Of a stretch of 39,868 nucleotides of DNA, positions 1 through 39,868 are shown in pieces. A program made the position numbers and the translations under genes. Under the pieces are notes generated by a model. That model ran no database searches. It was given only the letters and a program-made list of their open reading frames with translations, and was not told the origin of the DNA. Positions within the stretch are counted from its first letter, which is position 1, and each line of letters opens with the position of its first letter. Source of the stretch: Nitrospina sp. (GTDB lineage: Bacteria; Nitrospinota; Nitrospinia; Nitrospinales; Nitrospinaceae); assembly GCA_020430445.1 (NCBI GenBank), contig JAGQJZ010000018.1, positions 1 to 39,868 on the forward strand. Direction: 5' to 3'.

Positions 1-1
1 C

Positions 2-313
2 GCCGGTGAAACGGTGAAGACCACGCTGGTGGCGGAGAACCATGTGGTCAAGCAAACGATTGAAAGCAACCTGTCCCAGTTGAAGGACGCGCTGGGGAAT
101 CAGGGCATCAAGGTGGACAGTTTCACCGTTCTGGTGGGCGGCAACCCGGGACAACCCATGCCGCACCAGCGCCATGAGGGGCAGAGCCAGGCGCGGTTCT
201 TCGGTTCGCAGCACAATAACGGACTGGGATTGAACCTCATGCCGGACGATGCGGGAACGCTGCCGCCGTCGAGATTCATGTACCCGTCGCAGTCGATCAG
301 TTTATTTGCATAA
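2..313 (+). CDS. fliK: Flagellar hook-length control protein FliK, C-terminal part
   Basis: The reading frame is already open at the left window edge and ends at a TAA at 311-313, so only the last ~103 residues are visible. The stretch around VKTTLVAENHVVKQTIESNL, followed by LKDALGNQGIKVDSFTV, fits the Flg_hook (FliK C-terminal) fold. That fold senses hook length and switches the export gate from hook to filament substrates. After it comes a polar Gln/His/Asn/Gly-rich tail, as FliK proteins often have. flgD follows 34 bases downstream and flgE after that, the usual late-hook gene order. The true start lies outside the window. The identification rests on the C-terminal pattern plus the neighbours. 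Confidence 0.8.
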   Translation, partial: AGETVKTTLVAENHVVKQTIESNLSQLKDALGNQGIKVDSFTVLVGGNPGQPMPHQRHEGQSQARFFGSQHNNGLGLNLMPDDAGTLPPSRFMYPSQSISLFA

Positions 314-347
314 AGCCCATGCGGGCGTTTAATTGAAAGGTCAGGCC

Positions 348-1007
348 ATGATTGCAGGACTCGATCCCATACCGGAAACCGGCGGCTCCCAGACCCCGGC
401 TTCGGCGCAGAAGTCGCTGGGTAAGGATGACTTCCTCCAGCTCCTCGTCGCTCAATTGAGTGCGCAGGACCCGCTCAACCCGATGGAGGCGCAGGATTTC
501 AGCGCTCAGCTGGCGCAGTTCAGCAGTCTGGAACAAATCACCAACGTCAACGACACGTTGAAGGAAATCAACGAGTCCCAGGTGGCCCTCGGCAATTCGT
601 CCATGATCGGCCTGATCGGCAAGGCGGTGGACGTCCCCGGCAATACCTTCGATCTGGAAGAGGGCGGCACGATCAGCATGAGCTACATCCTGCCGCAGGA
701 TGCCGAAGCCGTGTTCGTGGATGTGTTCGATGCCTCCGGGGCACCGGTCACCCGTCTCACCGGCAACACGTCGGCTGGCTCCAACCTGAAGGTCTGGGAC
801 GGCAAGACCGGCGACGGCGAAACGGCGCCTCCGGGCGCCTACACCTTCAAGGTGCGGGCGGTCGATGCCGATGGCGAGCCCATTGAATCGGAAACCTTCA
901 CGTCGGGTATCGTCAAGGACGTGGTGTTCGAGGACAAGGTCGCCTACGCGGTGGTCAACGGACAGAAAATAGAAGCGGGTAAAATCACACGGGTCTCTTC
1001 CCTTTAG
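348..1007 (+). CDS. flgD: Flagellar hook capping protein FlgD
   Basis: FlgD forms the temporary cap on the growing hook and lets FlgE subunits assemble. The N-terminal signature is clear: GKDDFLQLLVAQLSAQDPLN followed by PMEAQDFSAQLAQFSSLEQI. The C-terminal half carries the FlgD Ig/Tudor-like region, including WDGKTGDGETAPPGAYTFKV. I chose the ATG at 348 over a TTG 15 bases upstream because GAAAGG at 335-340 lies seven bases before it. The protein is 219 residues, normal for the family. It sits between fliK and flgE in one transcription unit, 18 bases before flgE. Confidence 0.95.
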   Translation: MIAGLDPIPETGGSQTPASAQKSLGKDDFLQLLVAQLSAQDPLNPMEAQDFSAQLAQFSSLEQITNVNDTLKEINESQVALGNSSMIGLIGKAVDVPGNTFDLEEGGTISMSYILPQDAEAVFVDVFDASGAPVTRLTGNTSAGSNLKVWDGKTGDGETAPPGAYTFKVRAVDADGEPIESETFTSGIVKDVVFEDKVAYAVVNGQKIEAGKITRVSSL

Positions 1008-1025
1008 CCCTGACAGGAGAACGTC

Positions 1026-2273
1026 ATGTCACTCGTCGGTTCATTATTCACCGGAGTCTCGGGACTCCAGACCAACTCCCAGGCGATGAATATCCTGGGC
1101 GATAACATCTCCAACGTGAACACCATCGGCTTCAAAGCCAGCAAGGGTGTTTTCGGCGACCTGTTCAGTACGATCCTGAGCAACGGGGCAACGACGTCGC
1201 AGGTGGGGCGGGGCACGCAGTTTTTGGGTTCGATCCAGAACTTCGGTCAGGGCTCTTTCGAAACCTCGTCGAGTTCGCTCGACATGGCGCTCGACGGGTC
1301 CGGTTTTTTCATTGTCAATGACGGGCAGGGAAACTTTTACACGCGCAACGGACAGTTCCGTTTAAACGACGACGGTGAAGTGCAGCTTTTGAGCGGCCAG
1401 ATCCTGCAGGGATTCCGCATCACCAACGGCGTGTTGGGCACGGCGCTGGAAGATGTGGACCTGGCCGGTGTGCAGTCTTCCCCAAATGCTTCGACCAATT
1501 TCACACTGGGAGCGAACCTGAACGGCGCGGCCTCCGCCGGGATCACGTTCAATTCGCCGGTGTCCCTGTTCAATAGCTCCGGTTCGCAGGTGGTCATGAG
1601 CATTCAGTTCACCAAGCAGGCGGTGGGCAACAACTGGTCCTACAATGTCACGCTGCCGTCAGGCGCGGGAACGGTGACGGGCGGCGCGTCGGGTACGTTG
1701 AACTTCGGCACCGACGGGCAGTTGACGGGCGTGAATGGCGGCGCGATCATCAACCCGTCGATCACGATCGATTATTCGGGCGCCAATCCGCCGGCGGCGA
1801 CGCAAACCCTGACCTGGAATCTGCTGAATTCCACGGCGAGCGGAACCAACGGCAAGATGACCGCCTTCGCCGCGCCTTCGAACAATAATTCGATCGTGCA
1901 GGACGGATTTCCAACAGGAACACTCGTGGGGCTGGGGGTCGACAAGGACGGCATTATCAACGGCCTGTTCAACAACGGCCAGTCGGAACAGTTGTTCCAG
2001 GTGGCGCTGGCGGACTTTCTCTCGCCGACCGGATTGACGCGGACCGGGCAGAACCTGTTCGCCGAATCCGGACAATCCGGCCAGCCGATCATCGCTACCG
2101 CCAACACCGGCGGCTTCGGCTCCGTGCTCGGCCAGTCGCTGGAATTGTCCAACGTCGACCTGGCCAACGAATTTGTCAACCTGATCACCACGCAGCAGGC
2201 GTTCCAGGCGTCGGCCCGGGTCATCACCACGACGGATGACCTGTTGTCCGAAACCGTGAACCTGACGCGGTAA
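1026..2273 (+). CDS. flgE: Flagellar hook protein FlgE
   Basis: This is the structural subunit of the flagellar hook, exported by the flagellar type III apparatus. The N-terminus MSLVGSLFTGVSGLQTNSQA, then MNILGDNISNVNTIGFKAS, is the basal-body-rod/hook signature. The C-terminus contains LANEFVNLITTQQAFQASAR, the conserved C-terminal coiled-coil segment. The middle is the variable hook-surface domain (Flg_bbr_C/FlgE D2-like). At 415 residues it is a typical size. An AGGAG ribosome site lies about seven bases before the ATG. It is the last gene of the visible hook operon, with a strong terminator right after it. Confidence 0.96.
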   Translation: MSLVGSLFTGVSGLQTNSQAMNILGDNISNVNTIGFKASKGVFGDLFSTILSNGATTSQVGRGTQFLGSIQNFGQGSFETSSSSLDMALDGSGFFIVNDGQGNFYTRNGQFRLNDDGEVQLLSGQILQGFRITNGVLGTALEDVDLAGVQSSPNASTNFTLGANLNGAASAGITFNSPVSLFNSSGSQVVMSIQFTKQAVGNNWSYNVTLPSGAGTVTGGASGTLNFGTDGQLTGVNGGAIINPSITIDYSGANPPAATQTLTWNLLNSTASGTNGKMTAFAAPSNNNSIVQDGFPTGTLVGLGVDKDGIINGLFNNGQSEQLFQVALADFLSPTGLTRTGQNLFAESGQSGQPIIATANTGGFGSVLGQSLELSNVDLANEFVNLITTQQAFQASARVITTTDDLLSETVNLTR

Positions 2274-2292
2274 CAGTCGGTACTCTCCTTCG

Positions 2293-2323
2293 AGCCCGGG
2301 CCTTGTGGCCCGGGCTTTTTTTT
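2293..2323 (+). terminator. Rho-independent terminator after flgE
   Basis: A perfect 10-bp GC-rich stem (AGCCCGGGCC at 2293-2302 pairing with 2307-2316) closes a TTGT loop and is followed by a T run to 2323. It ends the hook operon. The T run is only on the plus-strand side, so it should not efficiently stop the convergent chemoreceptor gene. Confidence 0.92.
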
Positions 2324-2357
2324 GTCGCGCGGTTTGCCTGTGGGTCTGCGGAGCGGG

Positions 2358-3806
2358 TCACACGGTGAATTGATCGACCGACGCCTGCAATCCATTGGTG
2401 ATGATCTGCGTCATTTCCTGCGTCGTGGCGGATTGCTCTTCCACGGCGCTGGCGATGGAGTTGGAATAGTCGTTGTTCTGACTGATGACTTTGGTGATTT
2501 CCTCAATCGCCGCGACGGAAGCTTCGGTGTTTTCCTGGATGGTCTGGATTTTCTGACTGATTTCTTCCGTGGCCCTGGCGGTTTGCCCGGCGAGGTTTTT
2601 CACTTCATTGGCCACGACGGCGAATCCTTTCCCGGCTTCTCCCGCGCGCGCCGCTTCAATGGTCGCGTTGAGGGCGAGGAGGTTGGTCTGTCCGGCGATG
2701 TTGGTGATCATCTTGACCACCTCGCCGATTTCCGAACTGCTTGCGCCCAGTTTGGAAATGATCGCGCCGGTGTCTTTTGCCAGGTTGACGGCCTGGCCGG
2801 AGACCTGCGCGGCTTCGGCTGAATTCCTGCTGATCTCGCGGATGCTGGCGTTCATTTCCTCGGAAGCGGCGACCAGGTTGGCGGATTGTTCTGAAATGGA
2901 ACCGATAACGCCTCTTAGATTGGTCAAAAGGCTGGAAAGGCCCTGGCCGATCTGCCCGGCGTCATCGTTGCCCGTGATCTCCAGGGGATGGGTCAGGTCG
3001 CCTTTGCTGGCCGTATTGACAACCTCCAGGATAGCCGCGACTTTCTGCACTTTTTCGGTGACGTCCGTGGCGAATTTGACAACCTTGAACGGCCGTCCGT
3101 CCATGTCCATGATGGGATTGTAGGTGGCCTGGATCCAGATTTCCCCGCCGCCCTTGCCGAGCCGCTTGTATTCCCCGGAATCGAACTCGCCGCGATTCAG
3201 TTTGTTCCAGAAGGCGCGGTACTCGGAACTGCTGGCGTAGGCGGGCTCACAGAAGATCCGATGATGCTGGCCCTGGATTTCGTCCAGCCGGTAACCCGTG
3301 GCGTTGAGGAAATTGTCGTTGGCGGTGATGATGGTGCCGTCCATATTGAACTCGATCATCGCCTGCGATTTACCGATGGCGTCGATCTTTCCCTGGTACT
3401 CGGCGTTCTTGAGCTTCTGTTCGGTGACGTCCGTGGCGAATTTGACGACCTTGTAGGGACGGTCGTCTTCATCCATGATGGGATTGTAGGTGGCCTGGAT
3501 CCAGATTTCCCTGCCGCCTTTGCCGAGCCGTTTGTACTCTCCGGAATCGAATTCGCCGCGATTCAGTTTGTTCCAGAAGGCGGTGTACTCCGGACTGTTG
3601 GCATAGGCGGATTCACAGAAGATCCGATGATGTTGTCCCTGGATTTCATAAAGCAGGTAACCGACGGCGTCGAGGAAATTATCGTTGGCGGTGATGATGG
3701 TGCCGTCCATATTGAATTCGATCACGGCCTGCGATTTGCTGAGGGCATCGAACTTGGCCTGAATCTCAAGGTGAAGCTGGGTCTCATTCTCCTGCGCTGC
3801 AATCAT
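2358..3806 (-). CDS. Soluble methyl-accepting chemotaxis protein with two tandem PAS domains (BdlA-like architecture)
   Basis: This is a chemoreceptor-type signalling protein expected to act through CheW/CheA. Two PAS domains (about residues 18-139 and 140-261) are followed by a HAMP-like stretch ([20 protein letters not shown]) and an MCP signalling domain. The hairpin tip contains [20 protein letters not shown]. There is no transmembrane segment, so it should be cytoplasmic. PAS-PAS-MCP without membrane anchors is the layout of BdlA, the Pseudomonas biofilm-dispersal sensor. Aer-like redox sensing is another option, and I cannot tell the ligand. I start it at the ATG at 3806 because AGGGAG sits six bases upstream; the frame extends eight codons further to a TTG. 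The protein is 482 residues. It is convergent with the flagellar hook operon. Confidence 0.9.
3060..3755 (-). repeat. In-frame tandem duplication of a 366-bp PAS-coding unit
   Basis: The two PAS segments of the chemoreceptor repeat at an exact 366-base (122-codon) spacing. For example, the same tract starts at 3061 and 3427. Most of the unit is conserved at the nucleotide level, and most differences are single bases. This points to a fairly recent internal duplication or ongoing gene conversion. Confidence 0.85.
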
Positions 3807-3839
3807 TGCTTGCTCCCTATATATTTTCAAAAGTTGAAT

Positions 3840-3872
3840 TGATCGGTTGTTGAAAAACTTTTTTGCCGGTGC
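3840..3872 (-). promoter_or_regulatory. Weak sigma-28-like promoter candidate for the chemoreceptor gene
   Basis: Reading the minus strand, CAAA is followed 14 bases later by ACCGATCA. The flagellar sigma-28 pattern is TAAA, about 15 bases, then GCCGATAA. The match is partial and the spacing is one base short. It is mentioned because chemoreceptor genes are often sigma-28 dependent. The 294-base divergent intergenic region (3807-4100) otherwise shows only AT-rich tracts. Confidence 0.25.
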
Positions 3873-4100
3873 TGTGTGCAGGTCATGCCACGGCTTGGCT
3901 TTCAGGTTCGGGGTTCTTTTAAAAAAGTAAAGAGGGAAGCGAAATTTTTTTCGCCAGGAAATTTACTGAAAATTTCTTTCTTTAAAAGAGACGATTGCGA
4001 TAGTTGCAGCCAGGAAATTCGGAACGAATTGTTTTTTTGAATACCCGGTTGCGCAGGGTTGGCGTTTCTTTGGAACGGGGAATTTGCTACATTAGCCGGA

Positions 4101-5015
4101 ATGAGAAATGAAGCCCACATCCAGCAGGTCAAGGACGCCACCCTGGCCCGCTTCCAGAATCTCTGGCGGGAAAATTTCAAAGCCAATCTGCCCGCCATCC
4201 AGCGCCATTCGCCGGTGGCGAAGCTGGCTCGTAAATTCAAGAAGACGCCGGCGATCCTGGTGGGCGCCGGGCCCTCGCTCGACAAGAATATCCATTACCT
4301 CAAAGAAGCGCACGGCAAGGCACTGATTCTGGCCTCCGACGCAGCCTACAAACCGCTGGCGCACCACGGTATTTTCCCGTCCATGACGGTGTGTCTGGAC
4401 CCTCAGGAGGAGATCACCAAGTTCTTCACCGGGGTGACGCACCGCGATGTGACGTTGATCGCGCCGACAATCATTCATCCGCATGTGATCGATATCTGGC
4501 AGGGCAGTGTTGTGTTCTATCACCAGCACGCGCCGGATATCCCTGTTCTGATGGAGATCGTCAACCAGCTCCCGCAACTGGGCGCGCTCACGCCCGGCGG
4601 CAGCGTGCTTTCGGTGGGATACCACCTGGCGTATGAAATGGGCTGCGACCCGATCCTGTTCCTCGGGCAAGACCTCTCCTACCCCAAAACGAAAACCTAC
4701 AGCCGGCTCGGCGCGAACGAAGGCGAAACCCTCACCGGCACCCTGAACCGCCAGCAGGAAAATATCGTGTACGAAGAGGACATGAACGGCGCGCGCCTGC
4801 CGACGCTGAAGTCGATGTCGGTGTCGAAGCAGTGGTTCAACTGGGCGTTCACCACCTGGAAGCGGGACCTGCCCCTGACGGTGGTCAATTGCAGCGAAGG
4901 GGGGATTCTCACCGACAACGTATTGATGATGTCTTTCCGTGAAGCGATCTACAACTACTGCGATAAAAAGATCAACGTCGCCTGGCAGCTCAAAAAAATC
5001 CTGAAATCAAAATAA
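4101..5015 (+). CDS. DUF115 / MptE-like (motility-associated Maf-like) protein
   Basis: The segment AILVGAGPSLDKNIHYL (GAGPSL from residue 55), followed by ALILASDAAYKPLAHHGIFP and TVCLDPQ, is the hallmark of the DUF115/MptE-like Rossmann fold. Characterised relatives are archaeal 6-hydroxymethylpterin pyrophosphokinase MptE and the Maf proteins, which help load nonulosonic acid sugars onto flagellin. A second conserved stretch is GGSVLSVGYHLAYEMGCDPI with LFLGQDLSYP. The start is the ATG at 4101; an upstream TTG at 4059 lies in AT-rich sequence and is less likely. The protein is 304 residues, compact for Maf. Its position near hook genes favours a flagellin-modification role, but this is inferred and no sugar-biosynthesis genes are adjacent. 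Confidence 0.75.
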   Translation: MRNEAHIQQVKDATLARFQNLWRENFKANLPAIQRHSPVAKLARKFKKTPAILVGAGPSLDKNIHYLKEAHGKALILASDAAYKPLAHHGIFPSMTVCLDPQEEITKFFTGVTHRDVTLIAPTIIHPHVIDIWQGSVVFYHQHAPDIPVLMEIVNQLPQLGALTPGGSVLSVGYHLAYEMGCDPILFLGQDLSYPKTKTYSRLGANEGETLTGTLNRQQENIVYEEDMNGARLPTLKSMSVSKQWFNWAFTTWKRDLPLTVVNCSEGGILTDNVLMMSFREAIYNYCDKKINVAWQLKKILKSK

Positions 5016-5115
5016 GACCGCAGCGGACAACGCCCCCGGTTCCGCCATGCGGGGCTGTGTTACGGCCCGCGTCAACGGCCCGGGATCCAGGCACAGGCGG
5101 TCGAGTTCGCGAAAA

Positions 5116-5559
5116 TCAATAAGGGCTCATCAGGCTCGAGGTGACTTTGAGATGGTGCATCAGGGAAGACCAGCGGACGTTTCCCAGGCGTTGCATGACT
5201 TCCTTTTGCGCCTTGTCCCACAGGGGAACGGCTTTTTCCAGCAGGCGTCTTCCTTTTGATGAAAGGGCGAGGGTTCGCGTCCGGCGGTCCTCGCCCTTGC
5301 GGATGAGCACCCAGCCCTGCTCCTGCATCGGTTTGAGGTTACGCGTCAGGGTGGTGCGGTCCATGACCAGGGTCTGGGAAAGGCGGGTGACGGTCCAGTT
5401 GTCGGTTCGCGAAAGTATAGCGAGTAGCGTGAGCTGGGTGGCGCGGAGGCCGATGGGATTCAGGGCTTCATCGAACAGCGCCGTCACCGCGCGCGTGGTC
5501 TTGCGCAGGTTGAAGCAGGTGCAGGTTTCGCTGATCTCCCGAAGCTTGGAGGGTTTCAT
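5116..5559 (-). CDS. MarR-family transcriptional regulator
   Basis: A 147-residue winged-helix regulator. The recognition helix region is LSQTLVMDRTTLTRNLKPMQ and the wing follows as RKGEDRRTRTLALSSKG, both typical of MarR. Near the N-terminus is a Cys-x-Cys (TCTCFNLRKTTRAVTALFDE), shared by a MarR subgroup, which could make it redox or thiol responsive. The ATG at 5559 is preceded by AGGGGAA. The stop lies about 100 bases from the convergent DUF115 gene. Its upstream region is occupied by a MITE-like element that may carry or disturb its promoter. The regulated genes are unknown; the YdeP-like oxidoreductase on the other side of the element is a possible target. Confidence 0.88.
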   Translation of the reverse strand: MKPSKLREISETCTCFNLRKTTRAVTALFDEALNPIGLRATQLTLLAILSRTDNWTVTRLSQTLVMDRTTLTRNLKPMQEQGWVLIRKGEDRRTRTLALSSKGRRLLEKAVPLWDKAQKEVMQRLGNVRWSSLMHHLKVTSSLMSPY

Positions 5560-5590
5560 GGCGTTCCCCTTCTGACTTTTTATGAAGGTT

Positions 5591-5900
5591 CTGTTAATGA
5601 GAGCTTTGCATAAGTCTGAAAAACTTTCGAGCCGGGGCTAATCGGTAAGAAAAGCTAAGTATCGTCATCGCGAGCGAATGAAATGAGCGTGGCCCAGACA
5701 CTCGTCCGAAGAATCCGTGCCCCGAAGGGGTAGATCCAGACTGCTGGATTGCCGTCCTTCGGCTTCGCTCAGGACAGGCTCTGCTATCGCGCCTCGCAAT
5801 GACGTCCTGGGGGTTTTGTTTTGCCTCTAGGTTTGTGTTGGTCTCTCCCCGAACAGTCTTGGGAATACGTTTTTGACTTTTGCAAAGGTCTTGTTGACAA
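5591..5900. mobile_element. MITE-like non-autonomous element, copy 1
   Basis: About 310 bp of non-coding sequence are bounded by imperfect ~24-bp terminal inverted repeats. The left end (5591-5614) contains GAGCTTTGCATAAGTC; the right end (5875-5898) read on the minus strand gives GACCTTTGCAAAAGTC. About 19 of 24 positions match. The interior holds a second inverted pair, CGTCATCGCGAGC near 5664 and CTCGCAATGACG near 5794, of the kind found in many dispersed intergenic repeats. No transposase frame and no clear target-site duplication are visible. A shorter relative with matching ends lies at 36907-37056. With its flanks it makes up the otherwise gene-free region 5560-5965. Confidence 0.65.
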
Positions 5901-5965
5901 TAGGAGTATATGCACGTAAAACCAGGACGTCAATCCGCAAAAAGAGCAACTTTTGTTGAGACGGG

Positions 5966-8176
5966 TCAGCCGGCGGGCTCCGGTTCGATTTCCACCGGAA
6001 TGGACTTGAAGGACGGTGTGTGGGAGCGTTCATCCGCCTGTCTGGGCACCAGAACGTTGGCCTCCGGGTAATACATCATGATGTTGCCGGGCTTGATCGG
6101 ATAGGTCATCAGCTTCTGATTGCGCATCGATCCGGTCGCGTTTTTGACGATCACCCGCTGGCCTTCCTTCAGGCCCAGCCGGCTCACATCGTCTTCGTGC
6201 ATCATGACGACGTCGCGCGACTGGATACCGCGAAACTGGTCGTGTTCTTCATACACGACGGTGTTGAACTGTCCTTCGGAACGGACGGTCATGAGCTGGA
6301 ACTGATTGTCCCGCTCTGCAGCGTGCCCGGTTTCCAGCGTGCGGGGTATCTTGAATCCCGCTTTTCCAGACGGCGTGGGGAAATGCGGCTGGTGGAGGAT
6401 GCGTCCGCCGATCTGGAATTCCTCGTGCGTCAGGTCGATGTCTTTCAATTTTTCAAATCCCGCAACCACGCTGCCGATTTCGCGCCGCACCAGTGTGGTG
6501 TTGGACAGGGCGTGCCAGTCGATGTCGAGTTCGTTCACCACCCTGCGGGCAATGCGGGTGATGATCCAGATTTCACTCAGTGGTCCTTCCAGCCGGGCGG
6601 GTCCGCCTTCGCTCATGCGCACGTAGCTGAACATGCTTTCCTGCGTGGTGGGTTGCGGTTCCTCGTCGCGCGGCAGGACGGGCAGGATGAGGGTGTTGCG
6701 CCCGCGCCCGCGAAAATGCGACGGATTGAGCGTGGTGTTCATGTAGAGCACGAAACCAATTTGCCGGAATGCCTGTTCGGTAAAGTCCGAATCCGGATTG
6801 GCGCCGAACAGGTTGCCGCCGAGGTTCCAGGCAAAATCGATGCGCCCTTCTTTTGCCGCTTCCATGCACGTCAACGTGTCCCAGCCCGGGGTCTCGGGGA
6901 ACTGGAATCCATAGATGGCTTCCATCTGCTCGCGCAGGTTGGGTTTGAGTTGCGGCGTGACGCCGATGGACCCGATGCCCTGCACGTTGCTGTGCCCGCG
7001 CAGGGGCAGGAGCCCTGCATGAGGCCGCCCGACCATGCCGCGAAGCAGCGCCAGATTGACCAGGGACTGAATGTTGTCGACTCCGTGTGCGTGGTGGGTG
7101 AGGCCCATGGCCCAGGCGAAGACGACGTTTTGGGCCCTGGCGTAATCCCGTGCCGTTTTTTCGATTTCACCCCGGTCGATGCCCGACTGTTGTTCGATTT
7201 GGTCCCATGAGCTTGCATCCACAAACTCTTTAAAGGCTGAAAACTGTTCGGTGGAGTGTTCGATGAAATTGCGGTCGAGCACGGCCGGGTCTTCTTCCGC
7301 CTGCTCCAGAAGCGCCTTGGCGATGCCGGTGAACAGGGCGATGTCGCCTCCGATGTGCGGCTGCAGGTAAGTGCTGGCGATGCTGGAACCGAACAGCAGG
7401 CTTGAGGGATCGGATGGAACGTGGAACCATTCGAGTCCGCGCTCGCGCGCCGGATTGACGACCACGACCTTGCCGCCGCGCCGCCGGATGTCCATGAGGG
7501 TTTTCATGAAACGCGGGTGGTTGGAAGCCGGGTTGGCGCCGACGAGAAAAATCAGATCGGTGTGTTTGAGGTCTTCCAGCTCGATCGTCGCCGTGCCGGT
7601 GCCGAGGCTTTCGGTCAGGCCGACGCCCGAAGCCTGGTGGCAGTAATAGGAACAGTTGTTGACGTTGTTGGTGCCGAAGGCGCGGGCGAACAATTGGAGA
7701 AGGTACCCCGCCTCATTGGAAGAACGGCCGCTGGCATAGAAAAACGTACGGTCGGGGTCGGTTTCCTGCAACCGCTGGGAGGCGAGTATAAACGCTTCTT
7801 CCCAGGGAATGGCGCGGTAGTGCGTGTCGCCTTCCCCGCAAAAAAGGGGTTGGTGCAGGCGGCCGGCGTATTCGAGCTGGCGCGGGGTCCACTCCGCGAG
7901 TTCCTGAACGCTGTGGTTTTTAAAGAAGGAAGCGGGGATGCCGCCCTGCAGGTCGGAGGCCTGGGCGTAAAAGGATTTTTTACAGACAGAGGGGAAAGCG
8001 CCCGCTTCGTCGCGCATGCCGCCCTTTTGACCGCCCATTCCCAGCGCACAGCTTTTACAGGCGTTTTTGGACAACAGGCTGCGGGTCATCCCCCAGAAAT
8101 CGTAGCGCAGGGCCAGTTTCAGCGAGGCGCGGATGGAGTGCCACCCGGCAATGGTCTGGGGCAGTTTGCGCAACAT
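5966..8176 (-). CDS. FdhF/YdeP-family molybdopterin oxidoreductase
   Basis: A 736-residue molybdenum-bis-MGD enzyme of the YdeP branch (E. coli YdeP is about 759 residues). The N-terminus has C40, C43 and C65 in NACKSCALGMGGQKGG and FPSVCKKS, the distinctive YdeP start. The segment NNCSYYCHQASGVGLTESLG places C179-H180 where formate dehydrogenase H has its SeCys140-His141, so a Cys molybdenum ligand is expected. LVGANPASNHPR and the C-terminal dinucleotide-binding region near FNTVVYEEHDQFRG complete the family pattern. No Tat signal is seen, so it is probably cytoplasmic. GGTGGAG precedes the ATG. Its substrate is unknown; E. coli YdeP is linked to acid resistance, and formate oxidation is not proven for this branch. 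It lies downstream of oxyR on the same strand. Confidence 0.88.
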   Translation of the reverse strand: MLRKLPQTIAGWHSIRASLKLALRYDFWGMTRSLLSKNACKSCALGMGGQKGGMRDEAGAFPSVCKKSFYAQASDLQGGIPASFFKNHSVQELAEWTPRQLEYAGRLHQPLFCGEGDTHYRAIPWEEAFILASQRLQETDPDRTFFYASGRSSNEAGYLLQLFARAFGTNNVNNCSYYCHQASGVGLTESLGTGTATIELEDLKHTDLIFLVGANPASNHPRFMKTLMDIRRRGGKVVVVNPARERGLEWFHVPSDPSSLLFGSSIASTYLQPHIGGDIALFTGIAKALLEQAEEDPAVLDRNFIEHSTEQFSAFKEFVDASSWDQIEQQSGIDRGEIEKTARDYARAQNVVFAWAMGLTHHAHGVDNIQSLVNLALLRGMVGRPHAGLLPLRGHSNVQGIGSIGVTPQLKPNLREQMEAIYGFQFPETPGWDTLTCMEAAKEGRIDFAWNLGGNLFGANPDSDFTEQAFRQIGFVLYMNTTLNPSHFRGRGRNTLILPVLPRDEEPQPTTQESMFSYVRMSEGGPARLEGPLSEIWIITRIARRVVNELDIDWHALSNTTLVRREIGSVVAGFEKLKDIDLTHEEFQIGGRILHQPHFPTPSGKAGFKIPRTLETGHAAERDNQFQLMTVRSEGQFNTVVYEEHDQFRGIQSRDVVMMHEDDVSRLGLKEGQRVIVKNATGSMRNQKLMTYPIKPGNIMMYYPEANVLVPRQADERSHTPSFKSIPVEIEPEPAG

Positions 8177-8319
8177 GGCTGGGCTCCACCGGGTGTTCCC
8201 GGTTCGCGGTTAGGAAATCGTCAGCACTTCATATTTATTCTAAACCATTTTGATGAAAGGTGGTGGCGGGAATGATGTCCGGGTGATAGAGAACCATTAG
8301 ATATTCTCTTGCTCTCACG

Positions 8320-8361
8320 GACCTGCGGTCAGCAGACCTGGCGGTCAGCAGACCTGCGGTC
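8320..8361. repeat. Three tandem palindromes GACC-N3/4-GGTC
   Basis: GACCTGCGGTC occurs at 8320-8330 and 8351-8361, with a variant GACCTGGCGGTC at 8335-8346; a partial fourth GGACC follows. The period is 15-16 bases. The array lies in the 229-base gap between the end of oxyR and the start of the YdeP-like gene. It could be a multimeric operator or a stacked hairpin. Confidence 0.6.
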
Positions 8362-8405
8362 GGCGGACCTTGCGAACGACAGGTTCACCTCAATTAAAAT
8401 ATGCG

Positions 8406-9329
8406 TCAGCGATGATGGGCTTTTGGGGTGACCCCGGCCAGGGCGGTCAGGACTTCGGACTTCAATGCCGCCACGGCGTTTTTCTTCGAGTTGATGCGTG
8501 CCTGCGTCAGGTAGAGGGTGCGGGTGGGGATTGGTTTGGAAAAGCTTCGCAGTAATTGTTTCTCCTGCGGGCTTAGATGGAGCGTGGACAGCCAGGGCAA
8601 CAGGGTGCAGCCAAAATCTTTTCGTACGAGCAGTCTCAGCGATTCCAGATTGCCCGATCTGAAATTGAGATTGCCCGGCAGGTTCGAAGATTTCAAGCGC
8701 AGTTCGCACAGTTTGATCACCTGGTCGCGCAGACAATGGCCTTCTTCCAGAAGCCAGATATCCTCAATACGGATTTTGCGGACCGACACTTTTTTGCTTT
8801 TTAAGAGCGGACTGTCCGGGTTGGCGAAGAGGAGCATTTCCTCTTCATAAAGAGCGTTCTGAACGAATTTTTCCCGCGACTCCCGGGTGGCGATGAGCGC
8901 GGCGTCGATCTGTTCGTTCTCCAACGCTTCGAGGCAGTTTTGCGTTGTGAGTTCGGACACATTCAGGGTCAGGCCGGGATAATGCTCGTTCAGAGACTTC
9001 AGGAACAGCGGAACGAGATAGGGGCACAGGGTGGGGATGACCCCCAGCTCCAGCGCTCCCTGGACGCCGTTCAGGGTTTCGTCGACCATCTCTTTGATGA
9101 TTTTCAGCTCGGAATACCCCCGTTTCGCCTGCTCCAGGACGCGGTGCCCGATTTTCGTCGGGGCAATGGGGCTGCGGGAGCGGTCGAACAGGGTGACGCC
9201 CAATTCCTGCTCCAGCTTCTGGATCTGGGCGCTGAGCGTGGGTTGCGACACGCAGCAGGCCTGCGCGGCCCGGCCAAAATGACCTTCCCTGGCCAGGGCG
9301 AGTGTGTATTCGATTTGAGTCAGAGTCAT
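8406..9329 (-). CDS. oxyR: Hydrogen-peroxide sensor OxyR (LysR family)
   Basis: A 307-residue LysR-type regulator. The N-terminal helix-turn-helix is GRAAQACCVSQPTLSAQIQK. The C-terminal effector domain contains LLEEGHCLRDQVIKLCEL. The two cysteines fall exactly at residues 199 and 208, the numbering of the redox pair that forms the disulfide in E. coli OxyR, so peroxide sensing should be intact. It is divergent from a cytochrome c peroxidase gene 176 bases away, a natural target. A candidate OxyR box lies 15 bases upstream of its own start, consistent with autoregulation. No strong ribosome site is visible before the ATG at 9329. Confidence 0.92.
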   Translation of the reverse strand: MTLTQIEYTLALAREGHFGRAAQACCVSQPTLSAQIQKLEQELGVTLFDRSRSPIAPTKIGHRVLEQAKRGYSELKIIKEMVDETLNGVQGALELGVIPTLCPYLVPLFLKSLNEHYPGLTLNVSELTTQNCLEALENEQIDAALIATRESREKFVQNALYEEEMLLFANPDSPLLKSKKVSVRKIRIEDIWLLEEGHCLRDQVIKLCELRLKSSNLPGNLNFRSGNLESLRLLVRKDFGCTLLPWLSTLHLSPQEKQLLRSFSKPIPTRTLYLTQARINSKKNAVAALKSEVLTALAGVTPKAHHR

Positions 9330-9343
9330 GGCACGCTTTATTG

Positions 9344-9379
9344 ATAGTAGTTTCCTATTGAATTATAGAAATAAATGAT
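9344..9379. promoter_or_regulatory. Candidate OxyR binding site
   Basis: ATAG-N7-CTAT at 9344-9358 matches one full OxyR half-site in spacing. A second ATAG follows at 9365, with TGAT where CTAT would be expected. The gap between half-sites is six bases instead of seven. It sits in the divergent oxyR/peroxidase region, close to oxyR. The first half is good and the second degenerate. Confidence 0.55.
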
Positions 9380-9505
9380 TTTATCAATCAAGAATTGTTT
9401 TGCATAATTATAAAGGAGGCCGGGGTTGTGTCTGTTGTTTCCCGGAGAGACCCGGTTCCGCGATTTTGAATACAAGGGGGACATTCCGAGGGAAGGAGAC
9501 TGAGC

Positions 9506-10567
9506 ATGAAAATAAAATCCTACATCGTTTCGTTTTTGTTTCTGGCAGGTGGTGCGGTCACCCTGCTGTGGCCGGGAAAACCGATTTTGGCTGAAACCGC
9601 TTCCAGCCCAGCTTATGAAGTCGAATTCCCCCTGGGCCTGGATGAGGAGACATTTAAAATTCCGGCGGACAATCCCATGACCCGGGACAAGGTGGAACTG
9701 GGACGGTTGCTGTTTTTTGACAAACGGCTGTCGGCGAACGGCACCATCGCCTGCGCCACCTGTCACATCCCCGCGCTGGCGTTCACCGACGGCCAGCCGG
9801 TTTCGACGGGCATCCACCGGCAGCAGGGAGGTCGCAGCGCCCCGACGGCGATCAACCGGGGTTTCAGTACCGCCCAGTTCTGGGACGGCCGCGCGCCGAC
9901 GCTGGAGGACCAGTCCATCGGGCCCTTTGTCAATCCGGTGGAGCACGGGTTCCCCGATCACGATGAATTGGTGAAAAAGCTGAGCGGCATCGCCGGTTAC
10001 AAGGCGTGGTTCAAAAAAGTTTTCGGAACGGATGTCATCACGCGGGAGTTGGTGGGCAAAGCCATCGCCACCTTCCAGCGGACCCTGATCTCGGGTAACA
10101 GCCCTTTCGACCGGTTCGACTGGGATGGAGACATGAAGGCGATTTCAGATGCCGCGCAGCGGGGCCGCAAATTGTTTTTCGGCAAGGCGCGCTGCAACCT
10201 GTGCCATTTCGGGACCAACTTTTCGGATGAAAAGTTTCACAATATAGGCATCGGCTGGGACAAGGAAGCCGTCGACCTCGGACGTTTTCACGTCTCGGGC
10301 GAAACAAAGGACATGGGCGCTTTTAAAACACCGACCCTGCGGGAAATTTCGCGCACCGCTCCCTATATGCACGATGGGCGGTTCGCCACGCTGCGGGATG
10401 TGGTCGAGCATTACAACAAGGGAGGGATCAAGAATCCGTTTCTCGACAACCAGATCATTCCCCTCAAGCTGACGGAAGAAGAGAAGCGGGATCTGGTGGA
10501 GATGTTGCGCACCCTGAACGGGGAAGGCTGGCAGCATGTCAAGGTTCCCACCGACTTCCCGCAATAA
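9506..10567 (+). CDS. Diheme cytochrome c peroxidase (CcpA/MauG family)
   Basis: A periplasmic enzyme that reduces H2O2 to water using electrons from small c-type cytochromes. The N-terminus is a Sec signal peptide (SFLFLAGGAVTLLWPG, cleavage near PILA-ET). Two heme-binding motifs are present, CATCH at residues 83-87 and CNLCH at 230-234. The family stretches GRSAPTAINRGFSTAQFWDG and FKTPTLREISRTAPYMHDGR are intact, and M288 in the latter is the expected axial ligand of the high-potential heme. Its 353 residues are a normal length. AAGGAG lies eight bases before the ATG. Placement opposite oxyR suggests peroxide induction. Confidence 0.94.
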   Translation: MKIKSYIVSFLFLAGGAVTLLWPGKPILAETASSPAYEVEFPLGLDEETFKIPADNPMTRDKVELGRLLFFDKRLSANGTIACATCHIPALAFTDGQPVSTGIHRQQGGRSAPTAINRGFSTAQFWDGRAPTLEDQSIGPFVNPVEHGFPDHDELVKKLSGIAGYKAWFKKVFGTDVITRELVGKAIATFQRTLISGNSPFDRFDWDGDMKAISDAAQRGRKLFFGKARCNLCHFGTNFSDEKFHNIGIGWDKEAVDLGRFHVSGETKDMGAFKTPTLREISRTAPYMHDGRFATLRDVVEHYNKGGIKNPFLDNQIIPLKLTEEEKRDLVEMLRTLNGEGWQHVKVPTDFPQ

Positions 10568-10589
10568 AGAGTGTTTCCTTGCACATCAG

Positions 10590-10613
10590 AGGGCCGTCCA
10601 GCCGGGCGGCCCT
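10590..10613 (+). terminator. Hairpin after the cytochrome c peroxidase gene
   Basis: AGGGCCG (10590-10596) pairs with CGGCCCT (10607-10613). The T run (TTTTTTTT from about 10628) begins some 15 bases later rather than directly after the stem. It is therefore a weak or imperfect intrinsic terminator. Confidence 0.45.
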
Positions 10614-10714
10614 CATGGTGCGGGCAGGTTTTTTTTAGACGGTGCATTGTTGTTGGGGTTTTGTTGCCTGGACCCGGGATGGGCTCGGGCAATGTCATCG
10701 AAACGATTTCATAA

Positions 10715-11575
10715 TCATTCCCAAGGGGGCATGTGGTCCCACAGCGGGCCGGGGTTGCCGGGAACGCCGTTGCCGTCCCAGGGGTCGACCACCGGGCCGT
10801 GCAGGTAATAACCGCCCGGTCCCCACACTTCAAAATGAAGATGCGGGCCGGTGGAGCGTCCGGCGCTTCCCACCTGGCCGATGATCTGTCCGGCCTTCAC
10901 TTTCTGCCCGGGTTTGACGCGAATGGACCCGCTTTTGAAATGGTCGTACCGCGTGCCGAAAACATTTTTCAATTGCGGGTGCAGGATGACGACGACGTTG
11001 CCGCCGCCAAATACCCAGTAGCACCGTCCGTTTTCAATGCCGCCTGTGCGGCAATAGGGACCTGACGGGGTGGAAACATCCGTGCCGCCTGGCTGGCGGC
11101 AGTCGGGATGGCTTTTCTGGTTCACGCAGCGGTCGAACCGGTTGGGGTTGTCGAACACGAACTGGACGATGCCGTCCGCCGCGGCATAAACGTTGACCCC
11201 CCGGTCCATCTGGTTGAAGGTGACGGAGATGTCCGTGCCTTCGTGTCCCTTGTACGAGGGGCGTCCCCCGTAGGGGGTTTTGCCGTCCTTATCGATATCC
11301 GGGTAACCGATGGAGGAGCAGGTTCTCCCCGGCTTGCAGGCGATGGGCCAGATGAGGCCCTGGGGGTTCCGCGGTGTTTTCTTTCGATGCGCCTTCTTTT
11401 TTCGCGGTGAGTCGCCGTGCAATACCTTTTGCCGGTATTTGGAAGGAATTTTTGTTGGCGAGTCGACCACATGCCAGACGCCTTTCTCGTCTTGCCATTT
11501 GTAGAGTTTGGCCAGGGCCGGAGCGGCGGCTCCGGCGAGGCACAGGACGAGGAATACGGCGAGAGATTTTTTCAT
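10715..11575 (-). CDS. Secreted M23-family (LytM-type) metalloendopeptidase with N-terminal DUF4124
   Basis: A likely cell-wall peptidase that cleaves peptidoglycan cross-links. A Sec signal (KKSLAVFLVLCLAGAAAPAL) is followed by a DUF4124-like segment (LYKWQDEKGVWHVVDSPTKI) and the M23 fold. Zinc ligands are visible as GHEGTD (H111, D115) and HLHFEV (H245, H247). The insert between the two motifs is unusually long and holds four cysteines (DRCVNQ, PDCRQP, PYCRTG, GRCYWV) that could form disulfides. I start at the ATG at 11575, because a TTG six bases upstream only extends it by two codons. No good ribosome site is visible; it may be coupled to the gene 37 bases upstream. Confidence 0.9.
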   Translation of the reverse strand: MKKSLAVFLVLCLAGAAAPALAKLYKWQDEKGVWHVVDSPTKIPSKYRQKVLHGDSPRKKKAHRKKTPRNPQGLIWPIACKPGRTCSSIGYPDIDKDGKTPYGGRPSYKGHEGTDISVTFNQMDRGVNVYAAADGIVQFVFDNPNRFDRCVNQKSHPDCRQPGGTDVSTPSGPYCRTGGIENGRCYWVFGGGNVVVILHPQLKNVFGTRYDHFKSGSIRVKPGQKVKAGQIIGQVGSAGRSTGPHLHFEVWGPGGYYLHGPVVDPWDGNGVPGNPGPLWDHMPPWE

Positions 11576-11612
11576 GTTCAAAATAAAAGTGGTGGATGGG
11601 ACCCGCCTCTGG

Positions 11613-12512
11613 TCAGGGAGGGGGCAGGGTGTTTTGCTGCATCTGGTTTTGTTGCATCTGCATCATCATGTCCATCTGCTGCAGGCCCTGCTCCATTTGA
11701 TTCCAGGCGTTGAAATAGGAATAGATCGTTCCGGGGATGGAAATGAAAAAAAGGACGACGAGGATTTGCACCAGAACCCGCCAGAGGCCGAACCCGTCGT
11801 AGGCGCGGGCGCTTCTCCACAACCCCACCGACACGATGAACTGATAGACGTACATGATCAAGGTCAGAATGATGATGGACCGGAAATTGCCGCGCATCAT
11901 TTCGATCATCTCCTCGCGCGAAGGATTCCGCGTCATCATGTTTTCCATGGTGGGAGCGAATAGGAATGTCTGGAACAGGAACCAGATCGCCATGGGAATG
12001 GCGACTCCGAAAACCCAGAAGGTCATCCAAAGGGGGTATTCTCCGTTCCACAGCGTTTTGAGGAAATTGCCGGAGCCGGTGGAGCTGCTCTGCGGAGTTG
12101 TGACCGGTTCCGCTTTTTTCCGGTTGCCCCCCGTCTTGCTTTCCCAGTATTTGTCGAAAATGACTTCGCATTTTTGGCACGATGCACCGCGATCCTGTTC
12201 GAATCCGCATTTTGGGCAGAACACCCGTTCGCTGGAATAAAATTCCTGCAGACTCATTTTGCGGGGCTTCGGCGGGGAGGCCGCAGGCGAGGCCGGGGCG
12301 GCGGTAGCGGACGGGGTCGGTGTCGCGGCTGTCGTTCTTGTTTTGAACAGGGTGCCAAGTTGCTTGTGCGTGCCGATAGGAATCCAGTTGCGGCCATCGG
12401 CAGAAATTTCGTCTGCGGCAGAGAGCATCCTGGATTTGATCGCGGGGACGACTTCGTTCTTCTCCATTCGAAAGGGCTTCTGGCCCGTTTGCCTGATATA
12501 AAGACCGCCCAT
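11613..12512 (-). CDS. Membrane protein with GYF_2-like N-terminus and zinc ribbon
   Basis: A 299-residue protein of unknown function. Residues 1-56 (LYIRQTGQKPFRMEKNEVVP...WIPIGTH) resemble a GYF_2/DUF4339-type domain. A low-complexity Pro/Ala linker follows, then a zinc ribbon with C99, C102, C112 and C115 (FCPKCGFEQDRGASCQKCEV). Three hydrophobic segments lie near residues 161-185, 211-232 and 242-264. The tail is very Met/Gln rich (MDMMMQMQQNQMQQN). GGGAGG precedes the ATG. It is probably co-transcribed with the M23 peptidase. No family function can be assigned. Confidence 0.72.
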   Translation of the reverse strand: MGGLYIRQTGQKPFRMEKNEVVPAIKSRMLSAADEISADGRNWIPIGTHKQLGTLFKTRTTAATPTPSATAAPASPAASPPKPRKMSLQEFYSSERVFCPKCGFEQDRGASCQKCEVIFDKYWESKTGGNRKKAEPVTTPQSSSTGSGNFLKTLWNGEYPLWMTFWVFGVAIPMAIWFLFQTFLFAPTMENMMTRNPSREEMIEMMRGNFRSIIILTLIMYVYQFIVSVGLWRSARAYDGFGLWRVLVQILVVLFFISIPGTIYSYFNAWNQMEQGLQQMDMMMQMQQNQMQQNTLPPP

Positions 12513-12754
12513 GATATGGCCTCCCGTTTAAACGGATATTCTTTTAAGGTGACGCGCGTTGAAGACGCTTGCTTTTCCCATTGGCGGACCGCTTTTTCGA
12601 AAGTGGGCTCGTCCGGGGCGGCGGCCGGCGACACGCGGTTTGCGAAAACATAAAGCCCCGGCGAATATTGAAAACAGAATAAGACCGTTTGGCAGTGGTG
12701 AACAGCTTTCTTTTTCCGGGTGATGCAAAGATCTCAGCGGCAAGGGGGAGAGCG

Positions 12755-14824
12755 TTATTTCAGATATCTGGAAAGGGTTTCATTCAGAAGTTGAATCTGA
12801 ACGGGTTTCGTGAGGTAGTTGTCGAACCGGGCTCTTTTTATTTTTTCGATATCATCCTTCATGGCCTGCGCGGTCAGGGCGATTATGGGCGTGTCCCGGG
12901 TCACCGGATTTTTTTTGAATTCAGCCGCTGCCGAGTAGCCGTTCATTCCCGGCAGCAGAATATCCAGCAGAACCAGATCCGGTTTGAGTTTTTGGGCCAG
13001 TTCGAGGCCTTCTTCGGCGGTCGTCGCCGTGTACAGATCGATCCATTCAAAATCAGCCAGACAGGCCGTAATCAGGGCGCGGTTTATGGGTTCGTCCTCG
13101 ATGTACATCACGGTTTTTCTAGACGTGGCCGGCAGCTCTGTGTGGGTGTTTTTCGCCGGGGCGGGGTCTGGGTTCCCGATTTTGTTTTCGCCCAGAGGCA
13201 GTTCGATGAAAAAACAGCTTCCCTTGTCCGGAACACTGGTGAAGCTGATCGATCCCTTCATCAGGTTCATCAGGCGGCGGCAGATGGTCAGGCCGATTCC
13301 GGTTCCCTGAATGTCGGAATACTCCCATTTCAATCTTTGAAACGGCTCGAAGACCTTGTTCTGGTCTTCCAGCGGAATTCCGACCCCCGTGTCCTCGATT
13401 TCAAGAACAGCGGTATTTTCCGGAGTGGTTCTCAAACGGACCTCGACCGTTCCACCTTTTCGGTTGTATTTGAGAGCGTTGTTGAGGAGGTTCAGAACCA
13501 CCTGCCTCAGTTTCACATCGTCCGCCCTGACGTGAACCGGATCCATTCCCCGGGTTGAATTCGTGACGGTGACCTCGTAGCGGTTTGCTTCCGGTTCAAT
13601 ATTCATGACCAGTTCCTGGAGGGTCAGGATCATGTCAACATCGGTGATTTTAAGCTGGATCGTGTCCGATTCGATGCGGGACAGGTCCAAAATCTCTGTG
13701 ATGAGGGACAGCAGGTGCCTTCCGGAATTCAGGATATTTTTAGCGAAGCCGATCAGTTTTTCCTTTGGGGTTCTCAGTCCCCCTTCAACGATCAACTCGC
13801 TGAAGCCGATGATGGCGTTCAATGGAGTGCGGAGTTCATGGCTCACACGGGAGAGAAATTGCGTCTTGGCTTCATTGGCGAACTCGGCTTCTTTTTTGGC
13901 CTGCTCAAGCACCTTGGTTCTTTCATAAACCAGTGTCTCAAGTTCGTCCTTTCTCTTTTCCATCAATTCTTCGGTTTTTTTCCTTTCGGTGAAATCGCGG
14001 GCGATGCAAAGCGTGCCCAGGAACTTTTTCATCGAACCCTTTTTCATGACCAGGTCGTTTCTCACGTTCCAGATGCCATGGGAATCGACCAGGAAGAACA
14101 TTTCATCGATGAACTCGGAAATCGGGTTGTCTCCATTGACCCTGAACACCACTTCCGCATTGGTGGTGGCGCGGGGGCCGATGCGCTTGGTGAGCAGGTC
14201 CTCCAGGGGAAACGACGTCCTTTCCTCATTCAGGATGGTTGTGAAATGCTTGCCGATCAACTCCTCCGGTTGATAGCCCAGAACCTTGACCGCGGAATTG
14301 ATGAATTCTATGGTCCCGTCCGGGTTCACCTGGAACACGATGTCGGATATGGTTTCGATGATTGTCCGGTAACGTTCTTCGCTTTTGAACAACTGGAGGT
14401 AACCGGAATCGATGATGTCGAGGTCGACGCGGCACCGGGAAGAAATGGTCTGCAAAAACTGTTTGACGATCCGCGTGTTTGAATTGAGGAAGCGGTCGAA
14501 CACCACATGGTCGAGTTCGAACAGGACCGTGTCTTCCATCACCCGGGCTCCGGCCGACCTGGGTTTCGATTCGATCATCGCCATTTCGCCAAAATAGTCG
14601 CCCGGACCCCGCACGGCGATCTGCTTGTTCTGCTTGAAAATTTCAATGGAGCCGGCCAGGATGATGTACATCGTATCGCCGGTGTCCCCTTCATTGAAAA
14701 TCAGGTCGTCTTTTTTTAATTCCAGCCGTCGCCCTTCCGCATGGAATTCTTCCAGTTGCTGCTGGGTGAAATACTGCATGAACGGAACATTTCTTATGAT
14801 TTCTTTTTCTTCTTCGAAAGTCAT
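12755..14824 (-). CDS. Hybrid sensor histidine kinase with N-terminal cyclic-nucleotide-binding domain
   Basis: A 689-residue cytoplasmic phosphorelay kinase. Domains in order: a cNMP-binding domain (about 1-130, with the phosphate-binding cassette FGEMAMIESKPRSAGARV), a PAS domain (about 150-275), a coiled linker, HisKA with SHELRTPLNAIIGFSE and phospho-acceptor H329, HATPase (NNALKYNRK, DTGVGIP, GTGIGL) and a receiver domain whose phospho-acceptor is D621 (LVLLDILLPGMNG), with the conserved Lys in YLTKPV. The Glu and Arg of the cassette are present, so cAMP or cGMP binding is plausible. The gene begins 48 bases after the adenylate cyclase gene on the same strand, so the kinase is a likely receiver of that cyclase's cAMP. 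No output domain follows the receiver, so a partner phosphotransfer protein must lie elsewhere. Confidence 0.93.
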   Translation of the reverse strand: MTFEEEKEIIRNVPFMQYFTQQQLEEFHAEGRRLELKKDDLIFNEGDTGDTMYIILAGSIEIFKQNKQIAVRGPGDYFGEMAMIESKPRSAGARVMEDTVLFELDHVVFDRFLNSNTRIVKQFLQTISSRCRVDLDIIDSGYLQLFKSEERYRTIIETISDIVFQVNPDGTIEFINSAVKVLGYQPEELIGKHFTTILNEERTSFPLEDLLTKRIGPRATTNAEVVFRVNGDNPISEFIDEMFFLVDSHGIWNVRNDLVMKKGSMKKFLGTLCIARDFTERKKTEELMEKRKDELETLVYERTKVLEQAKKEAEFANEAKTQFLSRVSHELRTPLNAIIGFSELIVEGGLRTPKEKLIGFAKNILNSGRHLLSLITEILDLSRIESDTIQLKITDVDMILTLQELVMNIEPEANRYEVTVTNSTRGMDPVHVRADDVKLRQVVLNLLNNALKYNRKGGTVEVRLRTTPENTAVLEIEDTGVGIPLEDQNKVFEPFQRLKWEYSDIQGTGIGLTICRRLMNLMKGSISFTSVPDKGSCFFIELPLGENKIGNPDPAPAKNTHTELPATSRKTVMYIEDEPINRALITACLADFEWIDLYTATTAEEGLELAQKLKPDLVLLDILLPGMNGYSAAAEFKKNPVTRDTPIIALTAQAMKDDIEKIKRARFDNYLTKPVQIQLLNETLSRYLK

Positions 14825-14872
14825 GTGAAGTTCCTGGAACTGTTTCGCAGCCGTAGATCGAATTCCTGAGGC

Positions 14873-17149
14873 TTATTTGGAAGACAGGGTGTAGACACCT
14901 TCCCAGTTTTCGGGGGGAGATTGCCTAAGCTCCTGGCACCGCTTCAGTAATACTCTGGAGGGACCGTCATCCGGATTCAACTCAATGCAACGTTCAAAAG
15001 CCTGGATGGCTTGAGACCAATCGCCTTTTTTATAAGACTGAAGTCCCTGTTGGTAAATTTCAATCAAATTCTTTTCCCGCTCGGGCAACTTGCCCTTTAA
15101 GCTCATTAATTCAAAAATTTTGACTGAACCTTTTCGCCCCACCACCTGGATGACGTCCATCTCCCGTGCTTCAATCGCGTCCCTGGCCTGATTGTAAGTC
15201 GATTCGCTGATCATGGAAAAGGTACCATAAAACTTGTTGGCCCCTTCCAGCCGCGCGGCCAGGTTGACCGCATCTCCGTTCATACCATAATTCATGCGGG
15301 TGCGGGAACCCAGATTGCCCACGACCATCATTCCAGTATTGATTCCGATTCGCATTTTAAGTTCCGGCAGTCCCCGCTCTTTCCATTGCCCGCGAAGCGC
15401 CGCCAGCTTTTCCTGCATTTCAAGAGCCACCCGGCAGGCTTTTTCCGCGTGGTTCTCAAAATAGACCGGCGCGCCAAAGAAGGCCTTGATGGCGTCGCCA
15501 TCGTACTTGTCGAGGGTGCCTTCGTGCTTCAATAATATGTCCGTCATCTCACCGAGGTATTCGTTGAGCAGGGAGACCTGGTCTTCCGCCGTCATTTTTT
15601 CCGAGAAGGTGGTGAAGCCCGCCAGATCGGTAAAATAGGCGGTCAGTTCCTTTTGCTCTCCGCCCAGTTTCAGGTTGTCCGGGCTGGCGATCAGGCGGTC
15701 GATGACCTCGGGCGAAACGTATTGATTGAAGACGTTGCGTATCAGACGCTTTTGCCGCTGCTCGCCCAGATAACGGTTGGCCAGAATAAACGAGAGAATT
15801 CCCAGGCTCTGCAATGCGGGAAGCGAGCCAAACAGGAAGAACCGTTCGTTGATGAAAAACCACTGCACCAGGCTGAAGTAGCCCAAATTCGCCGCCGCCC
15901 AGATTCCCAGGCACCCCAGGGGATGAAACCGAGAGAACGCAGCCGTCAGGATCATTCCCCAGAAAGCCAGGATCACAGGTTCGGCCAGGTCGAGCCAGGC
16001 GGGCCGGAACAGGGAGGTGCCGTGCAGGATATTGTCGATGATGGTGGCGTGAATCTCCACGCCGGGGAACACCGGGTCGAACGGCGTCATGCGGATGTCC
16101 TTCAAGGCCGTGGCTGTCGCGCCGACGAGGACGATTTTGTCCCGGACCTGCTTCGGGTCCAGCCCGGAATTTTCCGGCGAGTACACATCGGCGAGAGAGA
16201 GATAGGGAAAGCTGCCCTGCGGCCCGAGGAAATTGATCAGGATTTCACCTTGAGCGTTGGTCGGAATGACCACCGGCTCCCTGGAATCGATCAGCACCTT
16301 GTCCACGCCCAAAGGATTGATCTTGAAGAGGAGAGTGCCTTTCAGAAACTTCTCCAGGGCCTTGGCCGCAAGGGAAGGGAAGAAAAAATACCGGTCCGAT
16401 CCGGCATCGTGGTAACGGACGAGAAGCGGTTGCCGCCGGAGGGTTCCATCCTCTTCCACATCAAAACTGAAAAACCCCGCATGCCGCGTGGCCTCGGACA
16501 ATACCTTGAGGTTCGATTCCACCGCAAAGGCCTGCAAAAGGTCCAGGCCGCCGAGGTCGATCGACTTGTCGGACTTGACGAACCCGCGAAACCGGGCCGG
16601 CCGTATATTCTGGAATTGCAGGTCGAGTTCCTGCCGGGACAGGTGATTGAGGCCGGCGGGAGTGAAATGAAAAAAATAGCCCAGCACCACGGCCCGGGAC
16701 TGCCGGATGGAGTCGGCGAGTATGCGGTCGCGGTCCGCGGCTTCCAGAGAATTCTCCACCAGAGACAAAACGGCCGGGTCCCGGACTCCCTGATCGTTCA
16801 ATTCGTTTTTGAGGTCGAGCAGCCCTTCCCTCCCCCCGCTTTCGTCCTCCGAGGAGAAGACCATGTCGAACGCGATCACCCGCGCGCCCATGGCGGAAAG
16901 GTTGTCAACGATGCGGGCGAACACATTCCGGGGCCAGGGCCACCGGCCCAGTTGGTCCAGGCTTTTCTCGTCAACGGCGGCGATGACCACCTCGGGGCCC
17001 GCGGGTTCCGGGCCGCGCCAGCGAAACTGGGTTTTCTGGTAGAGGAGTTCGAGGTCTCCCAGCATTCCGGGTGGGCTGAACCAGATGAACAAGGCGACCA
17101 GGGTGACCCCGGCGCCTGCCAGATAATTTCTGCGGCCCTGTGATTTCAT
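14873..17149 (-). CDS. CHASE2-domain adenylate/guanylate cyclase with C-terminal TPR
   Basis: A 758-residue membrane-bound class III nucleotide cyclase. An N-terminal membrane segment (VTLVALFIWF) precedes a large extracytoplasmic CHASE2 sensor (about 30-370; VVIAAVDEKSLDQLGRWPWP near its start, IVLVGATATALKDIRMTPFD near its end). Three transmembrane helices follow and then the cyclase domain. Metal ligands are D508 (FTDLAGFT) and D552 (DKYDGDAIKAFFG); GDAVNLAARLEG holds the catalytic Asn/Arg. The C-terminus (about 690-758; YQQGLQSYKKGDWSQAIQAF, ELNPDDG) is a TPR-like repeat. The ATG is preceded by AGGA at unusually short spacing. It heads an operon with the cNMP-binding kinase and is divergent from the cNMP-binding GGDEF-EAL gene. 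Confidence 0.94.
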   Translation of the reverse strand: MKSQGRRNYLAGAGVTLVALFIWFSPPGMLGDLELLYQKTQFRWRGPEPAGPEVVIAAVDEKSLDQLGRWPWPRNVFARIVDNLSAMGARVIAFDMVFSSEDESGGREGLLDLKNELNDQGVRDPAVLSLVENSLEAADRDRILADSIRQSRAVVLGYFFHFTPAGLNHLSRQELDLQFQNIRPARFRGFVKSDKSIDLGGLDLLQAFAVESNLKVLSEATRHAGFFSFDVEEDGTLRRQPLLVRYHDAGSDRYFFFPSLAAKALEKFLKGTLLFKINPLGVDKVLIDSREPVVIPTNAQGEILINFLGPQGSFPYLSLADVYSPENSGLDPKQVRDKIVLVGATATALKDIRMTPFDPVFPGVEIHATIIDNILHGTSLFRPAWLDLAEPVILAFWGMILTAAFSRFHPLGCLGIWAAANLGYFSLVQWFFINERFFLFGSLPALQSLGILSFILANRYLGEQRQKRLIRNVFNQYVSPEVIDRLIASPDNLKLGGEQKELTAYFTDLAGFTTFSEKMTAEDQVSLLNEYLGEMTDILLKHEGTLDKYDGDAIKAFFGAPVYFENHAEKACRVALEMQEKLAALRGQWKERGLPELKMRIGINTGMMVVGNLGSRTRMNYGMNGDAVNLAARLEGANKFYGTFSMISESTYNQARDAIEAREMDVIQVVGRKGSVKIFELMSLKGKLPEREKNLIEIYQQGLQSYKKGDWSQAIQAFERCIELNPDDGPSRVLLKRCQELRQSPPENWEGVYTLSSK

Positions 17150-17231
17150 TCCTGTACGATGGCCTTGAAAACCAGTGGATTGAGGTCAAAGTTCCGCGGT
17201 GGCCCCGCCTTAAAAGGGGGTTGCATCCCGC

Positions 17232-17248
17232 AGTTTAAGGCTTAAACT
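17232..17248. promoter_or_regulatory. 17-bp perfect palindrome in the divergent cyclase / GGDEF-EAL intergenic region
   Basis: AGTTTAAG-G-CTTAAACT has 8-bp arms around one central base. It lies 83 bases upstream of the cyclase ATG and 52 bases upstream of the GGDEF-EAL ATG, where an operator controlling both genes would be expected. The regulator is unknown; the arms do not match the CRP consensus. Confidence 0.5.
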
Positions 17249-17300
17249 AGCATAAATCATTGGACTTATTATAACCACTCGGACCGGAATTAAAACGGAT

Positions 17301-19439
17301 ATGACGCCGGAACTGGACACCGAACTGCTTTCCGAGATCGAATTGTTCCACAACCTCCCCACAGAAGAGCTGGAGGCGTTGCTGGAGTGTTTGCAGGTGG
17401 TCTCGCTTGAGAAGGAAGACATCCTGTTTGAGGAAGGCGACCTGGAGGATGTCTTTTATGTCGTGCTGACCGGTCAGATCGTGGTGTTCAAGGAAAACAA
17501 GAATATCGCCCTCCGCGGGCCGGGCGAATATTTTGGTGAAATCGCCCTGCTCGACTCCAGCCCCCGGTCTGCGAATGCCAAGGCCATGTTGCCTTCAACG
17601 CTGCTCAAAATCGGGCGGGAAAGCTTTGAAACCCTGATCCGCTCCAATCCGGGATTCTCCCAGAGCCTGCTCAGAACCCTGGCGGAAAGAACCCGCAAGG
17701 ACATTGCGGCTTTGAATACCAGTTATAAAAAACTCAAGGATCAGAAAAAATTCGCCTCCAATCTGAACCGGATTCTGGACGATTCCACCAATGAAATTTA
17801 TGCCTTCGATGCCGGTGGGCTCCAGTTGAATAAAATGAACAAGCGGGCGCAGGACAACCTGGGTTACGTTTCTTACGAGGTGCTGGACCTGACCGCCCTG
17901 GATATTCTGCAGGACCTCACCCGGGAGGAACTGGATTTCCTGATCCAGCCCCTGCTGGATAAAAAGCAGTCGCTTGCGGTTTACGAAGGGCGGCACCGGA
18001 GAAAAAGCGGTGAAACCTACCCCGTGGATATACGGTTCCAACTGATGGAAACGGACAAGGGGGAGTCTGTCGTTGCGCTGGCGCAGGACATCAGCGAGCG
18101 GGTTTCCCTGCAGGATAAAATCCAGCGCCTGGCTTACGTCGACGACCTGACGGAATTGCCCAACCGAAACAGCCTGCTGGAAACGATTCAGGATCGCCTG
18201 GAAGACCAGAACGCGGAACCCGAAGGCTTTGCCCTGTTTCACATCGACCTGGATCATTTCAAGGGGATCAACGATTCTTTGGGTGAGGAAGGCGGCGACG
18301 CCCTTCTCTGCGAGGTGCGCGACCGGTTGCAGAAGGAATTCCCGCGCACGGTTTCCCTGTACCGGTTGCGGGGCGATGAATTCGTGCTCATGATCCCTGC
18401 GATTGAGACCCAGGATCACGCTACCCGCTCGGCAAACAAAATCATGGGAGTGATGGCTCCCATGTTCCATATTTCTTCCTACGACATTCACATGACCTGC
18501 AGTATCGGGATCGCGTTTTATCCTGCCGACGGCCGCAAGGCGCTCACTCTTCTTAAAAAGACCAACAAGGCCCTGACCAAGGCCAAGTCTTCCGGAAAAA
18601 ACCGGATCTGTTTTTACGATGAATCGCTGGAACCTCAGGCCCTGGAGAAGTTGACCCTGGTCAGTGGTTTGAAGAAGGGACTGGAAAACGGCGAATTCGT
18701 TGTTTTTTACCAACCCAAGGTGGACACCCGGACCAAAAAGATCATCGGCGCGGAAGCCCTGATCCGCTGGAACCATCCCGTGAAGGGGCTGGTGTCTCCG
18801 GGACAGTTCATTCCCGTCGCCGAGGAAAGCCGCCTGATCATCCCCATCGGGGAATGGGTGTTGAAGGAAGCCTGCAGACAATTGAAAATCTGGCAGGACG
18901 GAGGGAAAGCCGCGCTCACCCTTTCGGTCAATTTCTCCGGCCACCAGTTTCACCAGAAAAACGCCGTGCAGATGGTCCGGGATATCGTCCGCGATTCGGG
19001 TTGTCCCGTGGGAAACCTGGAACTGGAATTGACCGAAAGCGTGTTGATGGACAACGCGCGTCAGGCCATGCAAGAACTGGCCGAACTGAAGGCCCTTGGC
19101 ATTCGCCTGTCGATCGATGATTTTGGAACGGGTTTTTCTTCCATGAAATACCTGAAGGACATGCCCATCGACGTACTTAAAGTCGACCGCTGTTTCATCC
19201 AGCAACTTGAGATCGGAACCAATCAGGCCATCGTCAAGTCCATTGTGAATCTGGCGCAAATGCTCAAACTGGGCACGGTGGTTGAAGGGGTGGAGACCCC
19301 CGAGCAGGAACGGTTGCTTGAATTGATCGGTTGCGATTACCTGCAGGGATATCTTTACTCCAAACCCGTGCCGCTGGCTGAATTTGAAGCGCTTATCCAG
19401 GGGCAGAACGGAACCGGCCCTGGTGATGGGCAAATGTAG
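17301..19439 (+). CDS. cNMP-binding, PAS, GGDEF and EAL domain protein (probable c-di-GMP phosphodiesterase)
   Basis: A 712-residue soluble regulator. The N-terminal cNMP-binding domain (about 1-130; FGEIALLDSSPRSANAKA) closely resembles that of the neighbouring hybrid kinase. A PAS domain (about 155-270), a GGDEF domain and an EAL domain follow. The GGDEF signature reads RGDEF (residues 357-361), and no RxxD inhibitory site stands at the usual place before it. The EAL domain looks catalytically complete: EAL at 485-487, LSVNFSGHQF, LELTESVLM, SIDDFGTGFSS, VLKVDR and VVEGVE. I expect phosphodiesterase activity, with the GGDEF perhaps acting as a GTP-sensing regulator. Residual cyclase activity cannot be excluded. 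It is divergent from the cyclase gene and would couple cAMP to c-di-GMP. Confidence 0.93.
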   Translation: MTPELDTELLSEIELFHNLPTEELEALLECLQVVSLEKEDILFEEGDLEDVFYVVLTGQIVVFKENKNIALRGPGEYFGEIALLDSSPRSANAKAMLPSTLLKIGRESFETLIRSNPGFSQSLLRTLAERTRKDIAALNTSYKKLKDQKKFASNLNRILDDSTNEIYAFDAGGLQLNKMNKRAQDNLGYVSYEVLDLTALDILQDLTREELDFLIQPLLDKKQSLAVYEGRHRRKSGETYPVDIRFQLMETDKGESVVALAQDISERVSLQDKIQRLAYVDDLTELPNRNSLLETIQDRLEDQNAEPEGFALFHIDLDHFKGINDSLGEEGGDALLCEVRDRLQKEFPRTVSLYRLRGDEFVLMIPAIETQDHATRSANKIMGVMAPMFHISSYDIHMTCSIGIAFYPADGRKALTLLKKTNKALTKAKSSGKNRICFYDESLEPQALEKLTLVSGLKKGLENGEFVVFYQPKVDTRTKKIIGAEALIRWNHPVKGLVSPGQFIPVAEESRLIIPIGEWVLKEACRQLKIWQDGGKAALTLSVNFSGHQFHQKNAVQMVRDIVRDSGCPVGNLELELTESVLMDNARQAMQELAELKALGIRLSIDDFGTGFSSMKYLKDMPIDVLKVDRCFIQQLEIGTNQAIVKSIVNLAQMLKLGTVVEGVETPEQERLLELIGCDYLQGYLYSKPVPLAEFEALIQGQNGTGPGDGQM

Positions 19440-19479
19440 TTTGTATGAATTTTTATAAAATCCGCACTTTTTTGATCAT

Positions 19480-19497
19480 AAAATAGCACGCTATTTT
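19480..19497. promoter_or_regulatory. Palindrome upstream of the sigma-54 promoter, possible enhancer site
   Basis: AAAATAGC-AC-GCTATTTT has perfect 8-bp arms. Its centre is about 124 bases upstream of the start point predicted from the sigma-54 promoter, a normal distance for a bacterial enhancer-binding protein. It also lies 41 bases after the stop of the GGDEF-EAL gene, so a weak terminator hairpin is the alternative. Confidence 0.45.
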
Positions 19498-19585
19498 CAA
19501 TGGGAATGATGTCCCTGTGGAAATGTAAATCAGTAGATTCTTTGCTTTCAAGCAGTTAGGTTCTTCTTTGTTTAAGAGATTAAAA

Positions 19586-19601
19586 TGGCACGCTTGTTGC
19601 T
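19586..19601 (+). promoter_or_regulatory. Sigma-54 (RpoN) promoter of the FecR-domain gene
   Basis: TGGCACG-CTTG-TTGCT matches the sigma-54 consensus completely, with the invariant GG (19587-19588) and GC (19599-19600) separated by ten bases. The start of transcription should be near 19612, giving a ~68-base leader before the ATG at 19680. Transcription would need an AAA+ enhancer-binding activator, and none is encoded in this window. Confidence 0.82.
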
Positions 19602-19679
19602 ATAGTTATATTGGGACAAGGGTCCATATTTAAAGATACAGAATGGAATGCAAAAAAGTTGGTGGAGGCAGGGAATAAA

Positions 19680-21302
19680 ATGAGACGTTTAAGCAAACGC
19701 AGGGTCGAATCAGGAATCGCGAACATGTCGCGCAGTGTCCTGGCTCTCCTGATCGCCGCGCTGTTGGTGGTTCCGGCATTGGCGCAGGCGGCCGGGAAGG
19801 ACGATGAAGTCACGCGGATGGATTTTATTCTGATGATGGCGAAAAACCAGAAACAGAGCAAACTCATCCCGTCCGATGCGTCTTCCATGCCGGAGAAGCA
19901 ATTGTACGATTCCATCGTCCGGAACCTGAAAAAGAATGGGTTCAATATCCTTTCCAACAAAAACCCCGAGAAGCCGCTCAGCCAGCAGGAATTCGTCCGT
20001 CTCACCTACGCCTTTTCCGATCAGCCTGCCGGTGTGTCGCTGTTCGCGCAGAAACAATATTTGAAGGAAGCGCAGATCATCAGTTCCGCCGATGTCGGCC
20101 TCACCACCGGGCTGGATGGCCGGGTGGCCCAGTACCGCGACGATGAGAATTCATGGACGCGCACAGAGCTGGCGACCCCGGTTTACATGCAGGACCGGGT
20201 GGAAACGGACCTGGGATCGATGGTGACGTTCACCTTTGACGATGGCAGTGAGCTTTCGCTGGGCGAGGATGCCGTGGTCAACATCACCGAACACATCTAC
20301 GACCCTGAGCGGGATTTCCGCAAGACCATCGTCAAGGTCATGCTGGGTGCGGTGCGTTTCAAAGTCACCAAGGGCAAGGCCGAAGGTTCCATGTTCAAGG
20401 TCCTGACCCCGGTCGCCACTGCAGGTGTGCGTGGAACGGAATTCGTCACCGTTGTTGGCAAGAACGGAGAGACCGAATTTGTCGGACTGGAAGGAAAAAT
20501 CGAGACCTTCCCTGTTCTTCCCGATGGCAGCGAAGGGAAGCACGAGTTTGTTGTTGCCGGAACGATGCAGAAGGTCTCCGATGCCGGAAAGTCTTCCGGC
20601 GTGAAACAGGCCTCGGTGGAATTCATGCAAAACGTATTCAATAAGACCAATCCCAAGAAAAAAATGAAGGGCTCGCCCAAAGTGACCTTGGCCAAAGCCA
20701 TCGCGGCTTCCCAGGGAGACTTGAAACTGGGTAAGGCGCTCGGCAAGGCCAAGGACAAGGCCCAGGGTCTGGCCAAGGGGCACGACAAGACCCAGCAAAA
20801 AGGCAAGGGCGTGGGCAAGGACAAGGGCAAGCCTGAGTTCGCAGGTAAAGGGGCAGACAAAGACAAGGGCAAGCCTGAGTTCGCCGGTACGGGAGATACC
20901 GGTGCGGCGAAGCAAGCTGCCCGGAGCGCAGCTAAATCCGTTGCGAAAGACGCCGTCCGGAATTCAGCTAGAAAAGCCGCCAAGGATGCGGTCAAGACCG
21001 CCGCCCTGGATTCGGCAAAAGAATCGGTCAAGAGTTCCGTTAAACAGGTCACCAAGACTTCAGGCAACCTGAACGGTGGAAACCCGAATCCGGCAGGCAA
21101 CCCTAATGTTGTGAGCAACACTCCGGGTGTCGGTGGCGCTCTGCCTCCGGGCCAGGGAGGGGTGCCTCCGGGACTCGCCGGTGGTTTCCCCGGTCAGGGC
21201 AACGGCCCTCCCTGTGGTATCCCGCCTTGCGGCAATGCCAACGGCCACGGCAATGGTAATGGTAACAACGGCGGTGGTAATGGCAACGGCAACAACGGTT
21301 GA
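19680..21302 (+). CDS. Secreted FecR-domain protein with Lys/Ala-rich and Gly/Asn-rich tail
   Basis: A 540-residue exported protein. After a Sec signal (RSVLALLIAALLVVPALAQA) comes an ~80-residue N-terminal region, then a FecR domain. In that domain VYMQDRVETDLGSMVTFTFD, DGSELSLGEDAVV, MLGAVRFKVTKG and TPVATAGVRGTEFVTV are diagnostic. The tail changes character: 14-residue repeats with KDKGKPEFAG, a long Ala/Lys helix-forming stretch (AARSAAKSVAKDAVRNSARK) and a Gly/Asn/Pro-rich end with one CGIPPCG. I start at 19680 because the sigma-54 start point (~19612) leaves no room for the TTG at 19611 and GGAGG/AGGG precede the ATG. FecR domains often relay envelope signals, and the neighbours suggest partnership with the CHASE2 cyclase or the next outer-membrane protein. 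The ligand is unknown. Confidence 0.86.
   Translation: MRRLSKRRVESGIANMSRSVLALLIAALLVVPALAQAAGKDDEVTRMDFILMMAKNQKQSKLIPSDASSMPEKQLYDSIVRNLKKNGFNILSNKNPEKPLSQQEFVRLTYAFSDQPAGVSLFAQKQYLKEAQIISSADVGLTTGLDGRVAQYRDDENSWTRTELATPVYMQDRVETDLGSMVTFTFDDGSELSLGEDAVVNITEHIYDPERDFRKTIVKVMLGAVRFKVTKGKAEGSMFKVLTPVATAGVRGTEFVTVVGKNGETEFVGLEGKIETFPVLPDGSEGKHEFVVAGTMQKVSDAGKSSGVKQASVEFMQNVFNKTNPKKKMKGSPKVTLAKAIAASQGDLKLGKALGKAKDKAQGLAKGHDKTQQKGKGVGKDKGKPEFAGKGADKDKGKPEFAGTGDTGAAKQAARSAAKSVAKDAVRNSARKAAKDAVKTAALDSAKESVKSSVKQVTKTSGNLNGGNPNPAGNPNVVSNTPGVGGALPPGQGGVPPGLAGGFPGQGNGPPCGIPPCGNANGHGNGNGNNGGGNGNGNNG
20820..20884 (+). repeat. Two direct repeats inside the FecR gene tail
   Basis: A 23-base tract beginning GACAAGGGCAAGCCTGAG occurs at 20820-20842 and again at 20862-20884, exactly 42 bases (14 codons) apart. 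It encodes KDKGKPEFAG twice. The nucleotide identity suggests recent expansion. Confidence 0.9.
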
Positions 21303-21342
21303 GCGTCGTCAACCGGTCCAAAGAAAAGCTTGAGTTCAAGGG

Positions 21343-21376
21343 AAGGAGCCCCGGAAATGGGGCTCCTTTCTTTTTT
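21343..21376 (+). terminator. Rho-independent terminator after the FecR gene
   Basis: AAGGAGCCCC (21343-21352) pairs with GGGGCTCCTT (21359-21368) around a GGAAAT loop and is followed by a T-rich tract to 21376. It separates the FecR transcript from the downstream beta-barrel gene. Confidence 0.92.
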
Positions 21377-21605
21377 GCTGTCAAAATCCATGCCTGAAGG
21401 TATAATTTCCTCGACCAGTTCTATTTTGCCTTTCTCTGTTAATCAGTTAAAAATAAAAGAAATACTTTTTTGCCGTCATCCTGAAAGTCCATAAGGTCAT
21501 AATTTCCAAAAGATTCTGCTTTAAAAAACATTGGAAATCCGATAACATGTTGTTTTTAAAATAGAAGTTCTTTCAAGCGTTCCTGGTGGTGGAGGCGTTT
21601 TGCAG
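21377..21605 (+). promoter_or_regulatory. AT-rich intergenic leader upstream of the TPR/beta-barrel gene
   Basis: Because a strong terminator precedes it, this stretch should contain the promoter of the next gene. A TATAAT stands at 21401-21406 but has no convincing -35 element at the right spacing. An 8-bp AACATGTT palindrome lies at 21544-21551. No sigma-54 GG-N10-GC pair was found. GGAGG at 21591-21595 is the ribosome site. No gene is visible here. Confidence 0.3.
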
Positions 21606-23114
21606 ATGGGGATAGTTTCGCCGCGCCCGTTTGCCTGGGTGTGTTTTATACTGATCCAGTTGATGGGTTTATCGACCGTTCCGGGGCTCCGCACAGTTGC
21701 AGCGCAGGAAAACTCTCCCCTTCAGTCCGGTATCGAGGATTTCCAGAAAGGCCTTTACCTGAAGGCCATCCAGAATCTCCAAACGGGAATTCAGGGACAG
21801 GCGTCCCCGCCCCCTGAAGCCTACTTCTACCTCGGTTCGAGCCTGAGCAGGATGGGGCAGTATGAGGAGGCGATCGCCATCCTGAAAAAATCCCTGGCCC
21901 TCCTGCCCGAAAACCCGGAAGCCCACATGGACCTGGGGATGGCCCTGTTCAATACCCGGCGTTATCCCGAGGCGCTCGCCGAGTTCGACAAGGCCATTGA
22001 GTACGATCCGGAAAACGGCGCGGCACGCTTCTTCAAAGGGATGACATTGAAGGCGCTCGACCGGAACGATCAGGCGATCAGCAGCTTCGAGGAGGCCGGG
22101 GGGATCGATCCCGATTTTCTGCAACTGGCCCGGTTCAATGTCGCCCTTCTCCGGTACAAGGAAAACAGGTGGGACGAAGCGAAGACCCTGTTTGAGCAAT
22201 GTATCGAACCCGACCCCGCATCGGAAATCGCGGAAACGGCGCGTGAATTCCTGAAACTGATCGAAACCCAAAAACCGCCCAAGGCCTGGCGCGCGGCGTT
22301 TCGCGCCGGCGGGTCCATCGACGACAACGTCACCCTGCAGAACATCAACCTGACGACCGGCCTGGGAGACTCGATCAGTTTCTATCAGTTCTCAGGGGCG
22401 TATTCATTCGAACCGGTGAAGACGTACACGCTGGGGGCGGGATACGATTTTTTCCAGAGTATCTACGATTCCCTGCACCAGTTCGATATGCAGGCGCATA
22501 CGGGCTACGTGAGCGCCGCGAAGAACTTCGGCGGGTTCGAGTTCAATCTCGGGTACACGTTCAACTACATTGCCCTGGGCAACGAGGATTTTGAAAACAT
22601 CCACACCCTGTCCTCGGGGATCAATTTCGAACTCTTAGACGGGTGGTTCGTCGACTTGACTTATCTGTTGTCGTTCAAGGATTTTTACGACATCCCCGCG
22701 CGCGACGCCAAAAACCATTCGTTGCGCATCTCAAATTATTTCATTCTCAATGACGAGGGCGCATTAGCGTGGGCCACCTACATGCCTGAGGGGGAGATCA
22801 CGCGGGACGACCAGGTCACTTACGTGGCGCAGAATGTGTCCACCGGAATCGAATACCCGCTGCCGCTGGAGACATTGAAAACGAGATTGCGCACCAGTTA
22901 CCTGTATTATTACCGGGACTACCTGTTCAACACGCCCTTTATCAACACCGAGCGTATCGATTACCGCAACCAGGTCTCGTTTGAAATCATCCAGCCCCTT
23001 CTCGACCACTTCGACATCATCTTCCAATACCAGTACGTCAACAGCCAGTCCAATCTGCTGGCGAACGACTTCGTGGAAAACGTTTTCACGTTGTCGATGG
23101 GCGCCACCTTCTAA
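21606..23114 (+). CDS. Outer-membrane beta-barrel protein with N-terminal periplasmic TPR domain
   Basis: A 502-residue protein with a signal-like hydrophobic start (FAWVCFILIQLMG). Four or more TPR repeats cover about residues 35-220 (AYFYLGSSLSRMGQYEEAIA, AHMDLGMALFNTRRYPEALA, ARFFKGMTLKALDRNDQAIS). The C-terminal ~280 residues alternate polar and aromatic residues (FDMQAHTGYVSAAKNFGGFE, LRTSYLYYYRDYLF) and end in SMGATF. A terminal Phe is the usual BAM-recognition end of outer-membrane barrels. The layout resembles SlaM/DUF560-like TPR-barrel proteins. The ATG at 21606 is chosen over a TTG at 21600. It lies on the same strand as the FecR gene but behind a terminator. A role as the outer-membrane partner of the FecR/CHASE2 module is inferred. 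Confidence 0.82.
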   Translation: MGIVSPRPFAWVCFILIQLMGLSTVPGLRTVAAQENSPLQSGIEDFQKGLYLKAIQNLQTGIQGQASPPPEAYFYLGSSLSRMGQYEEAIAILKKSLALLPENPEAHMDLGMALFNTRRYPEALAEFDKAIEYDPENGAARFFKGMTLKALDRNDQAISSFEEAGGIDPDFLQLARFNVALLRYKENRWDEAKTLFEQCIEPDPASEIAETAREFLKLIETQKPPKAWRAAFRAGGSIDDNVTLQNINLTTGLGDSISFYQFSGAYSFEPVKTYTLGAGYDFFQSIYDSLHQFDMQAHTGYVSAAKNFGGFEFNLGYTFNYIALGNEDFENIHTLSSGINFELLDGWFVDLTYLLSFKDFYDIPARDAKNHSLRISNYFILNDEGALAWATYMPEGEITRDDQVTYVAQNVSTGIEYPLPLETLKTRLRTSYLYYYRDYLFNTPFINTERIDYRNQVSFEIIQPLLDHFDIIFQYQYVNSQSNLLANDFVENVFTLSMGATF

Positions 23115-23146
23115 AGCACTGCCGGACAGGCGAAGAACGGCGTCCC

Positions 23147-24592
23147 CTACTGTTTGCGGAAGACACCCTTCCAGGCCGCGAGCAGGTCGTCGCGCAGAAC
23201 ATCCTTCCAACTCGGCCAGAACTTTTCGATATGTTCCCGCGTCAACAACGACGCCCGCGCCAGCTTTTCCGGATGTTTGATGAGCGGCTCGATGGTGTTC
23301 GCCCATTGCTCCGGGTCGTCCCCTGCGACGGTGAAGCCGTCGATTCCCGGGCGCGAGATGAACTGTGTCATCGGTTCGCCCTCGGGCACGACAATCGGCA
23401 TGCCCGAGGAGCACGCTTCCAGACACACGTTGCCGAAGGTTTCGGTGTGCGATGGAAACACGAACAGGTCGCAACTGGCGTACAGTTCGGCCAGCCGCGC
23501 CTGGGAAACGGTGCCGGGCAGCGTGACGTGGCGGCCGAGAAGAGTGCGGATGTCCTGCTCGCTGGCGCCGGTTCCGGCAAACACCACATGGGCGGGATAA
23601 CCTTTGTCCAGCAGCCTGCGGGCGGCACGGGCGAGAATCATCGCCCCCTTGCTGTCGTCCACGCGTCCCGCGAACAGCAAAAGAAAACGGTCTCCGGGAA
23701 TGCCCCACTCGCCGAAGCCGTACCGGTTGTTGTGCCGGGGATTGAAGGCGCTCTTGTCGATGCCGCGCCGGAGCCGCGAGAGGTTCGCCGCCGGCTGCAG
23801 GTCTCCCAGCCAGCGGAGATCGTCTTCACGCGAGTACAGCACGTGGTCGCAGCGTGAAACAAACCGCTCCAGTTTGCGCTGCATGTTGCGTGCGAACCAT
23901 TCGTGCAGCCCGAGGCTTCCCGTCAGCCAGTCACTCAACCGCCCTCCTCCGGAAAGTTTGCGGATCATGTCGCGGGAATAGATGCGGGTGAACTTGGGCA
24001 GGTCGGTGTGGATCGATTTCACCACCGGCGTGCCCGCCAGCCGGGCGTGGAGCAGGGCCGTTTTTGCCGAGGCGAACACATCGGTGCAATGGATCACGTC
24101 GTAGTGTTTGAGTTGTGAGAACAGCGACGGCTTGAGCGGCGCGAGATCGGAGTGGCCGGGCCCGGCGGCGTTTGCCGGAATCCAGCGTGTGTTGAGAACC
24201 GCCGGTGAAAGGCGGAGGCGCACGTTGGGTTTGAGAACGATGGTTTTATCTTCCGCGCCAATGAAGTGGAGCGTCAGGTCCAGTTCATCGGCCAGCTCCC
24301 CCGCCGCCTGCGCGAATTTTTCCCAGCATTTGACATGGCCCCCCGCCTTGTCGTGCCATTCAAGATCGGTGAGCACGCCCACCTTCAGTGGCCGGTCCAG
24401 GGGAGCCGGTTGCGGCGGCAGACTCTCCACCGCCGGCCGTTCAATCTTGGGGGCGGGTTTTACCGGAACCGCCACGGCGTCGGGCACGGGATGGAGCAGG
24501 AAATTGAGTGATGATTTCAAGGAGCTGTTCACGGTTTGCTGGTGTTGAAAACTGCGAAGGACCCAGGGGTCTCTGAAAATTTTTGCGGGCAT
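23147..24592 (-). CDS. GT4-family glycosyltransferase
   Basis: A 481-residue GT-B fold glycosyltransferase. The C-terminal nucleotide-sugar site includes LLLFAGRVDDSKGAMILARA and HTETFGNVCLEACSSGMPIV, in which E384 and E392 form the EX7E motif. The N-terminal ~65 residues are a Pro-rich extension before the first Rossmann strand (LKVGVLTDLEWHDKAGGHVK). No membrane segment is obvious. Sequence alone does not reveal the acceptor; GT4 enzymes in similar settings mannosylate or glucosylate lipids or polysaccharides. It is the last gene of the long minus-strand run, 180 bases after the Lgt-like gene, and convergent with the beta-barrel gene. No strong ribosome site precedes the ATG. Confidence 0.88.
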   Translation of the reverse strand: MPAKIFRDPWVLRSFQHQQTVNSSLKSSLNFLLHPVPDAVAVPVKPAPKIERPAVESLPPQPAPLDRPLKVGVLTDLEWHDKAGGHVKCWEKFAQAAGELADELDLTLHFIGAEDKTIVLKPNVRLRLSPAVLNTRWIPANAAGPGHSDLAPLKPSLFSQLKHYDVIHCTDVFASAKTALLHARLAGTPVVKSIHTDLPKFTRIYSRDMIRKLSGGGRLSDWLTGSLGLHEWFARNMQRKLERFVSRCDHVLYSREDDLRWLGDLQPAANLSRLRRGIDKSAFNPRHNNRYGFGEWGIPGDRFLLLFAGRVDDSKGAMILARAARRLLDKGYPAHVVFAGTGASEQDIRTLLGRHVTLPGTVSQARLAELYASCDLFVFPSHTETFGNVCLEACSSGMPIVVPEGEPMTQFISRPGIDGFTVAGDDPEQWANTIEPLIKHPEKLARASLLTREHIEKFWPSWKDVLRDDLLAAWKGVFRKQ

Positions 24593-24772
24593 GACAACGC
24601 ACCGAGATGGAGTTTTGGAATGAATCGAACTCAGCCGCGACAGGCGGCGATTTTAGGACTCCAATCTGCCACTGTCAGGTTGCCATCGGGTGAAAATCCG
24701 GTGAGCAAAACGTAAGAAGAATTTTTGGAAACTATTATGGCCGGGGGAGGCGTTTCGCCGGGGCGTCGCGGA

Positions 24773-25831
24773 TCAGATGCGATCTTTCAGAACCTGAAAC
24801 CGGATGGAGGAAGCGGTGACGCGGCTGCGTCCCATGTAGTAGAGGGTCAGCATCCACAGGCCGTCGAGGAACAGCAGGCAACTGGACTGGCTGAAGACGT
24901 GGAATCCCCGGAAGAGGTCGAGGCTCCGGCCCGCCGGAGTTTGCAGCAGCAGGGACAGAACAGCGCCATAGGCGATGGATGCGAGGCCGAGCACCTGGTA
25001 GGCGGTGAGGCGGCCCGAGCCACGGTGGTCCGAACGCAGGAACTCGGACAGGACCCGCCAGCCCTGCGACAGGACGAGCGCCGTCAAAAACGCGGCCCGG
25101 GTGTGGCCGGCAAACAACAGCGCGAGGGAGACCATGCCGGTGGTCACCAGGATCAGCGCGGTCATTCCCTGAATGGGCACCACCGGCACCCCCTGCCAGC
25201 CCTGCGCGTAGGCGATTTTTTTCGTTTCTCCCTGGAACACGAAATGAAATCTGCCGAGAAGCTGTCGCAGCCAGGGGGGGCTGTCCTCCAGCCGTTTGCC
25301 ATAGCAGCAGCCAAAACTGATACACGCCATGCGGCCGATGCCCTCGCCGAAGGTATACGCGATCATCAAAACCGCCATCGCCGTCAGCGGATCAAGGGCG
25401 GCCTCCCCGGCGGGGCCGGAGATTCGGTTGATTAAAATAACGCCGGGCCAGACGGCTGCGAGACCGACGGCAAAGGCCCCTCCCGTCGTGAAGGTGTTCG
25501 CCTTTCGCTCGATCACTCTGGCGATGATCCGCGCCGCGGGCAAAGCCAGTGTCATGATCCACGCGACCAGTAGAAATCCGTTCAGCGTATTCCATCCGAG
25601 ACTCCCGTTGAGCAGGATGAATAATGCCGCCGAAGCCGATACGGCGTTGGCGGTCAGGAGGCCGTACCAGGTGATGTTGAGACCGGTCCAGGTTCCGTCT
25701 TCCCGCTTGTGCACCGGGATCGCCGCCAGCATTTGCCGGGATTCCTCGGGAAGGTTTTTGAATCCCCACCCCAGATACCCCAGGCAGGCGACGAACAGCA
25801 GCAGCAGGAAAACCGTTTCCGGAAGCGTCAT
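24773..25831 (-). CDS. Lgt-like (prolipoprotein diacylglyceryl transferase family) membrane protein
   Basis: A 352-residue polytopic membrane protein with about seven hydrophobic segments. Residues 161-179 (FGEGIGRMACISFGCCYGK) match the core of the Lgt family, where the conserved Arg binds phosphatidylglycerol, and VVPIQGMTALILV follows at the expected distance. The HGG motif of true Lgt is not obvious, so I read it as an Lgt-like paralogue rather than the housekeeping lgt. It starts four bases after the phosphatidylserine decarboxylase stop, with AAGGA upstream, so the two are translated together. A lipid head-group or diacylglyceryl transfer role fits this neighbour. Confidence 0.75.
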   Translation of the reverse strand: MTLPETVFLLLLFVACLGYLGWGFKNLPEESRQMLAAIPVHKREDGTWTGLNITWYGLLTANAVSASAALFILLNGSLGWNTLNGFLLVAWIMTLALPAARIIARVIERKANTFTTGGAFAVGLAAVWPGVILINRISGPAGEAALDPLTAMAVLMIAYTFGEGIGRMACISFGCCYGKRLEDSPPWLRQLLGRFHFVFQGETKKIAYAQGWQGVPVVPIQGMTALILVTTGMVSLALLFAGHTRAAFLTALVLSQGWRVLSEFLRSDHRGSGRLTAYQVLGLASIAYGAVLSLLLQTPAGRSLDLFRGFHVFSQSSCLLFLDGLWMLTLYYMGRSRVTASSIRFQVLKDRI

Positions 25832-25835
25832 GATC

Positions 25836-26891
25836 CTATTCCTTCTCCCAGGCGGCGCCGATTTCGGAGCGGACTTTCACATCGGTTTCCACCAGCGGCT
25901 TGCCGAAGCTCCGGCTGAAGCGGCTGCTCGCCCAGGGGTGCCGCTGATTGAACAGCAGGCGGGGATTGAACTGCATGCGGCCTTTTTCAAACAGCAGCAC
26001 CGTGGTGCTGCTGCCCGGACGGAACAGGCTCTTCGGCTGGCCTTTTTTCAGGAACATGCCGGGCGTGACCGGCTGCGGGTCGTCGTAACCTTCCGCCGAG
26101 TAGCTTTGCAGGATGTCGCCGATCATCAGCGCCACCACCTCGATCATGGCGACCCGGCCCACGCCCGTGCCGCCGGGCACGTCGGTGTCGAGGATCGTCA
26201 CCGAGCGTTTGTTCTTGGAATACGGCGTCACCAGCAGGATCACAGCCGACGGGTTGCACGAATGGTAGCGCCCCGGGATGTCGTAGGCATCCAGCACGGT
26301 TCCGGAAACCGGGACGTGGTTGTAGTGGTACTTTTCCGGCGTCAGGCGAAAGATGGCGATGTTGCCGCCGCGAAAAGTCTCGAGCCATTCGGGCTTGTCG
26401 GCGGCCAGCAGTTCCTCGTACTCGAAAAACTTGTTTTTGATTTCAAACAGGCAGTGATCGTTGAGTGAACCGATGAGGACGCGGGAGTCCGCCGGTGAAA
26501 CAATGACGGCATCTCCCGGCGGCATGGGGCGCGTTTCCCAGTAACGGATTTTGCGTTCAAACACCTTGCGCGGCGTGTCCAGACGGTGGGGGGGCTCCAC
26601 GCATTCGGCGAGGTCGATGCGGTTGTTTTGGAGCCAGCGCCTTTGTCCCGAAAGACGCGCCCCCAGAAGCGTTTCAAAATTCAGCATGCCGAGCAGGTGC
26701 GACATGCGGGATGCGGTCACCGCCCGGTACATCCAGGGCATGCGTTCCCGGAGCTCGGAATAAACAAAGCGGATCACGGGGTCGCCGAACAACTGTTCGG
26801 TCAGGACCTCGCCGGTTTCGCTGTCAATATACTGATGCGCGGGCGCCGGATGGGGCGGTTGCGAGTGCACGGTCGGATTGTTCCCGTTCAT
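25836..26891 (-). CDS. psd: Phosphatidylserine decarboxylase
   Basis: The enzyme converts phosphatidylserine to phosphatidylethanolamine using a pyruvoyl group made by self-cleavage. Visible signatures are SPADSRV (D135), the His-rich segment KYHYNHVPVSG (H189, H192) and, near the C-terminus, RPGSSTTVLLFEKG. Processing would occur at G293-S294 in a GSS form of the usual GST site. The 351-residue length with a long N-terminal lead fits the larger membrane-associated PSD type. Its start overlaps the end of the unrecognised upstream gene by 68 bases, implying translational coupling. The overlapping N-terminus is His/Pro-rich and low in complexity. No other PSD pathway gene (pssA) is in the window. 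Confidence 0.93.
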   Translation of the reverse strand: MNGNNPTVHSQPPHPAPAHQYIDSETGEVLTEQLFGDPVIRFVYSELRERMPWMYRAVTASRMSHLLGMLNFETLLGARLSGQRRWLQNNRIDLAECVEPPHRLDTPRKVFERKIRYWETRPMPPGDAVIVSPADSRVLIGSLNDHCLFEIKNKFFEYEELLAADKPEWLETFRGGNIAIFRLTPEKYHYNHVPVSGTVLDAYDIPGRYHSCNPSAVILLVTPYSKNKRSVTILDTDVPGGTGVGRVAMIEVVALMIGDILQSYSAEGYDDPQPVTPGMFLKKGQPKSLFRPGSSTTVLLFEKGRMQFNPRLLFNQRHPWASSRFSRSFGKPLVETDVKVRSEIGAAWEKE

Positions 26892-29175
26892 AGGTGAATG
26901 TCCAGAGAAGAAGTTTCATCAGCACCTCCAGGCGGACCGGATTGAGGGTGCCTTGCCGGAGGTGTTGCAGCGTTTCCTGGAAGCGCAGGCCTCCGCGCCC
27001 GCCCTGGGTCTGGCGCAGGAAGGCGGGTTCGTGTTGTTGGACGTGGCGGCTGAGGGGCGAGTTGAATTTGAATCCCTCCTGCAGAATCTCAAGCCCTTCG
27101 GCAATGTGTCCCAGCCGGAGCGAGTCGCGGTAGACCTTCTCGGCGGCGAGATTGAATTCTTCCGCCGACAGTTTGAAAGGGTGGCGGACGCCGGTGTCCT
27201 GCAGAATGCGCCGGTTGAGTTTGCCAAACGCCGACGCCTTCTCCGGCTCCCGCACCCGGAGCGCCAGGTCCTCCAGGGTGCCCTCCAATCCGAGGAGGGC
27301 GACCAGGTCGCCGGCTTCCCGTTTGAGGAACTCCAGGCACGAGCGGCGGTATTCGGCCACGTGCACGCGCGTGTATCCTGTGTAGCGGCTGCTCAGGCGG
27401 ACGCGCGCGGCGGGGCGGATCAACTGTTTGAGAAAGATATTCGGCGAATGGCTGCGGATGAAAAACGTGGGCAGGCCAATGGCGGAGGCAAAGGCGATCT
27501 GCCGGCGTTCGCTTTCGGCAAACGGGAGGTCCGGAATCGACCGTGGCGTGACGCGGCCCGTGGCCACCAGGCGCACCGCCATGAGCAGGATCAGTTGCTT
27601 CAGGTTGGCGGCGCCGCCCAGGTCCTCGCCCAGGTTTTCGAACAGGGAAAAGAAGCGGCTTTCGAATCCCGAGTACCCGATGACCGACCGGATGCGCTGG
27701 CGGCAGAACAGGTACAGCGGCATTTTTTCGTGGAACACGCCGAGGTGCATGAGGTCCTTGGCCAGCCGCTCCTGGTTTCCCGGCTGGCCGTCCAGCGCCG
27801 GGCAGCCCTCGGTGCTCATCAGGCAGACGAGGTAATCGAGAAGACGCCAGTCCGGAACGTAGTCGCCGCGCAGTCCGAAGACGGCGCGGATGGTCGAGTC
27901 GAGCCAGACCGGTCCGAAGGGCGTGATGGGTTTCTGGAAAACTTTCAGCTTTGCCTTTTTCTTCCAGCGCCGCCAGATCATGCGCAGATGCGTGTAGTGC
28001 AATTCGTGCGCGAGAAAGCCCAGGGCCTTTTCCGGATGGAAGTCCATGAAGTCCAGCCGGTAGGGCGCGGCGCTGTACAGCCCGACGAACAGCGGCAGGA
28101 AATGCTCGTAGATCTTGATCACAAGATCGCCGGCGTATTTTTCATGCGCCGGTGTGAATCCCGAATGGGGATCGGCCAGCGCGGCTCCGAGGAGGCGGCT
28201 GCCCAGGCTCAAATGGGTTCCGTTGTTGGCCAGGCTGATGTTGGAAATATTGGGCAGCGTGATGAGGTTGTGAGTGAGGATGCCGGATTCGCGCAGCTTG
28301 GTGAGCGTGTTGAGCTGGCTGCGGCTCAGCACTTCGTGGCAGAGCGCCATGTAGGCGTGCTTGTCTTCGCCGCAGTCCCAGCCGGACAGGCAGGGGCTCA
28401 TGAACAATTCACGGTAAAACGAATCGGGGATGCACTCGTTCAACAGTTTCTGGCGGATGGGAGCGTGCGGTGAAAAAAAGACCGCGGTCTCCTGCCCCAG
28501 TTCCTTCAGCCTGAAGGACTGGTCCGCGTGGTGCACCAGAAGCTGGGTGAACAAAAACCGCAGGGCCTTTTCGCGCACGACCGCTTTGCCGCAGCCTCCT
28601 GTTGAATGCGGCACCTGGATGTAAAAGGAATGGGTTTCGGGCGATGTGTTGTCGTTTAGAAAATGATCGAGCAGGCGCAGGCCCGTCTTGCGGCAGGGGT
28701 CGGGAAGATTCGAAACCCGGCCCAGAAAATCGGCCAGGGACAGTTTGAGCAGGTAACTGACGGGAATCCTCAACCAGGGTTCCTCTCCCTTGTAGAACAG
28801 GAAGCGGTCGATGTCTTTTCTCGAGGCGGACTGCGGATCGTTTTTACTTTCTTTCAGGTCGCGGTCCAGCACCTGACGCGCGAAGGGTGACAGGCGTTGC
28901 AGGGGAAAGCGCACCCAGCTGTTTTCCCACACCTGCTCCTGGTTGTCGGACAGGTACGATTCGATTCCGGTGATGGCGCGGGATGTGGTCTCGCCCGTCT
29001 TGCAACGCTGAACGACATTGGAGAAAAAACTGGACTGCCCGATCGCCAGCGGCAGGTCGACGCTGCCGGCCGGTCCCTTGACGGCGGTCTGCAGTTCGCT
29101 TTCGGACCCGGCGGTGGTGTCGTTGCGGGAAAAGGGAAGGGTTTCGATGAGCCGTTCCGGGCTGGAGAAGTCCAC
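26824..29175 (-). CDS. Large protein of unknown function (783 residues from GTG; possibly longer)
   Basis: I do not recognise this family. The protein is soluble-looking, rich in Leu, Arg and His, without signal peptide or clear membrane helices. Notable stretches are HSFYIQVPHSTGGCGKAVVR, LAHELHYTHLRMIWRRWKKK (first His at residue 390) and LPTFFIRSHSPNIFLKQLIR. The first standard start in frame is GTG at 29175, but it lacks a properly spaced ribosome site and the frame stays open upstream to a TAA near 29340. A CTG at 29289 has AAGGGA six bases before it and would add 38 coding-like residues (KHVSVLPDLNFSRIQPEKD...). Its 3' end overlaps psd by 68 bases, so it belongs to the same operon and may act on phospholipid or envelope metabolism. 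Confidence 0.8.
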   Translation of the reverse strand: MDFSSPERLIETLPFSRNDTTAGSESELQTAVKGPAGSVDLPLAIGQSSFFSNVVQRCKTGETTSRAITGIESYLSDNQEQVWENSWVRFPLQRLSPFARQVLDRDLKESKNDPQSASRKDIDRFLFYKGEEPWLRIPVSYLLKLSLADFLGRVSNLPDPCRKTGLRLLDHFLNDNTSPETHSFYIQVPHSTGGCGKAVVREKALRFLFTQLLVHHADQSFRLKELGQETAVFFSPHAPIRQKLLNECIPDSFYRELFMSPCLSGWDCGEDKHAYMALCHEVLSRSQLNTLTKLRESGILTHNLITLPNISNISLANNGTHLSLGSRLLGAALADPHSGFTPAHEKYAGDLVIKIYEHFLPLFVGLYSAAPYRLDFMDFHPEKALGFLAHELHYTHLRMIWRRWKKKAKLKVFQKPITPFGPVWLDSTIRAVFGLRGDYVPDWRLLDYLVCLMSTEGCPALDGQPGNQERLAKDLMHLGVFHEKMPLYLFCRQRIRSVIGYSGFESRFFSLFENLGEDLGGAANLKQLILLMAVRLVATGRVTPRSIPDLPFAESERRQIAFASAIGLPTFFIRSHSPNIFLKQLIRPAARVRLSSRYTGYTRVHVAEYRRSCLEFLKREAGDLVALLGLEGTLEDLALRVREPEKASAFGKLNRRILQDTGVRHPFKLSAEEFNLAAEKVYRDSLRLGHIAEGLEILQEGFKFNSPLSRHVQQHEPAFLRQTQGGRGGLRFQETLQHLRQGTLNPVRLEVLMKLLLWTFTYEREQSDRALATAPSGARASVY

Positions 29176-29386
29176 TCCTATGGACTGGAAGGCCCGTTGC
29201 AGGGCATCGGAAGCGTCGACGGACGGCGCGTCCTTTTCGGGCTGGATGCGGCTGAAATTCAGATCAGGTAAAACCGAAACGTGTTTCAGGGGATGTCCCT
29301 TTCCAAGGTGACTCCACCCAACTATAGGATTTTTATGTTATTGGCAGGTTTTCAAACAGTTAGAACTTGAGCAGGAATTCCGGGAT

Positions 29387-30772
29387 TCAGTTTTCCTGGG
29401 AGACGGCCGCAGGCGGGAGGAACCGGGCGAGGGTTTCCTCGACGAGACGGCGAATCTCCAGCAGCCGTTCGCCCGTCTGGGCTTCAAAACGTAGGGTCAG
29501 TGCCGGCTGGGTGTTGGAAGCGCGGACCAGGGCCCAGCCGTCTCCAAAGTTGACGCGCACGCCGTCGATGTCGACCAGTTCATAGCGGGAGCTGAGATGG
29601 CGGCGCAGGTTTTCCACCACCGTGAACTTGGTTTCGTCGGGGCAGTCGATGCGGATTTCGGGAGTGGTGGCCGTCTCCGGCAGGCCGCCCAGCATTTTCG
29701 AAAGCGGCAGAGGGGAGTCGGCCAGTATCCGGAGCAGACGACAGGCGGCGTACAGCGCGTCGTCGAAGCCAAAATATTCATCGGCGAAAAAGATGTGGCC
29801 GCTCATCTCTCCGGCCAGCAGCGCGCCGGTTTCCTTCATTCTTTTTTTGATCAGGGAATGGCCCACGGCGGTCATCTCCGCCCGGCCGCCCTGCTTGTTG
29901 ATCTCGTCGAACAGGCTTTGCGAACATTTGACCTCGCCCAGGATGGCGGACCCCGGATGCCGCGTCAGCAGGTCGCGGGCGAACAGGATCATGAGCTGAT
30001 CGCCCCAGACGATGTCGCCGTTTTCGTCGACCACGCCGATGCGGTCCATATCGCCGTCGAACCCGATGCCCAGCTCCGCGCCTTCCTCTTTGACGCGGGC
30101 GATGAGGTCGACCAGGTTCTCCGGCAGGGTCGGGTCCGGGTGATGGTTGGGAAACGATCCGTCCGGCTCGGTGTACAGTTCAATCGGTTGCAGGCCCAGG
30201 TTGCGCAGCACACGCGGACCGACGATGCCGAAACAACCGTTGCCCCCGTCGACCACCACTTTCACCGGGCGCGAGAGGGCGAGTGAATCCTGCAGGTGGG
30301 CCGTGTAGGGTTCGATCACATCCACCGTTTTGATGGACCCGCCGCCGGTGTTTATAAAATCCCCGTCTTCGGCGATCCGGCGCAGGGTTTGAATTTCCGG
30401 ACCCAGCAGACACTCGCGCCCGAGACTGACTTTGAATCCATTGAAGCTGGCGGGGTTGTGACTGGCGGTGACGATGACGCCGCCGTCGGAATCGAAATGG
30501 TGTTGGGCGAAGTAGGAAACGGGAGATGGGATCTGGCCCACTTCAATGACATCGCAGCCGCAGGACTGAAGCGCGTGGGCGAGGATGTCGCGGTATCCCG
30601 GGGAACTGGGGCGGATGTCCCAGGCCAGGGTGATGGTGCGGCCCTTGTTCCGGCGCAGGAAGGTGCCGATGGCCCTGCCGATCGATTCGACGGTTTCCGG
30701 GGTGAGGTCGGTGCCGACCACACCCCGGATGTCGGATTCGCGAAAAATGGCCGGATTGATTCCAGGCGTCAT
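29387..30772 (-). CDS. Phosphomannomutase/phosphoglucomutase (AlgC/ManB type)
   Basis: A 461-residue alpha-D-phosphohexomutase interconverting hexose 6- and 1-phosphates for GDP-mannose or UDP-glucose supply. The phosphoserine loop is VTASHNPASFNG (S104). The metal loop is FDGDMDRIG (D239, D241, D243). The sugar-binding loop is AGEMSGHIFF, and the C-terminal phosphate-binding loop reads VRASNTQPALTLRF. Full length and apparently active. It starts 20 bases after the amphi-Trp protein 1 gene, so it appears to be part of the GAK-type operon. It could feed the glycosyltransferase at the far end. No clear ribosome site precedes the ATG. Confidence 0.94.
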   Translation of the reverse strand: MTPGINPAIFRESDIRGVVGTDLTPETVESIGRAIGTFLRRNKGRTITLAWDIRPSSPGYRDILAHALQSCGCDVIEVGQIPSPVSYFAQHHFDSDGGVIVTASHNPASFNGFKVSLGRECLLGPEIQTLRRIAEDGDFINTGGGSIKTVDVIEPYTAHLQDSLALSRPVKVVVDGGNGCFGIVGPRVLRNLGLQPIELYTEPDGSFPNHHPDPTLPENLVDLIARVKEEGAELGIGFDGDMDRIGVVDENGDIVWGDQLMILFARDLLTRHPGSAILGEVKCSQSLFDEINKQGGRAEMTAVGHSLIKKRMKETGALLAGEMSGHIFFADEYFGFDDALYAACRLLRILADSPLPLSKMLGGLPETATTPEIRIDCPDETKFTVVENLRRHLSSRYELVDIDGVRVNFGDGWALVRASNTQPALTLRFEAQTGERLLEIRRLVEETLARFLPPAAVSQEN

Positions 30773-30792
30773 AACAGATGAATGCGGAAAGC

Positions 30793-31092
30793 TTATTCGC
30801 CGTTGCCGTTTTCACCGACCGCAACCGGCTCGGTGGCGGAGATGCTGAATTCCGGCTCTTCCTCTTCCTTGTCGGCGCGCCAGCTCAACTCCAGCGACAG
30901 GCGTTCCTTGCTTTTCTTGATGGAAGCCTCCAGTTCAACTTCGATGTAATTGGAGGGTTTCAGGGTCACGATGTCGGTTCCCTGCTGAACGCAGATGGTG
31001 CCTTCCTTCATGCTTTTGATCAGGTCTTCGAGGTAGCTGATGACCTTGCTCTGCTCGAATTTCGCTTTGAGAGAAACTTCTCTTTTATCCAT
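30793..31092 (-). CDS. Amphi-Trp domain protein 1 (acidic tail)
   Basis: A 99-residue protein with the amphi-Trp domain: an N-terminal amphipathic helix (KVISYLEDLIKSMKEGTICV), a strand LKPSNYIEVELEASIKK, and the closing RLSLELSWRA with W71. After the domain comes a strongly acidic tail (DKEEEEPEF...GENGNGE). GGAGG lies five bases before the ATG. It is placed directly after the HprK-related kinase, the arrangement for which the ATP-grasp/amphi-Trp/kinase neighbourhood is named. The biochemical role is unknown; a small substrate or carrier protein for the kinase or ATP-grasp enzyme is a hypothesis. Confidence 0.85.
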   Translation of the reverse strand: MDKREVSLKAKFEQSKVISYLEDLIKSMKEGTICVQQGTDIVTLKPSNYIEVELEASIKKSKERLSLELSWRADKEEEEPEFSISATEPVAVGENGNGE

Positions 31093-31112
31093 GTTGTCCT
31101 CCAGGTTATGAA

Positions 31113-32195
31113 TTAAAGACCTTTCAATTGTTCAATGCAGGTGTCCACGGCCCGGTTGAAGTCCACCCCACCGGTGATTTCAAGGACGGGACACCCGCGT
31201 AACTGGTTCAGATAGGCGTCTGTTGAGAAATCCGGCTCCTGTCCGGGGCCGGGCTGGTAGAACAGTCCCGGACTTTTCATGAACGCCGGCAGCAGGTCGC
31301 GCCGGTTCCAGAGGTCCACCCGGTTGAAAATGGGATCCTTGTATTCGTGGTCCCAGTTCAGGATGACGATCAGGTTGATCGGCGAATGCAGGTGGAACCG
31401 GTCGGGCCCGTAACACTGGTCGATGTAGACATCGTATTTGTGTTCCAGGTGCCACAGTTTTTCAAGGGGCATAGCTTCCATGCGGCTTTTTTCGGACGGC
31501 GAGAGGATGGTCTGCAGGTCCGGATTGTTCAAAGCGGTCCCGGGATTGATGCGGGGCAGTTTGGGAACGCCCCACATGTTGAGTCCCCCGTCCTTCTGCT
31601 CGATCAAGAGGCGGTCGTTGCTGATGAAATTGAAACCGCGGCTCATGAGGTGGAGCGCCAGGGTGGATTTGCCCATGCCTGAAAAGCCGGCCATGGCGAT
31701 TCCCTTGCCGTCCAGGGAAACCCCGGCGCCGTGCGCCAGCAGCATGTTCCGGTTGAGCATCCATTCAATAAACCGGTTGTTGATGAAGTTGATCACCTGA
31801 TTGTCGTTTTCGAAACATGGTCCCACCGCAAGGTTGAGTCCCTTGCCGAAGACGAAGCACATTCCGGTCAGGCGCTTGCGCACCAGCCGTCCGTCTCGGA
31901 AATCGTGGTACTCCTCTTTGATCTTGCGCTTGCCCGGCTCGGGATGGCGGACTTCAAAATCGACATTGAATTCCGGAATTTCCGCATCCACCGCGGCGAT
32001 TTCAATATCCGCCTCGGCCGTCTCCTCGCCGTGGAAGTCCTGAAAATAATGGATGAGGTGATCGCGCAGGGGTTCCGAGTTGGTTTGCACGCGAATGCGG
32101 CAGTCTCCAAACTGGAGATTCAGGCTGTGTGGAACGTTATGAAGGTATTTGTAAAAATCAGCGATTTCCATAGCGGTATATTCGATCTCAGGCAT
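31113..32195 (-). CDS. HprK-related kinase B (GAK-type system)
   Basis: A 360-residue P-loop kinase of the HPr kinase/phosphorylase superfamily. The Walker A motif is GFSGMGKST (residues 170-178, K176), preceded by LLAHGAGVSLDGKGIAMA and followed by GFNFISNDRLLIEQ, where the Asn-Asp takes the place of the HprK acidic residues. The N-terminal ~140 residues are specific to the B-type relatives. The start overlaps the end of the ATP-grasp gene by eight bases, with GGAGGC upstream, so the two are coupled. Real HprK phosphorylates HPr on Ser46; no HPr gene is near, so the substrate is probably different, with the amphi-Trp proteins as candidates. Confidence 0.9.
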   Translation of the reverse strand: MPEIEYTAMEIADFYKYLHNVPHSLNLQFGDCRIRVQTNSEPLRDHLIHYFQDFHGEETAEADIEIAAVDAEIPEFNVDFEVRHPEPGKRKIKEEYHDFRDGRLVRKRLTGMCFVFGKGLNLAVGPCFENDNQVINFINNRFIEWMLNRNMLLAHGAGVSLDGKGIAMAGFSGMGKSTLALHLMSRGFNFISNDRLLIEQKDGGLNMWGVPKLPRINPGTALNNPDLQTILSPSEKSRMEAMPLEKLWHLEHKYDVYIDQCYGPDRFHLHSPINLIVILNWDHEYKDPIFNRVDLWNRRDLLPAFMKSPGLFYQPGPGQEPDFSTDAYLNQLRGCPVLEITGGVDFNRAVDTCIEQLKGL

Positions 32196-33084
32196 TGTTC
32201 AACGCCTCCAAAACATGGTCGACATAAAGCTCCGCGGCGTTCAGGCCGTGGGCATCTTTTAATCCCTTGAATCCGCCAAACGCGGAAACTTCAAAAACCA
32301 GAGGGCCCTCGGGAGCTTCCACAAGATCCACGCAGGTGAAATCCAGTCCGAAAGGCTCCTGGGCTTTGCGTGCCAGTTCGATGATGGCCGGGGTCGGCTC
32401 ATAGGGTTCATAATGCCCGCCGGAGCGGGTGGTGGTGTTCCAGGAGTCGGCCTGGGCCACGCGTGCGTAGGTGGCGAGGTACTGGCCACCGAGAAACGCG
32501 ATCCCAAGGTCCTTGCCGGGCACCTGGATCCACTTCTGCATATAGAGAGTGCGGTTGCCGGCCGCACGGTAGTCTTCCAGTTTGGGGCGGATGCCGTTGT
32601 TCTCTTCCAGCACCACCATGCCCCGGGCCTTGGAGGTGTAGAGCGGCTTCAGTATGCATTTCCCCATGCGCTGGACGGCCTCTTCGGCCAAGTCCAGGTT
32701 TTCGGTGACCAGGGTCTGCGGGATGGGGATGTTGGCCTGGCGCAACTGGTTGGTGCAGCTCAGGCGGTCGAGCACTTTGTGGATGCTGCCCGGACGGGAG
32801 AACACGCGCACGCCGCAATGCTCGACGAACTTGAGCACCTCCAGCCGGTTGAGCAGGTCGGGCGAGTATTCCGCGCCCAGTTTCTTGATGATCAGCGCGT
32901 CGAGGTCCAGCAGGTTGTGATCCCCGTAGAGGACCTTTCCCCGGTTCATGTCGAACAAAACATTTTCCAGGTCGATCAGCAGGCGAAAGCCGGTTTTCTT
33001 TTCGATCACGTCTGCGAGGTGGTCCGAGGACCACATGCCGGGAATCCCGATGACGCCGATGCGTGGTGAAGACTGTTGTTCCAT
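32188..33084 (-). CDS. ATP-grasp enzyme of the GAK-type system (RimK-like)
   Basis: A 298-residue ATP-grasp ligase-like protein. Features are the N-terminal Rossmann-like start (RIGVIGIPGMWSSDHLADVI), the ATP-binding lysine region GKCILKPLYTSKARGMVVLE and the C-terminal metal-binding region GLDFTCVDLVEAPEGPLVFE with VSAFGGFKGL. The overall pattern resembles RimK, which adds amino acids to protein C-termini. AAAGGA lies before the ATG. It is ten bases downstream of the PhoU-kinase fusion and overlaps the HprK-related kinase. The substrate is unknown. Ligation of a residue or cofactor onto an amphi-Trp protein would be a testable idea, by analogy to RimK only. Confidence 0.88.
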   Translation of the reverse strand: MEQQSSPRIGVIGIPGMWSSDHLADVIEKKTGFRLLIDLENVLFDMNRGKVLYGDHNLLDLDALIIKKLGAEYSPDLLNRLEVLKFVEHCGVRVFSRPGSIHKVLDRLSCTNQLRQANIPIPQTLVTENLDLAEEAVQRMGKCILKPLYTSKARGMVVLEENNGIRPKLEDYRAAGNRTLYMQKWIQVPGKDLGIAFLGGQYLATYARVAQADSWNTTTRSGGHYEPYEPTPAIIELARKAQEPFGLDFTCVDLVEAPEGPLVFEVSAFGGFKGLKDAHGLNAAELYVDHVLEALNNA

Positions 33085-33094
33085 AAGATTTCCT

Positions 33095-34780
33095 TTAATA
33101 GACCAGAACGTCCCGGGGAATCGTGAACTGTTCCCAGGGCTGACCCCGGTAGCCCATCAGTTTTTCCATCAGGTACACCGCCCGGAGCAGCATGGTGGAG
33201 GCGAACTCCTTGTTGAACTCGAACCGCGTCGAAGTGGTGAACGAGCGAATGAGCCCCAGCGCCAGCCGGGCTTCGAAGGTCGGGTCTTTCTGGTTTTTGG
33301 CGAACTGTTGACCGAAGTCGTACATGTTCAGCGCCATCTGGTTGATGTTTTTGCGTATGCGGCTGACGAACACGGGCAGGCGGAAGTTAGACAGGATGAA
33401 TACCGAGATATCCTGCACGTAATCCTGATGCCGCGAACGGTGCAGGTCGATGAAATGAATCACGCCTTCGGCTTCGTCGTAAAGCACGTTGTCGATGTTG
33501 AAGTCGCCATGGATCAATACGGAAAAGGGGGCGCCGCCGATTTCATCCTCGATTCGGTGGGTCTGGTCGAGCAGGGCGTTGAGCGACAGGGTGCGGTGGG
33601 TGCCGATCTGTTTTTCGAGCAGCTTGAAGTCCGGATGCGCCCGGAAAATATCGTCGATCCGCTGATTGGTCTGGTTGATGTAGTGGGCGTGAACCGGTTT
33701 GTTCTTTTTAGATCGCGTCCACAGGTCTTCCAGGTCGTGCGTCAACTGTTTCATCGCCCGGTCGAGGAACCGGTTGTTGGATTCCAGCAGCCCTTTTTGC
33801 AGCGTCGTGCCGTTCAAAAACTCCAGCAGGATGGAAGCGGACTTTCCGTTTTTGTTGAAACCGAAAACACGCGGCGGAAGGCCGGGTTTCATTTTTTCCA
33901 GAAGCTGGATGTTTTTGTTTTCCTGCTCCAGTTTGTCGACCTGGCCTTCCTTGAAAATGACCCCGGTCTCCTGATCGGCTTTTTCCTGCCCCTGAATGCG
34001 GTTGATGCGGCAGCCGGATTTGGTTTCCAGAAAGGATTCGATGCTGAGGTTGGTGATGGGGCCATGGATGTCGATGTTTTCCATGGAATCTTCCAGCGCT
34101 TCGATATGGCTGATCTTCAACTTTTCCCCCACCCCGGCGAAGATGATGGCCTCCCCGATGTTGAGCAACTGGTCGCCCATGCGTTCGAGGTAACGCAGGA
34201 TGAACAGCGAAGTGACCAGGTTTTCCACCTCGTTGCCCTGGCGCAGGTCGTCCATGATCAGTTTGAACTGCTCGGCGAAAATATCGTCGATGCGCTGCTC
34301 CGACCGGCAGATTTTGAATGCCTGGTTGATGTCCTGTTTGCGAAGCGACCGTTCCACCAGTTCCAACGATGAGGTGACTTCGTCGAACAAAGATTTGTAA
34401 TCGAATTTATGCAGGAACAACGGGTTGTCCAGATACTGCAACTGGGAAATGATATTGACCGAAAAATCCGCGATTTTCTCCAGATTCGCGGTGATGATGT
34501 TGATGGCCCGGATCAGGTCCAGCTCACGTTTCCCGAGATTGGCTTTGAGGTTACTGTAGAAGCATTTGTTCTCAATGAGGCTTTTGAGATTATCGATATA
34601 GTCGTCGCGCGTCAGGATCTTATTCTGCAGCTTGCCCTCGGGCTGATCGAGAACCAGACGGGTGTCCTCCACCTGCTTCTGCACTTCGAGGATCAGTGTT
34701 TTGAAGTTCCGGTCTATTCCGTGATTGGACAGGATGCCTTTTTTTTCGATTTCTTTTTTTGCCATGGAGGGTGTTTCCAT
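33095..34780 (-). CDS. PhoU-like domain fused to an APH-type phosphotransferase
   Basis: A 561-residue two-part protein. Residues ~20-210 form PhoU-like helical repeats (LDLIRAINIITANLEKIADF and LFILRYLERMGDQLLNIGEA, the ERxxD-type metal motifs of PhoU). Residues ~250-540 are an aminoglycoside-phosphotransferase/choline-kinase-like domain: PRVFGFNKNGKSASILLEFL and the catalytic VLIHGDFNIDNVLYDEAEG (H424, then D and N), followed by IHFIDLHRSRHQDYVQDISV (Mg-binding Asp). The fusion suggests a small-molecule kinase controlled by a phosphate-signalling-type domain. The ATG directly abuts the TAG of the amphi-Trp 2 gene; a second ATG lies five codons later. It is in the middle of the GAK-type operon. 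Confidence 0.85.
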   Translation of the reverse strand: METPSMAKKEIEKKGILSNHGIDRNFKTLILEVQKQVEDTRLVLDQPEGKLQNKILTRDDYIDNLKSLIENKCFYSNLKANLGKRELDLIRAINIITANLEKIADFSVNIISQLQYLDNPLFLHKFDYKSLFDEVTSSLELVERSLRKQDINQAFKICRSEQRIDDIFAEQFKLIMDDLRQGNEVENLVTSLFILRYLERMGDQLLNIGEAIIFAGVGEKLKISHIEALEDSMENIDIHGPITNLSIESFLETKSGCRINRIQGQEKADQETGVIFKEGQVDKLEQENKNIQLLEKMKPGLPPRVFGFNKNGKSASILLEFLNGTTLQKGLLESNNRFLDRAMKQLTHDLEDLWTRSKKNKPVHAHYINQTNQRIDDIFRAHPDFKLLEKQIGTHRTLSLNALLDQTHRIEDEIGGAPFSVLIHGDFNIDNVLYDEAEGVIHFIDLHRSRHQDYVQDISVFILSNFRLPVFVSRIRKNINQMALNMYDFGQQFAKNQKDPTFEARLALGLIRSFTTSTRFEFNKEFASTMLLRAVYLMEKLMGYRGQPWEQFTIPRDVLVY

Positions 34781-35074
34781 CTACTTGATTTTCTTTTTTC
34801 CCGGTTTGATTTCCAGAAGGTCCTGTCCCGCTTCGCGGCTGTCCTTGTCTTCGACCCAGCTGATTTTGACCGACACTTTGACTTCCTTGTTTTTGCGCCG
34901 GGCTTTGACCGACAGGTTCAGCAGGCCGTGCGGTTCCAGAATCAGTTTCTTTTTACGGGTGCCGAACAGGATGCGGCCGTTTTCGAATCCGTCCAGCAAC
35001 GCCTGCAGGTAGTTCCGGATGGACTCGGTGTCCTGAATGGACTCGTGGCGGAACTCATCATCCATAGAAGCCAT
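34781..35074 (-). CDS. Amphi-Trp domain protein 2 (basic tail)
   Basis: A 97-residue paralogue of the other amphi-Trp protein: amphipathic helix SIRNYLQALLDGFENGRILF, then LILEPHGLLNLSVKARRK and KVSVKISWVED with W73. It ends in a basic tail (EIKPGKKKIK), in contrast to the acidic tail of paralogue 1. GGGAGAGGT lies just before the ATG. It is 120 bases after the PHP-family gene and its stop codon abuts the start of the PhoU-kinase fusion. Function unknown. Confidence 0.83.
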   Translation of the reverse strand: MASMDDEFRHESIQDTESIRNYLQALLDGFENGRILFGTRKKKLILEPHGLLNLSVKARRKNKEVKVSVKISWVEDKDSREAGQDLLEIKPGKKKIK

Positions 35075-35194
35075 ACCTCTCCCTTCGTTGTAAAGCGCAC
35101 CCCGGCACCGGGGAAAAGCAAAGCTTTCCCCTTCCCCTGCCAGAGGGCTTTTTGCAAATTGGAATTTTAGAACCTAATCCGTCAGGACATCGGC

Positions 35195-36397
35195 CTAGTT
35201 GAGCCGTGCCACATATTCTTCGATCAGCTTGCCGCGGTCGGTGTTGGCCACGATGAGGCTCTTTCGAATCGCCAGGTCGTCCCACGCCGGCTGGTAGCCC
35301 ACCTCGCGGCTGACCTTTTCGCGGTTCTGGCACTGCGGCTCCTTGATCTTCTCGCTCAGATGGCAGTCGTCGCCCATGAAGATCAGGATCGGCCGCTGGC
35401 CGCGCAAATGAGTTTTATTTTTCTGATTGACCACGTTGATCAGAAATTCGGTGAATTCCTGTGACTGGGGATTCCACACCTCGATGCCATCGACATCGTA
35501 TTCCGCCAGCAGGATCGGCCAGAACTGTTCGGGATGCGGGATGACGATGCCGCCGCCGAGCATCCGCGTCTCTTCTATGAATTCCTCGATGGAATAAAAG
35601 TAATCCGGACTGAAATGCTTTTTAACGATCTTCTTCACCTTCTGGATCAGGAACTGAGCCCGTTTGATCAGGCGCTCGTCGTAGAACTCCAGCAACTGGT
35701 CGAAATAGTTTGCCAGCAGTTTGTTCTTGATATGGTCCTGTGGCGTCACCGATTCGTGTTCGAGCAGGAGTTTTTCCAGCTTCCGCGTGTACACCTTGAC
35801 GAAACGCAGCAGGTCCTCGTCGGCTCCGTAGAGCTTGCCCGCTTCCTGCAGCCGGTGGTCGAGGTTGGGATCGACGATGGAATGGATCAATTCGAACAAC
35901 TGACTGGAACGGTAGCGCAGGGTGTGCTTCAGCATGGACTTGAGCACATCGGCCTTTTCCACCTTTGAGTTTTCGAAATGCAGGAGGATTTGCACCTTGC
36001 GGTTGAACGGCTTGGCGAAGCAGTCCACCTCGACACCCGTATGTTTACCGTCGTAGCAGTTGAGAATATTATGATTGGTCGGAATGATCAGTTCGCGCGA
36101 CTTGTTCGGGAACATGGTGTTGACCCGTTCGCGGATCAATTCCATGGGAATGAATTCGGGATGCCAGTGCATCGCCACCACCGTGTCCTGCCGCGAGTAA
36201 GTTTTTTTGGGGACCCGGATGCGCTCCTGCTGTATTTCCGTCAGGTCGATGGTGGTGATCCGGCGGTAGGACTGATAGTCCCACTCGGTCAGGTCCTCTG
36301 AAATGTTTTCAGGAATTTCCAAAGGGCGCGTTTTGTTTTCCTGCGCCGGTTCCAGCTTCAGGAACTGGAGGTCGGATGAGTCTTCTGCGATTTTCAT
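35195..36397 (-). CDS. PHP-family metal-dependent phosphoesterase-like protein, first gene of the GAK-type operon
   Basis: A 400-residue protein with PHP-type metal-ligand motifs in the right order: AMHWHPEF (H77, H79), IIPTNHN, GVEVDCF, VIPHPEQFWP (H288), GIEVWNPQ and FMGDDCHLSEK (D344, H346). PHP domains hydrolyse phosphate esters or anhydrides with two or three metals. The central ~130 residues between GVEVDCF and VIPHPEQ are a helical insertion (VYTRKLEKLLLEHESVTPQD) not usual in small PHP enzymes. GGGAG precedes the ATG at seven bases. It opens the operon, so it may remove phosphates placed by the kinases downstream. Substrate unknown. Confidence 0.82.
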   Translation of the reverse strand: MKIAEDSSDLQFLKLEPAQENKTRPLEIPENISEDLTEWDYQSYRRITTIDLTEIQQERIRVPKKTYSRQDTVVAMHWHPEFIPMELIRERVNTMFPNKSRELIIPTNHNILNCYDGKHTGVEVDCFAKPFNRKVQILLHFENSKVEKADVLKSMLKHTLRYRSSQLFELIHSIVDPNLDHRLQEAGKLYGADEDLLRFVKVYTRKLEKLLLEHESVTPQDHIKNKLLANYFDQLLEFYDERLIKRAQFLIQKVKKIVKKHFSPDYFYSIEEFIEETRMLGGGIVIPHPEQFWPILLAEYDVDGIEVWNPQSQEFTEFLINVVNQKNKTHLRGQRPILIFMGDDCHLSEKIKEPQCQNREKVSREVGYQPAWDDLAIRKSLIVANTDRGKLIEEYVARLN

Positions 36398-37329
36398 GGG
36401 AAAACTCCCGGAAAGGTTTTGTCAGGTGAAATTGTTGCGGAGGGCAATTCCATAAAGGTACACGTTGCTCACTTTTAAAATCCGGCAAGACCGGTTGGCG
36501 TGGTGCAGATGGTTTATTATGGCGAAATTCAAAGATTAAAAAGTTAGGAACGTATTTGTTTTTGATTAGGGCGGAATTCCGCCGCAATCACGCGGACATG
36601 CCATTGCCATGGAAAGAAAAAAAGGCGGGGAAGACGTGAGCCGGGAAAACGCCAACCCCGGAAATAAATGCCTGATCACAACCGTCTCATTCCAGTATAA
36701 CGCTGGGCAAATCCATTCGGGTAGAAAAAACAATCCCGTGCTTTTTCCTGCTGTGCAGGAGGACAAGAGGGATTTCCGGACGGGCGGTGTGCGGACAATG
36801 CCGATTCTTCTGGAAAAAATATGGGAAGAATCAATCCGTGCGACCCCCCCCAAGGGACCTTGCGGGATTCGCGGACACGATTTCAACTTCTTGACCGGTA
36901 TTCCCAACGAGAACTTCGCATAACGCGGAAAAACCTTCGAGGCCTCTGGCGCTCAGTATGACGCCGCAGTGTTTGATTGTCATTCTGAGGGGCTTAAGAC
37001 CCGAAGAATCTCGCGCTGGACGTTCGCTTTTGATTTTTGCAAAGCTCTTATTGCCACCGGCCAAACTTCACCCGGCTCAGCCGGGGATTCGAAAGATTCT
37101 CCGCGAAAAAACAACCCTGCCCGCGCCCGGGACTGAGCCTGATACCGGGAAATATGTTGAAAATTTTTCCATCCCGTTTTTACACCTCCCGCTTTTCGAT
37201 CTGCGCGGATAAAAATTTGAGATTTAATGGCAAACAGGATTCGAGAGGACTAAATTTATTTAGAGACTAAAAGTGGAGGGGGTGATTGGCTTAGCAAGCG
37301 ATTTTTGCTTTCATTTCATGAGGTCTGTT
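36398..37329. other. 932-base intergenic region with no supported gene
   Basis: This region separates the GAK-type operon (leftward) from the rightward HDO-like gene and must hold both promoters. It contains a 14-bp perfect palindrome GGCGGAATTCCGCC at 36570-36583 and the second MITE-like element at 36907-37056. Two longer open frames (36609-36923 plus, 36566-36907 minus) overlap each other, have no ribosome sites and no family resemblance. No tRNA or riboswitch was recognised. Confidence 0.6.
36907..37056. mobile_element. MITE-like non-autonomous element, copy 2 (short form)
   Basis: About 150 bp with ends matching copy 1. The left end GAGAACTTCGCATAACG with GGAAAAACCTTCGAGG agrees with 5600-5633 of copy 1 at roughly three quarters of positions. 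The right end (37028-37056) reads TGATTTTTGCAAAGCTCT against TGACTTTTGCAAAGGTCT in copy 1. The ends are inverted repeats of each other (AAGAGCTTTGCAAAA type). The interior is different and shorter. No transposase frame is present. Confidence 0.6.
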
Positions 37330-38163
37330 ATGGAAAAAGACAACCCCGAGTTTCTCCAATTCTGGGAAACCGTTCAAACGCGTATCCACAGCCACCCCGT
37401 CATCGTCGACAACACTTACTGCCAGTGGTTCAGCGAAGGCAATTTCAATCAATCCCAACTGATCGATCTGTTCGAACAATTCGCGGTTTTTTCAAAATGG
37501 TTCCTGCTGGTGCAGATGATGCGTCTTTTGAACGCAGGCGACCTGGATTCGGAAACGCACGCGCGTTACATTCTGGCCAATGAACTGGGAGTCGGGATCA
37601 AGCCGGACGGCACCACGGAGGACCAGCCCTTCCACACTTCCTGGGCGCATATCAATTGGTTGCGGAATACCGCCCAACCCCTGGGATTGGACGGCCAGCG
37701 GCTCGGCAGTTGGGAAACCGCGTCCCTTTCCACACGAAAATTCATCAAAGGCCTGGAAGAAACCTACGGCAACCGGGACAGCGAGGTGGGCCGCGGCGCC
37801 AGTTACGCCATCGAAACCTGGGCGGCATGGGGCATCGGCAAGGGGCCGGAAGAGGAATCCCACAACTTCTGGAAACAGTTGATCCTCGGGCTGGAAGCCT
37901 ACAACCGGAGGTTGGAGCAAAATAAAATTCCGTTGGACTTTTTTGAATTCCATTTCCAAAGTGAAAAAGGGCACGGCGACAACGTGCTCGAGGAATTGAA
38001 AGAAGCTTTTTATAACCCCGGATTCCGGGCGGAAACGTTTCTGCGCGCAGGGGAGAAAGCGCTGAACGCCATTCACATTTTCTGGCTTGGACTGAACGCC
38101 AGCCGAATGAGTTCGGCGGAAGCAGAACAGCCGTTCCACCAGGCCGCCGGACTCTGGACCTGA
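37330..38163 (+). CDS. Heme-oxygenase-like (TENA/PqqC/HDO superfamily) iron-containing protein
   Basis: A 277-residue all-helical protein of the heme-oxygenase-like superfamily. Candidate metal ligands occur in HARYILANELGVG (E85), FHTSWAHINWL (H102, H107), SYAIETWAAWG (E162) and FFEFHFQSEKGHGDN (H208, H215). This arrangement resembles HDO diiron oxidases/oxygenases more than the cofactorless PqqC. The ATG at 37330 is chosen because TGAGG lies six bases upstream; a GTG 19 codons earlier has no ribosome site. The reaction is unknown. It is convergent with the 2-keto acid decarboxylase and shares its terminator. Confidence 0.8.
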   Translation: MEKDNPEFLQFWETVQTRIHSHPVIVDNTYCQWFSEGNFNQSQLIDLFEQFAVFSKWFLLVQMMRLLNAGDLDSETHARYILANELGVGIKPDGTTEDQPFHTSWAHINWLRNTAQPLGLDGQRLGSWETASLSTRKFIKGLEETYGNRDSEVGRGASYAIETWAAWGIGKGPEEESHNFWKQLILGLEAYNRRLEQNKIPLDFFEFHFQSEKGHGDNVLEELKEAFYNPGFRAETFLRAGEKALNAIHIFWLGLNASRMSSAEAEQPFHQAAGLWT

Positions 38164-38174
38164 TCTTAAAATCC

Positions 38175-38207
38175 AAAACCGCCGGGGAATTTTCCGGCGG
38201 TTTTTTC
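38175..38207. terminator. Bidirectional terminator between the HDO-like and decarboxylase genes
   Basis: AAAACCGCCGG (38175-38185) pairs with CCGGCGGTTTT (38194-38204) around an eight-base loop. It is followed by T residues on the plus strand and flanked by A residues that become a U tract on the minus-strand transcript. It lies between two convergent stop codons, so it can serve both genes. Confidence 0.93.
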
Positions 38208-38214
38208 TTTTCCG

Positions 38215-39867
38215 TTAACTGGTTTTCCGGATCCTGCGTCCGATCTCCTCCGCCAGTCGCCGCATGCCACGCGAAGACTCCGTCACCACGGCATCGATCA
38301 CGTACATTGCTTCCGGGTCCGCCAGCGCGTTATCCAGCGCGGTTTGAAACTCCACATACGTTCCGGCCTGAAACGATTTTCCGTACTGGATCATGCGGCA
38401 CACGGCGCCGTAATCCCAGTTGGCGATATCGTTGAACTCCCCATCGAGGATGACGCGCTCGGTCTCGTAGCCGCCGTTGTTGATGACGATGACGATGGGC
38501 GTTAGCCCCAGTTTTTTGTAGGTGGAAAGCTCGGTTCCCGTCATCTGGAACGCGCCGTCACCGACGAGGATCAGGGGACGGACCTCCGGCGACGCGCAGT
38601 TGACACCGAGGGCCGCCGGCACGGCAAAGCCCATGGTCGTGTAATACGCCGAAGCGAAGAACGCCGTTTTGTCCGGCACCTGCAGTTCGGCGGCGGCAAA
38701 CAGGCAGTCGCCCGTGTCGCAGATCACGGCCAGGTCGGGCGTGAGTTTCTCGTTGAGAAGGCGGATGATGCCGGTCGTCGTCAGGGCGTTTGCCTCGTCC
38801 GTGCCATGGCCGTTGTTGTGGTCGGGAGATTCCGCACGCAAGCTCCAGCGGTTTTCCATGGACCTCAATTCGGCGGCAAGGCCGAGCACGTAATCCTTCA
38901 GCGTGATTCCGGGAAACTTGTGATGCTTGATCGTCACCTCGCCCTGGTTGACCTGGATCATGCGGTTGATGTCCAGCTTGGCCGTGTACATGCCGAGGTT
39001 GATGTCGGTGAACATCACGCCCAGTGCCAGCACCAGATCCGAATCTTCAATCACCGCCCGAGCGTTCTCGGACCCCACCATCCCCTGGTAGACTCCCTGA
39101 TACAGAGGGTTGCGTTCGTGGAATACCGTTTTCCCCATGATGGTGGCCGCCACCGGCAGCCGCGCGCTTTCCGCCAAACGAACCAGATCGTTCTGCACGT
39201 TGTAGCGGTGCAGCTGCACACCGGCGAGAATGACCGGTGACCGGGCGTTCTTCAACAATGCGACCGATTCCGCCAGGGCTTCTTTCAGGGTCGCCGGATC
39301 GCTTGACGGGTACTGGCAAAGGGGTTCGTGATTCGATTGCGGATCGATTTCACAGTCGATCATGTCCCGGGGCAGTTCCAGGTAGCCGGGCTTCTTTTGA
39401 ATCCAGACCTGTTCGATCACCTCGTCGATGCACCGGGCGGCGTTTTGAACGTTCTGGATGGAAGCCGCCGCGCAGGTGAAGTTTTCAAATATTTTCCTCT
39501 GCGCGTCCTTTTCGCCGAAAGAATGGTGGATCATGGAATGATCCCGCCGTTCCTGCACTCCGGGAGCCCCGCTGATCACCAGCACGGGAGACGATTCCGC
39601 GTTGGCTCCGGCGATCGGATTGACCGTACTCAGGGCTCCAACACCGTGCGTGACCAGCACCACGCCCAGTCCGTTGTGCCGGCGCGCGTACCCGTCCGCC
39701 GCGAACCCGGCGGTGTCTTCCCGGGTGGTGCCGATGAAGGCGATTTTGTGCTCGCCTTCCAGCAACTGGCAGAATTTGAGACTGAAGTCACCCGGAACCC
39801 CGAACACATGGCGGACTCCCAGTTCATAGAGCCGCTGTATCAAATACGTTCCGATGGTGGACGTCAT
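38215..39867 (-). CDS. Thiamine-diphosphate 2-keto acid decarboxylase (pyruvate/indolepyruvate decarboxylase family)
   Basis: A 550-residue ThDP enzyme converting a 2-keto acid to an aldehyde and CO2. The start MTSTIGTYLIQRLYELGVRH is typical of the family, although the window ends one base beyond the ATG and its ribosome site cannot be seen. Catalytic residues are E50 (TREDTAGFAADGYARR) and the H114-H115 pair (SMIHHSFGEKD), both as in yeast pyruvate decarboxylase. The ThDP/Mg motif begins at VGDGAFQMTGTELS (D437) and ends with the NNGGYETERVI segment, whose Glu is the active-site acid. Substrate preference (pyruvate, indolepyruvate, branched-chain) cannot be fixed from the sequence. Confidence 0.93.
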   Translation of the reverse strand: MTSTIGTYLIQRLYELGVRHVFGVPGDFSLKFCQLLEGEHKIAFIGTTREDTAGFAADGYARRHNGLGVVLVTHGVGALSTVNPIAGANAESSPVLVISGAPGVQERRDHSMIHHSFGEKDAQRKIFENFTCAAASIQNVQNAARCIDEVIEQVWIQKKPGYLELPRDMIDCEIDPQSNHEPLCQYPSSDPATLKEALAESVALLKNARSPVILAGVQLHRYNVQNDLVRLAESARLPVAATIMGKTVFHERNPLYQGVYQGMVGSENARAVIEDSDLVLALGVMFTDINLGMYTAKLDINRMIQVNQGEVTIKHHKFPGITLKDYVLGLAAELRSMENRWSLRAESPDHNNGHGTDEANALTTTGIIRLLNEKLTPDLAVICDTGDCLFAAAELQVPDKTAFFASAYYTTMGFAVPAALGVNCASPEVRPLILVGDGAFQMTGTELSTYKKLGLTPIVIVINNGGYETERVILDGEFNDIANWDYGAVCRMIQYGKSFQAGTYVEFQTALDNALADPEAMYVIDAVVTESSRGMRRLAEEIGRRIRKTS

Positions 39868-39868
39868 G

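Follow-up and report, generated by a model that had tools for sequence, protein, structure and literature searches.

The window analysed, a 39,868-nt stretch of a contig from an uncultured Nitrospina sp. (Nitrospinota), contains a GAK system made up of seven leftward genes (29387-36397, - strand), all confirmed as open reading frames. In transcription order they are:

35195..36397, - strand: putative PHP-superfamily phosphoesterase-like protein (PHP), 400 aa, gene 1
34781..35074, - strand: amphi-Trp A, 97 aa, gene 2, directly upstream of PhoU-APH (TIGR04354)
33095..34780, - strand: PhoU-APH fusion, 561 aa, gene 3 (PF01895 + PF01636)
32188..33084, - strand: GAK-system ATP-grasp, 298 aa, gene 4 (TIGR04356)
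31113..32195, - strand: HprK-related kinase B (HprK-B), 360 aa, gene 5 (TIGR04355)
30793..31092, - strand: amphi-Trp B, 99 aa, gene 6 (TIGR04354)
29387..30772, - strand: phosphohexomutase (PGM; PgmG/GlmM-like), 461 aa, gene 7, a GAK-linked second copy

The intergenic gaps from PHP to PGM are 120, 0, 10, -8, 20 and 20 bases, the ATP-grasp and HprK-B genes overlapping by 8 bases; apart from the one wider gap, this is the set of genes with mostly 0-20-base gaps or overlaps described in the original prediction. The family placements made there for the kinase, ATP-grasp and amphi-Trp proteins also hold, as all three families exceed their NCBIfam cut-offs: HprK_rel_B at 510.1 bits (cut-off 200), grasp_GAK at 432.9 bits (cut-off 300), and amphi-Trp at 62.9 bits for A and 52.5 bits for B (cut-off 31). 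A chance arrangement is excluded because the same gene order is found again across many phyla. An Rfam search of the whole window gave zero matches.

Our neighbourhood survey of 72 GAK loci (denominators vary with the question, from 53 to 63 loci) defines a standard core consisting of PHP, amphi-Trp A, PhoU-APH, ATP-grasp and HprK-B. PHP occurs in 56/63 loci, PhoU-APH in 62/63, amphi-Trp ahead of PhoU-APH in 62/63, and HprK-B in 51/53. The co-conservation that the original prediction had proposed to look for is strong: ATP-grasp and PhoU-APH share identical sets of genomes (6/77 and 67/120), and in three genomes (G112, G121 and G135) the two are retained jointly despite being unlinked. The locus had been described as an expanded GAK operon; we reject this reading because the supposed additional genes (PHP, PhoU-APH and the amphi-Trp beside it) belong to the core, and the second amphi-Trp paralogue, once thought a special addition, is common among GAK loci. 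GAK systems are scattered over many phyla and occur in more than half of the 120 genomes sampled from the order that includes Salidesulfovibrio, a relative of Desulfovibrio. No publication on GAK or amphi-Trp was found in the literature searched, and searches combining XXXCH with HprK-related, or PhoU-domain with HPr-kinase, returned no relevant paper.

The protein encoded by the first gene has no match in Pfam or NCBIfam, and its sequence profile finds nothing significant in the PDB. The only Foldseek matches of its AF2 model (pLDDT 90.4) in the PDB below 1e-3 are the PHP enzyme RNase AM (9etk, E 3.3e-5) and BAD_1165 (3e0f/3o0f). Residues H77, H79, H109, E123, D125, H140 and H288 are kept in 58/58 sequences, D344 in 56/58 and H346 in 57/58. 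This complete set of PHP-type metal motifs, together with the fold, supports membership of the PHP superfamily, and phosphoesterase activity is predicted. In some systems the PHP slot is occupied by other phosphatases: a His_Phos and a Metallophos (calcineurin-like phosphoesterase) protein in L032/G063, whose genome is without PHP, and in L058, and relatives of both in L079.

The PhoU-APH protein contains a PhoU domain (2.8e-22) and an APH domain (3.5e-8) in one open reading frame, and its PhoU part matches the PhoU structures 4q25/1t72. Both the PhoU residues E101, D105, E199 and D203 and the kinase residues K277, E287, H424, D426, N431 and D445 are kept in 61-63/63 sequences. Small molecules are frequent substrates of APH-type kinases. 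The second kinase, HprK-B, can be aligned with L. casei HprK and keeps the Walker A motif GxxGxGKS in 60-61/61 sequences, with S-N-D-R in place of A-D-D-R (S, N and D kept in 61/61). We considered and rejected a true HPr kinase, because the score against TIGR00679 (HPr kinase/phosphorylase) is 39.4 bits, under the cut-off of 240, and the canonical signature E-[IV]-R-G-x-G is found in 0/61 HprK-B sequences. With the signature missing and Asn at the position of HprK's first Asp, HPr-like chemistry cannot be taken for granted. Enzymes of the HprK/P type are responsive to Pi (PMC2937029). The ATP-grasp protein reads E265-V-S267 where E-x-N is usual (Ser in 66/66); its nearest other families are RimK/MptN (MptN 159.6 bits), all under their cut-offs, and its PDB relatives are LysX/RimK.

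The amphi-Trp proteins have an AF2 fold of one helix and four strands, with pLDDT >90 over most of the domain, and find only weak matches among PDB sequences (best E 0.25). A-type proteins share the motif F-x-x-x-S-[LIM]-Q-D-x-x-[ST]-I, in which Ser is near-invariant (61/64) and Asp is present in 62/64; Ser15 of amphi-Trp A, in its S-I-Q-D version of the motif, is a candidate phospho-site. Amphi-Trp B retains the invariant Trp and the basic strand, and is without the S-x-Q-D motif. Several loci fuse amphi-Trp to other components: to HprK-B in L031 (seen in one MAG only, with an internal Met where the two parts meet), to a calcineurin-like phosphoesterase in L079, and to XXXCH in L052, L067 and L087. 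The top Foldseek match of the HprK-amphi-Trp fusion model is HprK/P (1kkm, E 3.6e-7). The kinase/phosphatase cycle originally proposed around amphi-Trp fits the kinase and phosphoesterase fusions and the replacement of PHP in three loci. As to the accompanying idea that the modification would sit on amphi-Trp itself or on a small molecule it may carry, the A type offers a near-invariant Ser, the B type has no conserved hydroxyl nucleophile, and the C-terminal tails vary in the alignment.

Genes of the pst/phoU/phoBR group flank GAK in nine loci from about six lineages, where 0.4-0.8 would be expected by chance; a simple Poisson model puts the probability of at least six at 4e-6 to 2e-4. In L077/L089 pstS-C-A lies directly upstream of PHP. 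The original prediction had missed this link to the Pho regulon. Ordinary phoU is not linked to GAK in the Nitrospina genome or in its sister G010, and a scan of 81 upstream regions for the PHO box, using the E. coli consensus only, gave one at P<=0.05. In Desulfovibrio alaskensis G20, Dde_2835, a phoU homologue that may be either an ordinary PhoU or the GAK PhoU-APH, shows a strong effect on fitness late in phosphate starvation (PMC5193443).

The unusual feature of the Nitrospina operon is its output end, where PGM replaces CofD/XXXCH. The CofD-like (TIGR04357) gene, present in 40/53 GAK loci, is a common but not universal accessory, and XXXCH (TIGR04358), in 24/63, is likewise an accessory; as originally noted for the neighbourhood, neither is there, and profile searches extend this to the entire Nitrospina assembly (G000, 86% complete) and the sister genome (G010, one contig, 96% complete). 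CofD superfamily enzymes move phospho-moieties, and the nearest other family of the GAK CofD-like gene is YvcK. GlmR/YvcK is a uridyltransferase that makes UDP-GlcNAc (PMC10128056). PGM, which has four PGM_PMM Pfam domains at the Nitrospina locus, never co-occurs with the CofD gene at the surveyed GAK loci. It could be argued that PGM is an unrelated neighbour and that the operon stops at amphi-Trp B, since most surveyed loci have no PGM, and in L029 and G004 it is transcribed divergently. We regard this as quite unlikely: the gap between amphi-Trp B and PGM at the Nitrospina locus is 20 bases, an extra PGM copy is GAK-linked in all six GAK-bearing Nitrospinota genomes, and PGM is also linked in L041, L038 and L094, the mutases of the last two forming a very long branch apart from the remaining mutases in the tree. 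Moreover, the six GAK-positive Nitrospinota have two PGM copies and seven GAK-negative relatives have one (Fisher P 0.0006, ignoring kinship among genomes).

From the directly observed composition, order and co-occurrence of the genes, the conservation of site residues in the kinases, PhoU and PHP, the slot swaps, the fusions and the Pho-regulon neighbourhood, we infer every reaction of the following scheme, including the substrate role of amphi-Trp, the phosphate sensing and the output. HprK-B and the PhoU-fused APH kinase would phosphorylate the amphi-Trp proteins, or else clients that dock on these, and the PHP-type phosphoesterase, or elsewhere the histidine phosphatase and calcineurin-like phosphoesterase, would undo the phosphorylation. 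The PhoU domain may tie the kinase to phosphate status, while the ATP-grasp, of RimK/MptN-like lineage with an altered metal site, may contribute a second, ligation-type modification. The output would lead to hexose-1-phosphate or nucleotide-sugar metabolism, through the YvcK/GlmR-related CofD-like protein in most lineages and through the dedicated phosphohexomutase in Nitrospina. That GAK is a cytoplasmic phosphate-linked regulatory phosphorylation module, with amphi-Trp as shared substrate or adaptor and a sugar-phosphate output, is our preferred but tentative proposal, and we rate it somewhat short of an even chance. In its favour are the conservation of the core and its joint retention even when unlinked, the nucleotide-site residues retained by both kinases and the metal ligands retained by PHP, the phosphatase swap, the amphi-Trp fusions, the flanking Pho genes, the PGM/CofD output swap and the Pi response of HprK/P. 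Against it are the negative PHO-box scan, the unlinked ordinary phoU genes, the missing HprK signature, amphi-Trp B, the lone MAG case of the L031 fusion, and the small-molecule substrates of many APH-type kinases.

Those substrates would instead suit a system for making or salvaging a small phosphorylated molecule, with phosphorylation by the APH and HprK-like enzymes, ligation of an amino acid or acid to it by the ATP-grasp, trimming by PHP or another phosphatase, and amphi-Trp binding or carrying the molecule. The affinity of the ATP-grasp to MptN/RimK ligases, the phospho-moiety transfer of the CofD superfamily, the metabolic nature of PGM and the fold relatives of PHP (one nuclease, one phosphoesterase) are all compatible with it; we nevertheless consider it somewhat unlikely, as no transporter or further biosynthetic gene recurs next to the core in the surveyed loci, where Pho-regulon genes and some signalling genes are the ones that recur, and as regulation is favoured by the near-universal PhoU domain and by the fusions of amphi-Trp to kinase and phosphatase. 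Alternatively, amphi-Trp may be a scaffold or docking domain rather than a substrate, gathering kinase, phosphatase and ligase on a further target, for instance XXXCH, the CofD-like protein or PGM. Its fusion to enzymes of opposite activity, its confidently modelled small fold, its conserved basic strands, Lys and Trp, and the B type point this way, but the near-invariant Ser of the A type, beside the helix, is a plausible modification site, and we judge a pure scaffold unlikely.

Until now GAK was known by family names; its core is now defined and linked to phosphate genes and sugar-phosphate enzymes, which yields testable predictions as to the proteins modified, the relevant condition and the genes to delete jointly. 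The regulatory module can be taken further, to a speculation that is improbable in its full form: GAK would be an undescribed form of phosphate-status signalling, in which a phosphoryl mark would be placed on amphi-Trp by HprK-B and a PhoU-gated kinase and removed by interchangeable phosphatases, with amphi-Trp serving as an HPr-like phospho-readable hub that controls hexose-phosphate/UDP-sugar flux via the CofD/YvcK-like protein or the dedicated phosphohexomutase. If true, phosphate signalling and HprK-type carbon signalling would be united in one module.

Each component resembles a known system and departs from it. The PHP protein shares its fold and metal-ligand set with RNase AM and BAD_1165, but has no sequence-profile match and carries an extended helical insertion at roughly residues 150-260. 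PhoU-APH has the conserved E-x-x-x-D motifs of Pst-associated PhoU, and pst/phoU/phoBR neighbours in several lineages, but is fused to a kinase and separate from the genome's ordinary phoU. HprK-B has the Walker A and kinase core of HprK/P, but differs in S-N-D-R, in the absent signature and in an operon without an HPr gene. In the lasso peptide clusters of ThcoK and SyanK, an HprK homologue adds phosphate to a Ser of a small polypeptide encoded by a linked gene (PMC8498205); the linkage is similar here, but the GAK locus has no lasso genes nearby, and amphi-Trp folds as a domain instead of consisting of leader and core peptide. The RimK/MptN alpha-L-glutamate ligases are the closest relatives of an ATP-grasp that differs in its sub-cut-off scores and E-V-S metal motif. 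Finally, the locus agrees with the NCBIfam GAK system (TIGR04354, TIGR04355, TIGR04356, TIGR04357, TIGR04358) in three families above cut-off and in gene order; the NCBIfam models include none for the PHP gene and none that matches the whole PhoU-APH fusion at cut-off, both of which are core, and the Nitrospina genome, without CofD-like or XXXCH genes, differs in having an operon that ends in a phosphohexomutase.

The seven leftward genes running from 36397 to 29387, on contig C110, part of a 3.3-Mb Nitrospinota MAG (249 contigs, 86% complete), encode in order a PHP-like protein, amphi-Trp protein A, a PhoU-APH fusion, an ATP-grasp enzyme, HprK-related kinase B (HprK-B), amphi-Trp protein B and a phosphohexomutase (PGM), with successive gaps of 120, 0, 10, -8, 20 and 20 bases. 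The family placements of the original prediction hold for the ATP-grasp (432.9 bits), HprK-B (510.1) and both amphi-Trp proteins (62.9 and 52.5), all of which score above the NCBIfam cut-offs. In Pfam, PhoU and APH share one open reading frame and the PGM has four domains.

An alignment of six GAK ATP-grasps, used as query, gathered 72 loci from Thermodesulfobacteriota, Planctomycetota, Nitrospinota, Myxococcota, Zixibacteria, Spirochaetota, Actinomycetota, Pseudomonadota and candidate phyla; since loci were collected via the ATP-grasp, GAK systems without it are invisible in this set, and, because ORFs were called by script, parsing is wrong in some loci where frames overlap. The order is near-fixed: PHP, amphi-Trp A, PhoU-APH, ATP-grasp, HprK-B, then CofD-like and/or amphi-Trp B. 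Among loci with sufficient flank, PHP occurs in 56/63, PhoU-APH and the upstream amphi-Trp each in 62/63, HprK-B in 51/53, CofD in 40/53 and XXXCH in 24/63; the set originally described as expanded is therefore the ordinary core. ATP-grasp, PhoU-APH, amphi-Trp and HprK-B occur in the identical 6 of 77 Nitrospinota genomes (PHP in five of the six), and ATP-grasp and PhoU-APH in the identical 67 of 120 genomes of one order (non-adjacent in three), which bears out the predicted co-conservation, all of these counts being raw, with shared ancestry ignored. A second PhoU-APH copy lies apart from the ATP-grasp gene in G111, G094, G149, G176, G155, G140, G164, G185 and G162, genomes of the L081 order.

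PhoU-APH homologues keep the kinase residues, and HprK-B homologues the Walker A; S-N-D-R replaces A-D-D-R in HprK-B, and E-V-S replaces E-x-N in the ATP-grasp. The PHP-like protein had no match in NCBIfam and Pfam profile searches. With its predicted structure (pLDDT 90) as Foldseek query, the only PDB entries matched at E < 1e-3 are PHP enzymes, namely Vibrio RNase AM and BAD_1165, with TM-scores that are modest (0.36-0.51) because of a helical insertion, and each of nine candidate metal ligands is kept in 56-58 of 58 homologues. At L032 (genome G063), L058 and L079 its slot is filled by a histidine-phosphatase-family protein and a calcineurin-like phosphoesterase, which supports a phosphatase action.

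The amphi-Trp proteins, predicted to fold as one helix and four strands (pLDDT > 90 over most of their length), fall into two groups defined by position: A, which adjoins PhoU-APH and carries a near-invariant S-x-Q-D-x-x-[ST]-I, and B, which lacks the motif. The Trp is kept in 126 of 128 aligned domains of both groups. Natural fusions join amphi-Trp to HprK-B (L031), to the calcineurin-like phosphoesterase of the PHP slot (L079) and to XXXCH (L052, L067, L087); the first, a lone MAG case, could be a recent stop-codon loss. XXXCH proteins at L067:6075-6626 and L052:13703-14317 have an amphi-Trp-like domain at the N-terminus and end in K-x-x-C-H-x-x-Y-K, which resembles a cytochrome c'-type end without the first Cys.

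At the output end, the lack of CofD-like and XXXCH genes noted originally extends to the whole assembly and to the one-contig sister genome G010, neither of which yielded either gene; the PGM follows amphi-Trp B instead. A GAK-linked second PGM copy is present in 6/6 GAK-positive Nitrospinota, those outside the window being 57-72% identical to the window's enzyme, and seven GAK-negative relatives have one copy each (in G033, two matches are fragments of one gene, counted as single). PGM also adjoins GAK in an anammox locus (L041) and in L038 and L094, whose two enzymes form a very long branch away from other PGMs in a tree whose deep branches, as in our other trees, are weak. PGM and CofD occur together in no locus (P ~0.002; 53 loci with long enough flanks, ancestry ignored). 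The nearest other family to the CofD-like proteins is YvcK. At L096:10867-13011, one 714-aa ORF combines an HprK-B domain with a CofD-like one and may be a natural fusion.

Two further genes lie on the other side of the operon:

37273-38163, + strand, divergent neighbour; weak match only, to Haem_oxygenas_2 (E 0.011)
38215-39867, - strand, thiamine-pyrophosphate enzyme; nearest to indolepyruvate/phenylpyruvate decarboxylase, under cut-off

Just downstream of GAK, 24773-29175 (-) encodes a trio that also occurs near GAK in L034 and L041: a protein of 783 aa with no match in Pfam, one of the phosphatidylserine decarboxylase family (PF02666) and one resembling LGT (PF01790). The window's GT4 glycosyltransferase (23147-24592) clusters with GAK-neighbouring GT4 proteins of ~800 aa (L100:768-3254, L077:15684-18164, L055:4276-6678), whose N-terminal ~400 aa have no family assignment. 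EAL-CBS-GGDEF cyclic-di-GMP proteins lie upstream of GAK in Desulfarculaceae (L052:4159-6573, L087:2337-4676).

Genes for pst, phoU or phoBR occur in the fetched flanks of nine loci from about six lineages, where 0.4-0.8 would be expected from a simple Poisson background and an assumed 4-Mb genome; in L077 and L089, pstS-pstC-pstA is immediately upstream of PHP. Scanned with the E. coli consensus alone, 81 upstream regions gave no PHO-box signal beyond a single one at P<=0.05. The main rival is that GAK makes a phosphorylated small molecule; no biosynthetic or transport genes recur in the neighbourhood, phosphate uptake excepted, which makes it less likely. GAK is best read as a proposed regulatory phosphorylation module linked to phosphate, which would act on the amphi-Trp proteins or through them and have a sugar-phosphate output. 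There are precedents for single proposed steps: HprK/P, an enzyme that Pi inhibits and FBP stimulates (PMC2937029), and HprK homologues that phosphorylate small linked peptides (PMC8498205).
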